Shown here piece after piece: positions 1-64,000 of a stretch of DNA of 64,000 nucleotides; position 1 is the stretch's first letter, and each line of letters starts with the position of its first letter. A model generated the notes under the pieces. It worked only from the letters and a program-made list of their open reading frames with translations, was not told the origin of the DNA and ran no database searches. A program made the position numbers and the translations under genes. Source of the stretch: Curvibacter microcysteis (lineage in GTDB: Bacteria; Pseudomonadota; Gammaproteobacteria; Burkholderiales; Burkholderiaceae_C); assembly GCF_028649455.1 (NCBI RefSeq), contig NZ_JAQSIO010000001.1, forward strand, positions 248,001 to 312,000, given 5' to 3'.

Positions 1-195
1 CCCGCCATGATTCAAACGCCGATGTTGGACGGTCTGTCCGAGGAGCGACTAGCCGGGATCATCGAGGGTATCCCATTGAAGCGCACAGGTACGACGCGAG
101 AAACCGCGGGCGCTTGTCTCTTCCTGGCCTCGGATCTGTCTGGCTTTGTCACAGGCGCCACGATTGATGTCAATGGTGGCACCCACATTCACTGA
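1..195 (+). CDS. SDR family oxidoreductase, C-terminal part (cut by window start)
   Basis: The frame is open from the first base and ends in TGA at 193-195. The 64 visible residues begin PAMIQTPM and end with ATIDVNGG, the usual C-terminal end of classical short-chain dehydrogenases, where the last strand reads 'G..i.vdGG'. The catalytic Tyr-x3-Lys and the Rossmann glycine motif lie outside the window, so cofactor and substrate cannot be judged. A small ABM-like gene starts 19 bases downstream, so the two are probably co-transcribed. Confidence 0.85.
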   Translation, partial: PAMIQTPMLDGLSEERLAGIIEGIPLKRTGTTRETAGACLFLASDLSGFVTGATIDVNGGTHIH

Positions 196-214
196 TGATT
201 TTTGGAGCGACATC

Positions 215-508
215 ATGATTTTGGAATTGGCAGACATCAAGATCTTGGCCGGTCAGCATCGTGCGTTTGAGCAGGCAGTGCACCAGGGCGTCGAGCTTGC
301 CATCTCGAAGGCCAAGGGCTTTCAACGCTATGAGTTGCGGCAGAGCCTGGAGACGCCCGAGCGCTACGCTTTGTTGATCCAATGGGATACCTTGGAGGAC
401 CACACCTTGGGGTTTCGGGGGTCGCCGGCCTACGCGACATGGCGGGGGCTCGTCGGGCAGTTCTTTGCTCAGCCGCCCTTCGTGGAGCATTTCTCTTTAT
501 CGCAATGA
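215..508 (+). CDS. Antibiotic biosynthesis monooxygenase (ABM) / dimeric alpha-beta barrel protein
   Basis: A 97-residue protein starting MILELADIKI. Its pattern fits the ABM/DABB fold: a first strand, a helix with an 'F..av..' motif, then 'GFQRYEL' and 'YALLIQWDTLEDH' with a C-terminal 'F..F..P.FVEHF' segment. Such proteins are small dimers that act as cofactor-free oxygenases or as accessory proteins of catabolic pathways. ATG at 215 is preferred because GGAG lies 8 bases upstream; a longer frame from 146 overlaps the SDR gene. Substrate unknown; it probably serves the same pathway as the upstream SDR. Confidence 0.7.
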   Translation: MILELADIKILAGQHRAFEQAVHQGVELAISKAKGFQRYELRQSLETPERYALLIQWDTLEDHTLGFRGSPAYATWRGLVGQFFAQPPFVEHFSLSQ

Positions 509-589
509 CAGGCAAACCCTTCCAACTTGCCCCGTGTCCTATTGGGCCGAATTGGAGCCTGCCATGTCAGCGAAACGTTGCTTGAGAAG

Positions 590-1489
590 ATGACTGTCAG
601 CCACGGTCAAGCCTCAACTTTGGCCAGCGTGGTACCCCTGATCGCCGTCCTCACGTTGATTTGGGGCACCAACTGGGTACTGTTTCCTTTGGCTGTAGAA
701 GAAGTCTCTGTTTGGACCTTTCGGGCCATCTGCTTGGGCGGGGCGGGACTGTTGCTACTGGGAGTGGCCCAGATGCGTGGCTTGTCGTTGGCGGTGCCTG
801 CACCTCAACGGCGTCCCTTGGTGTTCGCAGCGCTCGTTTATCTGGTGACCTGGAATGTGGGGAGTACCTATGCGTCGGTACTCATTCCTTCAGGCCAGGC
901 GGCTGTGCTCGGTTTCTCCATGCCGATTTGGGCTGCGTTGTTTTCTTGGCTTTTTGACTCGGCAAGGCCTTCTAGGCGGCTGCTCCTCAGCGTCGTGTTG
1001 ACTGGCACAGGCATCGCCATCCTGGCCATCAAGGCTCGACACAGTTATGCCTCTGCACCCCTGGGCTTCGCACTTGGCATCGGCGCTGGCATGGGTTGGG
1101 CCGCTGGCACGCTCATGCTCAAGCGTGCTCAGATCACTGTGCCGCCGATCGTTTCGACCGGGTGGCAGCTGGTCGCTGGGGCCCTGCCCTTGACGGCTGT
1201 GGCGCTGTGCCAGGGCAGCCGCGAGTGGTTCATACCGTCATGGAGCAGTGTTCTGGTCATCGGCTACATCACCTTGGTCCCGATGGCTTTGGGCAATGTG
1301 ACGTGGTTTTCCATCGTCCACAGGGTCCCCGCCAATCTGTCGGGTTTGTCAACGGTTGCCGTGCCCATGCTTGCAATGGTGACGGGCTCTGTGGCACGGC
1401 AAGAGCCTTTAGGTTGGCCAGAGCTGAGCGCTATGCTGTGTTGCGGCCTTGCTCTGGCTTTGGCTTTGTTTCGGCCCTGGAGAGTCTGA
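590..1489 (+). CDS. EamA/DMT family transporter
   Basis: A 299-residue membrane protein with ten hydrophobic segments in two repeats, the layout of the drug/metabolite transporter superfamily (two EamA domains). The first repeat begins 'LTLIWGTNWV', typical of EamA helix 1, and the second begins at about residue 155 ('ALGIGAGMGWAAGTLMLKR'). Members usually export metabolites or amino acids. ATG 590 gives the usual family length; the frame stays open to 527, so a longer start is possible. It follows the ABM-like gene by about 80 bases on the same strand. Substrate unknown. Confidence 0.85.
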   Translation: MTVSHGQASTLASVVPLIAVLTLIWGTNWVLFPLAVEEVSVWTFRAICLGGAGLLLLGVAQMRGLSLAVPAPQRRPLVFAALVYLVTWNVGSTYASVLIPSGQAAVLGFSMPIWAALFSWLFDSARPSRRLLLSVVLTGTGIAILAIKARHSYASAPLGFALGIGAGMGWAAGTLMLKRAQITVPPIVSTGWQLVAGALPLTAVALCQGSREWFIPSWSSVLVIGYITLVPMALGNVTWFSIVHRVPANLSGLSTVAVPMLAMVTGSVARQEPLGWPELSAMLCCGLALALALFRPWRV

Positions 1490-1798
1490 TCTTGACCGAG
1501 CCAAGTGGCCCCGAATCACCTTGCAAGGACACAGCTTCATCAGGCGCTCAAACAGATTGCTGCGAGAGGCATTGATCCCTTGATTGAGCACCAGTTCAGA
1601 GGGTCTCTTTCCAATTGATGCCTGACGGCATCGGTTTCCCGCGATGCCGGATTCACCCAGACTTGTCGCTGCGATCCTTTGCGACCCATGTGAAGGTGTC
1701 GGAAATCCGTCAGTCGGTGAGTCTCGCGCGCAACTGCCCCTTCATTGACCCTCTTGGCGGGGGATGAAGCTAATCTACTTAGAGCGCTTTGACGCACA
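1490..1798. other. Intergenic region without recognised gene
   Basis: Lies between convergent genes (the EamA gene on + and a LysR gene on -). Short open frames are present but show no family signature. I see no convincing terminator hairpin or repeat. Confidence 0.5.
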
Positions 1799-2677
1799 CT
1801 ATTTCATAGTGGTCTGCATGATGTGTTGCAGCACGGGTAAAAACAAGGGGTCAGACTTTTTGGCGACGGTCACAAGACCAAAACGGGCTTTGGTTTTCAA
1901 AGCAGGCCAGACCGGCAACTCATGCAGATGGGGCGCACTCGCTCGGATGGCCAGCAGGACGGCATCGGTGTCCTCCGTTACCCGAATCAGGTGGCTGATC
2001 TCGTCGCTGGTGAGCTTCACCAGCACCTCAGGATGGGCCTCTTCGCCGTACCTCTCAACCAGGATTCGGGCGGTTTCTTCGCTCAGTGGTGTGGAGCAGA
2101 CAGGGTAATTCGCCAACTGCTCGAAGCTAATTCGGTCGCGGAGTGCCAGCGGGTGCTCAGGACGGCACATGAAAACGCCGTCCATTTCGACAATCTGTGT
2201 CACTTTGAGGTCCGGTGCTGGCCTCAGCAGGCGAATGTCTACGATCAAGGCGTCAAGTTGCCGGTCCCGCAGCATCTGGGCCAGGTGCAAGGTGTTCGCC
2301 CGCACGATGTCGAGGTGAAAGCGTGGGTAATGCTGACTGAAGTGAGACAGGATGGCGGTGCTGAGCATAGCCCCAGGCCCAGAGCTCAGCCCAATCCGGA
2401 TTCGCCCACTGTCCTCGGCGCTGAGTGAACGGCCACAGTGTTTGAGTTGTTCTGCTTCTTCGACCAGGGTCTGACTGCGGGTCAGCACCTCCGTCCCAAA
2501 TGGGGTTAGCTCGATGCGTTTGCCCATGCGGTCAAACAGCAACTGGCCCAGTTCGTCCTCCAACGCCTTGATGCTGCGGCTCAGGGCGGGCTGGGTCATG
2601 CAGAGCCGCTCGGAGGCGCGAGCAAAAGAACCAAGTCGGGCCAGTTCAATGAAGTGACGTAGTTGCACCAGGGTCAT
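1799..2677 (-). CDS. LysR family transcriptional regulator
   Basis: A 292-residue LTTR. The N-terminal winged helix-turn-helix is clear ('LRHFIELARLGSFARASERL', then 'TQPALSRSIKALEDELG'), followed by a linker helix and a periplasmic-binding-like effector domain from about residue 90. It is divergent from the Bug-type binding protein gene at 2790 with a 112-base gap, the classic arrangement in which an LTTR controls the neighbouring operon. The effector is unknown, but the target genes suggest a carboxylate or an N-acyl/amide compound. Confidence 0.92.
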   Translation of the reverse strand: MTLVQLRHFIELARLGSFARASERLCMTQPALSRSIKALEDELGQLLFDRMGKRIELTPFGTEVLTRSQTLVEEAEQLKHCGRSLSAEDSGRIRIGLSSGPGAMLSTAILSHFSQHYPRFHLDIVRANTLHLAQMLRDRQLDALIVDIRLLRPAPDLKVTQIVEMDGVFMCRPEHPLALRDRISFEQLANYPVCSTPLSEETARILVERYGEEAHPEVLVKLTSDEISHLIRVTEDTDAVLLAIRASAPHLHELPVWPALKTKARFGLVTVAKKSDPLFLPVLQHIMQTTMK

Positions 2678-2789
2678 GGGTGTGTCATGAGTTTTAGATC
2701 ATGATTATGTTGCCAACAATGCATTGGACTGCGATTGCCGTGGCTTCTACGATGAACTTCATGTTTTTCATCCTTTCCTGGAGCGTGTC
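2678..2789. promoter_or_regulatory. Divergent promoter region with candidate LysR site
   Basis: Shared control region between the LysR gene and the Bug/M20 operon. It holds the palindrome ATCATGAT at 2698-2705 inside an AT-richer stretch with T-N11-A-type spacing, as LysR proteins prefer. The site is inferred from position and symmetry only. Confidence 0.4.
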
Positions 2790-3776
2790 ATGAAGCGATC
2801 GTTCAAAGCGTTGTCTGGTGTGCTGGTCGGTTTGGTGCTGAGCGGTGCTGTCTGGGCCGAGGGGTTTCCGGCCAAGCCAGTGACTTTGATGGTGCCTTAT
2901 CCCGCGGGGGGCGTGTCTGACGTCATTGCCAGAAGCCTCAACACGGTACTGGCTAAATACCTGGGGCAGCCTGTGCTGGTGGAGAACTTAGGAGGCGCCA
3001 GTGGGGGCATTGCCGCTCAGAAAGTACTGAACAACCCGGCAGATGGCTATACCGTTTTCCAAGGCTCACCCAATGAATTGATCTTGGCCCCGCTGTCGAA
3101 CACCGCGGTCAAGTACAAGCCCCAAGACTTCCGGTTGGTGCAGATGATCACCATCAACCCCTTGGTGATGTTGGCGCGCAAAGACCTGCCGGCCTCCAAC
3201 GGGGATGAATTGCTAGCGTATGCCAAGAAGTCTGCGGCAGAGGGCAAGCCCATGACCTACGCGAGCGTCGGCCCTGGGTCGCTTTACCACCTGTTAGGAG
3301 AACACATGGCCCAGGTTACGGGTGTGGCAATGACCCACATTCCATACAAAGGGGGGGCACCTGCGGTTCAGGACCTGATGGGGGGACAAGTGGACATCTT
3401 CATGACGCCCTATGGAAAGGGTCAAGTGCAGATGGTGGAAGATGGCAAGCTCAAGGCGCCTGCTGTGCTGTCGGCTGAACGCCAGGAACTCTTCAAAAAG
3501 GTGCCGACGCTCAACGAGAGCAAGGCCCTGAGGGGCTTCGTTTTTGAAACTTGGGCAGGTTACTTTGTTCGCAAAGACACACCTGAGCCGGTCGTGCAAG
3601 CATTGCACAAGGCATTGAGCGAAGTCGCCAACGACCCCACGGTGCGTCAAGCGTTGGAGGCTCAAGCCATGATCGTGCCGCAGCCGCAGCCGTTAGCGGC
3701 ATTGAGCAAGCTTTACACCGACAACACGGCCAAGTATCAGGGCATCGCTAAGTCGATGAATCTGCAGCCTCAATAA
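2790..3776 (+). CDS. Bug family (TctC-like) tripartite tricarboxylate transporter substrate-binding protein
   Basis: A 328-residue periplasmic binding protein. It starts with a signal peptide (MKRSFKALSGVLVGLVLSGAVWA, probable cut after AWA) followed by 'FPAKPVTLMVPYPAGGVSDVIAR', the Bug-family signature. Later motifs 'HIPYKGGAPAVQDLMGGQVD' and 'TLNES' also fit. ATG 2790 is chosen because GGAG stands about 7 bases upstream; the upstream extension to 2724 would spoil the signal peptide. No TctA/TctB membrane genes are nearby, as is usual for orphan Bug proteins of Burkholderiales. An amidohydrolase gene follows after 11 bases, so the ligand may be that enzyme's substrate. Confidence 0.9.
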   Translation: MKRSFKALSGVLVGLVLSGAVWAEGFPAKPVTLMVPYPAGGVSDVIARSLNTVLAKYLGQPVLVENLGGASGGIAAQKVLNNPADGYTVFQGSPNELILAPLSNTAVKYKPQDFRLVQMITINPLVMLARKDLPASNGDELLAYAKKSAAEGKPMTYASVGPGSLYHLLGEHMAQVTGVAMTHIPYKGGAPAVQDLMGGQVDIFMTPYGKGQVQMVEDGKLKAPAVLSAERQELFKKVPTLNESKALRGFVFETWAGYFVRKDTPEPVVQALHKALSEVANDPTVRQALEAQAMIVPQPQPLAALSKLYTDNTAKYQGIAKSMNLQPQ

Positions 3777-3787
3777 AGACTTCACAT

Positions 3788-4987
3788 ATGCATGACTCCA
3801 TTTACCTTGGTCACTCTTTGACAGAGCGAGTCGGTGAGTTCATTCGACTGCGCAGGGACATCCATGCGCAGCCTGAACTAGCCTTTGAGGAGCATCAGAC
3901 GAGCGCTTTAGTGGCAAGTAAATTGAAGGCCTGGGGCTACGAGGTCGAGACTGGGCTGGGCCGCACCGGCGTGGTCGGTACATTGCGGCGAGGTCGTGGT
4001 CAGCGTTCCCTCGGCCTGCGGGCAGACATGGATGCCCTGCCGATTGCTGAAGCCAGTGGCTTACCCTGGGCTAGTCAGAGAGCGGGTCTTATGCATGCCT
4101 GTGGTCATGATGGCCACACCGCCACGCTCTTGGCTGCCGCCCGCTTGATCGCCGAGGATGTGTCCTTTGATGGCGTGCTTCACTTGATCTTTCAGCCCGC
4201 AGAAGAGGGCGCAGGCGGCGCTGTCCAAATGATGGCCGATGGCTTGTTTGAGCGATTTCCTTGTGATGCGGTCTTTGCCCTGCACAACATGCCAGGCATC
4301 GAGAGCGGGCGCTTTGTATTCAGAAGCGGGCCTACGATGGCGTCCAGCGACAACGTCACCATCACGCTCAAGGGCATGGGGGGGCATGGAGCGTTTCCCC
4401 ATCAGACACGCGACACATTGGTTGCCGCTTCGTCCCTGGTCATGGCTTTGCAGACGGTGGTCTCGCGCAATGTGGATCCCCTCAAGACTGCAGTGGTCAC
4501 CGTGGGTGCCCTGCATTCAGGGCAAGCTAACAACGTGATTCCCGATGACGCCCAGCTTGAGCTCAGCATCCGAACGCTCGACGACGATGTGCGCAAGCTG
4601 GTTCGGAGACGAATCCATGATTTGGTGCAGTTGCAGGCTCAGAGCTATGGCGTGGAGGCAAGCATCGATTGGCGCGAGGGCTATGCAGTGCTCGTGAATT
4701 CCCCTGCTGAAACGGCTTTAGCGGTGGCGGTGGCGACCGATTTGCTGGGCCCCGAACGGGTGGATGCCAATGGTCCGATGTTTACCGCCAGCGAGGACTT
4801 TGCCTTCATGCTTCAAAAGGTGCCGGGTTGCTATTTGTTTGTCGGCAATGGGGGACCTGGTACACCTGGAGCGTGTGCGGTTCACAACCCCGGGTATGAC
4901 TTCAATGACGACATCATCGCGCCTGGCGCCGCCTTCTGGTGCCGCTTGGTACAGACTTACTTTCAGTCCGGCGCAGTGATTGGCTGA
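3788..4987 (+). CDS. M20 family amidohydrolase (hippurate hydrolase-like)
   Basis: A 399-residue M20D metallopeptidase/amidohydrolase. Metal-site motifs are intact: RADMDALP (78-85), HACGHDGHT (103-111), QPAEEG (136-141) and ASEDF near residue 346, with a dimerisation lid in between ('GHGAFPHQTRDTL'). The family cleaves N-acyl amino acids such as hippurate, N-acetyl amino acids or IAA-amino acid conjugates, using two metal ions. It forms a two-gene operon with the Bug binding protein and is probably controlled by the divergent LysR. The exact substrate cannot be read from sequence; an IAA-conjugate hydrolase role would fit the iac locus 18 kb away but is speculative. Confidence 0.9.
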   Translation: MHDSIYLGHSLTERVGEFIRLRRDIHAQPELAFEEHQTSALVASKLKAWGYEVETGLGRTGVVGTLRRGRGQRSLGLRADMDALPIAEASGLPWASQRAGLMHACGHDGHTATLLAAARLIAEDVSFDGVLHLIFQPAEEGAGGAVQMMADGLFERFPCDAVFALHNMPGIESGRFVFRSGPTMASSDNVTITLKGMGGHGAFPHQTRDTLVAASSLVMALQTVVSRNVDPLKTAVVTVGALHSGQANNVIPDDAQLELSIRTLDDDVRKLVRRRIHDLVQLQAQSYGVEASIDWREGYAVLVNSPAETALAVAVATDLLGPERVDANGPMFTASEDFAFMLQKVPGCYLFVGNGGPGTPGACAVHNPGYDFNDDIIAPGAAFWCRLVQTYFQSGAVIG

Positions 4988-5562
4988 GCGGATCCTCCGC
5001 TGCGGTACACGCCTACAGCGTCTGCATGCTGCATGCCATGCCTTTCCATGGGGGAGCAATCAGGAACACGGCGCTTTGGGAGGGCTTAAGCCAGCAGTCA
5101 AATCAGATGGCAAAGCGTGGCTTGAGAGGCCCCGCCATGGTCGACTGGGGGCTCCCCGCTCGATCATGAGTTCCCTTCGCCCAGGGATGGACCTTGAGTC
5201 AACGTGAAGTTAGCGGCTCAGAGGGGGTGAGGTCGCATCTTGCGTTGGCGATCAGCCATCAGGTGCACCGTTCGCGCTACCGCTCAAACTTCAGGGTCAG
5301 CGCGACGGCTGTCAAAGCCCGCAGGCGCAGCGAAGACAATGTGCCGGAACGGTCGGCACCTCGGTTCAGTTTCGAGCTCAAAAGTCCCCGCTGCTGTCGG
5401 CTGAGCGCGCCGATGGGTGCCGCCAGCTATCCCGTAAGGTCACCGTAGAAAGGGCTTAGGCCGGATTGGCTTCAGCCTCCGACGTGTTGAGGTACTGCGC
5501 TTTGCGCTTTGTTGATGACGTTCGCCGCAGCAAGGACATCCGTCAAAGTCAGTCAGGGACGG
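4988..5562. other. Intergenic region without recognised gene
   Basis: 575 bases between the amidohydrolase gene and a broken LysR gene. Short open frames have no recognisable domain and no ribosome-binding context. Given the three pseudogene fragments that follow, this may be eroded coding DNA, but I could match no part of it to a family. Confidence 0.45.
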
Positions 5563-5943
5563 TTAATCTTCATTGTGTTGCCACTTCGATCTCTCTTCCA
5601 AAAAGTCCAACAGGAGCGTCATGGGCCTTGAGGGGTAGCGTGTGGGCAAGTGCAATAGGAACATGGCGGTGGTCAGAAAGCCCAGACTTTCTGGTGACAG
5701 GGGCAGGGGCTCCAGAGCGCCTTGGTTCATAGCCTCCTGCACCATGTAATCGGGCATCAGCCCCACGCCCAGGCCCTGCAGCAAGGCGTCGCGCAAGAAA
5801 TAGAAGTTGGGGGACACCAAGCGCAGTCGGACATGGGCCCCTTCGGGTCCGCGCTCCGGCAGCAAGCCGGCCATTCGCAGTTTCTGGGCTGTCAGGGCCG
5901 AGCTGATCAGAGGCTGTCGCAGCAGGGCCTCGAGCCAGGGGAG
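5563..5943 (-). pseudogene. LysR regulator remnant (effector domain only)
   Basis: About 125 codons encode the C-terminal half of an LTTR effector domain: 'WLEALLRQP...', 'NFYFLRDALLQGLGVGLMPDYMV', 'LYPSR'-like 'LPTRYPSRPM' and a final 'LLDFL'. The DNA-binding N terminus is missing. Reading upstream on the minus strand, the frame hits a stop at 5944-5946, exactly where sequence similar to a different gene (fadB-like, plus strand) begins, so the gene was cut by a rearrangement. It has an ATG at 5872-5874 but no sign of expression. Confidence 0.8.
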
Positions 5944-5949
5944 TTAGTG

Positions 5950-6300
5950 GGTCACTTCGAGATGGAAATCAACAGCGTGATGCCTTCGGCGCCTCAAATC
6001 GGGGTTCCCTCAGTCAAACTCGGCTTGTTTCCGGGTTTTGACGGTACGGTCTGATTGGTCCGCATGGCCGGACCGGCAACCTCATGTGATTGGGTGGCCA
6101 TGGGCAAGCCTGCTAACGCTGCGACGACCTTGCAGGCGGGCATCGTGGATGACATGGTGCCTGCGGAGGGGTTGCTTGAGCGCGCCCTTGATGCGCTTTA
6201 CCGGGTGATGGCAGGGCGTGTCGACTGGAAGTCCAAGCAACAGATGAAGCGCGAGAAGTTAGTGATTCCAGACTCAGAGATCAACATTCGAGCCACTGTG
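5950..6300 (+). pseudogene. fadB/fadJ-like fragment (enoyl-CoA hydratase domain) with in-frame stop
   Basis: The translated frame reads 'APQIGVPSVKLGLFPGFDGTV', TGA at 6052-6054, then 'LVRMAGPA...CDWVAMGKPANAATTLQAGIVDDMVP' and 'DWKSKQQMKREKL'. This follows the hydratase-to-dehydrogenase stretch of multifunctional fatty-oxidation proteins (consensus 'PEVkLGLfPGfGGTVRLpRL...GkenrAe.Al..GaVDavV'). A single CGA-to-TGA change would explain the stop, since Arg is expected there. Both ends are missing: the left joins the LysR remnant, the right an IS5-type remnant. Confidence 0.8.
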
Positions 6301-6785
6301 CAAGCGGCGTGCGGCCCGTACGAGCCTGCTTTGCAGCCATTTGGCCGTTTGCAGGCTTACTCATACCTGCCCTCCCATCAAATCTCGACGCACCATCCAC
6401 AGGTTGGACCGCACGAACAGCGTACGCAACCGCTCGGTGCTCTTCGCCAAGCCTCGGTATCGCACCTTGGCGTGGCCGAACTAGCGCTTGATCACCCGAA
6501 ACGGGTGCTCAACCTTGGCCCAGGCGTTGGCCTTGATGCGCTCAATCTGCTCTGTCAGGCTTCAATCACTTGCGTTCGGTCCAGCAGCTTGCGCTTGCCG
6601 GGACGCATGACGCTGTTCCAGCACACACCTTCCTTGGCGTCTGGCCGTTTGCCAGCGCCCTGGCAACCGCCATCGCCCTACGCTTCGTTCTCCAGGCCGT
6701 GTAGCAGCGTGTTGACCTCCACCACGTCCTTGACGCTGTCCGCGTCACGGAGACCTACCGCCAGCTGAACTTCAGCGATGCGACG
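6301..6785 (-). pseudogene. IS5-family transposase remnant
   Basis: Minus-strand conceptual translation gives 'VNTLLHGLE', 'GDGG.QGAGKRPD', 'MRPGKRKLL', 'IKANAWAKVEHPFRVIKR', 'FGHAKVRYRGLAKSTERLRTLF' and 'SNLWMVRRDLM', ending in TGA at 6361-6363. This is the C-terminal third of an IS5-type DDE transposase. It is dead: TAG at 6481-6483 and at 6678-6680, with a frame change between them. The 5' part and clear terminal repeats are absent. The 60 bases after the stop probably belong to the element's 3' end. Confidence 0.85.
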
Positions 6786-7998
6786 TTCCATATGCGGCGC
6801 GAGAGGGACGGGGGCTGGTTACCAGTGCGTTCCCATGATTCCCAGCCACTTCCTCCGATTGCCTTGTTGAGCGCACCTTGAAGATGCCCACGATTCGGTG
6901 AAGGTTCTGGGACTGCTCGTTCAAAGCGCTTGAGGTGGCCGAGATCTCCTCGACGAAAGCGGAGTTTTGTTGAGTGGTTTGATCCATCAATTGCACGGCC
7001 TCACTGATTTGATCGATGTTGAGGCTCTGCTCTGCGGACGATTGGGCAATCTGTCGGGCCAATGTGGTCACCCGATCGACAGAGTCCTGAATTTCTTCAA
7101 CGATGGACTGAACCTGAAGACCCTGCCGGGCCCCTTCTCTGATGTCGGACACCGACAAGGCAATGACGGTTTTGATGTCCTGAGCGGCGGTGGCTGAACG
7201 CTGGGCCAATTGTCGGACTTCGGCCGCCACGACCGAGAACCCTCGCCCTTGCTCCCCGGCTCGGGCTGCCTCGACGGCGGCGTTCAATGCCAGGATATTG
7301 GTCTGAAAAGCGATGCCTTCGATCACACTGCTGATGTCGGCGATTCGTTCCGAGCTGTCACTCAGTTTGTCCAGCGTCTTCTTCATTTGGGTGGACGCGA
7401 CCTGGCCCTGTTGGGTGACTGCGCTGGTGCCTTCCGCCAGCCTGCTTGCGGCCTGGGCCCGCTCTGCGCTTGCTTTCACGGCCTCGGCGATGTGAGACAG
7501 GCTGGCCGACGTTTGCTCCAACGCAGCCGCTTGTTGTTCGGTTCTGGCGGACAGGTCCAGGTTGCCTGCGGAAATCTCTTGCGTGGCAAGGTGGACGCAT
7601 TCAGAAGCGGTACGGATGCGCAGCATGGCCTGTTCCAGACGCTCAAACAATTGGTCGAAGGCCCTGGCAGATGTTCCAAACTCGTCGGCCCGAGGGCTGT
7701 TGGAGCGCGTGGTCAGATCCAGGGAGTTGGTCAGCTCCTGGAACTTATTGCCCTGTCGGTGGAGTCCACCACAAATCACCTTGTGGAAGTGATGTCCTGC
7801 AAGCAGGCATACCAGCACGGTCAGCAGTGCTTGGGCCAGGCTCGTCGGATCTGCCCAACTGGGTTGGTCTGGACCCAGGGTTGCGTTGCCCGAAGCGTGC
7901 AGGGCGGCCTTGAGCAGCAGACCACCCAACTGGAGGAGCGCCAACAGTCCAAAGGTGAGGACGATCTTGGCGCGAATGCTCAATGTGAAAGAACTCAT
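6772..7998 (-). CDS. Short methyl-accepting chemotaxis protein
   Basis: A 408-residue chemoreceptor. Two hydrophobic helices near residues 10-30 and 57-75 enclose only about 25 periplasmic residues, so there is no normal sensor domain. A HAMP-like linker follows, then a full signalling domain with the conserved tip '[31 protein letters not shown]'. ATG 7998 is chosen; the frame also allows a TTG at 8055. There is no C-terminal CheR-binding pentapeptide. The last codons (6772-6785) run into the IS5 remnant, so the tail may have been altered by that insertion. The input signal could be sensed at the membrane or in the cytoplasm. Confidence 0.88.
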
Positions 7999-8208
7999 TT
8001 CCTGCGCTGCCTCGATTAAAGAACTCTTGGAGGAGGGCGACGGGTGGGGCCGCAAACCGTGAGATATGGCATGGGTGGGGTCAGCGGCGATGAGATCGAT
8101 GGGAGCCCGCGCCTGCTCGCCAGGGCTGTTGGGGCTGCCGCAGGCCTGGCGCCCGAGGTCCGAGGCGGGTGCGCTCGTACCTCGGGCGGAAGACGTCTGG
8201 CGCCAGAC

Positions 8209-9414
8209 TCAGGCAAGGCTCGCAGCCACAGGGGTGGCGCGAGTACTCATTTTTTGCGCTACCCGCAGCGCAACGCCAGCCAGCAAAATGGGCACCACAG
8301 GCACAAGCAGCCACAAAGGCGCTGCCAGGTCACTGGCGACAAAGACGCCCATCACCCCCGGACCGATGACAGATCCGATGCGGCCAATGGCTGAACTCCA
8401 GCCGATCCCAGTGGCTCGCAGGGCGGGTGGGTAAAGGCTCACCGCCAGTGCCACCTGGCCAATGGTGCCAGCAATCAGACTGGCACCCACCACCACGATC
8501 AAGGCCAGCAGCACCCCGGGCATGCCCGCGAGCCAGGCACCCAGCGCCAGGGCGATCACCCCGAGCATCGAACTCGCCAGCAAGATGTTGCGGACATGGA
8601 AGCGAAGGCTCAGCGGGATCAGAAGCAGCGCCGCAATCACGCCGCCAATGCCCATGGCCGCGGACCCGAAGGCGACCCCTGAGGTATCAAAGCCCAATCG
8701 GTGCAGCATCGACGGCACCCAGAACGTCAGGGCATAGACCGCCGTGAAGATCAGAAAGGAGAAGGTCCAGAGCAGCAAGGTTTGCGGAGCCAGCCCCGCG
8801 CTGAGCAAGGCACTCACCCGAGCGGGCTGGGGTTGCGCGTCAGCCCAGGTCGAACCACCGGCAATGGCACGGTCTGAGGGCAGGTACATCCAGAGTGCTG
8901 GCAACAGCAGCAAGGGGGCAATGGCTCCCACGATGAAGACGGAGCTCCAACCCCAGGCCAGTATCAATTTTCCGCCGATCGCGCCTCCCACGGCGGCCCC
9001 CAGCGACAGGCCTGAGGTGACACCCACGGTGACGGACTCCCGGCGCCCGGCGGCGACGCCCTCGACGGCAAGAGACACCACCGCAGGGATCGCGGCACCC
9101 AGGCCGATGCCACACACCAGCCTGATCACAGACAACATCGTCACGCTGTCGGCAAGTGCACTGATGCCGGAACCCAGTGCAAACAAAAGGACCGAGGCAA
9201 TGACGACTTCGCGGCGCTGCAGGCGCTCTGTCAACCGGCCACTGATCGCGTAGCCCAAGGCCGCGCCAAGGCTGGTGGCCACAAAGACCGGGGTGAATGC
9301 CGACAGTGGAAGCTGCCACTGCGCGGCCAGGGTGGGCACCACAAAGCCGATGGACGTCGTGTCAAAGCCATCGGCCAAGATCGTTAGGAAGGCGAGCAAA
9401 CTGATCTTGCGCAT
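8209..9414 (-). CDS. MFS transporter, probably aromatic acid:H+ symporter-like
   Basis: A 401-residue, 12-helix major facilitator. Helix 1 carries 'ILADGFDTTSIGFVVP', close to the DGFD motif of the AAHS (aromatic acid) group. The loop after helix 2 has 'GRLTERLQRREV', a variant of motif A, and the C-terminal half has 'PPALRATGIGWSSAIGRIG', also typical of AAHS. It is the last gene of a porin-esterase-MFS unit, so it likely imports the ester or its hydrolysis product. Confidence 0.88.
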   Translation of the reverse strand: MRKISLLAFLTILADGFDTTSIGFVVPTLAAQWQLPLSAFTPVFVATSLGAALGYAISGRLTERLQRREVVIASVLLFALGSGISALADSVTMLSVIRLVCGIGLGAAIPAVVSLAVEGVAAGRRESVTVGVTSGLSLGAAVGGAIGGKLILAWGWSSVFIVGAIAPLLLLPALWMYLPSDRAIAGGSTWADAQPQPARVSALLSAGLAPQTLLLWTFSFLIFTAVYALTFWVPSMLHRLGFDTSGVAFGSAAMGIGGVIAALLLIPLSLRFHVRNILLASSMLGVIALALGAWLAGMPGVLLALIVVVGASLIAGTIGQVALAVSLYPPALRATGIGWSSAIGRIGSVIGPGVMGVFVASDLAAPLWLLVPVVPILLAGVALRVAQKMSTRATPVAASLA

Positions 9415-9479
9415 GAAGAGACTCCGCTGAGTTGGAGGTTGAGAACGGGCGTGGGCGATGAAGTGAGTTTGAACATCAT

Positions 9480-10841
9480 TCAGCGCATCGGAGGAAGTTC
9501 TTGCACGGCGATGTGCTTGGCAAAATGCAGACGTGGAATGGGCTGATCAGGGGGCAGCGCAGGCCAGAGCGGCAAGTCATTGCCTGATGGGCGGCCTTCA
9601 CGGATGAAACTGATGAAGGCCTGCCGGACGGGACGGGACAGGGCCTCGAATGCCTCCTCTTCCATGCCGCCCAGCATGGGGGCGGTCGCAAAGGCCTCCC
9701 GATTGCCAAACACGAAAGGCAGTTCAATGCAGTGGGTGGCCCCAAGAGCCTCGCCGCTGGGATCGTGATCGAAGCGGTAGACGTAGGCGACTCGTTGCGC
9801 TTGTGCGGCTTGACTGGCCCACAACAGCGACGGTGTTTCAAACACCTGTTGAGTCATGGCGTCGAAGGACCCACGCGCAAAGAAGGCCGTGGCCTCGTCC
9901 CGGGTGGTGCCAATCATGACATCCCGGCGGGTGGCTGCGATGGCCAGACTGGCTTGGAGTTGCGATGGGTAGGGCAGGAATGATCCGTCGGCAACGGGCA
10001 CAAAGGGCGGTGCTACGTCTCCCGTCTTGGCGAGGTTTTCCATGAAGAATCGGGCCGCTGCGCCTTGCGCACCCAGCAGCTGCTCCGCTGTGAGCGTTCC
10101 TAGCAAAGACAGGTGCTGTTTGTCGAGCGCATGGGCATACGCTGCGGCCATCGGGGTGCTGACCTGCGTGCTGCTGAGCTCCAGACCCAGGGGGGCGCTC
10201 ATCATGATGAGGCGTTGAACTGGCAACTCTGGGTAGGCGCACAGAAGAAGGGCGATGGACAGCCCACCAGCGGACTGACCCATCAAAGTGATCTGATCGG
10301 GATCGCCACCAAACGCTGCGATGTTGTCCTTGACCCAGGACACGGCCATGGCCTGGTCCATCAGGCCCAGATTGCCTGGTGAGACATTCGGCCCACAGAG
10401 GAAGCCGAGTGCGCCCAGACGGTAGTTCACGTTGACCACCACCATGTCGCCCTCGCTGGCCAAGCGAACGCCGTCGTACCAGGGCAGATCACCCGCACCG
10501 GTCATGAAAGCACCGCCGTGTAGCCAGATCACCACGGGTCGCTTCTGGTCGTCAGCCTTGGGCGTCCAGACGCTCAGGCGCAGACAGTCCTCTGAGCCAG
10601 GGCTCTGGTCGTCGCCCATGACATGGCTCAGACGAGAGGGGGATTGCAATGAAACAGGACCAGGCTCTGTCGCCAGGATCTGTTCTGAACTTGCGGCCAG
10701 GGGCTGGGGAGGACAAAAGCGCAGCTTTCCCACAGGGGCTTGTGCATACGAGATGCCGCGATAAGCCTGGACATCTTCAAGGTCCAGTCCAGCGAAGGAG
10801 CCGCTGGGCGCATGGGCAATGGGGGAGGAGGCAGTCGTCAT
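9480..10841 (-). CDS. Carboxylesterase type B
   Basis: A 453-residue alpha/beta hydrolase of the carboxylesterase/lipase type B family. Seen: 'YRGISYAQAPVGKLRF' near the N terminus, 'EDCL' (84-87), oxyanion-hole 'HGGAF' (108-112) and the nucleophile elbow GQSAG with Ser190. A downstream 'GATHCIELPFVF' supplies the catalytic His. There is no signal peptide, so it is probably cytoplasmic. ATG 10841 is preferred over TTG 10853. Between porin and MFS genes, it likely hydrolyses an imported (aromatic) ester. Confidence 0.9.
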   Translation of the reverse strand: MTTASSPIAHAPSGSFAGLDLEDVQAYRGISYAQAPVGKLRFCPPQPLAASSEQILATEPGPVSLQSPSRLSHVMGDDQSPGSEDCLRLSVWTPKADDQKRPVVIWLHGGAFMTGAGDLPWYDGVRLASEGDMVVVNVNYRLGALGFLCGPNVSPGNLGLMDQAMAVSWVKDNIAAFGGDPDQITLMGQSAGGLSIALLLCAYPELPVQRLIMMSAPLGLELSSTQVSTPMAAAYAHALDKQHLSLLGTLTAEQLLGAQGAAARFFMENLAKTGDVAPPFVPVADGSFLPYPSQLQASLAIAATRRDVMIGTTRDEATAFFARGSFDAMTQQVFETPSLLWASQAAQAQRVAYVYRFDHDPSGEALGATHCIELPFVFGNREAFATAPMLGGMEEEAFEALSRPVRQAFISFIREGRPSGNDLPLWPALPPDQPIPRLHFAKHIAVQELPPMR

Positions 10842-10904
10842 AGCAGGATTCAATTCGAGTCAGGGCAGAGCAGGGCGCGAGCGCCCGTTGCATGAGAGAA
10901 GGTG

Positions 10905-11993
10905 TCAGAAGGTGTGGCGCATGCCGAGCAGCATCGAGGTCCCTGGGTTAACGCCTGTGACGCGGTCACGCAGCAGCGCGACATAGACGTCCGTGCGTTT
11001 GGACAACCAGAGGTCATAGCCCATGGAGACGGTGGTGCGTGCCTGGTTGGCCTTGGCCGTCTGTGTCTCGTTGGTGTGGGCCACCGAGAGCAGGACGCGT
11101 CCGGCCCCAGCCAAAACCGAGGTGCCGAGCTGTGACGTGTTCAGCCGGGCTTGTGCCCCGTTGCTGGCATCAATGTTCGATTTCAGGTTCTGAGCAAACA
11201 ATTTGGCAGGGCCCATGTCATAGCTGGCGCCGCTCTGGATGTTCTGGACGCTGTTGGCCGTGATCAGCGGGCGTGCGGCGGTAGCCAGCGGTGCGACAGG
11301 GGCACCCCAGTTCAGGTTCATCTGGTCCATCTTTTCGTAGACCAGGCCACCGTAGAACCCACCGTTCGTGTAGTTGATCCCCACCGTGTTTCGTTTGCCG
11401 GTGTTACCGCCTTGGGCCAGTGCGCTTTGAACTGTGAAGCGCCAGCCCTGCATGGGGCGACTGGTGAACGCCAGGCTGTTGGCCCAGGCCGAGTCACTGG
11501 CGCCTTCGCTGGTCAGAAAAGGCTGGGTTGGACTGGGCATGTAGGTGTGCATCATGTAGGGCCCCAGGTTGGTGGCCGAACCAAAGGGGTTCAGGCTGAT
11601 CGCCAACAGAAAACCGGGTGTGACCGCACGACCCACCTGGAACACGCCCCAAGGGCTGGTCAGCCCCACCCAGGACGTGCGCGCCCAATAGGGGTCCGCG
11701 CTGCTGCGTCCTGCCGCGCCACTGTTCACCAGAATGAAGGACTCCATTTGGGTCGCGGCGCCCCAGCCGCCGCCCAGGTCCTCCTGGGTTTTGATGCCCC
11801 AGTAAGAGGTGGTCATGGAGCCGTTGAAGACACCGGCGGTTTTGCCTGCACCAGCCAGTTGCAAACGGCCGGCACTGACATCCAGCAAGCCATACATTTG
11901 CACCTGTGATTGCGCCTGAACGCTTGTTGATAATCCGCCGATGGCCGTGCTGGCGATTATTCCAAGGGTTATTTTTTTGAAATGAGTTTGCAT
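10905..11993 (-). CDS. Gram-negative porin (Burkholderiales trimeric type)
   Basis: A 362-residue outer-membrane porin. Signal peptide MQTHFKKITLGIIASTAIGGLSTSVQA, then 'QVQMYGLLDVSAGR', the standard first strand. It continues with alternating amphipathic strands ('SYWGIKTQEDLGGGWGAATQMES', 'FQVGR') and ends in 'LLGMRHTF' with the C-terminal Phe needed for Bam assembly. ATG 11993 is chosen because it places the signal peptide at the N terminus. First gene of the porin-esterase-MFS unit; divergent from an AraC regulator. Confidence 0.92.
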   Translation of the reverse strand: MQTHFKKITLGIIASTAIGGLSTSVQAQSQVQMYGLLDVSAGRLQLAGAGKTAGVFNGSMTTSYWGIKTQEDLGGGWGAATQMESFILVNSGAAGRSSADPYWARTSWVGLTSPWGVFQVGRAVTPGFLLAISLNPFGSATNLGPYMMHTYMPSPTQPFLTSEGASDSAWANSLAFTSRPMQGWRFTVQSALAQGGNTGKRNTVGINYTNGGFYGGLVYEKMDQMNLNWGAPVAPLATAARPLITANSVQNIQSGASYDMGPAKLFAQNLKSNIDASNGAQARLNTSQLGTSVLAGAGRVLLSVAHTNETQTAKANQARTTVSMGYDLWLSKRTDVYVALLRDRVTGVNPGTSMLLGMRHTF

Positions 11994-12601
11994 GATGGTC
12001 GGTGGGTTAGGAAGGCGTCTGAATATAGATTCAGCGCCGGGTGAGCGTCGACCTATTTCCATGGAACACTCTGTTTCATTCGGGTTGGCCTGGCCTTTGC
12101 ATTCTGAGAACCCGATTAAGCAGCATTCCTTTAAATCAAAACAGAGAGGCTTTTCATTGGGGTTTTCACCAAAGGGCTAGGGGCCTGTTTGGGGTGCTTG
12201 CAAGGCCAATACGGCCTGATCAGGCAGGTCTGACGGGCTTTGTGCGCCAGGGGCAGCCCTTCCTGCGCCGGCAAGCGCTTGCTTGTGAGGCGTATTTGGT
12301 ATGCCTGGATTGAATTCACTCGAGACCACTTTGGAGAATGGTTTGAGCTTCAGATATTCTTGCTTTCTTTTTAGCGCCCATCCCCAAATTGGGGCGTCGC
12401 TGCACGTCATTGGGTATTGCTTGTGGATTTTCTGAATTCTTGCGCCGGATTGGTGCAAAAATACGCAGCCTTGTTGCCGGGTTTTGCGCTGTTTGAGTTG
12501 AAAGCTATGACGCTGCCGGTGGTCTCTCTGCTGATTAAAGGGTTATCCCGGATGGCCGCTGTCGATTCGATTGAAAATGATTTTCTTGAAATAGGTTGTG
12601 C
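11994..12601. promoter_or_regulatory. Divergent control region between porin and AraC genes
   Basis: 608 bases without a supported gene. It must hold the promoters of the porin operon (minus) and the AraC gene (plus). The part next to the porin start is AT-richer (TTATTTTTTTGAAATGAG around 11970). I see no clear operator repeat. Confidence 0.4.
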
Positions 12602-13603
12602 ATGATTGAGCAAAATTCAGTGTTCCATCACCGCATGTGGGGCGCATTCACCGATGTGTCGGGCGCTCGGGACTGGATGCGGCGGGTCTGTGGTCCGCAT
12701 GACTTGGTGGTGCGACCAGGGCGTTCGCTGCGCTTTGTCCATGCAGGCGACCAATTGGGCGCCTTGTCCACGGCCATTGGCTGCATCGAATACGGCACCG
12801 ATGTGCGCATCGACATCCAGGGCCGCAGCCCCCTGGACCGTTACAGCATCAGCCTGCCCTTGAGTGGAGAGCAGGCCTTGCGCATCGGGGGGCATGTGAT
12901 TGGTTCGGACCCGGAGCACGGCCTGATCATCGATCCGTCAGCCCATCAGGAGCTTTCGATCAGCGGCCACTGCCGCAAGCTCCTAGTGGCCATTGATCGT
13001 GGCGCGATGCACTCGGTTCTGTCCCAGATGCTGGGGCACCCGGTGCATTCACCGATCGAATTTGAACCGTGCATCGCCATGGATCAGAGCGCGGCACACA
13101 CCTGGTGGCGCTGGGTTCGTCTGCTGTGGGAGGACATGGGGCACCAGGGCAATCTCATGCACCACAACGCACTGGCGCTGGGGGTTGAGACCTCTCTGAT
13201 TCAGGGCCTCCTGAGTTTTCAGCGGCACAACTACTCGGACCAACTGGCGCAGGTGCAGCAGCAAGTCTTGCCGCGCCATGTCGCTGGCCTGAAGAACGCG
13301 CTGATCGAACACGCCCGAGAGGACGTGGACATGGAGGCACTGGTGTCCGCGCAAGGGTTCAGCTCGCGGCGCATGAGCGCGGACTTTCGCGCCCACATGG
13401 GGTTGACGCCCACACAGTTTCTGCGCCAACACCGGCTTCAGCAGGCCCGCCTCGACATCGTGCGCAGCGCTTCTACCAAGTACATCTCCGAAATCGCGCT
13501 GGCTTGGGGCTTTGAGCACCTGGGGCGCTTTGCCCAGGCCTACCGAGACGCTTTTGGCGAGTCGCCCTCGGCCACCGCGCAGCGTCATCGTCCCCAGGGC
13601 TGA
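12602..13603 (+). CDS. AraC family transcriptional regulator with AraC-binding-like N domain
   Basis: A 333-residue regulator. The N-terminal two thirds ('LGALSTAIGCIEYGTDVRID', 'DRYSISLPLSGEQ', 'LIIDPSAHQELSI') match the AraC-binding-like domain found in AntR- and CbdS-type activators of aromatic-acid genes. The C terminus has the double HTH: 'VDMEALVSAQGFSSRRMSADFRAHMGLTP' and 'ISEIALAWGFEHLGRFAQAYRDAFGESP'. ATG 12602 follows an AT-rich leader. Candidate targets are the divergent porin-esterase-MFS unit and, less directly, antABC 3 kb away. Confidence 0.9.
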   Translation: MIEQNSVFHHRMWGAFTDVSGARDWMRRVCGPHDLVVRPGRSLRFVHAGDQLGALSTAIGCIEYGTDVRIDIQGRSPLDRYSISLPLSGEQALRIGGHVIGSDPEHGLIIDPSAHQELSISGHCRKLLVAIDRGAMHSVLSQMLGHPVHSPIEFEPCIAMDQSAAHTWWRWVRLLWEDMGHQGNLMHHNALALGVETSLIQGLLSFQRHNYSDQLAQVQQQVLPRHVAGLKNALIEHAREDVDMEALVSAQGFSSRRMSADFRAHMGLTPTQFLRQHRLQQARLDIVRSASTKYISEIALAWGFEHLGRFAQAYRDAFGESPSATAQRHRPQG

Positions 13604-13616
13604 GGGCAGGGCAGGC

Positions 13617-14540
13617 TCAGTGCTGGGCCTCGACTGAACCATCGATCAAGGCCTGCAATGCGGGCTTGGCCAGCTGCAAAAAGGCCTGGCCGGCCAGGCT
13701 GAGCCGCCTCCGGGAGGGGTACAGCGCATAGATGGTCATGGGGGCCAGTGACCAATGCGGGAGCAGCCGGCGCAAACGCCCCTCCGCGACCAAGGGGGCC
13801 GCCAGTGCCACCGGCAGCCGCGTGACGCCCAGGCCCGCCAGCGCGGCTTCCTTGACGGCGAGCAGGTTGTCTGTCACGAAGCGCGCGGGCATCCGCAGTT
13901 CCTCGGCGTGATCCTGGGGGTCTTGCAGGGTCCAGCTGGTCTGGGATTCGCCTGAGTTCCAGCCAATCGAATCTAGCCCGGCCAAGTCCGCTGGGGCGTT
14001 GATCGCTTCCCTGCCTTGCAACAGCCCCGGCGCGGCATACAGACCATAGGGAGCCTGAACCAGCTGTTGGGCGACCACATCAGAGTCAGGTAGCGTCTGG
14101 GAGCTGGGGTGGATCACGATGTCAAAGTTCTGCGCCAATGCCTCGGTGGTGCCTCGGGTCGAGCTCAGAAAAAGGCGCACTCGCGGGTGAGCCAGTCCGT
14201 AGTTGACCGCCACGGAGCAAAGCAGGATCGTGGACAGCGCCATGGGGCAGGCGATGCGCAGATCACCCGCCGGCTCCTTGGCGTTGTCGTTGGCCACCAA
14301 GATGGCGGCATGGGCCGCGTCGCGGATTTTCAGGCCCTGCTCGAACAGTTGTCGCCCCATGTCGGTGACTTCAAAGCGCCGGGTGTTGCGCATGATGACG
14401 CACACACCCAGGCGTTCTTCGAGAGCGCTGATTCGCCGACTCATGCTCGCCAGGGGGATGCCCGATCGCTCACTGGCGGCACGGTAGCCCCCCGACTCAA
14501 CGACTTCGACCAACAGCAGCAACTCTTCGACCGTGGCCAT
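13617..14540 (-). CDS. LysR family transcriptional regulator
   Basis: A 307-residue LTTR starting MATVEELLLLVEVVESGGYRAASERSGI, with HTH 'PLASMSRRISALEERLGV' and an effector domain ending 'RLRRLLPHWSLAPMTIYALYPSRRRLS'. This resembles the AaeR/DsdC-like group. ATG 14540 is preferred because GGGG stands 6 bases upstream and the protein then begins like other LTTRs; ATGs at 14597 and 14615 extend it. It lies just downstream of antC on the same strand and converges with the AraC gene, and may regulate antABC. Confidence 0.85.
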   Translation of the reverse strand: MATVEELLLLVEVVESGGYRAASERSGIPLASMSRRISALEERLGVCVIMRNTRRFEVTDMGRQLFEQGLKIRDAAHAAILVANDNAKEPAGDLRIACPMALSTILLCSVAVNYGLAHPRVRLFLSSTRGTTEALAQNFDIVIHPSSQTLPDSDVVAQQLVQAPYGLYAAPGLLQGREAINAPADLAGLDSIGWNSGESQTSWTLQDPQDHAEELRMPARFVTDNLLAVKEAALAGLGVTRLPVALAAPLVAEGRLRRLLPHWSLAPMTIYALYPSRRRLSLAGQAFLQLAKPALQALIDGSVEAQH

Positions 14541-14714
14541 CAGCCCCGATGTGTTCTTGGCGAGATCGGTTCCGCCGGTTTTTTCTTTCACAGCCATGGG
14601 AATCAAGCACAACATGCCGGTTGGCGGACCGTCCGCGCTCGGCCATTGCCAAGCACTGCCACTATAGGCCGCAAATGGATGGCGCTGCTGTTACGGCGGT
14701 CCGGGGCCTGGAGT

Positions 14715-15728
14715 TCATGCGCCCGGGGTGAAGCGTTCGATGTAAAAGCCTGCGGGTTGACAGGGGGCCGTCGCCATCCAGTCACTGAGCGCTTGCACCA
14801 TCATCGGCGGGCCACACACATACATGTCGACATCACCCTCGCGCAGCATGCTGGGCTGCAAGTGCTGAACCAAGTGACCGCGAAGCCCCTGGGTGGATGC
14901 AGGGTCGGAGACGCACAAAGTGACTTCCAGTTGAGGCAGTCGGTGTCGGAGGGTCTGCAGCAGGGACAGCACCGGGACATCCTGGTCATCCGACAGGCCC
15001 AGCAGAAGGTGGCAGGCTGGTGCCGAGTCAGGATTTTGTGCCAGCAATTCCAGCATGGCCAGCATCGGGCCCAGGCCGGTTCCTCCGGCTAGCATCAGCA
15101 AGGGCCGTCGGGCGGGGCGCAGGTAGAAGCTGCCAAACGACGCTTGCAGCTTCAGGCTTTCACCGGCCTGGGCCTGGTGTTGCAGCCACTGGCTCATGCG
15201 GCCATCCGGCAACAGGCGCACCAGCAGGTCGACCTCTCCGGGCTCGCGCACCAGGGAGCTGAAGGAGTAGGCCCGGCTAGCACTGCCATCGGGCAGCCAC
15301 AGCCTCAGGTACTGGCCGGGCAGGAAGCGCATCGCCATCAACTGGGGGTGCTCCAGGGTCAGCGACACCATGCGGGGGCCCCGTTTTTGGAGTGAACGCA
15401 CGCGCACTTCCAGCTCGAGCGGCTTGTGCAGGCAGGCCGAAGCGTCGATCGGGACGTGCACGACGCCATGGGAGCGGGGCCGCATCTGGCAACCCAGGGC
15501 CCAGCCGAGTTGGGCGTCAGCTGCACTCAGTGCGTCTTCTGCGCAGTCTCCAGGGTCGAAGTCGCCTGACTCCACCTGGCATCGGCAGGTGCCGCAAGCG
15601 CCTTCCCGACAGTCCACCGGGAAGCGAATGCCCTGGCGAATCGAGGCGTCCGCCAGGGTTTCGCCGGACCTCACCTGGATGAAGCGTGTGGCGCCGTCCT
15701 CGAAGCGCAAGCCAATCTGATGTTCCAT
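14715..15728 (-). CDS. antC: Anthranilate 1,2-dioxygenase, reductase component
   Basis: A 337-residue electron-transfer protein. The N-terminal plant-type [2Fe-2S] domain has Cys40, Cys45, Cys48 and Cys80 (CREGACGTC core). An FAD domain follows with RAYS at 152-155, then an NAD domain with GGTGLG at 215-220 and 'YVCGPPMM' near the C terminus. It moves electrons from NADH to the AntAB oxygenase. ATG 15728 has AAAGG upstream; a GTG at 15746 overlapping the antB stop is less likely. The order antA-antB-antC and the homology of AntA support anthranilate over benzoate as substrate. Confidence 0.9.
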   Translation of the reverse strand: MEHQIGLRFEDGATRFIQVRSGETLADASIRQGIRFPVDCREGACGTCRCQVESGDFDPGDCAEDALSAADAQLGWALGCQMRPRSHGVVHVPIDASACLHKPLELEVRVRSLQKRGPRMVSLTLEHPQLMAMRFLPGQYLRLWLPDGSASRAYSFSSLVREPGEVDLLVRLLPDGRMSQWLQHQAQAGESLKLQASFGSFYLRPARRPLLMLAGGTGLGPMLAMLELLAQNPDSAPACHLLLGLSDDQDVPVLSLLQTLRHRLPQLEVTLCVSDPASTQGLRGHLVQHLQPSMLREGDVDMYVCGPPMMVQALSDWMATAPCQPAGFYIERFTPGA

Positions 15729-15742
15729 GGTTTCGCCTTTGA

Positions 15743-16237
15743 TCACAGGTGGTAGAAGTCCAGCACCGCATTGATCCGGTCGTTGAGCAACAACACATGC
15801 TTGCGCAGGATGCTGAAGCTCGCTCCGCTTTGGCGCATCTCGTAGCTCACTTCACCGAAGTAGCAGTCGGCCTGGCCTTGGCGGGTGTAGTGGGTGCTCC
15901 ATTTCGCACCGACCTGGAGGACGCCCTGCGCTTGCGAGCGAATGCGCACGTTGTTGATCTGGTGCAGGGTGCGTGGCATGGGTTGGCTGGCAGCCGACTT
16001 GCCGGTCCGCAGGCGGAAGATGCGGTCTTCCAGGCCGCCCCGGTTGGCGTAGTAAATCATCGACATCTCGCGCTTCGGGTCGGTCGTGGCGACATGCTCG
16101 GAGTCCCACTGAGGCACATGGAAGACGGCGCTGGGTTCAAAACACGCCAGGTACTCATCCCATTGCTGGCGGTCGCACCAGTCGGCCTGGTCGTACAGGA
16201 ATTGTTCGACAGCGTGTTGAAGCTCAATGGGGCTCAT
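15743..16237 (-). CDS. antB: Anthranilate 1,2-dioxygenase, small (beta) subunit
   Basis: A 164-residue ring-hydroxylating dioxygenase beta subunit (SnoaL/NTF2-like fold), the usual AntB length. Recognisable stretches are 'EQFLYDQADWCDRQQWDEYLACF', 'IYYANRGGLEDRIFRLRTGKSAA' and 'LRKHVLLLNDRINAVLDFYHL'. Structural partner of AntA in an alpha3-beta3 oxygenase. The start ATG 16237 overlaps the antA stop (16234-16236), implying translational coupling; the open frame reaching 16405 is an artefact inside antA. Confidence 0.9.
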   Translation of the reverse strand: MSPIELQHAVEQFLYDQADWCDRQQWDEYLACFEPSAVFHVPQWDSEHVATTDPKREMSMIYYANRGGLEDRIFRLRTGKSAASQPMPRTLHQINNVRIRSQAQGVLQVGAKWSTHYTRQGQADCYFGEVSYEMRQSGASFSILRKHVLLLNDRINAVLDFYHL

Positions 16238-17628
16238 GCCTGTACCTCCTTGGCGGTGGATGCGTGGTCTGCGAGGCCGTCCAGCATCTTTTGCCGCCAA
16301 GCGCTGTGTTGATTCACGAACAAGCCTTCGTGGGTGATCTCGGTGCCCGTGAGCACGGGGTGGATGCCCAGGGTCTGGGCGTTGTGGGTTTGCTCGCTTG
16401 TCCAAGCCTGGCAGCCTCGCGAGATGTCGTTCCAGGGCTCGGCGCGGCCTTGAAAGCCGCGTTGCGCTTCGCGGAACTCAACCAGGTCGTCTGGCGTTCC
16501 CATGCCGCTGACATTGAAGAAGTCCTCGAACTGGCGGATGCGATTTTCACGATCTGCCGGTGATTCGCCCTTGACCCCAATGCACTGGCTGACGATCTCC
16601 GTCTTGTTCCAGGCGACCGGGCGAATGATGCGCAGCTGCGAGCTGATCTGGTCCATGAAGAACAGGCTGGGGTACAGGTTGAGGTTGCGCAGTCGATGCA
16701 TCATCCAGCGCGCTCGTTCCGGCCCGTGTTCGGCCTCAGCCCGCGGCATCACGGTGGCGTAGCCCGCGCGAACTTCCGGATTGGGCATTTCGCTGAACAA
16801 CACCGAGTGACCGTGCTGGAACGAGAACCAGCCATCGTCCGTGGTGGCGTCTCCTGCGCCGAGCTTGCGGTAGTCCAGGGTTTTGAAATCGGTGCTGCCT
16901 TGCGCGCTGTCCAGTTCGTGGCGGTGGACCACGGTGGCTACATAGTTGTAGTGCACGGTGCTGACGTGGTAACCGTCCAGGCCGTTCTCGGTTTGCAGTT
17001 TCCAGTTGCCGTCGAAGGTATAGGTTGAACGCCCTGGCAACACCTCCAGTTCACCGGTCGGCGATTGGTCCACCATCAGGTCCAGGAACACTTTGGTATC
17101 GCCAAGGTAGTCCTCCAGCGCCAGGCTGGTTTCGGTGTCCAAGTTGATGAACACGAAGCCTCGGTAGCTGGCGACTTTGGCCTTCTTCAAGCCGTGCTGA
17201 TGGAGGTCAAAGTCAGGTCCGTATTCGCTCGGCGCTTTGACTTTGATCAGGCGACCATCGGGCTTGTAGGTCCAAGCGTGGAAGGGACAGGTGAAGGCAG
17301 CCTGTCGGCCTTTGCAAACGCGCGTCAGCGTCGTGCCTCGGTGTGCGCAGGCGTTGATGAGCGCGTGGAGTTGACCCTGTGCATCTCGGGTGACGATCAG
17401 GGGTTGGCGACCAGCGTTCAAGGTGATGAAGTCGTTGGGCTGGCTGATTTCGCTTTCATGGCAGGCATAGATCCATGTCTTCTCGAAGATCAACGCCATT
17501 TCGAGATCGAACAGTTCGGGCTCCGTGAACATGTCTCGCCGGACGCGGTAGACCTGGTCCTCGGGTCTGAAGTCCAAACAGCCATCGATGAAGTCGCGCC
17601 ATTGTTGCGGGCTGCGTGAGGTACTCAT
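16234..17628 (-). CDS. antA: Anthranilate 1,2-dioxygenase, large (alpha) subunit
   Basis: A 464-residue Rieske non-haem iron oxygenase that converts anthranilate to catechol with loss of CO2 and ammonia. Rieske ligands are Cys94, His96, Cys114 and His117; the mononuclear iron site has Asp218, His221 and His226 ('NGLDGYHVSTVHYN'). The N terminus 'FIDGCLDFRPEDQVYRV' and 'FTEPELFDLEMALIFEKTWIYACHESEI' closely follow AntA proteins. ATG 17628 has AGGA about 9 bases upstream. First gene of antABC; a terminator at 17885-17923 isolates it from catA, so it needs its own promoter in 17635-17885. Confidence 0.92.
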   Translation of the reverse strand: MSTSRSPQQWRDFIDGCLDFRPEDQVYRVRRDMFTEPELFDLEMALIFEKTWIYACHESEISQPNDFITLNAGRQPLIVTRDAQGQLHALINACAHRGTTLTRVCKGRQAAFTCPFHAWTYKPDGRLIKVKAPSEYGPDFDLHQHGLKKAKVASYRGFVFINLDTETSLALEDYLGDTKVFLDLMVDQSPTGELEVLPGRSTYTFDGNWKLQTENGLDGYHVSTVHYNYVATVVHRHELDSAQGSTDFKTLDYRKLGAGDATTDDGWFSFQHGHSVLFSEMPNPEVRAGYATVMPRAEAEHGPERARWMMHRLRNLNLYPSLFFMDQISSQLRIIRPVAWNKTEIVSQCIGVKGESPADRENRIRQFEDFFNVSGMGTPDDLVEFREAQRGFQGRAEPWNDISRGCQAWTSEQTHNAQTLGIHPVLTGTEITHEGLFVNQHSAWRQKMLDGLADHASTAKEVQA

Positions 17629-18017
17629 GGGCAATTCCTGGGGGGGTGGATCGGTTAGCTGTATTAGGCCCAGCCGTCCCTGAGCTGGCTATCCACATTC
17701 AGCGTGCTCCCTATCCAGTTCCAACGCGGCCCAACAGGATCAGTAGCGCCCTCCTGAGCCTGCGCAAGGCAGGTCATTCAATCAGTGCTTCATTTGGAGT
17801 CGCGTTCGTTCTGGCTCGATGCTGGCGTTCAGCGTAGGTGACCCAGGCCTGTGCGAAGTGCGAGGCTCGATGTGCGAGGTGGAATTGAAAAAGGCGACCA
17901 GCAGTCTCTGCATGGTCGCCTTTGTGGGCGCGTGTGGGGGCTCAAAGTGGCGGGGGAAGCCGCTCTCTTCGCTTCAAGCCAGTGACACCGCGTTCAGCCT
18001 TGAGGAGCAGGCTGTGA
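17629..18017. promoter_or_regulatory. Intergenic region: catA terminator plus antABC promoter space
   Basis: 389 bases between catA (ends 18018) and antA (starts 17628), both on the minus strand. It holds one strong hairpin (listed separately). The 250 bases between that hairpin and antA should contain the antABC promoter; I could not single out -35/-10 boxes. Confidence 0.5.
17885..17923 (-). terminator. Rho-independent terminator after catBA
   Basis: On the minus strand AAAGGCGACCA (11 bases) pairs perfectly with TGGTCGCCTTT, and an inner GCAG/CTGC pairing with one bulged A extends the stem to 15 pairs around a 3-base loop. The stem is followed by TTTTTC. It should end catA transcription before antABC. 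Confidence 0.85.
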
Positions 18018-18956
18018 TCAAGCCCCTACGGCTCGAGCGATCCGGGTGCGTGGATCTGTATCACGCTCGGTGAGTGCTAGCTGCATCACGAAGTCGAATT
18101 TGGCGCGTTCAAAAGGAGCGTCAACGCCCAGCGATTCGTAGCCGGCAGGGGAGACGTCGTGTTCGATCTTCAGCACGAGGCCGTCGCGGGTCGCAAAGGC
18201 GAAGTCGTCGTCGATGTAGGTGTCGCCCGGGATGTTGATCTGGGTCGTCAGAGTACGGTGCCCTTCCTTCACGATATGGAAGTGAATGTGGGCCGGGCGG
18301 TGACCATGGCGACCCAGCAAGCTGAACAGTTCTGAAGTTGGGCTGTTCGGGGGGATCGCGTAGCCTGGCGGCAAGGTCGTGCGGAAGCGGTAGTTGCCTT
18401 GGGCATCCGTTTCGATCTTGCGACGCAGTTCGAACTCCTTGAGGCCAGGAAAGAAGTGCGAGTAGCCACCGTCCTTGTTGGCATGCCAGGCATCCATGAT
18501 GGCGTTCGCCACGGGCTGGCCTGCGTGATCCAGGACACGACCTTCCATGATCAGGACCTTGCCAGTGCCCCGGGTATCGCTATCGTCGTCGAGCACGGCT
18601 TCACCCTTGGACAGCGGAGCGCCAGGGACGTACAGGGGCCCTTCGATGGCCCGCGGCGTGCCAGCAGCGATGCCAGCCTTCGCGTCAGCTTCATCCATGC
18701 GAATGTCCAGCAGCCGGTCGAAACCCAGGCCTGCCGTGATCAGACCGATCTGGCCCGAGGCACCCAGGCGGCCAAGCCAATCTGCGGCGGCCCAGAATTC
18801 GTCCGGCGACACGTCCAACTCATCGATGGCCTTGAACAAGTCAGCCACGATGCGGGCGACGATGGCTCGTGCCCTTGGATTGCCGTCTGCAATCTTCACG
18901 CTGTTGACGTGTTCCAGCAGGCTTTGCTGAGTGAATTCATTCTTTTGGTTGCTCAT
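18018..18956 (-). CDS. catA: Catechol 1,2-dioxygenase
   Basis: A 312-residue intradiol dioxygenase that opens catechol to cis,cis-muconate, using Fe(III). The four iron ligands are present: Tyr165 (GGYSHF), Tyr199 (PPGYA), His223 and His225 (RPAHIHFH). The N-terminal helical dimerisation domain ('RARAIVARIVADLFKAIDELDVSPDEFWAAADWL') is typical. ATG 18956 is supported by GGAG 9 bases upstream; the frame extends to 19082 only because it runs through the catC remnant region. Receives catechol from both AntABC and the Iac enzymes. Confidence 0.95.
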   Translation of the reverse strand: MSNQKNEFTQQSLLEHVNSVKIADGNPRARAIVARIVADLFKAIDELDVSPDEFWAAADWLGRLGASGQIGLITAGLGFDRLLDIRMDEADAKAGIAAGTPRAIEGPLYVPGAPLSKGEAVLDDDSDTRGTGKVLIMEGRVLDHAGQPVANAIMDAWHANKDGGYSHFFPGLKEFELRRKIETDAQGNYRFRTTLPPGYAIPPNSPTSELFSLLGRHGHRPAHIHFHIVKEGHRTLTTQINIPGDTYIDDDFAFATRDGLVLKIEHDVSPAGYESLGVDAPFERAKFDFVMQLALTERDTDPRTRIARAVGA

Positions 18957-18999
18957 GTTTGTCTCCGAAGGTTGAGGAAATGGGGAAAAGTCCAAGCGA

Positions 19000-19143
19000 T
19001 CAAGCGATCGCTGATGGGTGTTGCGCCAGTGGAGTGACCGAGATCTCTGGCGCCTAGGCTTTCTCGCGGCTCTTGATGGCATCGGCCTGCGCTGGGGGCA
19101 GGGCGGTGCGTAAGTTCACGTCCATGCGGACAAGGTCAGGCAT
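19000..19143 (-). pseudogene. catC: catC (muconolactone isomerase) remnant with internal deletion
   Basis: From ATG 19143 the frame reads MPDLVRMDVNLRTALPPAQ..., 29 codons matching the start of muconolactone isomerase ('...VrMdVnLP..m....a..ika.EKa'). It then meets TAG at 19054-19056. In the same frame the next codons read PEISVTPLAQHPSAIA and stop at 19000-19002, matching the C-terminal end of CatC ('YMDIeVTpLaqHPSSI'). So about 48 codons remain of a gene that is normally about 95 long: both ends survive and the middle is gone. It sits where catC is expected, between catB and catA. Confidence 0.85.
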
Positions 19144-19154
19144 GTTCTGGCTCC

Positions 19155-20336
19155 TCATGGTTGGTTGCGTTGCCCCAGGTCGATGTGCACCGCATTCAGA
19201 CCCGTGCGTGCTCGATCGAATCGCTCGAGTTGTCCCAGATCGACCTCAATGCCGAAGCCGGGGCCATCGGGAAGTTGCAGCTCAAAGTCGACGATGGGCA
19301 TGCGTGCAGTCACGATGTCGTCCACCAGCAGTTGAGGACCGAAGAGTTCACAGCCATGGTGTTGGTCCCCGAGGGTGGCAAACACATGGGCAGAGGCTGC
19401 ACTGCCAATCGAAGTCTCCAGCATGGTGCCGCCATACCAGCCGATATCAGCAGCCTCCGCGACGGCAGCCACCTGAAGCGTGCGCAGCAGCCCGCCATGC
19501 TTGGCCACTTTCAGAGAAAACACCTGACAGGCCTGGTCGCGTGCCAGCGCCATGGCGTCCTGCGGGGTGCACACCGACTCATCGGCCATGATGCAGGCGC
19601 TCGAGCCCAGCGATGCGCTCAACACCTTGAGGGCTTCACGATTCCACTTGGCCACGGGCTGTTCGATCAGCGTGACGCCGGCATCAATCAGTTGCGGCAG
19701 GAACCGTCTGGCCGTGCTGCCGTCCCAGGCCTGATTGACGTCGACCGTCAGTGTGGCCTTGCCTTCCAGGCCACGTGCGATTTGGCTGACGTGGGCGACA
19801 TCGTCCGCTGGGCTGCGAGCCCCGATCTTCATTTTGAAGATGCGGTGGCGCTTTTGCTCCAGACGCAGTTGAGCTTCTTCCAGGTCCTTGCGCACATCGC
19901 CACTGGCCAGTGTCCAGGCAAGGGGCAGACTATCGTGGCGTTTGCCACCCAACAGCTGATAAGCCGGCAGTTCAAGGGAGCGGCTGACGGCGTCGATGAG
20001 CGCCATTTCAACGGCACTCTTGGCAAAGGCATTGCCACGGCAGAAGGTGTCCATGCGTGTCAGCACACGACCGAAGGAGCCGCCGTCCTGCCCGATCAGA
20101 CAAGGCGCCAGGTAGGCGTTGATGGCGTGCAGGATGCTCTCTGGAGACTCCTCGTTCCACGAAGGCCCGCCGATGGTGGCTGCCTCGCCGAAGCCGCAGG
20201 CCCCATGGCGCAGCCACAGCTGCACGATGACTGGGCTCTGGCGGTTGATGGCACCGAATGCCAGCTTGTGGGGCCGGATGGTGGGGATGTCCAGAATCCA
20301 CGCCTCAATACGTTCGATCACGAAACGACTCTGCAT
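19155..20336 (-). CDS. catB: Muconate cycloisomerase
   Basis: A 393-residue enolase-superfamily enzyme converting cis,cis-muconate to muconolactone. The barrel motifs are intact: K-M-K at 168-170, Asp199 (VDVNQ), Glu225 (LIEQP), Asp252 (ADES) and Lys276 ('SLKVAKHGG'); the three acids bind the metal and the lysines are the acid/base pair. The N-terminal capping domain includes 'SPVIVQLWLRHGACGFGEAATIGGPSW'. ATG 20336 has AAGG about 8 bases upstream. First gene of catB-(catC remnant)-catA and divergent from a LysR gene. Confidence 0.93.
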   Translation of the reverse strand: MQSRFVIERIEAWILDIPTIRPHKLAFGAINRQSPVIVQLWLRHGACGFGEAATIGGPSWNEESPESILHAINAYLAPCLIGQDGGSFGRVLTRMDTFCRGNAFAKSAVEMALIDAVSRSLELPAYQLLGGKRHDSLPLAWTLASGDVRKDLEEAQLRLEQKRHRIFKMKIGARSPADDVAHVSQIARGLEGKATLTVDVNQAWDGSTARRFLPQLIDAGVTLIEQPVAKWNREALKVLSASLGSSACIMADESVCTPQDAMALARDQACQVFSLKVAKHGGLLRTLQVAAVAEAADIGWYGGTMLETSIGSAASAHVFATLGDQHHGCELFGPQLLVDDIVTARMPIVDFELQLPDGPGFGIEVDLGQLERFDRARTGLNAVHIDLGQRNQP

Positions 20337-20464
20337 TAACAACCTTTTTGATGTGCTTCACTGGTAGGCATTGATGAAGGTTACGAGGAAGCCATATCGC
20401 ATTCAAATGAATTATTTATGTTCAAATGTTCGACATTATCGAATGATTGATTTGGGATACCGGC
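20337..20464. promoter_or_regulatory. catB/LysR divergent promoter with two inverted repeats
   Basis: Perfect inverted repeat TTCGA-CATTA-TCGAA at 20429-20443 (fits LysR T-N11-A spacing) and ATTCA-AA-TGAAT at 20401-20412. The first lies about 20 bases before the LysR start. These are good candidates for recognition and activation sites of the divergent regulator, which would typically respond to muconate. Confidence 0.6.
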
Positions 20465-21343
20465 ATGGAGATTCGACAGCTTCGTTACTTCCTCGACATT
20501 GCGGAGACTGAGCACCTGACGCAGTCGGCGCAGAACCTTTTCGTCACTCAGTCCACGCTGTCACATGGCTTGAGGCAGCTCGAGGCGGAACTGGATACCT
20601 CCTTGTTTGACCGGCTTGGGCGGGGCCTGAAGTTGTCCCAAGCGGGCGCTGAATTCAGGGTCTATGCCACCAGAGCCCTCAAAGAGATCGAGGCAGGTCG
20701 CATGGCACTGGCCGATTTGAGCGGCCTGCAATCAGGTCGCTTGACCATCGGCGCCATCCCGACTTTCCTCAACACCGTGCTGCCGGCCACGGTGGCCGCA
20801 TTCTGCGAGGCCTATCCCAAGGTGCAGGTCGAGGTCCGTGATTTGCGTGCCGGTCCGATCGAGGACCAATTGATGAGCGGGGAGCTGGATTTGGGCATTG
20901 CTTTCCACCCCACCCGCGATGAAGAGATCGAAACCGAGCCCTTGTTCGAGGAGCGCATGATGGTGGTGCTTCGCAAGACCGCTCCAGAGGCGCATGGCCA
21001 ACACATCTCCTTGAAGCAGGCGGCGCAATTGCCCATGGCCTTGCTGCCGCGCAGTTTTGCAACGAGGCGGATGTTGGACGAGAAATTCAGGCTCGCAGGG
21101 GTCGAACCCCGTGTCCGAGTCGAAATGGAGTCAGTGGAGGCCTTGCTTGGCGTGTGCCAGCATGGCTCCCTGGCCACCATCGTGCCTGAGCGCGCCTCCC
21201 TTCAGATGCCTGATTTGTATGCGATGGCGCTCACGGCGCCAGAGGTGGTGCGGCATGCCGGCTTGCTCTGGCGGCGCTCAGCCTCCCGCAGCGTGGCCGC
21301 GCGAGAGTTTGCCGCCATGTTGCGCTCTGTGCATCTTTCTTGA
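20465..21343 (+). CDS. LysR family regulator, probably controls catB
   Basis: A 292-residue LTTR starting MEIRQLRYFLDIAETEHLTQSAQNL with HTH 'TQSTLSHGLRQLEAELDTSLF'. The effector domain follows ('LTIGAIPTFLNTVLPATVAAF', 'MSGELDLGIAF'). The N terminus resembles the CynR/CatR-like set. ATG 20465 is inside the frame that opens at 20447 and gives the usual LTTR N terminus. Its position opposite catB suggests a CatR/BenM-like, muconate-responsive activator; that is inferred from context. Confidence 0.88.
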   Translation: MEIRQLRYFLDIAETEHLTQSAQNLFVTQSTLSHGLRQLEAELDTSLFDRLGRGLKLSQAGAEFRVYATRALKEIEAGRMALADLSGLQSGRLTIGAIPTFLNTVLPATVAAFCEAYPKVQVEVRDLRAGPIEDQLMSGELDLGIAFHPTRDEEIETEPLFEERMMVVLRKTAPEAHGQHISLKQAAQLPMALLPRSFATRRMLDEKFRLAGVEPRVRVEMESVEALLGVCQHGSLATIVPERASLQMPDLYAMALTAPEVVRHAGLLWRRSASRSVAAREFAAMLRSVHLS

Positions 21344-21578
21344 GGAGGCGCTTCATGTCATACAGATGCCACCGCTCGAGCGATGCGCCGACAGGGGGGC
21401 GCTCAGGCGCTTCATCAAGTGACAGCATCGAACAATGAGTCAAAGATTTTTCATTGGTCGTGGCGACTTGGTCGAGCTATGGTCGGTCGGTCCGTCTGAC
21501 GCATTCAGCGTGTGGCGCCCCGCGCCTGCTGAGCTCCTCAACGGATGACCCTTTCACATTTCCCACGGTTACTCTTTG

Positions 21579-22343
21579 ATGCCTCCAATTCACTTTGTCC
21601 GCCAGGGACACGGCCCCGAAATCGTCCTGAGCCATGCGCTGGGTTGTGACCTGACGATGTGGGACGAGTTGGCCGATTGCCTGCAACACCACTTCACCGT
21701 GCTTCGATACGATCATCGTGGGCATGGTCGCTCGCCAGCCCCATCGGGGGCTTTCAGCATGGACGACCTCGCCGATGATGCTGCGCGTTTCATCGCGCAA
21801 AACGCCAGTGGGCCGGTGCATTTTGTAGGCCTGTCGATGGGGGGGATGACGGCTCAGGCCTTGGCGGCGCGTCACCCTGCCTCGGTTCGGTCGATCTGCA
21901 TTGCGAATTCAGCGAGCCACTATGGTGAGGGGGCCAAAGCGCTGTGGCAGACCCGGGTGGACACCGTGCGTGCACTCGGCATGGAAGCGATTGCGGAGGG
22001 CGCCCTGCAGCGTTGGTTCACGCCAGAGTTTCGCGACGACGTTCAGGGGCGCGAACGGGTGAACGACTTGCGTCGGGTGCTGCTCTCCACCGAGGCCAAG
22101 CCTTATGCAGAAGCGTGCTTGGCCGTGGCCAACATTGCCTTGGATGAAGGCAATAGAACCATTACCTGCCCGACCCTTGTCATTGCGGGGGGGCGCGATG
22201 AGGCAACGCCCCCAGCCCTGTCTGAGGCCATCGCTGCGGCTATTCCTGGTGCGCAGTTGCAGAGGCTCAATGCGGCGCACTTGAGTGCAGTGGAGCAGCC
22301 GAAGTTGTTTGCTGCGCTGTTGGAAGCCTTTTACCAACCGTGA
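21579..22343 (+). CDS. 3-oxoadipate enol-lactonase-like alpha/beta hydrolase
   Basis: A 254-residue alpha/beta hydrolase. Nucleophile elbow GLSMGG with Ser86, oxyanion region 'LSHALGCDLTMWDEL', 'YDHRGHGRSPAP' and 'GGRDEATPP' plus a late His ('LNAAHLSAVEQP') give a full triad. This pattern is close to PcaD/CatD, which hydrolyse 3-oxoadipate enol-lactone to 3-oxoadipate. It follows the LysR gene on the same strand, in the catechol ortho-cleavage block, which supports the call; other ester hydrolases of the same family cannot be excluded. Confidence 0.8.
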   Translation: MPPIHFVRQGHGPEIVLSHALGCDLTMWDELADCLQHHFTVLRYDHRGHGRSPAPSGAFSMDDLADDAARFIAQNASGPVHFVGLSMGGMTAQALAARHPASVRSICIANSASHYGEGAKALWQTRVDTVRALGMEAIAEGALQRWFTPEFRDDVQGRERVNDLRRVLLSTEAKPYAEACLAVANIALDEGNRTITCPTLVIAGGRDEATPPALSEAIAAAIPGAQLQRLNAAHLSAVEQPKLFAALLEAFYQP

Positions 22344-22351
22344 TGGAGAAG

Positions 22352-22381
22352 GCTGGCCTACCGGGCTAGGCCAGCTGAGTT
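22352..22381 (+). terminator. Hairpin terminator between enol-lactonase and iacG
   Basis: GCTGGCCTA (22352-22360) pairs perfectly with TAGGCCAGC (22367-22375) around a CCGGGC loop, then TGAGTTT. It sits 9 bases after the lactonase stop and faces the converging iac operon; the T tract is weak. Confidence 0.6.
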
Positions 22382-22599
22382 TGGTGTCAAGTTGCTCTTG
22401 GCTAGCGAGCTTTGAGCACTGGCTTCCACGGTCGATGGGTGTGGCTACAGAGGCGTCTCAGAACTGTGTGCCCAAACGGACCGACTTTCTGTCGGTTACC
22501 TGCATGCCAAAAGCCCTTGATCGTGGCTGGTCAAGGCTGTCTGCATCGATTTTGAACACCATTAGAGGCAAGACCACTGCCTCTGGGTTTCCCAACCCT

Positions 22600-23100
22600 T
22601 CAGGCGCTCGTTCGCGATTCGCCCAAGTGGTGGTAGGCGCGATTGAAATATGCCAGCCCCTGGGAGCTCTCTGCGGGCAGGCGGATGTCGCGCAATTCCG
22701 TGATGAAGATGCTGTGCGAGCCCACTTCGTGGATGTGGGTGATGACGCCATCAAAGTTGACCAGAGCGCCTTGCAAGGCGGGGGCGCCGGTGCTCAAGGG
22801 TCGCCAGGCCACCTGTGCAAAGCGGTCTTCCATCGTCACGTCGCGGTTGGCAAACAGGGCCGACAGGTCCTGCTGGGCAGCCGACAAGACATTGACGCAT
22901 ATCGCTCGGTTTTCCACAAAGAATCGATGCGCGAAGGAGGATCGGTTCATGCAGACCAGCAAGGTTGGAGGCTGGTCTGTGACGCTGCAGACCGCCGAAG
23001 CCGTGAAGCCCGCCAGGCCGGCGGCACCATCGGTGGTGATCACGTTGACTGCACCAGCCAACAAAGACATGCCGTTTCTAAAATCAGGAATGGAAACCAT
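22600..23100 (-). CDS. iacG: Flavin reductase (IAA degradation)
   Basis: A 166-residue flavin reductase-like, FMN-binding split-barrel protein: 'FRNGMSLLAGAVNVITTDGAAGLAGFTASAVCSVTDQPPTLLVCMN', then 'FCVNVLS'-type 'AICVNVLSAAQQDLS' and a late 'HIHEVGSHSIFITEL'. It probably supplies reduced flavin to the IacA oxygenase. ATG 23100 has GGAG 8 bases upstream; the frame upstream to 23220 is inside iacF. Last gene of the iacABICDEFG operon. Confidence 0.88.
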   Translation of the reverse strand: MVSIPDFRNGMSLLAGAVNVITTDGAAGLAGFTASAVCSVTDQPPTLLVCMNRSSFAHRFFVENRAICVNVLSAAQQDLSALFANRDVTMEDRFAQVAWRPLSTGAPALQGALVNFDGVITHIHEVGSHSIFITELRDIRLPAESSQGLAYFNRAYHHLGESRTSA

Positions 23101-23111
23101 GCTGAACTCCT

Positions 23112-24074
23112 TCAAATGTCTAGCACCAGTCGGGCGGATTTGGCGCGCGAGCAGCACGTCATGATCTGGTCGTTGTCCGTCTTTTCTTCGTCGGTGAGGT
23201 ACACATCGCGGTGATCGCATTCACCCTCCAGAACCGTGCAGACGCAGGTGCCGCAGACGCCTTCCTGGCAAGAGACCTGCACCTGGATGCCGACCGACTT
23301 CAGGGCGGCCACGATGCTCTCGCCCTCCTTCACCTGCACCGTCTTGCCGCTGGCTGCGGCCACCACCTCAAAGGCGCCGCCGCGCGTGTCGACCTCGGCG
23401 TTGAAGTATTCCCGGTGGATCTGGGCAGTGGGCAGGCCATGTTGTTCGCTGGTGCCGATCACCCAGTCCATGAAGCCCGAAGGACCACAAACATACAGGT
23501 GGGTATGGGCGGTGCCCGCTGCGGCCAGCACCGCTGCGATCTGGAGTCGGCCCGCATCACCCGCATCGTCGAAATGCAGGTGCACCTTGTCGGCGAAGGG
23601 GGCTGCGGCCAGTTCTGCCAGAAAGGCACTGCTTGCGGCGGAGCGCGTGCAGTAGTGCAACTCGAAGTGCTTGCCCGCCGCTGAAAGGGCATAAGCCATG
23701 GCGATCATGGGCGTGATGCCGATGCCGCCACCGACCAGCACACTGTGCTGGGCCTCAGGTACCAAAGGGAAATGGTTGCGCGGGGCGCCAATGGTGACGA
23801 CCGTGCCTTCATTGAGGCGATCGAAGACCGCGAGCGAGCCGCCTCGGGAGGCGGGGTCACGCAGCACGCCGAGTCGGTAGCGGCTTTTCTCGGCAGGGTC
23901 GCCGCACAGCGAATATTGGCGAACCAGGTCGGGGGCCAGATGGACGTCGATGTGGGCGCCAGCCTCGAACCTGGGCAGACTGTGGCCGTCGGCGCTCTCC
24001 AGATCCAGGACAACGACACCGCCGCCTTGAATCTCTCTGCGCTGCACAACGACCTGGTGGGTGAGGGCGTTCAT
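23112..24074 (-). CDS. iacF: Ferredoxin reductase component of the IAA pathway dioxygenase
   Basis: A 320-residue phthalate dioxygenase reductase-type protein: N-terminal flavin domain (RQYSL), NAD domain (GGGIGITPM, 'LYVCGPSGFMDWV') and C-terminal [2Fe-2S] domain with a CQEGVCGTC cluster. The domain order is the reverse of AntC, so the two reductases belong to different classes. It feeds electrons from NAD(P)H to the IacC/IacD oxygenase. ATG 24074 is used. It sits between iacE and iacG with short gaps. Confidence 0.9.
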   Translation of the reverse strand: MNALTHQVVVQRREIQGGGVVVLDLESADGHSLPRFEAGAHIDVHLAPDLVRQYSLCGDPAEKSRYRLGVLRDPASRGGSLAVFDRLNEGTVVTIGAPRNHFPLVPEAQHSVLVGGGIGITPMIAMAYALSAAGKHFELHYCTRSAASSAFLAELAAAPFADKVHLHFDDAGDAGRLQIAAVLAAAGTAHTHLYVCGPSGFMDWVIGTSEQHGLPTAQIHREYFNAEVDTRGGAFEVVAAASGKTVQVKEGESIVAALKSVGIQVQVSCQEGVCGTCVCTVLEGECDHRDVYLTDEEKTDNDQIMTCCSRAKSARLVLDI

Positions 24075-24099
24075 GGGTGTTTCCTTCTTGTGATGCACT

Positions 24100-24846
24100 T
24101 CAGCGCATGAAGATGCCGCCGTTCACGTCCCAAGCGGCGCCGGTACATGAATCAGCCTCTGGCGAGGCCAGTTGCACGACTTGTGCCGCGATGAAGCGCG
24201 GATCGCCCAGGCGCTGCACTGGGATGGCTGAAACCAATTTTTCGAGCTTGTCAGCCGGCACGGCTTGGCGCACGGAGGGCAGATCGAGTGGGCCGGGTGC
24301 CATGGCATTGACCGTGACGCCACTGGCGGCCAGTTCGCGCGCGAAGATCTTGGTCAAGGTCAGGATGCCCGCCTTGGATGAGGCGTAGTGCGCACCCGAA
24401 GCGGTGCCGCCGTTCTGCCCAGCCAGGGAGGCGATGTTGATCAATCGACCATAGCCGTGGCTGGCCATGCGGGCACCAAACACTTGGCAACCGAGAAAGG
24501 TCCCGCGCAGGTTGATTCGAAGCACCTCTTCAAACTCTTCCGGGGTGATCTGCATCACCGGCGTGGTCACTGTCACGGCCGCGTTGTTCACGGCCACATG
24601 CAGCTGGCCCCAGCGTGCGGCAAGGGCATCGGCCGCATCCTCGAACGCCGATTTGGACACCACATCCAGGGCCAGACCCAGGGTGCTGTCGCCGCTGGGG
24701 TCAAGGTCCCGCGCGGCCCGTTCGGCGGCCGCGCCGTCACGGTCGCTCAGTGCAACGCGGTAGCCCGCGGCGTGCAATGCCTGCGCAATGAACAGGCCCA
24801 GGCCATGGGCAGCGCCTGTGACCAGGGCGTTTTGTCGTTCTGCCAT
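24100..24846 (-). CDS. iacE: SDR family oxidoreductase of the IAA pathway
   Basis: A 248-residue classical short-chain dehydrogenase: GAAHGLG cofactor motif near residue 11, NNAA at about 88-91, catalytic YASSK, and C-terminal 'AAWDVNGGIFMR'. In characterised iac loci IacE works early in the pathway, after IacA, on the hydroxylated IAA intermediate. ATG 24846 lies 9 bases after the iacD stop. Assignment rests on family plus gene order. Confidence 0.9.
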   Translation of the reverse strand: MAERQNALVTGAAHGLGLFIAQALHAAGYRVALSDRDGAAAERAARDLDPSGDSTLGLALDVVSKSAFEDAADALAARWGQLHVAVNNAAVTVTTPVMQITPEEFEEVLRINLRGTFLGCQVFGARMASHGYGRLINIASLAGQNGGTASGAHYASSKAGILTLTKIFARELAASGVTVNAMAPGPLDLPSVRQAVPADKLEKLVSAIPVQRLGDPRFIAAQVVQLASPEADSCTGAAWDVNGGIFMR

Positions 24847-24855
24847 GGGTGGGCC

Positions 24856-25332
24856 TCAGAGGATGTAGCCGACGGCGGTGAGCGTGTCGGTTGAGTTGAT
24901 GAGCTTGACGATCTTGCGGTGGATGAGGAAGCCCTTACCTTCGCGCAACAGTTCGTAGGTGACATCGGAGGTGTGCTCGCGAAAGCGATCCTTGCGGAAC
25001 TCGCGCAGGTTCTGCGCGCAACGCACGGTGACCTGGGTGCCGGCGTCGCTCAACAGGCGAAAGCGCGATACGTTGCGCACCGTGCGTGCCACCGGGGCAG
25101 AGGAGATCGCCTCTCCGCCGGTCAGGCGTGCCACACGTTTTTCGCGCATCTGGGCGTCGTCATAGGCGTAGTTCAGGGTGTTTTCATGGTCGACTTCGTT
25201 GGGATCGATCGGTATCACGTAAACCCCTTCAGGGGCCCAGAGCTGGAGCCAGTCCTGGTACTCGTTGTGGTCCAGCATGTCGCTTTCGGCCCAGATGAAG
25301 GCGGTTGCTTCTTGCAGCAGCGTGGTGTTCAT
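24856..25332 (-). CDS. iacD: Ring-hydroxylating dioxygenase small subunit of the IAA pathway
   Basis: A 158-residue dioxygenase beta subunit: 'ATAFIWAESDMLDHNEYQDWLQLWAPEGVYVIPI', 'LTGGEAISSAPVARTVRNVSRFRLL' and a C-terminal 'GKGFLIHRKIVKLINSTDTL'. It pairs with IacC, whose gene stops 21 bases upstream. The complex forms catechol from the oxidised IAA intermediate. No catalytic residues are expected in this subunit. Confidence 0.9.
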   Translation of the reverse strand: MNTTLLQEATAFIWAESDMLDHNEYQDWLQLWAPEGVYVIPIDPNEVDHENTLNYAYDDAQMREKRVARLTGGEAISSAPVARTVRNVSRFRLLSDAGTQVTVRCAQNLREFRKDRFREHTSDVTYELLREGKGFLIHRKIVKLINSTDTLTAVGYIL

Positions 25333-25353
25333 TTTTTGGCTTCCTTCCCTGGC

Positions 25354-26628
25354 TCAGGCGGTCATCAGTTTTTTCCACTGCTGGTAGGCAGCGCGCATGC
25401 CGGTTTCGGCGCTCACATCACCCGCCACACCGTCGGCGGTCTTCTTTTCGGCGGGCAGGCCCCGGTTGAGCAGCACCCACAAGTCACGTCCGGCCTGGGC
25501 GCCGGCTTGCACCCGTTCCCACGCTTCCGAGTCGTCCGGCGTACCAAAGCCCATGGGGCCCTGGAAGTGCTCGTGCATGCGCAGGCGAGCGCGGTTGCCA
25601 GCTGGAGGGCCTCCGTCCATCAGGATCACGCTGTGATGGATTTCGGTTTCGTTGACCGATATCGGTTGCAAGACCCGAAAGAAGGCCATAGAGCAGGCAA
25701 TGTTGGGGAACAGGTTCAGGTTGAAGCCCGAGCCACCCACGGCGCGTACGATCTGTCGCACCTTGGCTTCCTCATGGCCTTCGGCACGCAGTGCTTCGGC
25801 CAAATCGGTGTAGCGATCGGGGATGGGTCTCTCCAGGTCTGCTTCCAGGTCAATCAGGTCGGGAATCATCACCATCACGCTGTGGCCATTGCCCAGGTCT
25901 TCGACATAGCCCTTGCCGCCCACGAAGTCGAGCATCTCTTCGGTCTGCTTGTCCACGGAGTGAAGAAACGAACGATGCACCAAGGGGAAGTGGTAGGCGT
26001 CGGTGGTGTTTTCCAGTTGGATCTTCCAATTGCCTGGAAATTTGAAGCGATGCTCGCCACCGACCTTGATCGGAAAGCTGCCGCCTTGCTTCATGAACAG
26101 GTCCATCCACTTTTTGGCCGGGCCCAGGTAGTCGCTCAGGGGTTCAATGTCGTCCTTGAAGGTGGCGAACACCATGCCGGCGTATTCCTCGACACGCAGG
26201 TTCACCAGCGGGTGTTCCGCCTTGTCGAGAATGTCGCCATAGCTTTCTGGGTGGGGCACGCCCCGCAGGCTGCCATCCAGCGCATAGCTCCAGCCGTGGT
26301 AAGGGCAGACGAAGGTGTTGGCCTTGCCTTTCTTGTGTTCACACACCGTGGCAGCGCGGTGGCGGCAGCGGTTGAGCAGCACACGCACCTGCTTTTTGCG
26401 GTCGCGGACCACGATGACGGGCTCCTTGCCTACCCAGTGGGTCTTGTAGCTGCCCACATCGGGCACCTCGCTGACGTGCGCCACCCATACCCAGGTGTTG
26501 CGAAAGACTTTCTCCATTTCGTCTTCAAAGATGGATGGGTCGGTGTACAGCGAGGTGTGGACCTTGTCGGACTGCACCAGTTCGCTGACGGGGCGGTGGA
26601 AATGAATCGGTTGAGCAGGAGCATTCAT
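25354..26628 (-). CDS. iacC: Rieske dioxygenase large subunit of the IAA pathway
   Basis: A 424-residue Rieske oxygenase alpha subunit. Rieske ligands are Cys88, His90, Cys108 and His111; the mononuclear iron site has Asp210, His213 and His218 ('NTTDAYHFPLVH'). In known iac loci IacC/IacD, with reductase IacF, catalyses the last step that gives catechol. ATG 26628 is chosen over the frame reaching 26691, which would overlap the upstream gene. Clearly distinct from AntA in the same window. Confidence 0.92.
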   Translation of the reverse strand: MNAPAQPIHFHRPVSELVQSDKVHTSLYTDPSIFEDEMEKVFRNTWVWVAHVSEVPDVGSYKTHWVGKEPVIVVRDRKKQVRVLLNRCRHRAATVCEHKKGKANTFVCPYHGWSYALDGSLRGVPHPESYGDILDKAEHPLVNLRVEEYAGMVFATFKDDIEPLSDYLGPAKKWMDLFMKQGGSFPIKVGGEHRFKFPGNWKIQLENTTDAYHFPLVHRSFLHSVDKQTEEMLDFVGGKGYVEDLGNGHSVMVMIPDLIDLEADLERPIPDRYTDLAEALRAEGHEEAKVRQIVRAVGGSGFNLNLFPNIACSMAFFRVLQPISVNETEIHHSVILMDGGPPAGNRARLRMHEHFQGPMGFGTPDDSEAWERVQAGAQAGRDLWVLLNRGLPAEKKTADGVAGDVSAETGMRAAYQQWKKLMTA

Positions 26629-26645
26629 GGGGGTGCCTCTGTTAA

Positions 26646-27179
26646 TTAGTTGTCTTGGGAAGGAACTGGCAGCAGCGCGCTGCTGTTCCATGCACTGGTG
26701 GGTCGGCTGAAGAGGTTCTCTGTCTGGAACTGGGCGATGCGCCAGACGCCGTCTTCAGAGCGCAGCTTCAAGCTGAGTTGCGCGGCATTGAGGTGAGAGT
26801 TCTGGTCAGCGAAGGTCGATGTCTGCAACATCACCCAGCTCGCATCTGCGCTGAGGGCATCAGCCGACACGCCGATGGTTTCAGAACAGAGAAAGTGAAC
26901 GTTCAAGGCGAAGTGCGCCGGTGTCCGCATGTAGGTGCGGAACATGGCAGCAATCGCTTCACGCCCGCGGTGGCCACCAAAGCGGCCGGAATAGAGCGCC
27001 CCCCGGCCTTCCCAAGTGGCGTCTTCGGTGAAAAGGCCGGCCAGCTCCTGCAGCGGTGTCTTGGCGTTGAGCCGGTCGCACAGGGCCATGTAGCGGGTGA
27101 TGCAGGCGCGGATCAAGCCTTCGGCTTGAAGGCGTCGCACCTGCAGTTGCAGGTCGGCGATCTGCTGTTCTGGTGTCAT
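26646..27179 (-). CDS. iacI: SnoaL/NTF2-like protein of the IAA locus
   Basis: A 177-residue protein with a SnoaL-like (nuclear transport factor 2) fold: 'IRACITRYMALCDRLNAKTPLQELAGLFTEDATWEGRG', 'GREAIAAMF' and 'RSEDGVWRIAQF'. A coiled N-terminal segment (residues 3-22) precedes it. Its place between iacB and iacC matches iacI in iacABICDEFG-type loci; the biochemical role is not well defined. ATG 27179 is used because the upstream 25 codons overlap iacB. Confidence 0.75.
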   Translation of the reverse strand: MTPEQQIADLQLQVRRLQAEGLIRACITRYMALCDRLNAKTPLQELAGLFTEDATWEGRGALYSGRFGGHRGREAIAAMFRTYMRTPAHFALNVHFLCSETIGVSADALSADASWVMLQTSTFADQNSHLNAAQLSLKLRSEDGVWRIAQFQTENLFSRPTSAWNSSALLPVPSQDN

Positions 27180-27187
27180 CGGGATGC

Positions 27188-27562
27188 TCAAGCTGCGTAG
27201 GCCGGAATGCTCAGTTCGCGGCCCACGCGCGCTTCGACCTTGCAGTATTTCCACAGCTTGTAGGTGCCGTCACCCACACCGATGGTGCGAAACAGGTTGC
27301 AAGCCGCATGGACTGTCGCCAGGTCAGGCACGTCGGCCAGCACGTAGGTGGTCCAGGGCCAGCTCGTCGACGGCCCCACCATGGAGCGGTCGTCGTCGAG
27401 GTTGCCCAGAACCTTGACGCCTGGCAGGGCGGCGATGCCTTGCATCATCTGCACGAAGGCGCTCCAGATGTCCTTGGTTTCCGCCTGAGTCGCGTCGAAG
27501 AAGTTCTGGTTCACGCCAATGCAAAACAGGGTGCGCAGCGGAATTTGGGTGTCAGTGGTCAT
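27188..27562 (-). CDS. iacB: Small conserved protein of the IAA locus
   Basis: A 124-residue soluble protein ('RTLFCIGVNQNFFDATQAETKDIWSAFVQMMQ', 'WTTYVLADVPDLATVHAACNLFR', 'WKYCKVEARVGREL'). It looks like a dimeric alpha-beta barrel-type fold. Its position directly after iacA identifies it as IacB, a small protein conserved in iac loci whose exact reaction is not settled. The gaps to iacA and iacI are 29 and 8 bases, so it is co-transcribed. Confidence 0.75.
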   Translation of the reverse strand: MTTDTQIPLRTLFCIGVNQNFFDATQAETKDIWSAFVQMMQGIAALPGVKVLGNLDDDRSMVGPSTSWPWTTYVLADVPDLATVHAACNLFRTIGVGDGTYKLWKYCKVEARVGRELSIPAYAA

Positions 27563-27591
27563 GGTGGGTTCTCCTTGGCGATGGGGTCTGT

Positions 27592-28770
27592 TCAGAGGTA
27601 GCCCGGCAAGGGCTTGAGGCCGAACAACATGGCGCCGGCGTTTTGGTAGGTGATGTCGCCCATGAAGGCGTGCTGGGTCACGACCAGGCTGTCTTGAACC
27701 TGGGTGGACAGCGGGCAGCTGCGGTAGATGCCGGTCATGCCCGCCAGCATCTGCACGCTGCGGGTGACTTCAGCACCGGCGCGGGTGGCATGGGTGGACG
27801 ACAAGCGCAGCATGCTGATCTGTTCCTGGGTGGGTGTGTCCCCCTGCAGCAGCGTCTCCCACACCTCGTCCATGGCGTCGTAGAAGAAGGCGCGTGCGGC
27901 GCGCAGGCTGGCTTCAGCGCGTGCAATCTCCATTTGCACCTGCGGCCTGTCGGCGGTGCGGGGTGCGCCGGTAACTGAAATTCGGCCTGTGGCGAGGCCC
28001 TTCAGTTCTTCAATCGCACCGCGGGCAATGCCCAGCGAGACCACGCTCAACACCTGTGCCGCGAAGGACAGGCTGGGGTAACGGCAAATCGGGGCGTCCA
28101 GCGTGGATGCGCTGCCGCGCACGAAGGTCCATTCCTCGGGGACGATGACCTTGTCTACCACGATGTCGTGGCTGCCTGTACCTGTCAGACCGATGACGTC
28201 CCAAGTGGGGTCGATTCTTGCCTTGGTGATGGGCATCACGGCCAGTCGCGGCAGGGATTGGGTTGCGAGTCCCGTCGGTGCAATGCCGACACCTACGATG
28301 CTCGCCCCCATGCAACCGCTGGCAAAGCTCCAGCGGCCAGACACCTCAAAGCCGCCCTCTACGGCAGGGGCACTTTGGGGCGGGAAGACGCCCGCGCAGA
28401 ACACCACATCGGGTGAGGCTGCATACACCTTGCGCAGTGTTTCGATGGGCAGCGAGGCCAGATAGGTAATGCCCATGCCGAAGCTGGCCACCCAACCGGC
28501 AGAGCCGTCGGCCTGTGCGATGCGCTCCACTTTTTCGCAGAAATAGCGTGGTGAGCGTTCTTCTCCGCCCAAGGTGCGTGGCACCAGTGCTCGGTACAGA
28601 CCATGGTGTTTGAGGCTCTCAATGACGTCGGGCGCGATGAACTTTTGTTGGGCAAATTCAGCGCTGCGAGCACGGATATCAGACAGCAATTCGTCAAAGG
28701 ACGGGTGAGCAACACCATTGGATGGTGGTGGGCATGCCTGTGTGATGTGCTCGGGTTCTAGGGTCAGCAT
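27592..28770 (-). CDS. iacA: Flavin-dependent monooxygenase, acyl-CoA dehydrogenase fold (first IAA-oxidising enzyme)
   Basis: A 392-residue acyl-CoA dehydrogenase/HpaB-C-like flavoprotein: N-terminal helices, 'DGSAGWVASFGMGITYLASLP', 'VSGRWSFASGCMGAS', 'WDVIGLTGTGSHDIVVDKVIVPEEW', and a C-terminal helical domain. IacA proteins hydroxylate IAA and also oxidise indole; reduced flavin would come from IacG. ATG 28770 has GGAG 8 bases upstream. First gene of the operon; its promoter region holds a dyad (28801-28843). Confidence 0.9.
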   Translation of the reverse strand: MLTLEPEHITQACPPPSNGVAHPSFDELLSDIRARSAEFAQQKFIAPDVIESLKHHGLYRALVPRTLGGEERSPRYFCEKVERIAQADGSAGWVASFGMGITYLASLPIETLRKVYAASPDVVFCAGVFPPQSAPAVEGGFEVSGRWSFASGCMGASIVGVGIAPTGLATQSLPRLAVMPITKARIDPTWDVIGLTGTGSHDIVVDKVIVPEEWTFVRGSASTLDAPICRYPSLSFAAQVLSVVSLGIARGAIEELKGLATGRISVTGAPRTADRPQVQMEIARAEASLRAARAFFYDAMDEVWETLLQGDTPTQEQISMLRLSSTHATRAGAEVTRSVQMLAGMTGIYRSCPLSTQVQDSLVVTQHAFMGDITYQNAGAMLFGLKPLPGYL

Positions 28771-29132
28771 CGGGGTCTCCGGTAGTGAGGTTGCCGCGTT
28801 GAGAAATGACTTAACGCGTTGAAGCTATTTTTTAAGTTATCTCAAAACAACGTGAATTGGCAACTAATTTTTGAAACTTTTTCGGAGCCACGAATTGGAT
28901 GATGAGGATTTGACGATCTTGTTTTGTCCTTGAAGAGGGCGAAAATCAGTGTAAATACCTACTTTTTATGCAATTTCATCGATGGTTCACTCGGGATTCC
29001 CCTAGGTTGGGAAGTTGGCTTACCTATGTAACCTCGAAGATATGCATGAATTAGAACGTGAATTTGGCATAAAAAATCATGTCGAGCTTCACCGGAATTC
29101 AATCTTTTCACCCGTCCTATGAGAGGTACCCA
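28771..29132. promoter_or_regulatory. Divergent promoter region iacA / ABC importer with candidate IacR operator
   Basis: 362 AT-rich bases. On the minus strand TTGCCA (28858-28863) and GATAAC (28836-28841) with a 16-base spacer could be the iacA promoter. Just downstream lies the palindrome AACGCGTT (28813-28820), nested in an imperfect dyad: GAGAAATGACTTAA at 28801-28814 against TTAAGTTATCTC at 28832-28843. This is a sensible place for a MarR-type repressor. No protein-binding evidence can be read from sequence. Confidence 0.5.
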
Positions 29133-30287
29133 GTGGCCCTGAAAAACGTATTCCCCGGCTTGATAGCCGCCGCCGCAACCATGTGCTTTGCCGGCTGTGC
29201 GCTCGCCCAGATCAAAGTCGGTGTTGTGTCCTCGGCCAGCGGGCCGATTGCCCTGGTCGGCATTCCACAAAAGAACACCGTGGCGCTGTTGCCCAAAGAA
29301 GTCGCGGGCCAGAAGATCGAGTACTTTTCGCTCGACGACGCTTCCGATCCAACGGCTTCGGTCTCGGCAGTCAAGAAGCTCATCAATGAAGACAAGGTCG
29401 ATGCGCTCATCGGCCCCAGCGGTTCGCCCAACGCCATGGGAGTGATTCAGTTCGCTGCTGAAGCGGGAGTGCCCATGTTTGCTCCAGTTGGCACCTCAGC
29501 CGTGGTGCTGCCGATGACTGAGCAGAAGAAATGGGTTTTCAAGACCACTCAGAACGATGATCTGATCGCCCATGCGTTGGTAGACCATATGAAGGCCAGC
29601 GGAATCAAGAGCGTGAGCCTGATCGGCACGGCTGACCCGTATGGCGAGAACTGGATCAAGGTCATGACCGAGTTGCTCGGTGCAGCCAACATCAAGCTGG
29701 CAACTGTGGAAACCTTCCAGCGTCGTGATACCTCTGTCACTGCGCAGGCACTGAAGACCCTGGCTGCTCGCCCTGATGCCGTGCTCATCGCAGCACCTGG
29801 GAGTTCGGCCGTGCTGCCGCAGACGACGTTGTTCGACCAGGGCTACAAAGGCAAGTTCTACCAAACCCACGGCGCCGCGTTGGACGACTTCCTGAAATTG
29901 GGGGGGAAGAAGGTGGAGGGCACCATGCTGGCAGCCAGTGGCATGCTGGTGCTGAGCGAAATGCCAGCGACTAACCCGATCAAGGCGATCGCCACCAAAT
30001 ACGTCGCTGATTACGAACGGCTGTACGGCAGCAAGCCGGCCACATTCGGCGCGAATGTGTACGACGCTGGCCTGTTGCTACAAGCCGCCATTCCGGCCGC
30101 ACTGAAGAGGGGCAAGCCAGGCACTCCGGAATTCCGTTCCGCGCTGCGCGATGCGATCGAGCAGACCAAGGAGTTGGCGGCTACCCAAGGCGTTTACAAC
30201 ATGACGGCTGCAGACCATAGCGGCTTTGACAAACGCGGCCGCGAGCTCATCACGGTGAAGAACGGTCAGTGGGCCGCATTCAAGTAA
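29133..30287 (+). CDS. ABC transporter substrate-binding protein, Liv (branched-chain amino acid) type
   Basis: A 384-residue type I periplasmic binding protein. GTG 29133 is chosen because AGAGG lies 6 bases upstream and it gives a clean signal peptide ('LKNVFPGLIAAAATMCFAGCALA', cut before QIKVG); the ATG at 29079 has no ribosome site. The mature part ('IKVGVVSSASGPIALVGIPQ', 'DALIGPSGS', 'SVSLIGTADPYGENW') fits Liv-like proteins that in soil bacteria often bind aromatic acids. Starts an operon with permeases, ATPases and iacH, so IAA or a relative is the likely ligand. Confidence 0.88.
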   Translation: MALKNVFPGLIAAAATMCFAGCALAQIKVGVVSSASGPIALVGIPQKNTVALLPKEVAGQKIEYFSLDDASDPTASVSAVKKLINEDKVDALIGPSGSPNAMGVIQFAAEAGVPMFAPVGTSAVVLPMTEQKKWVFKTTQNDDLIAHALVDHMKASGIKSVSLIGTADPYGENWIKVMTELLGAANIKLATVETFQRRDTSVTAQALKTLAARPDAVLIAAPGSSAVLPQTTLFDQGYKGKFYQTHGAALDDFLKLGGKKVEGTMLAASGMLVLSEMPATNPIKAIATKYVADYERLYGSKPATFGANVYDAGLLLQAAIPAALKRGKPGTPEFRSALRDAIEQTKELAATQGVYNMTAADHSGFDKRGRELITVKNGQWAAFK

Positions 30288-30307
30288 GCAGTCGATAGCT
30301 GATCGTC

Positions 30308-31330
30308 ATGGATTCACAAATCGTTCTATTGCTGGGGCAGGATGGCCTCACGAGCGGCGCCATTTATGCGCTGCTCGCGCTGTCCATCGTGCTGGTCTTC
30401 AGCGTGACACGTGTGCTGCTGGTGCCACAGGGGGAATTCGTCACCTTCGGTGCGATGGCCATGGCTGGCATGCAGGCGGGGCAGTCCATCGCACTTGCGT
30501 GGCTGCTGCTGGCGCTGACTGTGGCTCGGACCGCAGGGGCCCTTTGGCGCAGACGTGAGTTGCCGGGCCCAGGCGACTGGATCATGCTGACCTATGCAGT
30601 GGCTCTGTGGGTGTTGCTGCGCCTCCTACCACTGCAAGCTTTGCCGATGGTGGTGCAGGCACTGCTGACGCTCGCACTCATAGTGCCCATGGGACCGTTG
30701 CTGTACGACATCGCCTTCAAGCCCATTGCGTCTGCGCACTCACTGGTCCTGCTGATCGTGTCCATTGCCCTGCATGGGGTGTTGGTGGGGCTGTCACTGC
30801 TGATGTTCGGCGCCGAGGGCGCACGCAGCGAGCCGTTTTCTGACGGGGGCCTGGGAATAGGACCGGTGGTCTTCAAGTCGCAGGCTCTCTGGGTCATTGC
30901 AACGTCCTTGCTGCTGATCGGCGCGCTCTATGTGTTCTTTGATCGCACGCTCTACGGCAAAGCATTGCGTGCGACTTCGGTGAACCGACTTGGCGCGGAA
31001 CTGATGGGCATTTCGCCAGAGTTCGCAGGCCAGCTCAGCTTTGGCCTGGCGGCCTTCATTGGTGCCCTGTCGGGCATTCTGATCGCGCCGCTGACCACGC
31101 TGTATTTCGACAGCGGCTTTCTGATCAGCCTCAAGGGCTTTGTCGGTGCAGTCACCGGTGGATTGCTGAGTTACCCGATCGCTGCGTTGGGCGCCACGTC
31201 GGTCGGCTTGGTCGAGTCCTTCTCGACATTCTGGGCAAGTGACTACAAGGAGGTGATCGTGTTCACACTGATCCTGCCATTCCTGATGTGGCGCTCTTTG
31301 ACAACCCGCCATTCTGAAGAGGACGCATGA
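30308..31330 (+). CDS. LivH-type ABC permease
   Basis: A 340-residue membrane protein of the branched-chain amino acid permease family. 'LTSGAIYALLALSIVLVFSVTRVLLVPQGEFVTFGAMAMAG' is the LivH N-terminal signature; 'LYGKALRATSVNRLGAELMGI' is the cytoplasmic coupling region and 'GALSGILIAPLTTLYFDSGFLISLKGFVGAVTGGL' follows. About eight helices. Its stop overlaps the next gene's ATG (ATGA), so translation is coupled. Confidence 0.92.
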   Translation: MDSQIVLLLGQDGLTSGAIYALLALSIVLVFSVTRVLLVPQGEFVTFGAMAMAGMQAGQSIALAWLLLALTVARTAGALWRRRELPGPGDWIMLTYAVALWVLLRLLPLQALPMVVQALLTLALIVPMGPLLYDIAFKPIASAHSLVLLIVSIALHGVLVGLSLLMFGAEGARSEPFSDGGLGIGPVVFKSQALWVIATSLLLIGALYVFFDRTLYGKALRATSVNRLGAELMGISPEFAGQLSFGLAAFIGALSGILIAPLTTLYFDSGFLISLKGFVGAVTGGLLSYPIAALGATSVGLVESFSTFWASDYKEVIVFTLILPFLMWRSLTTRHSEEDA

Positions 31331-33183
31331 GCGCTATTACTACCCCCACCCTCCAGCACGGCACGGCCCGTTGGCTTGGAGCCTCCCGCCTGCGAGGCAT
31401 CGGTTTGTCCCTCTTGGCGGTGGCTTTGTTGGCGCTGGTCCCCCTTTTGCCGAGCTTCTATGTCACCTTGTTCAACAACATCGGCCTGGCGGCACTGGTT
31501 GTGTTGGGTATCGTGCTGATGACCGGCGTGGCTGGCCTGACCAGCTTTGGCCAGGCCGCCTTTGTTGGCATCGGTGCCTACACAACGGCATGGCTGGCCA
31601 CCAGCACTGTGTTGCCAGGCTGGCTGGCCTGGGCAGGCGGCTCACCGCTGGCGGCGCTGCTGATCGGCACCTCCATCACGCTGTGTGTGGCTGGCCTGTT
31701 GGGGGCCATCACCTTGCGTTTGTCAGGCCACTACCTTCCTCTGGGCACCATTGCCTGGGGGATCGCCCTGTATTACTTGTTTGGCACCTTTCAATCTCTG
31801 GGGGGCCATTCAGGCCTGGCGAATCTGCCAGGATTGCGTCTGTTTGGTGTGGTGCTGGAGCGAGGCGAGCAGATCTTCTATCTCATCTGGTTGCTGGTGC
31901 TGCTTGGCGCGGTTGCCCTCCGAAACCTGCTGGACTCCCGTTCGGGGCGCGCCATTCGCGCCTTGAACGGAGGCCAGGCCATGGCTGCCTCCATGGGCGT
32001 GCACGTGTTTCGAGCCAAGTTAACGGCCTTCTTGTTGGCTGCCGCCATGGCGAGTGTGTCGGGTTGGCTCTATGTCTACACGCAGCGCTTTGTCAGTCCT
32101 ACCCCTTTCAGCATCAATGCCGGCATCGACTACCTGTTCATGGCCTTGATTGGCGGTGTCGGGCAATTGTGGGGAGCCATCGTGGGCGCCGGCCTGTTTG
32201 TGTTGGCAAAAAACGGCTTGGAGGACCTGTTGCCCAAGCTGTTCAGCAGCACCGGCAACTACGAGGCCATTGTGTTCGGGGCGCTCATCATCGGCCTGAT
32301 GCACCGAGCACCGGCCGGCGTGGCGGGGTGGTGCAGGGCGCATCTGGGGCCGCGCCGGGTCACCCCGACATGGACTGCCGAAACCAATGCCGAATCGCTT
32401 CCGCGCCGAGAGATGCCCAGCCGGGGCAGTGTGGTGATGAAGGCTCGTGGCCTCAGCCGGCGTTTCGGCGGCTTGGTCGCCAACAAGGAAATCAACCTGG
32501 AATTGCGTGCGGGTGAGGTCCTGGCGGTGATTGGCCCGAACGGTGCCGGTAAAAGTACGCTGTTCAATCTTCTCTCGTGCTGTGATGTGCCGACTTCCGG
32601 TGACATCGAATTCCTCGGCCAGCCCGTGCGGGGTTGGGATCCCCGCCGCATCGCCGCGGCCGGTCTGGCACGCACGTTCCAGCACGTGAAGTTGCTCCCC
32701 AAGATGAGTGTGTTGGAGAACGTGGCCCTTGGTGCGCACCTGCGGGGTCGCCAAGGCTTGCTGGCCAGCGTCATGAGATTGGACCGCCGTGAAGAGGCCC
32801 GCTTGCTGGCTGAAGCTCGCCGTCAGTTGGAGCGCGTGGGACTGGGCGCCCATCTCGCCGCGGAGGCTGGCAGCCTGTCTTTGGGCCAACAGCGCTTGCT
32901 GGAAATCGCCCGTGCCCTTTGCTGCGATCCTTGTGTGCTGCTGCTTGACGAGCCCGCAGCAGGTTTGCGTCATGGCGAAAAGCAGGCGCTGGGCGCGTTG
33001 CTGCAGAAGTTGCGCGAAGAAGGCATGACGGTGCTGCTGGTCGAGCACGACATGGACTTCGTCATGAACTTGGTTGATCGCGTGGCGGTGGTGGTGTTCG
33101 GCGACAAGATCGTCGAAGGCCTGCCCGCTGAAGTCCAATCGGACCCAAGAGTCCTTGAAGCCTATTTGGGAGTTGCCTTGTGA
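31327..33183 (+). CDS. LivM-LivG fusion: ABC permease joined to ATPase
   Basis: A 618-residue fusion. Residues 1-335 are a LivM-type permease ('GLTSFGQAAFVGIGAYTTAWLA', 'GHYLPLGTIAWGIALYYLF'). After a linker, residues 370-618 are a LivG-type ATPase with Walker A GPNGAGKST (about 402), signature LSLGQQR and Walker B LLLDEP. Overlaps its neighbours by 4 bases on both sides. Such fusions are known in Burkholderiales Liv systems; one polypeptide thus gives half of the transporter core. Confidence 0.92.
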   Translation: MSAITTPTLQHGTARWLGASRLRGIGLSLLAVALLALVPLLPSFYVTLFNNIGLAALVVLGIVLMTGVAGLTSFGQAAFVGIGAYTTAWLATSTVLPGWLAWAGGSPLAALLIGTSITLCVAGLLGAITLRLSGHYLPLGTIAWGIALYYLFGTFQSLGGHSGLANLPGLRLFGVVLERGEQIFYLIWLLVLLGAVALRNLLDSRSGRAIRALNGGQAMAASMGVHVFRAKLTAFLLAAAMASVSGWLYVYTQRFVSPTPFSINAGIDYLFMALIGGVGQLWGAIVGAGLFVLAKNGLEDLLPKLFSSTGNYEAIVFGALIIGLMHRAPAGVAGWCRAHLGPRRVTPTWTAETNAESLPRREMPSRGSVVMKARGLSRRFGGLVANKEINLELRAGEVLAVIGPNGAGKSTLFNLLSCCDVPTSGDIEFLGQPVRGWDPRRIAAAGLARTFQHVKLLPKMSVLENVALGAHLRGRQGLLASVMRLDRREEARLLAEARRQLERVGLGAHLAAEAGSLSLGQQRLLEIARALCCDPCVLLLDEPAAGLRHGEKQALGALLQKLREEGMTVLLVEHDMDFVMNLVDRVAVVVFGDKIVEGLPAEVQSDPRVLEAYLGVAL

Positions 33184-33971
33184 ATGCCGTACTTAAACCA
33201 GGGGTGGTCGAACCACCGCTGTTGCTCGATGTGTCCGATCTGCATGTGAGCTACGGCAAGATCAACGCGGTCACCGGGGTCTCGTTGCAGGTGAGACAGG
33301 GCCAGATCGTCACCGTGGTGGGGCCCAATGGCGCGGGCAAGACCACGCTGATGTCGGCCATCATGGGGGTTCTACCTTCCAGCGGGCGCATCGCCGTGTC
33401 GGATGGGGCCGGCGCGTGCAGAGATGAAGGGCCGGGCATCGCTAGCCGAGTGTGCAGCGGCATCGGCCTGGTGCCCGAGACCCGAGCCCTGTTCTCCAGC
33501 ATGTCGATCGAGGACAACCTGAGACTTGGCGCCTTCCGGTTTCGCAAAGAGCCCAAGGCCCGGCATGCCGATGCCTTGGACGAGGTTTTCACGCTGTTTC
33601 CTCGCCTGAAAGAGCGCCGCCAGCAGGAGGCCTCGACGCTCTCTGGTGGCGAGCGCCAGATGCTGGCTCTGGGGCGCGCGCTGATGGGCCGTCCCCGTCT
33701 GCTCATGCTCGACGAGCCCAGTCTGGGTTTGGCACCACTGATCGTGCGCGAGATCTTCCGCATCCTCACACGCCTGCGTGAGCAGGGCGTCTCGATCCTG
33801 CTGGTGGAGCAGAACGCGCTGGCCGCACTCAAGATTGCTGACTACGCCTATGTGTTGGAGTTGGGACAAGTGGCGATGGAGGGCCCCGCTGAAGCTGTCG
33901 CCGCCGATCCACGGGTGGTCCAAGCCTACCTCGGTAGTCAGGCGAAGCATCAAGCGATGTTGAGCTCTTGA
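33180..33971 (+). CDS. LivF-type ABC ATPase
   Basis: A 263-residue ATPase: Walker A GPNGAGKTT near residue 44, signature LSGGERQ, Walker B LLMLDEPSLGL and a switch His region ('LLVEQNALAALKIADYAYVLELG'). It starts with GTG at 33180 overlapping the stop of the LivMG gene (GTGA). Together with the LivG half of the fusion it forms the ATPase pair of the importer. Confidence 0.93.
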   Translation: MNAVLKPGVVEPPLLLDVSDLHVSYGKINAVTGVSLQVRQGQIVTVVGPNGAGKTTLMSAIMGVLPSSGRIAVSDGAGACRDEGPGIASRVCSGIGLVPETRALFSSMSIEDNLRLGAFRFRKEPKARHADALDEVFTLFPRLKERRQQEASTLSGGERQMLALGRALMGRPRLLMLDEPSLGLAPLIVREIFRILTRLREQGVSILLVEQNALAALKIADYAYVLELGQVAMEGPAEAVAADPRVVQAYLGSQAKHQAMLSS

Positions 33972-34007
33972 TATCTCAACTTGTACAGTTTTAGTTTTCA
34001 TTCAAAC

Positions 34008-35312
34008 ATGACCCGCCATATCCATCCGCGTGCGAGTGCTGTCGCCATCCACTCAGCCATCACCCGCCGCGAAACGACGGCCGAGGCTGTGCTTATGGAC
34101 AGCTTGGAATGCATCGGCCAAGTCGATCCTGTGGTCCATGCCTGGAAGCACCTGGATGTAGATGCAGCCCTGCGCCAGGCTCGTGCGCTGGATGCGCGAT
34201 TGGCTGCAGGCTCGGAGGTAGGCTTGCTGAGCGGCATACCGCTTGCAATCAAAGACTTGATTGACACGGCCGACATGCCAACAGCCTACGGTTCTGCGGT
34301 TTACGAAGGACATCGTCCTGCCGCAGATGCTGAGGTGGTTCGGCAAGTTCGAGACGCCGATGCAGTCATCCTGGGCAAGACTGTCACCACCGAATTTGCC
34401 TATTTCAGTCCGGGAGCCACGGCCAACCCTTGGGACACCGCGCATACGCCAGGGGGGTCCTCCAGCGGGTCCGCCGCCGCTGTGGCCAGCGGCATGGTCC
34501 CTCTGGCCTTTGGATCGCAGACCGCAGGTTCTCTGATTCGACCTGCATCCTATTGCGGCGTGTTTGCACTCAAACCAACCCATGGTTGGGTCAGTGGAGC
34601 GGGTGTGAAGGCGTTCGCTCCTTCGCTGGATACCGTCGGATGGTTGGCCAATAGCGCGGAAGACCTGGAACTGATGCGTGCGGCCCTGGAGGGCGAGCGT
34701 TTCACGCCTTTGCAGGAGGCTCTTGGCATGCGCCTGCTCAGCTGCCGCACGCACGAATGGTCGTATTCCGACGCCGGCGGCTCCCATGTGTGGGATCGTG
34801 CACTGGGCTTGCTATCAAAGGCAGGGGTGCTTGAGGCTTCGCTGGATTTACCAGCGTCAATGTCGGGTCTGTTGCAGGCGCAAAAAACCGTGATGGCCAG
34901 AGAGGCCGCTCTGAACCTGGGGGGCGACATCATCGAATACGGGGCTCGGCTGAGTCACCACATCCGTGACTTGGTCGCGGCTGGTCATGCCATTGCTGAC
35001 GAAGACTACGCCGCAGCCAAGTCGTTGGCGTCTCAAGGGGTTCACGAGGTTCTGACGTTGATGGGCCAAGCGGATGCATTGCTCGTACCCGCCGCTCCTG
35101 GCGAAGCGCCACGGGGGCTGGCCGCAACAGGCGACCCGGTCTTCAGCCGTGTGTGGACGCTCTTGGGCCTGCCGTGTGTCAATGTGCCTGGACTTTTTGG
35201 TCCAGGCGGGCTTCCGGTGGGGCTGCAACTTGTGGGGCGTCCACGCGAAGAGCGCAAGCTCTTGGCGATCGCACAATCATTGCATCGCCTCCTCAAATCA
35301 GGATCGGAATGA
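34008..35312 (+). CDS. iacH: Amidase-family protein of the IAA locus
   Basis: A 434-residue amidase-signature protein. The Ser-cisSer-Lys triad is visible: Lys82 (PLAIKD), cis-Ser in 'GGSSSGSAAAVASG' near 152, and nucleophile Ser175 in 'GSQTAGSLIRPAS'. IacH is found in most iac loci; its step is not firmly settled. ATG 34008 is used, with no strong Shine-Dalgarno, so coupling to livF (36 bases upstream) is possible. Alternative: hydrolysis of indole-3-acetamide to IAA. It lies in the transporter operon rather than with iacA-G. Confidence 0.82.
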   Translation: MTRHIHPRASAVAIHSAITRRETTAEAVLMDSLECIGQVDPVVHAWKHLDVDAALRQARALDARLAAGSEVGLLSGIPLAIKDLIDTADMPTAYGSAVYEGHRPAADAEVVRQVRDADAVILGKTVTTEFAYFSPGATANPWDTAHTPGGSSSGSAAAVASGMVPLAFGSQTAGSLIRPASYCGVFALKPTHGWVSGAGVKAFAPSLDTVGWLANSAEDLELMRAALEGERFTPLQEALGMRLLSCRTHEWSYSDAGGSHVWDRALGLLSKAGVLEASLDLPASMSGLLQAQKTVMAREAALNLGGDIIEYGARLSHHIRDLVAAGHAIADEDYAAAKSLASQGVHEVLTLMGQADALLVPAAPGEAPRGLAATGDPVFSRVWTLLGLPCVNVPGLFGPGGLPVGLQLVGRPREERKLLAIAQSLHRLLKSGSE

Positions 35313-35317
35313 TCGAC

Positions 35318-35893
35318 TTAGGATGGATCTGACGCCGCTGCGTCAAGAATAGGATGATCGCCGCCATTGAGATTGCGGAACACGATCCGCAGCGACTCGT
35401 TCAGTTTTTCCAACTTGGATGTCGTCAGGCCATCAAAGCTGCGCTCGAACAAGCCGTGCGTGGCATCTTTCACGCGCCCCAGTGCGACCCGGCCAGCGTC
35501 GGTCAGCGACACCATCGTGACCCGTCCATCATTTGGCGAAGTCGACGTACTGACCAAACCATCCGCCTTCATGCGGTATACGATCTTCGTAGTCGTTGAC
35601 AGTTTGCCGACTGCGTGCACCGCAATGTCCGAGACACTGCTAACCCCCTGCTCCTGGAGAATTGCCAACACCCGAAAGGTGGGCACATCACAATTGACCG
35701 CTCTGAGCACACGCTCCATTTCATGCGTGTAAAGCGTATTCACTCTGGCGATCCAATAGAAAGGCCAATCGGCCCGGTGGAATTCAGGGTCAGATGGATT
35801 GGAACGTTTGGAAGAGCGCACAGCCGGAAGGTCCAGGTTGGATACAAGTGCGATCTTAGCGGAACGTGCTCTTTGCTCACGCCATTGGCGCAT
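35318..35893 (-). CDS. iacR: MarR family repressor of the IAA locus
   Basis: A 191-residue MarR-type winged-helix protein: 'FYWIARVNTLYTHEMERVLRAVNCDVPTFRVLAILQEQGVSSVSDIA', recognition region 'LSTTTKIVYRMKADGLVSTSTSPNDGRVTMVSLTDAGR'. It converges on iacH with a 5-base gap. ATG 35893 is chosen (GAGG about 9 bases upstream); ATG 35914 and the frame to 36073 are possible but give an unusually long N terminus. IacR repressors are released by IAA or an early intermediate; the target is probably the dyad at 28801-28843. Confidence 0.85.
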   Translation of the reverse strand: MRQWREQRARSAKIALVSNLDLPAVRSSKRSNPSDPEFHRADWPFYWIARVNTLYTHEMERVLRAVNCDVPTFRVLAILQEQGVSSVSDIAVHAVGKLSTTTKIVYRMKADGLVSTSTSPNDGRVTMVSLTDAGRVALGRVKDATHGLFERSFDGLTTSKLEKLNESLRIVFRNLNGGDHPILDAAASDPS

Positions 35894-37212
35894 CTGTCGA
35901 GGCCTCGGTAGCATGAGGCCAATGCTTACCAATTTGTCGTTGAATGGCTTGGCCAGATGCGACGTTGGGGTTGGGCCGGTCAGCAACTTACCAGCAAAGC
36001 TGGGCAGGTGCGCCAGACTCAACACTTGGGACAGCCTGGAGCAATAAAAGAGGGTGGCGCAGTAGAGGGTCAATATGCTTGGGGCTGGAGGACCATCGAT
36101 AGTCTTCAGAGGGGGCAGCGCCCGTGGGCTGTGAGAGACGCCTGTGGCACTTACTGCAGAGTCACACGCTCATCCTCGCTGGGCTATGGTCTTTTCGATC
36201 TTCTTGTCATGTTCATCCTCGCCCCAGTCTTATCACAGAGGTCGTATAGGTCACAGGACCCAATACAGCCAGCGCGGCCAGCAACTTGTGGGCACCGAAC
36301 CCAGCACTGTGCCCCCGATTAAAGCGGAATAGTGACTCAGGTGTGATCTGCGACCACCTGCTGTTCAGGTTGAGCGCCTTGCGGCGTCCGGGAACAGCTT
36401 CATCAAGTGCCAGGAGTGCCTGAATTTGATATTGATATCAAGCGAGTCGCTACACCGCAAATGATTGATTTAAATATCAAGCGACGGTGATGCCTAAGTG
36501 TGTCGAGCGGATTGCTCGCTTCCCTTGGGTATGGAAGCGAACGCTCGGTGCTTGGCCCTTCCAACCAAAGAACATGCGCTTCAGTATGGCCTGGGTAGCG
36601 CAATTTCCTTGTTGACCTCCCACCCAACGAAGCAGAGTGACTGGGTGAGCTTTATACCCCATAAATGTAATTTGTATGGCTTGGAAGTTGGCAAATTGCG
36701 CCCCAGGCGACGTGCGTGCCTGATCGACCTCACAAACCTCCTCGAGCAAGCCGTTAACTAGGTCTGGATAACGTCCCCCGAAGGGGGCAAGGGCGGTTGC
36801 TGAGTTAGCCTAGCTGCCCAATTGCACTGTGTGATGAATAGGAGCGCAGTCTTATTTGGGCCGTTGTTTTGTCAGGAGGGGCTTCTACTCGGGGGAACTT
36901 TTTGCTGCAGCTACACAAATTACATCTGAGTATTTCTAGGAGCGGGGGGCTTTTAGTCGGACGAAAGCTCCGGAGGCAATCTGTTTGCGCAGCAAACGCA
37001 CGGGCGGCCGCACAGGGGCATGCGGATCGTTCGTCTTCACCGACGTGATGAACTTAACGCACTTCCGCCAATAGTGGAGCAGATCGATTGGGCGCAGAGC
37101 TTGTGGGCTCATGTCTGCCGATGCACAGACCGCCCACGCTGATTTGAATTCAATGCAATTAGTCAGTCGCTTCCAGCAAGGTGCTGGCAGAACGGCGAAC
37201 CTCAAAGGCCCC
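35894..37212. other. 1.3-kb region with no recognised gene
   Basis: No open frame here matches a family I know. Candidates are a plus frame at 36498-36761 (87 codons, 'HKCNLYGLEVGKLRPRR') and a minus frame ending at 36936 ('LRPIDLLHYWRKCVKFITSVKTNDPH'); both lack support. Seen: an 11-base direct repeat ATATCAAGCGA at 36435-36445 and 36474-36484, and a CCCCC-GAA-GGGGG hairpin near 36774-36786. It may be eroded coding or mobile DNA. Confidence 0.45.
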
Positions 37213-37530
37213 ATGAATTCTTTGTACGAGACATTACAAGTGAGCCCCAAGGCCAGCAGTCAGGTGATCCGGGCCGCTTACCGATGCCTCGCCCAACACA
37301 TCCACCCCGACAAGCACCCGGACATCAAGGATGGGGGAGACAGACTGGCAATCATCAACCAGGCCTATGCGATCTTGTCTGACCCGGAGAAACGACAGTC
37401 TTATGACCTGAAGCAGTCCAGCCCTCCAGTGTTTGTGGAACGGCGAGGACGCGGTGCTGCGGCGCAAAGCCCGACATCCGGCAAGAGGCCACCCAGTTCA
37501 CGCCTGTTCAGTTTCCGTCCCTTGGTGTAG
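37213..37530 (+). CDS. Small J-domain protein
   Basis: A 105-residue protein whose first 66 residues are a J domain: 'LYETLQVSPKASSQVIRAAYRCLAQHIHPDKHPD' with the essential HPD, then 'INQAYAILSDPEKRQSYD'. The tail is basic and disordered ('RPPSSRLFSF'). J domains stimulate DnaK ATPase; with no client-binding domain this may be a specialised co-chaperone or a truncated DnaJ. ATG 37213 is chosen since the domain begins right there. It precedes cbpA by 180 bases. Confidence 0.8.
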   Translation: MNSLYETLQVSPKASSQVIRAAYRCLAQHIHPDKHPDIKDGGDRLAIINQAYAILSDPEKRQSYDLKQSSPPVFVERRGRGAAAQSPTSGKRPPSSRLFSFRPLV

Positions 37531-37711
37531 TCGCCTCAGATCATCGCTCGGGGCTGGACTTTCAGTTGTTGATTGGTTCTGTGGCAGCGCCTTTCGCCTG
37601 AGATAAGTCTATCCGCCCGGAATACTGGTCCCGCAACCCGCAGGGGCACAGACAACGGACCTGAGAAAGCGTTAGCTTGTGCTTTTGTCGCAGCGTTGCA
37701 AAGGCCAGGGC

Positions 37712-38686
37712 ATGGAATTCAAGGACTACTACCGGCTGATGGGGGTGAGCAAAACCGCCCCCGCCGACGAAATCAAGAAGGCCTTTCGCAAGAAGGCCCG
37801 CCAGTACCACCCCGATGTCAGCAAGGAGCCCGACGCGGCCAACCGCATGGCAGAGCTCAATGAAGCCAATGCCGTGCTGTCCGACCCAGAAAAACGCGCC
37901 GCCTACGACACCTTGGCCAGCCAGCCCCAGGCCACCCATGCCGGTCAGGCCTATCAACCCCCACCTCACTGGGACAGCGGTTACGAGTTCTCAGGCGGCG
38001 CGGACGACCTGGAAGGTGAGCGTAGCGACTTCTTCGAACAGCTGTTCGGTCGATCAGCTCGCGCCAACCGCCAACGCCGGGAGGCCGCAGGCAGGGGCAG
38101 TGGACAATCGCAGGCCCAACGCGGCAACGATCACCATGCGCGCATTGAGCTGGAACTGGTCGATGCCTACGCCGGAGCCCTGCGCACCATCACACTTCAG
38201 GCGGGCCGCCTGGACGGGTCAGGGCACCTGGTGCGCGAAGAACGGCACCTGGAGGTGAAAATTCCCAAGGGCGTGCGCGAAGGCCAACACATCCGCTTGG
38301 CTGGCCAAGGCAGCCCCGGCCTGGCCGGTGGCCCGCCTGGCGACTTGCTGCTCGAAGTCGCCTTCAAGCCCGACGCACGCTGGCATGCCGAAGGCCGCGA
38401 TGTGCACCAGACCCTGGGCCTATCGCCCTGGGAAGCGGCCCTGGGTGCTGAGATCATGGTGCACACCCCGGGTGGCGAACTGGAAGTGCAGGTGCCAGCC
38501 GGCTGGCGCCGCGGTCGCAAGCTTCGCCTGAAGCAGCGTGGTATCCCTGGCCAGCCCAGCGGCGACCTCTTCTTGACCTTGGAGGTGGCTCTTCCCCCGG
38601 CCGAAACCGATGCAGCACGCGTCGCTTACACCGCCCTGGCCCAGGCCTGCCCGGCCTTCAACCCTCGTCTGCCCCAAGGAGCGTGA
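37712..38686 (+). CDS. cbpA: Curved DNA-binding protein / DnaJ-type co-chaperone
   Basis: A 324-residue DnaJ-class protein without the zinc-finger domain: J domain 1-65 ('FKDYYRLMGVSKTAPADEIKKAFRKKARQYHPDVS'), a Gly-rich linker with an 'FFEQLFG' motif, and the two beta-barrel C-terminal domains ('LEVKIPKGVREGQHIRLAGQG', 'EVQVPAGWRRGRKLRLKQRG'). This is CbpA architecture. ATG 37712 has an AAGG upstream. cbpM follows, overlapping or nearly so. Confidence 0.92.
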   Translation: MEFKDYYRLMGVSKTAPADEIKKAFRKKARQYHPDVSKEPDAANRMAELNEANAVLSDPEKRAAYDTLASQPQATHAGQAYQPPPHWDSGYEFSGGADDLEGERSDFFEQLFGRSARANRQRREAAGRGSGQSQAQRGNDHHARIELELVDAYAGALRTITLQAGRLDGSGHLVREERHLEVKIPKGVREGQHIRLAGQGSPGLAGGPPGDLLLEVAFKPDARWHAEGRDVHQTLGLSPWEAALGAEIMVHTPGGELEVQVPAGWRRGRKLRLKQRGIPGQPSGDLFLTLEVALPPAETDAARVAYTALAQACPAFNPRLPQGA

Positions 38687-38688
38687 CC

Positions 38689-39021
38689 ATGAACCCTGCC
38701 ACCCAAAGCCCCGTGCTGGAGGCTGAACTGCTCACGGAGGACGCATTCGACCTGATGGCACTGGCCAGCGCCTGTCGCCAAAGCCCGGACTGGGTGCGCC
38801 TGCGGGTCGAAACCGGCATTCTGCAGATTGACACGAGGGGACCAGAGTGGCGCTTCAGCAGCGAGTCCTTTGTGCGGGCGCGCCGCATTGCCCACCTGGA
38901 AGCCACCTTCGACGCCGACCCGCAACTGGCTGCCCTGACGGTGGACCTGATCGAAGAAGTTGGCCACCTGCGAAGCCAACTGCTGCATGGGCAAACCTTG
39001 CCAGGGGATACCCAGAACTAG
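38689..39021 (+). CDS. cbpM: Chaperone modulator CbpM
   Basis: A 110-residue MerR-like helical protein: 'LTEDAFDLMALASACRQSPDWVRLRVETGIL' and a coiled C-terminal helix ('LTVDLIEEVGHLRSQLL'). CbpM binds the J domain of CbpA and inhibits it. ATG 38689 lies 8 bases after AAGGAG and 2 bases after the cbpA stop. Confidence 0.88.
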   Translation: MNPATQSPVLEAELLTEDAFDLMALASACRQSPDWVRLRVETGILQIDTRGPEWRFSSESFVRARRIAHLEATFDADPQLAALTVDLIEEVGHLRSQLLHGQTLPGDTQN

Positions 39022-39191
39022 GGTTAGCCAGCGAGATACCTTTGCAGGGCTCGGGTGAAGGCAAGCCTCTGAATGGCCACCGCGGTTGAGCAAGAAGCAG
39101 GGGAGGGCGATCCCGTTGGGCGAGGCTGGCGCCAGCGCAAACCATGGCGAAATGCCAGCAACATGGGATGGGCCCCTAGAATACGACCCCT

Positions 39192-39533
39192 ATGTTCAAC
39201 GAAATCCGTGCTTTAGATCAGCAAATCGCGCAGCTCCAAGCGCGTCGCGATGAATTGTTTCGCGCCAAAAGAAAAGAAGCCGTCGAAGTGGCCCGCTCTT
39301 TGGTCGAGGCATTCCAACTCACCCCCTCGCAGGTCAATCTCAGCTCCCTGAGCCGTACCCGCGCTCCCACGATCCTCAAGCGTCCCACCACCTTCTACGA
39401 TCCGAACCGGGGACTCGCCTGGGACGGCACCCTCACCGGCAAGGGTCGTAAGCCCGACTGGATCAAGGCCGCCATGGAGAACGGCACGATCGAGCATTTC
39501 CGCGTCCAGATCCAGCGCGCCAACCCGGCGTGA
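39192..39533 (+). CDS. H-NS-like nucleoid protein (short Burkholderiales type)
   Basis: A 113-residue protein with an N-terminal coiled coil ('EIRALDQQIAQLQARRDELFRAKRKEAVEVA') and an H-NS-type C-terminal DNA-binding motif, 'YDPNRGLAWDGTLTGKGRKPDWI'. These proteins bind AT-rich, often foreign DNA and silence it. A monocistronic gene: no close neighbour on the plus strand. The end of a decayed response regulator on the other strand overlaps its coding region. Confidence 0.88.
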   Translation: MFNEIRALDQQIAQLQARRDELFRAKRKEAVEVARSLVEAFQLTPSQVNLSSLSRTRAPTILKRPTTFYDPNRGLAWDGTLTGKGRKPDWIKAAMENGTIEHFRVQIQRANPA

Positions 39534-39539
39534 ATCATC

Positions 39540-40123
39540 CCCGCACCGTCTAGATTCGCGCAGGCCTGGCGGTGGATGTGCACACCCCTGAGGTGAGATA
39601 TTTGGTGGGGACCAAGGACTTGAACGCATTGCGTATTCCAATGCAATCTGCTGCAGAAGGTCTGCAAAACCCCGCTCGCCGAGGCTAGCGGGTTGATTGC
39701 CGCAACCGCCATTTCGTGATGCGAGTTGGGTATGCGGCGGGCTAGGTTGGCGATCACCGCCTCTAGCTCACCGACATTGGGCGGCTTAGTGAGGTAAACA
39801 TCGGCGCCGCTTTGGTACCCCGCTGTCTTGTCGGAGGGCATAGCCCGAGCGGTGAGCATGATCAACCTGATCTCTGGAAAGGCATGCCGCATGCGCCGAC
39901 ACAGGCTTAGACCGTCCTCACCGGGCGGGTTCAGGTCCAGCACAAGGATTTCGGCATGGCGCTGAAGCAGAAGGCATTCCAGCACTTCACTGTCGTCGGT
40001 TCCTCGCACCTGCACACCGGGACGGCTCAGAAAATCCACCAGCCCGAGCCGCACCAAATCGTGGTCCTCCACAACGATGATGTCCAGGAGCCCGCTCGGG
40101 GCCACACCGTCGGTCAATGGCAT
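39540..40123 (-). pseudogene. Response regulator, receiver domain intact, output domain lost
   Basis: The minus-strand frame from ATG 40123 encodes a receiver domain: 'LDIIVVEDHDLVRLGLVDFL', phospho-acceptor Asp in 'EILVLDLNPPGEDGLSLCRRM', 'LIMLTARAMPSDK' and the Lys in 'YLTKP'. After about residue 130 ('IANLARRIP') the sequence stops resembling any output domain, and the frame runs on over the H-NS-like gene to 39395. A winged helix should follow. The C-terminal part is therefore lost or scrambled; a stand-alone receiver cannot be ruled out. Confidence 0.65.
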
Positions 40124-40125
40124 GG

Positions 40126-40340
40126 TCAGCGGAATTCAAAGTAAATCAGAGCGGGAGCTCCCACGCGGGCCTCGGTGTAGTGGTTGATGTAACCGCCCTC
40201 GCGTTCGACAAGGCATTTGACCGGGTACAGCCCTGGGCCCGAACCGGTGCGTTGATGCGCGCCCTCGACGCGGTAGTACTTGCTGAACACGCGATCTGCA
40301 TCGGATAACCCGGCCTTCCCCGACGAATTGCCCACCCGCC
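40126..40340 (-). pseudogene. Sensor histidine kinase C-terminal remnant (HATPase G2 region)
   Basis: The frame reads 'DADRVFSKYYRVEGAHQRTGSGPGLYPVKCLVEREGGYINHYTEARVG', which is the G1/G2 part of a histidine kinase ATPase domain (consensus 'iFe.fyR...s..GtGLGLsiVk.lve.hGG'). Only about 65 codons remain. It ends 2 bases before the response-regulator ATG, the usual kinase-regulator arrangement. Confidence 0.75.
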
Positions 40341-40388
40341 CCCCACCCAGCGGCCTGATCGCCCGACCGGCGTCAGGGCTTGCAGGCG

Positions 40389-40655
40389 TTATTCGATCTG
40401 CGAATCTGTGGGAGAGTAGCCGCGGGGCACGATGGTGGTAGCGGGCTGGAACGCCTGCTCCAACACCTCCCCCAGGTGAGCCTCACCAGAGAGGTCGGCC
40501 CAGACGGCGCGTTCGGCATCAATCTGGGTGGCCAGCTCGGCACGGCCCGCCACTGGCCAAACCAGCGCCAGCAGGCACAGCCGTGGCATCAGCCACAAAC
40601 GGGCTCTGCACAAAACGGGCGACAGCAAACGGATGGCAGTGCTCACGGAGATCAT
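40389..40655 (-). pseudogene. Sensor kinase N-terminal remnant (signal peptide plus start of 7TMR-DISM sensor)
   Basis: From ATG 40655 there is a signal-peptide-like stretch ('LWLMPRLCLLALVWPVAGRA') and then 'AVWADLSGEAHLGEVLEQAF' and 'TIVPRGYSPTDSQIE', like the start of 7TMR-DISM extracellular domains. The frame then stops and the next kinase-like piece begins 50 bases on in another frame. The sensor, membrane and dimerisation domains of a normal 600-800-residue kinase are missing. Confidence 0.55.
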
Positions 40656-40843
40656 GTCCGATGAAATAAATAGCAATGTTTCATGTGAGCCGGTTGATAC
40701 AAACGCGGGCGAATCAGGCCTCGGCCACTTCCCGTTTCCATCGTGTCTCCGCTTCGGTGTACGTGCCGCCCCAGGCCTTTGCTCGGACAGCCTGGGGGAC
40801 CGATGGTATGGGCAGGGGCTTCGGCCTCCAATGCACCACCCAC

Positions 40844-43633
40844 ATGACACACGCAATGATCTTTCCCATTTCTGCAAGCCCCGCATGGCGCCACGCTCAT
40901 GGCACCCTGACGGTCGTGGCACTGGCGACTTCCATGTTGTGCGCCGCCCACCTAGCGAGCGCTCAGGCCCAGAGCAGCCCGAGTTCTGATTTGGCGAGCG
41001 AACTTCAGCGTCGCTTTGATGATCAGCAGGCAGAGATTGCCCGGTATCTGGCCAATAACCCCAGTGTCCAGCGCGAAGTGCTTCGGGACGGGGTGGTGTA
41101 CCGCATCGTGCGCATAGGTTCAGACGGCCGGCCCATCTACATCAAAAACAAGGATGTCACCTTCAACAGCCGCAGTAATGTCGAATCCGGGCAACTCATC
41201 AAGGCCGATTCGCTTTATCCGGGCGGAAGTCTGGGGGTGAATATCACCGGGCAGGACATGGTGGTGGGGGTCTGGGAGCCCGGCGTTCCCCGAGCCACGC
41301 ACGAGTTGCTGGCCGGCAAGATCACCATCGAGGCCAACCAGTTGGGCAGCACCACCGACTCGGCCCGCAACCATGCCACCCATGTGACCGGCACCATCAT
41401 CGGCAAGTCTGGCCTGAGCGGCAATGGGGCCAGTGCCCAGGGGATTGCCTACAGCGCAAGCTCACGCAATTGGGACTCTGACAACGACACGGCGGAGATG
41501 TATGCGGCGGGTCTCGCTGTCGGGGGGCTTATGGTGTCCAACCACTCGTACGGCTACGCCAACGACAACACCGTCCCAGTGTGGCAGTTCGGGGCCTACG
41601 ACAACGAATCCCGCGCCTGGGACCAAGTGGTCAGTTCACTGGTCTACTACCAACCCTTCGTGGCGGCGGGCAATGAGCAGCAAGCCAATGGGAACGCCAC
41701 CAAGGGCGGCTACGACTTGATGACAGGGGCCAGCGCCGCCAAGAACGTGGTGACCGTTGGGGCCGTGAATGCCGACAAAAGCATGTCGGACTACAGCAAC
41801 TGGGGCCCGACCGATGATGGCCGCCTCAAGCCTGAAATCGTGGCACGCGGGACGGGCATCAATTCGGCCACAGCCACCAGCGACACCGCCTACAGCGGCA
41901 GCACAAGCGATTCCAGTGGCACCTCTTACGCAACGCCAGCCGCATCGGCCGCTGCGCTGCTCCTCCAGCAGTACTACCGTTCCCGTTACGGTTTAAGCAA
42001 CATGCGCTCGGAAACGTTGCGGGCCCTGATGTTTGGCACCACTGAGGACCTGGGTCGGCCAGGGCCCGACCACCAGTTTGGTTGGGGCCTGTTGAACGTG
42101 CAAAACGCTGCCAGCGCCATCAAGCAGCGCACCACACCCTATGGACAATCTAACTGCGCCGGCAGCTACCTGGCCTCTGAACTGCGCGGTGCCATCATCG
42201 ACGAGTTGAGCGTCAACCCAACCAACAACGGTGCGGCGGCTTGCTACCGATCGTTGTATGCCCGAGGTGGGGTGCCCTTGGTAGTCAACATGGCGTGGAA
42301 CGATGATCCGGGCCTCGAGCAAACCGCGGCTGACCCCGTTGACGACACCACTTCGCGGGTCATCTACAACTTCGATATCGAGGTCCTTGAGCTTGCCACG
42401 GGCAATACTTTCCGCCCCTGGAAGATTCCAGATATGGCACACCGAACGGACAATGCCACGCTCTCTACCGCCGCCTTTGATGACATGGGGCAGAACTTCA
42501 AGCAGGTGATCATTCCCAACCCGGTCGCTGACACCGAGTACCGGGTGATTTTCCGCAAGCACAGCTCATCCCCCGCAGCGACCAAGGCCATGGCCTTGGT
42601 GGTCACAGGTACCTCGATCAGCAATGCCCGTTCAGAGATCCGTGGTACCCCTGCCGTGACTGGCACCGCGCAGGTGGGCCAAACCTTGACCAGCAGCTAC
42701 AGCTACTGGGATTTCGAGGAGGACATTGAAGGCGCGAGTACCTACCGCTGGGTGTGGGCCACGCCAGCCGGCAGAGGCGTGACCCGAACCACCATCGCCG
42801 GAGCCACCGCCCGCAGCTACACGCCTGTGAGCAATGATCTAGGCAAAGCGTTGCAGTTCTGCGTGACCCCTGTGGCGGCGGCCGGCAATACCGGTGCAGG
42901 CACCGAGGCCTGTTCGAGCTCCACGCTGGCCGTCGCAGCCCAAGCCCCGGTCAACGCCAGTTGCGGGAGCAGCGCCAACTCCGCCAGCGCCTACCTCCCC
43001 GCAGCGAACCTGTGCTTGGTCGGCACAGCCGGCGTGGTGAGCGCTGGCACCCGCAGTTGGTCCTGGAGCTGCAATGGTAGTGGTGGAGGAAGCGCCGCGA
43101 CCTGTTCTGCCCCCTTCAGCTCGGTGGCGACCGGACGCGAGGTAGGAGCGATCCAGCCCGCAGGCAACAACAACTGGCAGATTAGGTCGGCCAACTCAGG
43201 TTTTATCTCTCCGCCCGCGTCCCCGCCCACTGGTGTGAGCTTCCCCCAGGGCGCCACCAAAGTGGTGCTGGACAGCGGCACACCGGGCTCCAGCACCACC
43301 GTCACTTTGCGCTTCAGCAGCATTCCCGCTGGTGCCCAACTCTACAAATACGGCAAGGAAAATGGCCTGGGGGATACCAATAAATGGTTCGCCTACCCAG
43401 CCACCATTGACGCGCAAGCCGGGACCGTTGTTTACACCCTCACCGACGGGCAGAAGGGCGATAACGACTGGACGGCTAACGGCGTCATTGACGACCCGGT
43501 AGCGCTGGGAATTGGTCTTAACGGCCAAGTTTCGGGAGTTCCGACGCTATCGGCTGCGGCTGCCTGGGCGCTCAGCGCCCTGCTAGTGGTCGCCTCGATG
43601 CTGCCTTTGCGTCGCCGAAGGGCTTACACATAG
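40844..43633 (+). CDS. Secreted S8 (subtilisin-like) peptidase with IPTL-type C-terminal anchor
   Basis: A 929-residue exported protease. Signal peptide around residues 17-42, a short propeptide, then an S8 domain: His177 (HATHVTG), Asn277 (AAGNE) and Ser361 (GTSYATP). At the usual catalytic Asp position the sequence is 'VGVWEPGVPRATH', giving Glu145. A C-terminal beta-rich part follows, then a Cys-containing repeat region and an anchor-U-like domain ('TLTDGQKGDNDWTANGVIDDP'). The last 30 residues, 'VPTLSAAAAWALSALLVVASMLPLRRRR', form an IPTL-type sorting signal (motif, helix, Arg cluster). ATG 40844 or 40856 start the signal peptide; neither has a good ribosome site. Confidence 0.88.
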   Translation: MTHAMIFPISASPAWRHAHGTLTVVALATSMLCAAHLASAQAQSSPSSDLASELQRRFDDQQAEIARYLANNPSVQREVLRDGVVYRIVRIGSDGRPIYIKNKDVTFNSRSNVESGQLIKADSLYPGGSLGVNITGQDMVVGVWEPGVPRATHELLAGKITIEANQLGSTTDSARNHATHVTGTIIGKSGLSGNGASAQGIAYSASSRNWDSDNDTAEMYAAGLAVGGLMVSNHSYGYANDNTVPVWQFGAYDNESRAWDQVVSSLVYYQPFVAAGNEQQANGNATKGGYDLMTGASAAKNVVTVGAVNADKSMSDYSNWGPTDDGRLKPEIVARGTGINSATATSDTAYSGSTSDSSGTSYATPAASAAALLLQQYYRSRYGLSNMRSETLRALMFGTTEDLGRPGPDHQFGWGLLNVQNAASAIKQRTTPYGQSNCAGSYLASELRGAIIDELSVNPTNNGAAACYRSLYARGGVPLVVNMAWNDDPGLEQTAADPVDDTTSRVIYNFDIEVLELATGNTFRPWKIPDMAHRTDNATLSTAAFDDMGQNFKQVIIPNPVADTEYRVIFRKHSSSPAATKAMALVVTGTSISNARSEIRGTPAVTGTAQVGQTLTSSYSYWDFEEDIEGASTYRWVWATPAGRGVTRTTIAGATARSYTPVSNDLGKALQFCVTPVAAAGNTGAGTEACSSSTLAVAAQAPVNASCGSSANSASAYLPAANLCLVGTAGVVSAGTRSWSWSCNGSGGGSAATCSAPFSSVATGREVGAIQPAGNNNWQIRSANSGFISPPASPPTGVSFPQGATKVVLDSGTPGSSTTVTLRFSSIPAGAQLYKYGKENGLGDTNKWFAYPATIDAQAGTVVYTLTDGQKGDNDWTANGVIDDPVALGIGLNGQVSGVPTLSAAAAWALSALLVVASMLPLRRRRAYT

Positions 43634-43810
43634 TCGAATGCGGTTGGAATCAATCTTGTTGAGTAGTACTAAAAAATGGGACAGGTTGAGTCCATGCGAG
43701 ATTCATCGTGTGAGACGAAGTTAGCTGATGAGGGCTTCGCGCCGTACAGTGCAGTGCAGTGCAGTGCATTGCTTACTTTGTCTGGAAGTTGAAAAACCGC
43801 TACGGCGTTG
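43634..43810. repeat. CAGTG pentamer repeat in a short intergenic region
   Basis: CAGTG occurs four times in tandem at 43747-43766, followed by one imperfect copy (CATTG). It lies between the S8 peptidase gene and a dead IS3 element. No other feature is seen here. Confidence 0.7.
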
Positions 43811-44816
43811 TGACCTAGCCCCTTCTGCCGTACCCGCCATAAAGCGGAAGTCCTAGTTACAAGGTTCATAGGATTCGGTGCTGACGAAGGATCGCGTTGC
43901 ATCGCCAGCGTGCAGGCGATGCAACGAAGCGAACTTGGCCGGCGCCAGCCGCTGGCAACTGCTGTGCGGCCTGACCTGGTTGTAGTCCCGTCGCCAAGCG
44001 GCGACGGTGGTCCGGGCCTGGCTCAGCGTCTGGACCCACTGGTCATTCAGGCACTCGTCACGGAACTTGCCGTTGGAGCCCTCGGTGTAGCCGTTTTGCA
44101 TGGGGCGGCCCGGCTCGATCAGGATGTGCCGGATGCCGTGCGTGCTGGCCCAGGCCATGAAGGCCCAGCTGGTGAACTCCGGGCCGTTGTCGGTACGCAC
44201 CGCCTGCGGATAGCCCCTGAAGAGCGCGGCCTGGTCCAGAAGCCGGGCGACGTATTAGCTCGAGATGCCCCAGCCCACGGCAATGCGCACACATTCGTGG
44301 CTGAAGTCGTCGGCCACGGTCAGGCACTTGCGGCGCCGCCCGGTGATAAGGCTGTCACTGACAAAGTCCATGCTCCAAACCTCATTGACGCCCTGCGCCA
44401 GTTGCAGCGTCAAGCGTTCACTGGCCACGCGTTTGACCTTCTTGCGCCGGCGCGTATGGGCGATCTCGATGATCTAGCCGTTAAGTGCCTGGGTCATGGT
44501 GTCAACCATCGGATGGATGGCGGTAGCTGTCGCGGGAGAGCCTCACCAGGCGGCAGGCACGGCGATCGGACAGATCGCAATGTTGGATCATCACCGACAC
44601 CGCGGCGCGCCTGGCTGGTGGAGCTCGCGCTTTACCCCAAAGACGGTGTTCAACGCATGGAATTCGAGATGGGCCTCGGCCAGCAGCTCCTCGATCCGCA
44701 GATCGGTCTCGGCCTGGTTGCGGAAGCAGATGATCTGCTCTTTCTCATGGCTGTCATTTCCCAGGTTGACGGACTTCGCTGCCATTGGGTTGGTACGGCT
44801 GGGAGGGGGCAGGTCA
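43811..44816 (-). mobile_element. Degenerate IS3-family insertion sequence
   Basis: About 1.0 kb bounded by imperfect inverted repeats: TGACCTAGCCCCTTCT at 43811-43826 and, on the minus strand from 44816, TGACCTGCCCCCTCCC, both followed by GCCGTACC. It carries an orfB transposase on the minus strand, and a shortened orfA-like piece at 44591-44785 ('RIEELLAEAHLEFHALNTVFGVK'). It is shorter than intact relatives (about 1.2 kb). No target-site duplication was found at the ends. Confidence 0.8.
43853..44560 (-). pseudogene. IS3-family transposase OrfB, two in-frame stops
   Basis: The conceptual product has the rve integrase core with its acidic residues: 'VNEVWSMDFVSD', 'AVRTDNGPEFTS' and 'NGYTEGSNGKFRDECLN'. 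TAG at 44474-44476 and TAA at 44255-44257 interrupt the same frame; the region 43853-44200 alone is still open from an internal ATG. The element cannot make an active transposase as read. Confidence 0.85.
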
Positions 44817-45371
44817 ACTTCGCTGGAAAGCCGGTGACGTGGGTGGTCCGGTCTTAGTGCGAAGCTTCCACACCGCTGAGGTGGCTGATGGCCGGATAGC
44901 TCGCCTTTGGGTACTTATTGAGAGCGAGAGGTCTTGATACCTTGAATCGATCCGGAGTGATTCACTCCGGAAAACTCTCTGTCTCCGTACCGGAAGGCCC
45001 ATCTTTTTCACTTTATACAATAATTGTTATGTTTAATTAAACGGCCTGGTGGATGCCTTGACCGAAAGCGATGCTAGAGACATCCTGAACTGAAATTGAC
45101 GTATTCGCACCGACCTGAAGACTGCACTCCCAACGCCGCCGGAGACTTGCCAATAGTTCTCACGCGCCTCTGCAAATATCCATGGCGGGAAGATCACTTG
45201 GCTATTCGTCAGTCAAACCGTGGTGTCCCAACCCTGAATGGCGAGCCGCAACGCCTAATGTGCCGACGTGCCGTTCATGGGTTGCATCCAAAGGCAGGAT
45301 TGGGCACCTTCCTCTCATGGCGCCGAATACCGTCAAAGTGGCGTGTTCAGTTACACAGGCTGCCGAACAGA
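44817..45371. other. Intergenic region with a perfect 9-base-pair hairpin
   Basis: No supported gene in 555 bases. TCCGGAGTG (44951-44959) and CACTCCGGA (44963-44971) form a perfect stem with a 3-base loop. About 50 bases later comes an AT-rich stretch (45011-45043). The hairpin could be an operator or an attenuator; there is no downstream gene on the plus strand. Confidence 0.45.
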
Positions 45372-47201
45372 TCAAAAGGTCTCCCAATCGCTGTCGTTAT
45401 GCGCTGCGGGCTGTGGCTTGGCAGCAGCTGATGGAGATGCACGACCGATCACAGACAAGTCCTGCACGAACTTCGCCGATGCCTGCGCTGAAGACTGTCT
45501 GGCTTCTGGCGGGTTGTCGCGGACCGACACAGAGCCCGTCAATGCTTTGGAGGACGCACCCGACCGATTCGAGAGAGAAGCCGGCGCGGGGCGTTTAGCG
45601 GACGACAACGGACTCGTGGACCTGACTGCCGACATGGTGGGAGCGTCAAGCGCTGCCCGACCATCCAATCGAAAGACGCTGACTGCTTGCACCAACTCTT
45701 GGGCTTGGTTTTTGAGGCCCGTGGCGGCAGCGGCCATCTCTTCGACCAAGGCCGCGTTTTGTTGGGTGGTGTGATCCATCTGCGTCACAGCTTCGCCCAC
45801 CTGACCCACACCAGTACTTTGTTGACCGGTTGCAGCGCTGATCTCGCTCACGATGTCACTGACTCGTTGGATGGCACCGACCACCTCATCCATGGTTTGT
45901 CCGGCCTGGTCGACCAAACTGCTGCCTTGCTCCACACGCTGCACGCTGTCGGTGATCAAGGTCTTGATTTCCTTGGCCGCCTCGGCGCTGCGCCCAGCCA
46001 GGGCTCGGACTTCGCCGGCAACCACAGCAAAGCCCCTGCCCTGCTCCCCGGCGCGGGCGGCTTCAACTGCAGCGTTCAAAGCCAGAATATTGGTCTGGAA
46101 GGCGATGCCATCAATCACGCCAATGATGTCGCCAATCTTCTGGCTGCTGAGATGGATCTCCTTCATGGTGTGCACCATCTGCGAGACGACCTCACCACCG
46201 CGCTGCGCCACTTGCGAAGCACTGATCGCCAGTTGATTGGCTTGAAGGGCATTGTCGGCGTTGTGTTGTACCGCAGAGCCCAGCTGCTCCATGGATGCAG
46301 CCGTCTGCTGCAGGGCACTCGCCTGGTTCTCCGTGCGGGCACTGAGGTCGGCGTTGCCCGTAGCGATTTCCGCACTGGCGGTACAGACCCCTTCAGCCCC
46401 CTGGCGGACTTTGGACACGACCTTGACCAGGCTTTGCTGCATCGACGAAAAAGCCCGGAGCAATTGAGCCACTTCATCTTGGCCCCGCACTTCGATCGGG
46501 CGACTCAAATCGCCATGTGCCACAGACTCGGTGATCTGGATCGCTTGGTTGAGTGATCTCGACAAATTGCGCACCAGCGCCAGACCCACCACAGCGGCAA
46601 TCAGCACGCCCGCCACGATGGAGGCGATGCACAACGCGCTGATGAACTGAAAGCTGGCGATCGCGGCCTCATATTCTTGCTTTGCCACATCGACCTGTAG
46701 CTGTTGAAGCGCGTGCATACCATCGCGGACTGGGTCCCACAAAGGATGCATCTTCTCCAGAGCCAAACGCCGTGCCTCTTCCAGATCATTGGATCGCATG
46801 GCATTGACTGCAGGCATGAGTCCTTCATCCAGGTAGCGGGTGCGCGCCAACTCCCAATCCTTGGCCAAGCGCGCCTCCTCCGGCGTGAGGTAAGTGATTT
46901 TGTAGGCGTCCCAGACCTTGGCGACAGTCTTCGTGTTGTTCTCGATTTCTTGAACGTAGCGACGAGTGTGCTCGGGTTGGGCAAAGGCGATGGCATTTGC
47001 CACGGCGAGTCGGTTGCGCAACATCAGTCTCTGCACCTCTGCCAGCCCGGCCAACGGGACAACACGATCGACATAAACCGTCTGCAGCGAGCTGTTGGAT
47101 CGGTTCATACCGGTCAAACCGGTCACACCGACGAGCACCAGCAGCAAGGCCATCAGCGAGAGAAGTCCAATCACCCGCGTAGAAATCTTGAATTGGCTCA
47201 T
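45372..47201 (-). CDS. Methyl-accepting chemotaxis protein with CheR-binding C terminus
   Basis: A 609-residue chemoreceptor: TM1 at about 10-30, a periplasmic four-helix bundle-type sensor (33-190), TM2 about 190-212, HAMP, and a methylation/signalling domain with '[42 protein letters not shown]'. A long flexible tail ends in DWETF, which fits the xWxxF pentapeptide that tethers CheR/CheB. Thus a high-abundance-type receptor. Ligand unknown. ATG 47201 is the only reasonable start. Confidence 0.93.
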
Positions 47202-47721
47202 GTGTTGTCTTTATTAGGGGAAAGTAAATCCGGAACTGGGCCTTCGCAAGCCCCAACGAACGGGGGCTCAGTTGGCCCAACAGGTTCCATTCGATGGTGT
47301 GACATGTGCACTCCGCCAGCGCCTCGGCCTATCACGTCCTTGGTCTCAACCAACGAGCCACGCGCATTGAAAAGTTGCGTGATTCATCACCATCACATTT
47401 CAAGGTCAATCCCATGTGGTCCGTGGCAGCACGTCGCGTCTATCTTGAGAGTGAAACTTGGAAAATATCTTCTCACTGAAAGCCTGCCTCTTCGAGAAAT
47501 GCCACCCGTGGCAATCATCGAAGGGGCAGCCATCAATCTATAATTCGCGTCCGCCGACTACATTTGCCAGTAAACATCATTTGCATCAAATGTCGGCGTC
47601 ATAGATATGATTTTTTGATTGCATGATGTTGTGGATATCAGACAGCAGGCTGGGACCATCTCCTGATCGCCGTTCTGAGTGTCAAAAATTAACAATACTG
47701 AGCCACAGGGTTTGAAGAAAA
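47202..47721. promoter_or_regulatory. Divergent region between chemoreceptor and Crp/Fnr gene
   Basis: 520 bases with no supported gene. It serves as control region for the minus-strand chemoreceptor and the plus-strand Crp/Fnr regulator. AT-richer around 47555-47720. I found no exact FNR box or sigma-28 promoter. Confidence 0.4.
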
Positions 47722-48384
47722 ATGGTGAGTCAACTCAGCGTGGAAAGTAGGAATAAGCTGTTAGCGGTTTCGCGCCTGAAAATCTTTCCAGCTCACTCGA
47801 TCATCTGGGAGCGATGCTCGACTCAGCACCAGCTGTTGTATGTTGAATCTGGTGGGGTGCGCAGTCATATCGCCTCAGGGAGCGCCCCCAGATTTGGATA
47901 TGCCGAGTGGGGGCCCGGAAATTGGCTGGGCGAGGCGTTCATGGTCCTGGAGGGAGATACCATCTTCCACGTAGAAGCCGTCGAGAATTCAGTGCTGCGC
48001 TTGGTCGAGCGCGATGATTTTGAAGATTTGATGGCCACAGATGCCCATTTGGCGTGCGACGTCGCACGGCTGATTGCCTCTCGGTACAGACAGGTGCTGC
48101 GTTGGGTCGAAGAGACTCTTTCGCTGCCGATACCAGAGCGCATCGCCACCGAGTTGCTCCGCCATGCTCGGCCACGCTCACACGGCGGAACAGTCTTGTG
48201 GGGTACTCAGGACAGCTTAGCCAGTTGCCTTGCCTTGTCCCGTCCAACAGTGAGCAAGGTGCTTAAAAACTGGGAGCGCATGGGACTGATCGAACTGAAC
48301 TATGGATCGATTCTGATCTTGGACGGCAATCGTCTGATGGCAACAGCCTGCGGTGTGAACATGGATTGCGAACCTGTAGCCTGA
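47722..48384 (+). CDS. Crp/Fnr family transcriptional regulator (copy 1)
   Basis: A 220-residue protein: cyclic nucleotide-binding-type beta barrel ('YVESGGVRSHIASG', 'GPGNWLGEAFMV', 'VLRLVERDDFEDLM'), a long dimerisation helix ('ASRYRQVLRWVEETLSLPIPERIATEL') and a C-terminal HTH_Crp ('QDSLASCLALSRPTVSKVLKNWERMGLIELNYGSILILD'). It lacks the N-terminal Cys cluster of FNR and the usual cAMP-binding residues, so the signal is unknown. Clearly paralogous to the gene at 49103. Confidence 0.9.
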   Translation: MVSQLSVESRNKLLAVSRLKIFPAHSIIWERCSTQHQLLYVESGGVRSHIASGSAPRFGYAEWGPGNWLGEAFMVLEGDTIFHVEAVENSVLRLVERDDFEDLMATDAHLACDVARLIASRYRQVLRWVEETLSLPIPERIATELLRHARPRSHGGTVLWGTQDSLASCLALSRPTVSKVLKNWERMGLIELNYGSILILDGNRLMATACGVNMDCEPVA

Positions 48385-49102
48385 ATTCTGACCTTGCCAA
48401 GGTTATCGCGTACGCTCATGGGAACCGCGACCACAAGCCTTGATATGTCATTGCTTCGCCTTGTCGTGCCGGTTGTAATGCCTGCGGCTTCGCACCTTGT
48501 CCCAACCACCAATCTACGATTTGCTGTGTCGTGTTAGCGGTTCTAGGTATGTGTTAACCCGTGAGTCCCGGCCAGCACAGGAACCGATGCATCCGATCCA
48601 TCGAAGGACCGCGACTCAAACGCTGCGGGACATAAGACGGTCACCAAACTCCATCAGGCCCCCAATGGGCTGCAATCAGCGTGCGCCATCTGGCGAATCC
48701 ACTGGCATGCGGCTGTTTGGATGCACTCAGGGCCGCATTCAAGCGATCGGTACCTGGATCTGGATTTGAATCTGGTCACCTGACCGAAGTACTGCACACG
48801 CCTGGCGCACCGGCCAGATCCCAAGCATTGCCTGACCCAGTGCACTTCGGTCGGATCTCAAGAACGATCACCGGATCTCGGGCTCAGGGGCCAACAGTGT
48901 AAAGATTTTTCGTTTGAGTTGCAGTGACACAACGAATAGCAACCAATTGCTAACTTTTCCACACGTCATGGCGCATAATATTTTCATTATATCTTTATAA
49001 TTATTTTAATATAGTATATTAAGTTAATAAATGCCAGCCTCATGATAATTGGAGTTTTAATAAATTCAAAAAAACAGAGGCGACTACTGCAAAAATAAAC
49101 AA
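48385..49102. other. Intergenic region, GC drop to AT-rich promoter
   Basis: 718 bases. The left part is near the window's average composition and shows no recognised gene. From about 48960 the sequence becomes strikingly AT-rich (ATTTTCATTATATC, TTTAATATAGTATATTAAG around 48978-49024), which would make a good promoter and H-NS target for the next gene. Confidence 0.5.
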
Positions 49103-49759
49103 ATGAGCTATCCGACTGCCGGCATATACCTAATTCCGTCGAACATCTCGGAGAGACTGCTGAAACACGGCCAGATCCATTCGATTGCTGCCGGAAAAAT
49201 AATTGCGCGACCAGATTCCACATCAAATCCAATTTTTCACGTCATTTCAGGAAATATTCGAACCTTCGCATACTCCAACGATGGACGCCAATTTGGTGTC
49301 ACTGACTGGAAGGCAGGACATTGGTTCGGCGAAGCCTATATATTTCCATCAAGCAAATATCAATACTGTGCCGAGAGTACAGAAGATAGCGTCGTTGCCT
49401 TTTTAAGCCCGGAGATCCTATTGAAGCTCTATGAATCTGACCATGAGGTTCTTTACCACATGCACCGGCTCATGGCTTCGCGCTATCAACGACTTGTCGG
49501 TTGGCTCCAAGACTCCATGCTGACGCCTTTGCCCAAGAGGATCGCAACCGTACTGAGTCAAACATGGGAAGCAACGGGGTCTGATAAATATATCTTTAAC
49601 TCATCGCAAGACCATGTGGCAGAGTATCTTGGCGTCTCCCGGCAGGCTGTGAACAAGATCTTGAGAAAATGGGCCGCTCAAGGGCACATTGAAATTTACT
49701 ATGGATATCTGGTGATCAAAAATCCACAGGAAATAATTTCCATCTCCAAACCAAATTAA
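49103..49759 (+). CDS. Crp/Fnr family transcriptional regulator (copy 2, AT-rich islet)
   Basis: A 218-residue regulator with the same architecture as the gene at 47722: 'FHVISGNIRTFAYSNDGRQFGVTDWKAGHWFGEAYIF', dimerisation helix 'MASRYQRLVGWLQDSMLTPLPKRIATVL', and HTH 'QDHVAEYLGVSRQAVNKILRKWAAQGHIEIYYGYLVIKN'. Codon use is AT-richer than in neighbouring genes. No FNR cysteines. It lies 16 bases before a small membrane-protein gene, probably one operon. Confidence 0.9.
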   Translation: MSYPTAGIYLIPSNISERLLKHGQIHSIAAGKIIARPDSTSNPIFHVISGNIRTFAYSNDGRQFGVTDWKAGHWFGEAYIFPSSKYQYCAESTEDSVVAFLSPEILLKLYESDHEVLYHMHRLMASRYQRLVGWLQDSMLTPLPKRIATVLSQTWEATGSDKYIFNSSQDHVAEYLGVSRQAVNKILRKWAAQGHIEIYYGYLVIKNPQEIISISKPN

Positions 49760-49775
49760 GTCGACAGCCAACATC

Positions 49776-50318
49776 ATGCATGAACGCATCCGTCTTCTCC
49801 AAAGATATGCTGAAATTGCATTGATGGGCATCGGCTTATTGGCCCATGTAGGCTTCCTCTTGAAAATCGTCAAATCCGAGTCTCAAGAGGCCACGATCGA
49901 TAGAAAAATAAAATCAGAAGCAGTCAGCCAAATAAAAGAAGCACTGCGCTTGGCACGGATTGTAGAGGACAACTTCCGATTCAGCATCATAGAAATCAGT
50001 GCCATCCCGAATAGCAACACCGAGAAAAATAGAGCGCTGCTGGATGAAATCAAAAACACAGCAAGAACGATTTCAAATGATCTCTATGAAACAGTGGAGA
50101 CCGTGGAAAATGCGCTCGAGCAGTTGATTGAAACGCCAACCTGTGGGCGTGCCTGGAGCCGAGAATGGCGCCTCGCCTTCGATGCACTCCACTCACGCAC
50201 CCAAACTTCCATACATTCGGTCATGAAGGCCCTAGAAGAGGTACAGAATTTTCCATTCAAGTACCCACACAGAATAGGTCAAGCTCATATCAAAAACTCT
50301 GGGCCTCAAGATGATTGA
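49776..50318 (+). CDS. Small membrane-anchored helical protein of unknown function
   Basis: A 180-residue protein I do not recognise. One hydrophobic helix near residues 12-31 ('YAEIALMGIGLLAHVGFLLKIV'), then mostly charged helical sequence that may form a coiled coil (about 40-130). No catalytic motif. It is co-directional with copy 2 of the Crp/Fnr gene and precedes a chemoreceptor by 82 bases. AT-rich codon use like its upstream neighbour suggests the pair was acquired together. It could be a signalling accessory or a sensor partner of the regulator; that is a guess. Confidence 0.75.
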   Translation: MHERIRLLQRYAEIALMGIGLLAHVGFLLKIVKSESQEATIDRKIKSEAVSQIKEALRLARIVEDNFRFSIIEISAIPNSNTEKNRALLDEIKNTARTISNDLYETVETVENALEQLIETPTCGRAWSREWRLAFDALHSRTQTSIHSVMKALEEVQNFPFKYPHRIGQAHIKNSGPQDD

Positions 50319-50400
50319 AGCCTATCAGGGCGCATTTGGCATGCAGCGCCGCAGATAGGCCAATACGGCAGCAACGGTAACCACCAAGGGAGTTCTTGCG

Positions 50401-52131
50401 ATGACATCCATTCGCTACATGACGAAAGTGCTGCTGACTTGCATAGGCATCTCAGCACTGGCGCTCATTTTTGCGCTGCATAAAGTTGATCAGGCCAACG
50501 ATGAGGTCGCCCGAGTCAACCAGCAGCGCTATGCGTCCTACCTGCTGGCCGATGAGCTACGACAGAGCTCCGACGACCTCACCCGGCTCGCACGCACCTA
50601 TGTCGTCTCGGGAGACTCGGAGTATGAGCGCCAGTATTTCGAAGTGCTGGATATTCGCAACGGCAAAAAGCAACGCCCAAACCATTACCAGCGCGTCTAT
50701 TGGGACTTCAGAGCGGCAGGTGTCGATCCTGCTCGTGGTGCTGGATCGGCTGTTCCCCTGCTCGATCTCATGAAGGCGATCGGATTCACGGACGCAGAAT
50801 TCAACAAGCTCAAGGAAGCGCAGAACAACTCCAACGATCTGGTCAACACTGAAACAGTGGCCATGAGCCTGATCAAAGGACAGGTGTCCGACGGGAAGGG
50901 AGGCTTCAAGGTGCAAGCAGATCTGGACCCAGCCCAAGCTCAGACCCAAGCGCGTAACTTGATGCATGACAAGGCCTACCACCAGGCCAAAGTGAAGATC
51001 ATGAAGCCGGTCGATGAATTCTTCGAGATGCTGGATGCACGCACCGCGGGTGCTGTCGCCCAGGCCGTGGATGACAAGAATTTCTGGTTCGCGACCTTGC
51101 TGCTGGCAGCCTTTCTGAATGTGGTCATTGCCACGGTGGGACTTTGGCTGTTCCGCAGCCACCTGATGCAAATGCTGGGCGCCGAGCCCTTGGAAGTGAA
51201 AACAGTGGCAGACAACGTCCGCCATGGCGACCTGAACCAGAACATCGCTCTGCGTGCGGGCGACACCCACAGCGTGTTGTCGGCCATGAAAGCGATGCGC
51301 GACCACCTGGAGACCATCGTGTCGAACGTCCGCAGCAACGCCGAACACCTCGCCAGCGTCAGCGCCCAGATCGCCCAAGGCAATCACGATCTCAGCGCCA
51401 GAACGGAGCACCAGGCATCCGCCCTGGAGCAAACCACCGCCTCCATGGACCAACTCAGCAACGCGGTGCAAGAGAACGCCAACAGCGCCCGCACCGCGAA
51501 CGAATTGGCTCAAAGCGCCTCCCGCATCGCCAGTCAGGGTGGGCAAGTGGTGTCGGAAGTGGTGGATACGATGAAAGGGATCAATGACAGCTCTCGCCGC
51601 ATTTCCGACATCATCAGCGTCATTGACGGAATCGCTTTTCAGACCAACATCCTCGCACTGAACGCGGCAGTGGAAGCCGCACGTGCCGGTGAGCAGGGCC
51701 GAGGATTTGCAGTCGTGGCAAGCGAGGTGCGCAGTCTGGCCGGACGCAGTGCGGAAGCCGCCCGTGAAATCAAGACACTCATCGGCGCCAGCGTGGAACG
51801 GGTCGAGCAAGGCAGTCAATTGGTCGACAAGGCAGGCCAGACCATGAATGAAGTTGTCCAAGCGATCCAACGCGTGACTCAGATCATGGGAGAGATCAGC
51901 GCCGCCAGCCACGACCAAGCGATGGGGGTTTCACAGGTCAGCGCTGCGGTTTCTCAAATGGATCAGGTGACCCAGCAGAATGCAGCCCTCGTGGAAGAGA
52001 TGGCAGCGTCCGCCAACAGCCTCAACTCCCAGGCGCTTGAATTGGTGGGTGCTGTGGCTGTGTTTCGACTTGAATCGGGATCAGCCAACCCCAGCCACGA
52101 GAAAGCGACCCTGATGGCCATTGGCCATTGA
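50401..52131 (+). CDS. Methyl-accepting chemotaxis protein
   Basis: A 576-residue chemoreceptor: TM1 about 8-27, a helical periplasmic sensor of about 190 residues with '[21 protein letters not shown]' and '[14 protein letters not shown]', TM2 about 222-246, HAMP, and the signalling domain ('[41 protein letters not shown]'). The AGGGAG upstream of ATG 50401 supports the start. No CheR pentapeptide at the C terminus. Its stop overlaps the open frame of the PAS-GGDEF gene that follows. Confidence 0.92.
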
Positions 52132-52175
52132 GCATCCAGGGCCTGTGTAGGATACTTCCCCCGGAGGCCAAGACC

Positions 52176-53486
52176 ATGCGCACAGGACAGCCGGAAATCC
52201 TTCAGGCCATCATCGACCACCTGCCCAGTGCGGTTTCGATGTTCGACGCGGACCTAAACATGGTGGCCTGCAACCGCAGGCTCCGCACCCTGCTCGACTT
52301 TCCGGACCATCTGTTCGAGCCGAGCTTGCCCAGTCTTTACGACCTCGCACTGTTCAACGCTCAAAGGGGCGAGTACGGACCGGGCGATCCAGCGGCACAG
52401 GCTGAAGCGCTGTGCACTCGTGCGAGATCCATGGAACCCCATGTGTTTGAGCGCCAACGCCCGGGCGGGATCACCCTCGAAGTTCGTGGCGCCCCACTGC
52501 CCGGCGGAGGCTTTGTCACGATCTACACCGACATCAGCGAGCGCAAGCGCGCAGAGCACGAAGCAAAGCGTTATGCCGCCTACCTCAACACCGTCATAGA
52601 GGCCCTGCCGCAGGGTGTGACAGTGATCGACGAGAACCTCGTGATTCAGTTGTGGAACCAGAGTTTTGAACGCTTGCTGGATCTGCCACTCGGATTGATG
52701 CAGCCGGGCGTCACATTCGAGGATGTGACCCGAAGCAATGCACTTCGAGGCGAATACGGCGACATCCACGTCGAACAACGTGTGCAGGAAGCCGCTGCAC
52801 TGGCCCGCCAGTTTTTACCGCACCGCTTGATCCGCCAACGGCCCAACGGATCCACGCTGGAAATTGAAGGGCGTGTCCTGCAAATTGACGGTGAACAACG
52901 GGGGTTCGTTACCACCTACACGGACATCACCGAGATCAGCAACGCGCGCGAAAAGCTAGAGCAGATGGCGCTGCATGACCCACTGACGGGTCTTCCCAAC
53001 CGAACTCAGTTTGAAAATCGATTCCAGCTGGAAATCGACCGACAAAGACGCGGTAGCGGGCCTCTGGCGTTGGTGATGGTGGACATCGATCACTTCAAAC
53101 GCATCAATGACGAACATGGCCACCTCACCGGTGACGCGTGCCTCAAAGCGTTTGCCAGCTTGCTGCATTGGCGCGTGCGTCGTACCGACCTGGTGGCCAG
53201 ATTCGGAGGAGAGGAGTTCCTCATCCTACTTCCCGATACGGACGCCTCGCAGGCGACTCAACTGGCAGAGAGCCTGCGTGAGGCCATCGCGACGATGTCT
53301 GTCCCCGGCGCCCCAACACTCACCGCCAGTTTTGGGGTGACCACCCTGCAACCAGGCGCCTCACAGAGCCTGGCCCAGCTCATCGAGCGAGCCGATATGG
53401 CGGTCTACCGGGCCAAAGCGGAAGGGCGGAACTGCGTATGCCAAGCAGCGGACCCAAACGGCGGCGACAAGGCTCCGCACGGCTAA
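52176..53486 (+). CDS. PAS-PAS-GGDEF diguanylate cyclase
   Basis: A 436-residue protein: two PAS-7-type sensor domains (about 5-115 and 135-255, both with 'LR.EYG.GD'-like and 'ERQRPGG.TLEVRG' / 'RQRPNGSTLEIEG' motifs) and a C-terminal GGDEF domain. The active site is GGEEF and the I-site RxxD (RRTD, five residues before) is kept, so it should make c-di-GMP with product inhibition. No EAL domain and no membrane helix. ATG 52176 is chosen: GGAGG stands 8 bases upstream. It follows the chemoreceptor by 44 bases and may share its transcript. Confidence 0.92.
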   Translation: MRTGQPEILQAIIDHLPSAVSMFDADLNMVACNRRLRTLLDFPDHLFEPSLPSLYDLALFNAQRGEYGPGDPAAQAEALCTRARSMEPHVFERQRPGGITLEVRGAPLPGGGFVTIYTDISERKRAEHEAKRYAAYLNTVIEALPQGVTVIDENLVIQLWNQSFERLLDLPLGLMQPGVTFEDVTRSNALRGEYGDIHVEQRVQEAAALARQFLPHRLIRQRPNGSTLEIEGRVLQIDGEQRGFVTTYTDITEISNAREKLEQMALHDPLTGLPNRTQFENRFQLEIDRQRRGSGPLALVMVDIDHFKRINDEHGHLTGDACLKAFASLLHWRVRRTDLVARFGGEEFLILLPDTDASQATQLAESLREAIATMSVPGAPTLTASFGVTTLQPGASQSLAQLIERADMAVYRAKAEGRNCVCQAADPNGGDKAPHG

Positions 53487-54008
53487 ATGCTCAAGTTTCA
53501 AAGCGGCAGCGGCGTTCACAGCCCCTCTGCGAGCAGACACTGATGAGATTCGCTGTCAGTACGGATGGCTCTAAGTATTCAAATTAGATAACTTGAAATT
53601 CATTGATAAGTAGCCTTGGCAAAGTGATGCCGCATGATCAGCAGAAGATCGCCGACCAATACCGCAATGTACTACTCAGCTGAATTTCACATGAATTCAA
53701 GGTACTGCGCTGTCAATACAATATGCCCTCCATTGCCATGCAGTCTCCTCAATACCAACGGGCATAAAAATGTTAATTGAAAGACTCTTCATTTCAAATT
53801 CAATCATTGACTCCAATGTCTGCCTGAGCGACCGAGGCTCAAGGTTCTTGCGGTGTGACAAAGCGCCATTAAGTTTCCTTGAAGATCATGTCAATCATGC
53901 AAAAAGCTCTTGCAAAAATGAGAAAACCGGCGAAAAAATAGACTAATTGCCTTCATAAAATCTCAAAAACCAAGCGAAAACGCAAACTCTGACACTCAGG
54001 AGACTACG
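53487..54008. promoter_or_regulatory. Intergenic promoter region of the third chemoreceptor
   Basis: 522 bases without a gene, AT-richer than the flanks. AGGAG at 53998-54002 is the ribosome site of the next gene. I looked for a sigma-28 promoter and found no convincing match. Confidence 0.4.
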
Positions 54009-55592
54009 GTGAACATATTTCAGCATCTCTCTGTCGCAAAACGACTGGCCGTCGGATTCTCCGCCGTACTTTGCTTATCAATCGCAGTCATCGGCATCAG
54101 CATCGCGCGCATGAGCGCTCTGGCAGATGCCGCCGACGAGATGGTGCAGATCCCAGTCAAAGCCGAACGATTGGTCAGTGACTGGTCCAGGAATCTCCAC
54201 GTTGGCATCACGCGCACCGCCGCTGTGGCACGCAGCAGTGATCCGGTTCTGGCTGACTTCTTCGCCGAAGATGCCAAGGCTTCATCTGCGCGTTCGGCCG
54301 AACTTCAAAAAGCTGTCGAGGCGATGTTGGTCAGTGAATCCGACAAAGCGATATTCCGCGAGATTGGCGAATTGAGGGCCATCTATTTGAAGAACCGAGA
54401 TGGCATTGTTGCACTCAAAAAACAAGGTAAGACAGACGACGCTTACGTGGTCCTCGAAAAGCAATTCTTACCGGATGCAAAGCGTTATGCGGCCAAGATG
54501 GATGAGTTATTGCTCAAACAGCGCGCACAAGTCGATCAATTGAGTAAAGCAATTGAGGAAAACCGCCAGAGCAGCAAGCAATTTCTTTTGATCTTAGGCT
54601 TTTTAAGTTTGCTGCTGGGTGTCGTGCTCTGCTGGCTATTGGCCCAATCGGTGACTGTGCCACTCCGACAAGCATCACTGTTGGCCAAGCGTGTTGCGGA
54701 CGGCGATCTGGGTGCAGAAGTCCCACCGCACGGGACAGACGAGGTGGGTGAATTGATGGACGCCTTGGCATTGATGCAAAGCAGTCTGGCCAGCGTTGTT
54801 CAAAATGTCCGTGATAGTTCCGATCGCGTCTCTATGGCCAGTGACGAAATTGCGCAAGGAAACAATGACCTGAGCGCCCGTACTGAGCACCAAGCCAGCT
54901 CATTGGAACAAACGGCCGCGAGCATGGAAGAGCTGAGTTCAACGGTCAAGCTCAATGCCGACAACGCGCGACAAGCCAATCAAATGGCCATGGCTGCATC
55001 CCAAGTAGCAAGCCGAGGAGGTGAAGCGGTCAGCCAGGTGGTGGACACCATGAGGGGTATTCAGGATGCAAGCAAGAAGATCGGTGAGATCATCAGCGTC
55101 ATCGATGGAATTGCATTCCAGACCAACATTCTGGCGCTGAATGCGGCCGTCGAAGCGGCTCGGGCTGGAGAACAAGGGCGTGGATTTGCTGTCGTGGCCG
55201 CCGAGGTGCGTAACCTGGCAAGTCGCAGCGCTGATGCCGCCAAAGAGATCAAAACGCTCATCAGCGCCAGTGTTGAGCGCGTTGAACTCGGGACGGTCCA
55301 GGTGGATCAGGCTGGCGTGACCATGACCGAAGTGGTCACCAGCATTCGTCGCGTCACAGACATCATGGGGGAAATCAGCGCTGCCAGCCAAGAGCAAACG
55401 GCTGGTGTCGCCCAGGTGGGTGAAGCAGTGACGGCCATCGACGAGGCCACTCAACAAAATGCAGCCTTGGTTGAGGAAATGGCAGCAGCAGCCTCCAGTT
55501 TGCGTAACCAGGCCCATGAGCTTGTCCAAGCTGTTTCCGTCTTCAGGCTGACATCCCACGAGCAGGGCAGCGCAGCGCTCATCTTGCGTTAG
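54009..55592 (+). CDS. Methyl-accepting chemotaxis protein
   Basis: A 527-residue chemoreceptor starting with GTG (AGGAG 6 bases upstream). TM1 about 12-32, a 4HB_MCP-type sensor ('VQIPVKAERLVSDWSRNLHVGITRTAAVARSSD', 'YLKNRDGIVALKKQGKTDDAYVVLEKQFLPDAKRYAAKMDELL'), TM2 about 192-213, HAMP, then a signalling domain with the usual '[41 protein letters not shown]'. No CheR pentapeptide. Ligand unknown. Confidence 0.93.
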   Translation: MNIFQHLSVAKRLAVGFSAVLCLSIAVIGISIARMSALADAADEMVQIPVKAERLVSDWSRNLHVGITRTAAVARSSDPVLADFFAEDAKASSARSAELQKAVEAMLVSESDKAIFREIGELRAIYLKNRDGIVALKKQGKTDDAYVVLEKQFLPDAKRYAAKMDELLLKQRAQVDQLSKAIEENRQSSKQFLLILGFLSLLLGVVLCWLLAQSVTVPLRQASLLAKRVADGDLGAEVPPHGTDEVGELMDALALMQSSLASVVQNVRDSSDRVSMASDEIAQGNNDLSARTEHQASSLEQTAASMEELSSTVKLNADNARQANQMAMAASQVASRGGEAVSQVVDTMRGIQDASKKIGEIISVIDGIAFQTNILALNAAVEAARAGEQGRGFAVVAAEVRNLASRSADAAKEIKTLISASVERVELGTVQVDQAGVTMTEVVTSIRRVTDIMGEISAASQEQTAGVAQVGEAVTAIDEATQQNAALVEEMAAAASSLRNQAHELVQAVSVFRLTSHEQGSAALILR

Positions 55593-55866
55593 GCGGGCCT
55601 TCATTGGCCGCCACCAAACAGGCGCAACGAGTTATCAGCTGATAGCCAGCGCCGAAAAGTGTGCTGCCCCAATGCAGGCCCTGATTGCGCGTTATGTACT
55701 CCCGCGCACTCTGAAGCACCCATTCCATTGGAGGCCCGACAAGGGACTGGATTTACCAACCGCACCTGCGCGGCCTAGGTCAAAACCGCTCTGTCTCCCA
55801 TTGGAAGCGAGTCTTGTTAGACGCGCATCAGCGGTTGCCATGCGGCAATCAGCTATCATATTCGGC

Positions 55867-56733
55867 ATGAAAAAGTCAGATTTTATTTCACGCTTCGCAC
55901 TAATGGCTTTTACGGTAGCAGGCGCATTCTGCACAGCGGATGCTGCAACACAGGACCAAACCCTACTTTCGGGCATGCCTGGTTACAAAATTGAAAGTAG
56001 CAAAAAAACTGGCTTTGGGACCCTGGCCGACGCGGGTCTCATGTATTGCGCGCCATCCAGAAAATGCAATGCGACCGATATCGGATTCAATGCCGAAGGG
56101 AAACTGATTGCAGAAGGTGAAGTCACCGCCATCCGATATGAAACCAAGGGCGAAGGGAGTACCCTGGCTGTCGCCCGAAATTATGAGGCGGCTATTCAAT
56201 CCGCAGGTGGTCGCAAGGTCACCTGGAATGAGGGGCACGAGGGTACTCAAATATTTTTAATAGAAAAAGAGGGGCGAAAGACCTGGGTCGTTCTCGAAAA
56301 TTATTTCAAGACCAACTACAAGCTGACCTACATCGAGGAAAAGAAAATGCAGCAGGTCGTTACCGCCAACCAAATGGCGAACGCCATTGGCCAGCAAGGG
56401 TACGCGACGATTTACATCAATTTCGCTAACAACAGTGCTTTGATTCAAGCTGACGCCAAGCCTGCCGTGAACGAAATCGTCGCCCTGCTGGCCAATGACA
56501 AATCCCTGAGATTGTCCATCGAAGGACACACAGACAACGTCGGCAACGCTGCTGCCAACAAGAAGCTTTCGCAAGATCGAGCGTCCAGTGTGGTCCAGGC
56601 GCTGATCGATGCCAAAGTAGATGGCAAGCGACTGCAAGCCAAAGGTTGGGGTAGCGAAGCACCCATTGCCGACAACCGAAATGAAGATGGCAGAGCAAAA
56701 AACCGCCGTGTTGAACTCGTCAAGCTGAAATAA
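55867..56733 (+). CDS. OmpA family protein
   Basis: A 288-residue exported protein. Signal peptide (MKKSDFISRFALMAFTVAGAFCTADA), a DUF4892-like or uncharacterised N-terminal domain with 'MPGYKIESSKKTGFGTL' and 'YETKGEGSTLAVARNYEAAIQSAGG', and a C-terminal OmpA peptidoglycan-binding domain ('LRLSIEGHTDNVGNAAANKKLSQDRASSVVQALI', 'AKGWGSEAPIADN', 'NRRVELV'). It should anchor to peptidoglycan from the outer membrane or periplasm. ATG 55867 is chosen because the signal peptide starts there. Confidence 0.88.
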   Translation: MKKSDFISRFALMAFTVAGAFCTADAATQDQTLLSGMPGYKIESSKKTGFGTLADAGLMYCAPSRKCNATDIGFNAEGKLIAEGEVTAIRYETKGEGSTLAVARNYEAAIQSAGGRKVTWNEGHEGTQIFLIEKEGRKTWVVLENYFKTNYKLTYIEEKKMQQVVTANQMANAIGQQGYATIYINFANNSALIQADAKPAVNEIVALLANDKSLRLSIEGHTDNVGNAAANKKLSQDRASSVVQALIDAKVDGKRLQAKGWGSEAPIADNRNEDGRAKNRRVELVKLK

Positions 56734-56894
56734 GCGACAACGATCCAATCGTCTATTTCATTCCGAAAGACGGTCCGCTTAGGCCAGCATCGATGCCAAC
56801 CGCCCAAGCAAGCAAGCTTTGGGCGGCCCCAACCCGTTTGGCCCGTCTGCGTGGCATCATCCGTGCGACTCCAGTTCTGGGCCTCCGGCTGACC

Positions 56895-57827
56895 ATGCAC
56901 CCACCTGACCCGCGTTTTGATGCTTCCCGGCGCGTGCCCAGCGACTTTGACGTGGGCCGCTGGCAGGCGCTGGAGCAGACCTCACCCGACTCTCCTCCCT
57001 GGAAGCTGCTGCCGCAAAGCGTCAAACGCTCCAGCCATGACCGCCCTTGGACGGGCCTGGTGTTCTGGCACCAGGTGGGGCCGGAGGGCGATTTGTATGT
57101 GCCACCGACGGCCAGCCACAGCATTCTGGTGCGTCGGGCACAGCCCACCCAGCTCTTACAACGCCAAGGCAGTGTGATCGAGTCACTGCGCTGGCAGCCG
57201 GGGCAAGCCGTCGTGGTGCCGGCCGGGCTGCCCTCGTTCTGGCGCAGCGCGCAGCCACGCGACAACCTGCACATTGACCTGTCGCCCGCTTGGCTGGAGC
57301 GAGTCGCGCACACGCAGGTGTCGCTGCAAAGCTGCTTCGGACGCGACGACCCCCTCCTGGCCGGGTTTGCCCAATTGCTGCTGGCCTCGCTGGATTCCAA
57401 CACCTCGCTCGACAGCCAGTTCGGCCAGCACATCGCTGAAGCCATTGCCCTGCACTTGATGAAGCATTACGTCGGGGCACGGGCCAGCTCACGGACGCAG
57501 GCCGGACTTTCCCGACGCCAGATGCAGCGTGTGGAGGAGGCCTTGCGCGCCGACCTCGCCGCCCACTGGACGGTGGAGCGTCTGGCCCAACTGGTCGATC
57601 TCAGCCCCTTTCATTTTTCGCGGGCCTTCCAGGCCTCGTTTGGCGCGGCACCACACGCCTGGCTGAGGCAGCAGCGCATGGAAGCGGCCGCACATGCGGT
57701 GCGAGGGACCCGGCTGAGCTTCGAAGAAATCGCCCACCAGACCGGCCACCGCTCGGCCTCCCATTTCTCGCAGGCCTTCCGCCAGCACTGGGGCATGACG
57801 CCAACGGCCTACCGCCGGGCAGGCTGA
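56895..57827 (+). CDS. AraC family transcriptional regulator
   Basis: A 310-residue regulator: an N-terminal cupin-like domain without strong signatures ('DLYVPPTASHSILVRRAQ', 'WQPGQAVVVPAGLPSFW') and a C-terminal double HTH ('LAAHWTVERLAQLVDLSPFHFSRAFQASFGAAPHAWLRQQRME' and 'FEEIAHQTGHRSASHFSQAFRQHWGMTPTAYRR'). ATG 56895 is preferred; the frame is open to 56793. It faces the same way as the Bug binding protein and the acetoacetate-CoA ligase and could control them. Confidence 0.88.
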   Translation: MHPPDPRFDASRRVPSDFDVGRWQALEQTSPDSPPWKLLPQSVKRSSHDRPWTGLVFWHQVGPEGDLYVPPTASHSILVRRAQPTQLLQRQGSVIESLRWQPGQAVVVPAGLPSFWRSAQPRDNLHIDLSPAWLERVAHTQVSLQSCFGRDDPLLAGFAQLLLASLDSNTSLDSQFGQHIAEAIALHLMKHYVGARASSRTQAGLSRRQMQRVEEALRADLAAHWTVERLAQLVDLSPFHFSRAFQASFGAAPHAWLRQQRMEAAAHAVRGTRLSFEEIAHQTGHRSASHFSQAFRQHWGMTPTAYRRAG

Positions 57828-58003
57828 ACCACGGGTACGGGGTTTTCCCTGGATAGCGCAGGGTTTCGACAGGTGCAGCAATCCTTCGACAGTGGGCCCT
57901 GAAGCCCTGGGGCACATTCGCAGTGTCCGTAGCCAAGGCCTCCGCTTCGAGAAGCCATGCATCCCGGGCAAGCCACCAGACCCCTGCCGAAGGAGACAAC
58001 ACC

Positions 58004-58990
58004 ATGAGCACACGCCGTCGTTTCACCGCCCACCTGGGCCTTTTGGGCGCCTCTGGCCTGCTGGGCGCCCTGCCCCATGCCACGTGGGCCCAACAGCCCG
58101 AACTGGCCCGCCTGCTGGTGGGCTTTCCGCCTGGAGGCAGCACCGACAATGTGGCGCGGCGAGTGGCCGATCGATTGCGCGGCATCTACGCCGGGCAGGT
58201 GGTGGTGGACAACAAGCCCGGTGCGGGCACCCAGATCGCGGTGGCGGCCCTCAAGGAGGCCCCCGCCGACGGCTTGACCATGCTGCTGTCGCCGCCTGCT
58301 CCCTTCAGCATTTATCCCTTCACCTACCGCAAGCTGCCCTATGGGCCTGAAGACCAGCTGCCCGTGGCCATGGTCTGTTCCTTTCCCTTCGCCCTGGCAG
58401 TGGGCCCTGCCGTGCCAGAGAGCGTGCGCAGCATCCCCGATTTCATCGCCTGGGCCAAGGCCAACCCCGGCAAGGCCAGTTTCGGTTCGCCCGCCGCGGG
58501 ATCCACACCCCACTTGGTGGGCAGCCTGCTGGGCCTGATGGCCGGTGTGGAGCTGACCCACGTGGCCTACCGCGGCGATGCCCCGGGCCTGCAAGATCTG
58601 ATGGGCGGCCAGCTGGCGGCTTACTCTTCGGTGCTGGGCAGCTTTCTGCCCCAACTCAAATCAGGCCGGATCCGTCTGCTGGCCGTGTCGGGCACCGAGC
58701 GCAGCAGCTTCATGCCCGCCCTGCCCACCTATCGCGAGCAGGGCTACGACATCGACATGACCGAATGGTTCGGGCTGTTCCTGCCGGGCAAAACGCCCGC
58801 ACCGGTGGTGCAGCGACTGGCCGAGGCAGCCCGAGCCGTGGTGGGCCAAGCCGACTTTGCCCGTGGCCTGGCCGAATTCGGCATGACCCCTCGCTACCTG
58901 GGCCCGCGCGAACTGGCGGCCCAGTTGCGTGCCGACACAGAGATGTGGCGAGGCCACATCAAGAAGATCGGCTTTACTTCGGAATCCTGA
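58004..58990 (+). CDS. Bug family (TctC-like) substrate-binding protein
   Basis: A 328-residue periplasmic binding protein. It has a twin-arginine-like N terminus (MSTRRRFTAHLGLLGASGLLGALPHATWA) and then 'QQPELARLLVGFPPGGSTDNVARRVADRL', 'VVVDNKPGAGTQIAVAALKEAPADG', 'HVAYRGDAPGLQDLMGGQ'. AAGGAG lies 9 bases before ATG 58004. It precedes the ligase gene by 6 bases, so uptake and CoA activation of one acid are probably linked. No TctAB genes are nearby. Confidence 0.9.
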   Translation: MSTRRRFTAHLGLLGASGLLGALPHATWAQQPELARLLVGFPPGGSTDNVARRVADRLRGIYAGQVVVDNKPGAGTQIAVAALKEAPADGLTMLLSPPAPFSIYPFTYRKLPYGPEDQLPVAMVCSFPFALAVGPAVPESVRSIPDFIAWAKANPGKASFGSPAAGSTPHLVGSLLGLMAGVELTHVAYRGDAPGLQDLMGGQLAAYSSVLGSFLPQLKSGRIRLLAVSGTERSSFMPALPTYREQGYDIDMTEWFGLFLPGKTPAPVVQRLAEAARAVVGQADFARGLAEFGMTPRYLGPRELAAQLRADTEMWRGHIKKIGFTSES

Positions 58991-58996
58991 ATCACC

Positions 58997-61039
58997 ATGA
59001 CAGACAAGCTCCCTGCGGCCGTCCCCCTGTGGGTGCCTGATGATGCCCGTCGATCACAGGCCTTGATCACCGCCTTTGAAGCCTGGCTCGCGCGTGAGCG
59101 GGGCCTGCGTTTTGACCATTACGAAGAACTGTGGCGTTGGTCGGTTGACGATGCGGAGGGCTTCTGGTCGTCCATCCTGCAGTTTTTCGATCTGCACTTT
59201 TTCCAGCCACCGCAGCGCATGCTGGGGCACTCGCAGATGCCAAATGCCTCGTGGTTCCCCGGGGCGCGGCTCAATTTTGTGGCGCAAATGCTTCGGCACA
59301 CCGCGCTGACGACACCGGCCGTGGTCTATGAGAGCGAAGCCATGGGCACGGGCGAACTGAGCTGGCCCGAGCTGCGGCGCCAGGTGGCCTCCGTGGCGGC
59401 CACCCTGCGGAGCCTGGGGGTGAGCGAGGGTGACCGCGTGGCGGGCTACCTGCCGAACATCCCGCAGACGTTGGTAGCCTTTCTGGCCGCAGCCAGTCTG
59501 GGGGCGGTTTGGGCGCTGTGCGCGCCCGACATGGGGCCCCTGAGCGTGGGCGACCGGTTCCGCCAGATCGCGCCCAAGGTGCTGGTGGCGGTGGATGGCT
59601 ACCGCTTTGCCGGCAAGCCTTTCGATCGGCGTGCTGCGCTGGGTGAGATCCTGGCTGGCCTGCCCAGCGTGCAGGCCGTGCTCTGGGTGACGCACCTGGA
59701 TGCCCAGGCCGAGCCCGTGCCCACTGCGGCCCCCCTGCACTGGATCCCCTGGGCGCAGGCCGTGGCCGGCGAGCACGAACTGCAACCGCAGGCATTGCCA
59801 CCAGACCACCCGCTGTGGATCCTCTACTCCTCCGGCACCACCGGCCTGCCCAAGCCCATCGTGCACGGCCATGGCGGGGTGCTGGCCAACGGCATGGTCA
59901 ACATGGTGCTGCACAACGACTTGCACCCAGGCGATCGCGTTCTGTGGGCGGTGAACACCTCCTGGATGGTCTGGAACGCCCACATCATGAGCCTGCTGGG
60001 CGGGGCCACCGTGGTGCTGTACGACGGCAGCGTGACGGGCGCCGGGCCCGAGCCCGACTGGGGCCACCTGTGGCGCCTGGCCGGGCGCACTCAGGTGCAG
60101 TTCTTCGGCGCGGGCGCGGCCATCCACCAGCAGTGCATGAAGGCCGATGTCATGCCCGCTCAGATTGCCGACCTGTCGGCCCTGAAGACCCTCGGCTCGA
60201 CCGGCTCGCCACTGTCACCTGAGGCTTGTGGCTGGCTCTACAGCGCGGTCAAGCCCGATCTCTGGCTGAACGTCGTCTCCGGCGGCACCGACTTGGCCGG
60301 GGGTTTCCTGGTCGGTCTGCCCACGCTGCCGGTGTACCTGGGCGAGATGCAATGCCGAGCGCTGGGCGCCCGGGTCGAATCCTGGAGCGACGAGGCACAG
60401 CCCGTGATCGACGAGGTCGGCGAGCTGGTGTGCGTGAACCCGCTACCTTCGATGCCCCTGTATTTCTGGGGCGATGACGATGGCAGTCGCCTGCGTGAAA
60501 GCTATTTCGAGACCTTCCAGGATGCGGCTGGCCAACCGGTGTGGCGCCATGGTGACTGGCTGCGTCTGGTGCCCCGGCCCGAGGCCATCGGCGGCGTGAT
60601 CTATGGGCGCTCCGACGCGACCATCAACCGCCAGGGCGTGCGCATGGGCACGGCCGAGCTGTACCGCGTGGTCGAGCAACTTGAAGAGGTGGCCGACAGC
60701 TTGGTGGTCGACCTGGAGTACCTGGGCCAGCCATCCTGGATGGCCTTGTTCGTGCAGTTGCGCCCAGGCCTCACACTGGACGAGCCCCTGCGCCAGCGCA
60801 TCCGCCAGGCCTTGCGCTCAGGCTTGTCGGTACGGCATGTGCCCGACGACATCGTGCAGGTGGGGGCCATTCCGCGCACCATCACCGGCAAGAAGCTCGA
60901 GCTGCCCGTCAAGAAGCTGATGCTTGGCCATGCGCCAGACAAGGTGGTGCGGCGCGACGCACTGGCACAGCCCGAGAGCCTGGACTGGTTCATCGAGTTT
61001 GCCGCCCGCCACCTGAGCCAACGCAGCGCCTCGGCCTGA
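58997..61039 (+). CDS. Acetoacetate-CoA ligase (acetoacetyl-CoA synthetase)
   Basis: A 680-residue adenylate-forming ligase. N-terminal 'WRWSVDDAEGFWSSILQFFDL' region and 'MPNASWFPGARLNFVAQML' are typical of acetoacetyl-CoA synthetases. The AMP-binding core has 'LYSSGTTGLPKPIVHGHGG' (about 275), 'GGTDLAGGF' and 'WRHGDWL', and the C-terminal catalytic Lys is in 'TITGKKLELPVKK' (about 632). It activates acetoacetate (or a related acid) with ATP and CoA. Substrate is inferred from family only. Confidence 0.88.
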   Translation: MTDKLPAAVPLWVPDDARRSQALITAFEAWLARERGLRFDHYEELWRWSVDDAEGFWSSILQFFDLHFFQPPQRMLGHSQMPNASWFPGARLNFVAQMLRHTALTTPAVVYESEAMGTGELSWPELRRQVASVAATLRSLGVSEGDRVAGYLPNIPQTLVAFLAAASLGAVWALCAPDMGPLSVGDRFRQIAPKVLVAVDGYRFAGKPFDRRAALGEILAGLPSVQAVLWVTHLDAQAEPVPTAAPLHWIPWAQAVAGEHELQPQALPPDHPLWILYSSGTTGLPKPIVHGHGGVLANGMVNMVLHNDLHPGDRVLWAVNTSWMVWNAHIMSLLGGATVVLYDGSVTGAGPEPDWGHLWRLAGRTQVQFFGAGAAIHQQCMKADVMPAQIADLSALKTLGSTGSPLSPEACGWLYSAVKPDLWLNVVSGGTDLAGGFLVGLPTLPVYLGEMQCRALGARVESWSDEAQPVIDEVGELVCVNPLPSMPLYFWGDDDGSRLRESYFETFQDAAGQPVWRHGDWLRLVPRPEAIGGVIYGRSDATINRQGVRMGTAELYRVVEQLEEVADSLVVDLEYLGQPSWMALFVQLRPGLTLDEPLRQRIRQALRSGLSVRHVPDDIVQVGAIPRTITGKKLELPVKKLMLGHAPDKVVRRDALAQPESLDWFIEFAARHLSQRSASA

Positions 61040-61303
61040 GGCCAGGGCTTGCCGTCTCAGCGCAGAGCAATCCCCGCGGTGCGAAGGGCTCGGCGTGAGG
61101 GCGAGCACCCTCGCTACAGGCTGACGGTCAACACGGTGGCGGCGGCAAGGGCTTAGCGGATAAATCAACTCTGCATGGGCTTTGCATGGATCAGTGAGCG
61201 CATGACTCGAGGAAAAGAATGATTTCAAAGCCAGAAATCAAAGAGGGGAGCGGGTCGGGTGACCCATGCACACTGACGCGCCAGGGCCGCGCTGAGTCAC
61301 TGC

Positions 61304-62452
61304 TCAGCCCAGGCTGACCTGGTTGCGCCCTGCCGCCTTGGCCTGGTACAGCGCCCGATCAGCCCGGCCCACCACAGCATCGCAAGAGGCATCGCCTGCC
61401 TGCACCAATGCCACCCCAATGGACACCGTGCAGGCGGGAGCGTTGGTGTCAGCCGACAGGCTCTCCACCCGCACCCGAAGGCGCTCGGCCATCCGATGGG
61501 CCGACGCCAGATCGGAGGTCGTCAGCAAGACCACAAACTCCTCGCCACCGTAGCGGCCTACCCGATCAAGTGGGCGTAGGCCTTGTTCCAAGGTGCTAGC
61601 CACCCTCACCAGGGTGAGGTCGCCTGCCTGATGGCCGTGGTTGTCGTTGATGTGTTTGAAATGGTCCAGGTCGAGCAGCAGCAGGGCATAGGCGTGCCCC
61701 ATGTTCAGCCAACACACATGCGCCTGCTCAGCCAAGCGCAGGATGGCGCGGCGGTTGAGGGCGCCGGTCAGCTCGTCGTGACTGGCCAGGTGTTCGAACT
61801 CCAGCCGCACTCGCTCGCTGGCCATCAGTTGGGCGCTCACGAGTACCGTCAGGATGGTGAAGCTGAAGGTGGCCACAAACACCATGTGAATGACCGAGCC
61901 AGCGTCAAAACGCTGCGTGTCGGGCGCGTCGACCCAGTAGGTGCTCAGGGCGCGCGCCAAAAGAACCAGGGTCTGCCAGGCCATGGCCACCAACATGAGA
62001 CGGGCGGCAAAACCGTGGCCATGCCGGGCCAGCACATGGGTGTGAGCGCCACAGATTGCGGCCATGCCCAGGCCGAAAATCAGCATGCGGGGACGGTAGT
62101 CGGGCCAGATCACAAAAAACACAAACAGCCCCACGAGGCACACAAGCACCAAACTCACCCAAGGCCACCAGCGCAAGGGTTGGCCCAGAAACTCGCGCGT
62201 GCCGGCCAACAGGGCCACGGAGCAGGCCATCAGCAGCCCGTTGCCTCCCAAGCCCACCAACAGTGCCGGAGCGTACCCCAGCAGGGCATAGAAGCCGGTG
62301 GCTCCCAGGCCCAGCAGCGGCGCCAGCCCCCAATACCGAAGGCCCCTGATGTTGCTCGGGAAGTTGTGCCGGATGCCCAGCAGCACAGCGCCCATCACGG
62401 CACACTGCAGAGCGGCCAGAAAATTGAAACTGCGCAGGTCCAAAGAGGTCAT
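61304..62452 (-). CDS. Membrane diguanylate cyclase
   Basis: A 382-residue protein. Six or seven hydrophobic helices (about 10-210) form a membrane sensor, followed by a coiled linker and a GGDEF domain ('FEHLASHDELTGALNRRAIL', 'LLLLDLDHFKHINDNHGHQAGDLTL', 'RYGGEEFVVLL'). GGEEF is intact, and the I-site RxxD (RPLD) lies five residues before it. It likely makes c-di-GMP in answer to a membrane-sensed signal. Convergent with the ligase gene. Confidence 0.92.
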   Translation of the reverse strand: MTSLDLRSFNFLAALQCAVMGAVLLGIRHNFPSNIRGLRYWGLAPLLGLGATGFYALLGYAPALLVGLGGNGLLMACSVALLAGTREFLGQPLRWWPWVSLVLVCLVGLFVFFVIWPDYRPRMLIFGLGMAAICGAHTHVLARHGHGFAARLMLVAMAWQTLVLLARALSTYWVDAPDTQRFDAGSVIHMVFVATFSFTILTVLVSAQLMASERVRLEFEHLASHDELTGALNRRAILRLAEQAHVCWLNMGHAYALLLLDLDHFKHINDNHGHQAGDLTLVRVASTLEQGLRPLDRVGRYGGEEFVVLLTTSDLASAHRMAERLRVRVESLSADTNAPACTVSIGVALVQAGDASCDAVVGRADRALYQAKAAGRNQVSLG

Positions 62453-63056
62453 GGGGCAAGTGCACTCACGCGGGCGGCGAGTTCTTTCATGAGTCTTCGC
62501 AGTTTAGTCGCCTGCACACGGCCAGACGCCCGCCCCTCTTTCTTCCTACATCCCATCTCTGAAATCGAGGTCAGTCGATCACCGTCGTCCGAGGGGTTTA
62601 TGCAGGTCGCCATGGTGACTGCAACAAATAAAGTTCGTCGGGGGCAAATAGAGTTCGCCGGGGAAATTCCATATTATGAAATGCAAAGGCACCCCAGTTA
62701 AGGCGCTACCCGTTCTTATCCGAAGGTTTGTGGGCGGTAAGGCGGCTGGCTTGAGACTGACCGCCGCCCACCGATCAGCAAATCAGTGACCGCTCTGCTA
62801 TGGGAGCATGAACATTGGCGACACGCACCGCTAACCGCCATTCGTCCGGATAGAGCAACAGTTTCGAGCAGAGCGGCCCAAGCAGACGGTGCAGCTACTT
62901 CACTGATGTCTCGGCGGAGCACGTCCGGTAGCAGTCTAGAAATCAGTGCACAATCACCAGGCTGATAAAAGTGATCCTGCACACAGGCGGTAGATGAAGT
63001 CGCGCAGACTTCGTACCGGTGCATGAATGTTGAACCCATACCCGTAGGTGTGATTT
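62453..63056. repeat. Intergenic region with a 20-base tandem repeat
   Basis: CAAATAAAGTTCGTCGGGGG (62625-62644) and CAAATAGAGTTCGCCGGGGA (62645-62664) match at 17 of 20 positions. Such repeats occur near the ends of IS21-type elements, but no transposase is seen. The remaining 500 bases hold no supported gene; a minus frame at 62716-63039 is not convincing. Confidence 0.5.
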
Positions 63057-63872
63057 ATGGACGTTCTGAAGCGAAACAATGTCAAAGTTTTAGGCGAAGC
63101 TGGACCAACTCTGCTCTATGCACATGGCTTCGGTTGCAACCAAGATATGTGGAGCAAGGTGATTCCGGCCTTCGCAGCGACCCACCGTCAAGTGGTCTTC
63201 GATTACGTGGGCAGCGGTAACTCGGACCGTACAGCCTTCGACCCCTATCGATACAGCGACTTGCGAGGGTACGCACAAGACGTCATCGAGGTCTGTGATG
63301 CACTCAATTTGACTGAAGGTGTAACCTTCGTCGGGCATTCTGTTAGCTGTAGCATTGGAATATTGGCATCGATCAATCGGCCTTCACTGTTCGATAGGCT
63401 TGTACTCTTAGGCCCATCACCTTGCTTTTTGAACGACCCACCTGATTACTTTGGTGGTTTTGAGCGCGAAGATCTGGAGGGTTTGTTGGCTCTCATGGAT
63501 CAGAATTACATGGGTTGGGCGCAGTACCTGGCGCCAGTTGTTGCTGGTGCTTCTGGGCAAGGAGGTGTGGCGGATACGTTGAATGACAGCTTCTGCTCAA
63601 CTGACCCTGCGGTCGCGCGCGTGTTTGCGCGTGCCACGTTCTTCGCAGATAACAGAGCCGACCTGCCTCAGGTTTCACGACCATCGCTTCTCCTTCAGCA
63701 CCGTAAAGACAACTTAGCTCCATTGAGTGTTGGCGAGTATCTTCACGCTCACATGCCCGCAAGTACTCTACGGGTCATTGACGTAGAAGGCCACTGTGGG
63801 CACATGAGTAATCCATCTCTGGTCATAGAGGCGATGCGGGACTACATGGCAGTCACAGCTGTTGCAGCCTGA
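63057..63872 (+). CDS. RsbQ-like alpha/beta hydrolase
   Basis: A 271-residue alpha/beta hydrolase closely following the RsbQ pattern: 'LLYAHGFGCNQDMWSKVIPAF', 'VVFDYVGSGNSD', nucleophile Ser95 in GHSVSCSIG, Asp218 in 'HRKDNLAPLSVGEY' and a GHCGH motif near the C terminus. RsbQ-type hydrolases act with a PAS-domain partner (RsbP in Bacillus), probably by making or handling a small ligand. A PAS protein gene starts 15 bases downstream here. ATG 63057 has no strong ribosome site. Confidence 0.87.
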   Translation: MDVLKRNNVKVLGEAGPTLLYAHGFGCNQDMWSKVIPAFAATHRQVVFDYVGSGNSDRTAFDPYRYSDLRGYAQDVIEVCDALNLTEGVTFVGHSVSCSIGILASINRPSLFDRLVLLGPSPCFLNDPPDYFGGFEREDLEGLLALMDQNYMGWAQYLAPVVAGASGQGGVADTLNDSFCSTDPAVARVFARATFFADNRADLPQVSRPSLLLQHRKDNLAPLSVGEYLHAHMPASTLRVIDVEGHCGHMSNPSLVIEAMRDYMAVTAVAA

Positions 63873-63887
63873 CGCGAAGTCCCCACG

Positions 63888-64000
63888 ATGACACATTTGG
63901 ATGAGTTGCCCTGTGCCGTTTTGATCACAGACGGCATGGGGCGTGTACTGGAGGTCAATTCTGAACTTCTTGCAATGGTGGGGAGGTCGCGTGAAGTTGC
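63888..64000 (+). CDS. PAS-domain signalling protein, N-terminal part (cut by window end)
   Basis: From ATG 63888 the frame stays open to the window end (37 full codons): 'HLDELPCAVLITDGMGRVLEVN' and 'SELLAMVGRS'. This is the start of a PAS domain. The output domain lies beyond the window; PP2C phosphatase, histidine kinase or GGDEF are all possible. The 15-base gap after the RsbQ-like gene suggests a two-gene operon. Confidence 0.75.
   Translation, partial: MTHLDELPCAVLITDGMGRVLEVNSELLAMVGRSREV

Follow-up and report, generated by a model that had tools for sequence, protein, structure and literature searches.

The freshwater bacterium Curvibacter microcysteis was found to carry two half-decayed copies of the catechol-degradation cluster. 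In the 64,000-nucleotide stretch analyzed here (the window), catC is a relic and the neighboring catB survives. A second locus, on contig C2, mirrors this, with a surviving catC beside a relic of catB. Very probably the genome once held two redundant cat clusters that underwent reciprocal gene loss, with the catC function kept on C2. The pathway looks complete, with its genes divided between two genomic locations, and a step missing from an operon need not be a step missing from the cell. The process is of an ordinary and already known kind. The state in which it is met is unusually clear, the breakup of a pathway operon having been caught with both scars readable.

The catC relic in the ant-cat cluster

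The first-pass annotation had described intact catA, catB and lactonase genes around a collapsed catC, and whole genes with matches to the respective models were found for all three. The muconate cycloisomerase gene catB (19155..20336, minus strand) scored 439.6 bits with TIGR02534, above the cut-off, and was 93% identical to its counterparts in C. lanceolatus and C. gracilis. The intact catechol 1,2-dioxygenase gene catA (18018..18956, minus strand) scored 363.5 bits with TIGR02439, below the cut-off of 392. The pcaD-type 3-oxoadipate enol-lactonase gene (21576..22343, plus strand) scored 245 bits with TIGR02427, just below the cut-off of 255.85; its best match by E-value was the fused PcaCD model, also below cut-off. 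The LysR-type regulator gene divergent from catB, catR (20465..21343, plus strand), had CynR as its best NCBIfam match (272.9 bits, just below the cut-off of 277). The cluster also encodes anthranilate 1,2-dioxygenase, which makes catechol, with the large subunit gene antA (16234..17634; TIGR03228, 834.6 bits, above cut-off), the small subunit gene antB (15743..16246; TIGR03231, 224.3 bits, above cut-off) and antC for an electron transfer component of the BenC/AntC type (14715..15746; best match BenC, 367.9 bits, below the cut-off of 430), all on the minus strand. It ends with a second LysR-type regulator gene (13617..14615, minus strand), which C. lanceolatus and C. gracilis likewise have.

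Between catB and catA, the minus strand at 19000..19143 holds what is left of the muconolactone isomerase gene catC, with the ATG at 19143 and a TGA ending at 19000. Its translation reads MPDLVRMDVNLRTALPPAQADAIKSREKA, a stop, APEISVTPLAQHPSAIA and the terminal stop, i.e., 29 codons, TAG, 17 codons and TGA. Compared to intact relatives, codons 1-33 are joined directly to codons 79-92 by an in-frame deletion of 135 bases (45 of 92 codons), with a best-fit start after base 97-99 of the gene. Both ends of the gene thus survive in one frame with about half of it gone, as first described. The same description had placed a TAG at the joint. The TAG is present, but it is codon 30 and precedes the joint by about three codons, and it is therefore a separate point change and not a product of the joining.

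The similarity of the two peptide ends to CatC held up, as tblastn with intact CatC against the fetched loci and the window matched exactly the relic stretch, with an E-value of 2e-5 over both ends together. Alignment to C. lanceolatus and C. gracilis, the comparison with relatives that had been called for, revealed an intact 92-codon catC between catB and catA at the same place in both. These two were also the closest to the relic (80.7 and 82.2% identity over the 135 retained bases, with the next best at 72%) in a ranking against 58 other catC sequences that excluded the two shorter catC matches L080 and L094.

Relative to C. lanceolatus, 10 of the 48 retained codons (1-33 and 79 to the stop) had changed in meaning, TAG included, compared to 48 of 705 in catB and catA together (Fisher p 0.002). 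All 10 were among the 33 codons of the 5′ piece, a part that is also variable among intact CatC, and none was among the 15 of the 3′ piece, in which 8 of 8 base changes were silent. The shift in codon position over the whole relic (9/25 vs. 62/289) was not significant (p 0.13). Since decay is uneven in these respects, the inactivation may be recent. A full-length, stop-free CatC domain of about 90 residues is not encoded by the relic, which was absent from the matches of a PF02426 profile search of the whole genome. We consider it highly probable that the relic is a dead catC from one of two redundant cat clusters once present in the genome.

An assembly or sequencing error could in principle hide a full catC at 19000-19143, and one genome of the species was compared. 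A depth of 147x is nevertheless reported for strain HBC28, placed in C. microcysteis, in the available part of PMC10699270, with which a local assembly error is unlikely, and the locus lies within a contig of 1.14 Mb. Moreover, the relic has substitutions of its own, namely the 10 altered codons, whereas a clean mis-join would add none. We regard such an error as exceedingly improbable.

The second cat locus on contig C2

The first-pass annotation had concluded that the cell needs another catC, and one was found. A PF02426 search of the whole genome (4,822,995 bases in 21 contigs) returned a single intact muconolactone isomerase gene, at C2:661780-662046 (6.2e-42). Its product contains the full-length domain (143.9 bits compared to a cut-off of 26.7, positions 1-89 of 90) and matched the solved muconolactone isomerase 1MLI over its full length (residues 1-91). 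It is predicted to be a muconolactone isomerase, an assignment to be read with 5-chloromuconolactone dehalogenases being nearly as close by sequence.

The closest comparison was strain HBC61, the type strain of C. cyanobacteriorum (PMC10699270, available part). The C2 CatC is 97% identical to that of HBC61 and the catC genes are 93% identical. They differ by 19 base changes, distributed 3/1/15 over the three codon positions, and by three amino-acid changes in 93 codons including the stop. With 15 of the 19 changes at third positions and so few amino-acid changes, C2 catC is, by this measure, under strong purifying constraint.

Directly upstream of C2 catC lies a remnant of catB, matched by the first 36 residues of the window CatB at 53% identity and lacking about 1.1 kb relative to HBC61. 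The stub retains an ATG, and its frame of 64 codons runs into the start of catC and stops there (L036:9500-9714, minus strand); through this overlap it may couple the translation of catC. At the corresponding site in HBC61, between mocR and rpiA, the genes are pcaD-catR-catB-catC-tctC-catA-tctC, in that order. On C2 the site holds only the operator described below, the catB stub, catC and two tctC-type genes (PF03401, which we take to name the same family as COG3181). With the queries used for HBC61, no pcaD, catR or catA was found within 19.5 kb around C2 catC. The scar left by pcaD and catR is consistent with one deletion of some 1.8 kb, both ends of which share the four bases AGCC, and in the place of catA there is a gap of about 60 bases. 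Identity to HBC61 was 78% over 104 aligned bases of the stub, 46/52 in the operator block and 45/62 in the leader; the difference in conservation between the operator block and the rest gave a p of 0.054. The C2 locus is what is left of another cat cluster, of the HBC61 type.

Of the five functions common to both cluster types, the window has four and C2 the fifth. Only one close copy each of catA, catB and pcaD was found in the genome, all three in the window, with the next matches being 29% identical for catA, 31% for pcaD and, besides the C2 stub, 27% for the next long match to catB. Genes of the pcaI and pcaF types are located on contig C5 (one pcaF-type gene above cut-off).

The relic had originally been taken to leave a gap at step three, or to end the pathway at muconolactone. 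The window operon indeed has no working catC, and on its own it would fit a pathway that stops at muconolactone or serves only to make it. This reading is extremely unlikely, however, as an intact and constrained catC with a cat operator upstream is present on C2, and as pcaD in the window and the pcaI- and pcaF-type genes on C5 provide for later steps. With the full-length catC on C2 added to catA, catB and pcaD in the window, loss of the pathway was rejected. In the available part of PMC10699270, use of catechol is predicted from KEGG for every strain but C. delicatus.

A candidate operator shared by the two loci

In the window, the LysR gene catR is divergent from the cat operon, and an odd palindrome of the T-N11-A type lies between them. 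The TTCGATNNNNTCGAA-like palindrome in the catR-catB gap was found by eye to be common to the relatives (26 upstream regions). In an alignment of the regions upstream of catB from the window, C2 and 24 further loci, most were seen by eye to contain a TTCGAT-N3-ATCGAA-like element followed by AAATAAATCATT, with variation. A stricter operator pattern was present in 33 of the 58 loci having both catR and catB. Pseudomonas fluorescens PS691 has only a fragment of catR, and the operator element is absent there.

The pattern TCGAACNNTNNANNNNAAATAANTCATT was found exactly at two places in 4.82 Mb, before catB in the window (20406..20433, minus strand; C1:268406-268433), where it is part of the candidate conserved catR/catB operator, and before the stub and catC on C2; since these very sites had served to compose the pattern, the informative result is its absence elsewhere and not their mutual resemblance. 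The next-best sites were two with three mismatches each, and a control with the reversed pattern gave 0. Given an operator at two sites only, in a pattern drawn from those sites, the split pathway probably represents one CatR regulon acting in trans, with the CatR of the window controlling catC on C2. Somewhat short of even confidence, we suggest further that reciprocal decay has made of the two clusters a single regulon that is obligatorily split. The CatR of the window would drive C2 catC in trans from an orphaned promoter and catB stub, neither locus alone would support growth on catechol, and neither could be lost or transferred without the other. The two-site operator offers a simple system for asking whether the regulator that came with one cluster takes control of the leftover promoter of the other.

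A CatR-type regulon with a CatR/ClcR/CynR homologue and an odd T-N11-A palindrome has been described for five Comamonadaceae, the predicted targets being CatA, CatB and CatC homologues, COG3181 genes and the regulator's own divergent gene (PMC6449761). As far as the available part of that source describes it, the present system resembles this regulon in its CynR-like LysR protein, the divergent catB, the odd palindrome and the tctC-type (PF03401) genes beside C2 catC. It differs in having its cat genes at two unlinked places, each without the genes kept by the other. A split of cat genes between two decayed loci is not mentioned in the part of PMC6449761 available.

catC loss in other genomes and the origin of the split

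We surveyed 80 loci, from named genomes, at which a related CatB is encoded, counting catC where a match of at least 87 residues was found in the fetched DNA. By this measure catC was present at 59 loci, collapsed at one (PS691) and absent from the fetched DNA at 20. Fifteen of the 21 genomes without a full-length catC at the locus had an intact muconolactone isomerase gene elsewhere, PS691 two of them and the other 14 exactly one. Loss of the catC next to a related catB is thus common in genomes with another catC. The other six, five Bacilli and a Rhodovarius with CatB 44-50% identical, were found to have no muconolactone isomerase at all. Rhodovarius lipocyclicus (L116, around 5486-8600) has a catR-catB-tctC cluster with CatB at 50% and no catC between, and its whole 4.6 Mb genome gave no PF02426 match; it is a candidate for a pathway truly without muconolactone isomerase, or with an unrelated one.

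In P. fluorescens PS691, the collapsed catC also lies between catB and catA (L063:11197-11340). It has lost 149 bases, compared to 135 in the window, with the first lost base at about 90 compared to 98-100, and its frame is shifted. Common descent of the two collapses was rejected, as the CatB tree, built from the window and loci L053-L105 (54 rows), places PS691 elsewhere and catC is intact in both sister species of the window. Two other CatB sequences were oddly placed in the tree, those from the records named Chitinophaga pinensis (L061, a metagenome-assembled genome) and Pantoea sp. 18069 (L087); both are encoded in cat clusters and grouped with Malikia and Acidovorax, perhaps through errors of binning or naming, or through transfer.

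Independent collapse with nearby break points is what might be expected if a shortened catC were kept for a use of its own, as a leader peptide, a translational spacer or an RNA element between catB and catA, and the silent changes in the 3′ piece of the window relic point the same way. The deletion in PS691 is frameshifted, though, the window relic has its stop at codon 30, and the two cases are the only ones and came to attention in hindsight. A piece of 15 codons with none but silent changes is also compatible with an inactivation in the recent past. As RNA, the relic stretch folded no better than shuffled sequences (z 0.03), and a retained RNA structure in the relic was rejected. An own use of the shortened gene is very unlikely, and the relic is better read as a dead gene.

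Alternatively, the split could stem from horizontal gain of a cluster already without catC and not from loss within the genome. In its favor, cluster types are patchy across the genus, and at 21 of the 80 loci the fetched DNA contained no full-length catC. In the closest relatives of the window cluster, however, catC is intact, and CatB and CatR of the window, C. lanceolatus and C. gracilis each form a fully supported group (100/100). The loss of catC therefore postdates the split from these two species, which makes gain of a cluster already lacking it unlikely; it may have occurred within the C. microcysteis lineage or, shortly ahead of a transfer, in the donor. A CatB at least 84% identical to that of the window was found in four of nine Curvibacter genomes, the present one included, and the other three of the four have an intact catC adjoining. 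The window type of catB was not found in HBC61. No cat genes were seen near the closest mocR in C. lanceolatus and C. gracilis (mocR 59 and 58% identical) or in two further genomes (G007 and G003), and rpiA was not placed there. The window cluster may have been gained horizontally, or may be an old duplicate since lost by HBC61.

For reciprocal loss, we propose that the ancestor would have carried two functionally overlapping clusters, one of the window type, as in C. lanceolatus and C. gracilis (ant-catA-catC-catB-catR-pcaD), and one of the C2 type, as in HBC61. The window cluster would have lost catC, and the C2 cluster pcaD, catR, most of catB, and catA. The C2 catC would still make muconolactone isomerase, and muconate would be converted to muconolactone and on to the enol-lactone by enzymes encoded at two unlinked loci. 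From the sequences we infer that a single cell once had both clusters in full and that C2 catC is expressed, as well as the order of the loss events; among the genomes compared, none was seen to have the two clusters complete.

Redundant genes that arise by duplication or horizontal gain can be resolved by reciprocal loss, which leaves each gene in a single copy, with both sources contributing survivors. Were five redundant gene pairs each to lose one member by chance, a single cluster would supply every survivor in 1 of 16 cases and both clusters would contribute in 15 of 16. Mixed survival is therefore the rule, and no special selection for splitting is needed; this suggests that operons may scatter without selection for scattering. 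What sets the present case apart from general reciprocal loss is that both scars are still readable and the cis-regulatory site has been kept at both loci. A literature search for a catC pseudogene gave no match. Among the matches listed in literature searches on reciprocal loss and on gene loss, no bacterial catabolic example was recognized from titles and the beginnings of abstracts, and the matches listed for cat genes in Comamonadaceae, catechol and benzoate in Curvibacter, paired catechol gene sets, CatR operators, operon mosaicism and gene loss included no report of the present case.

Two cat clusters in one cell are known from Frateuria sp. ANA-18, Burkholderia sp. TH2, Pseudomonas putida ND6 and Acinetobacter lwoffii K24, and cross-regulation of the two sets has been described for ND6 (PMC9705993). 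C. microcysteis resembles these bacteria in having two sets of cat genes. In the available part of that source their sets are treated as working, whereas here neither cluster is complete.

The cat genes of the window are adjoined at 22600-26691 by a cluster encoding a flavin reductase, a ferredoxin reductase, an SDR protein and the alpha and beta subunits of a ring-hydroxylating dioxygenase. In C. lanceolatus the equivalent block (93-98% identical by protein) is on a contig other than that of its cat cluster, and the counterpart in HBC61, on contig C11, is 61-79% identical.
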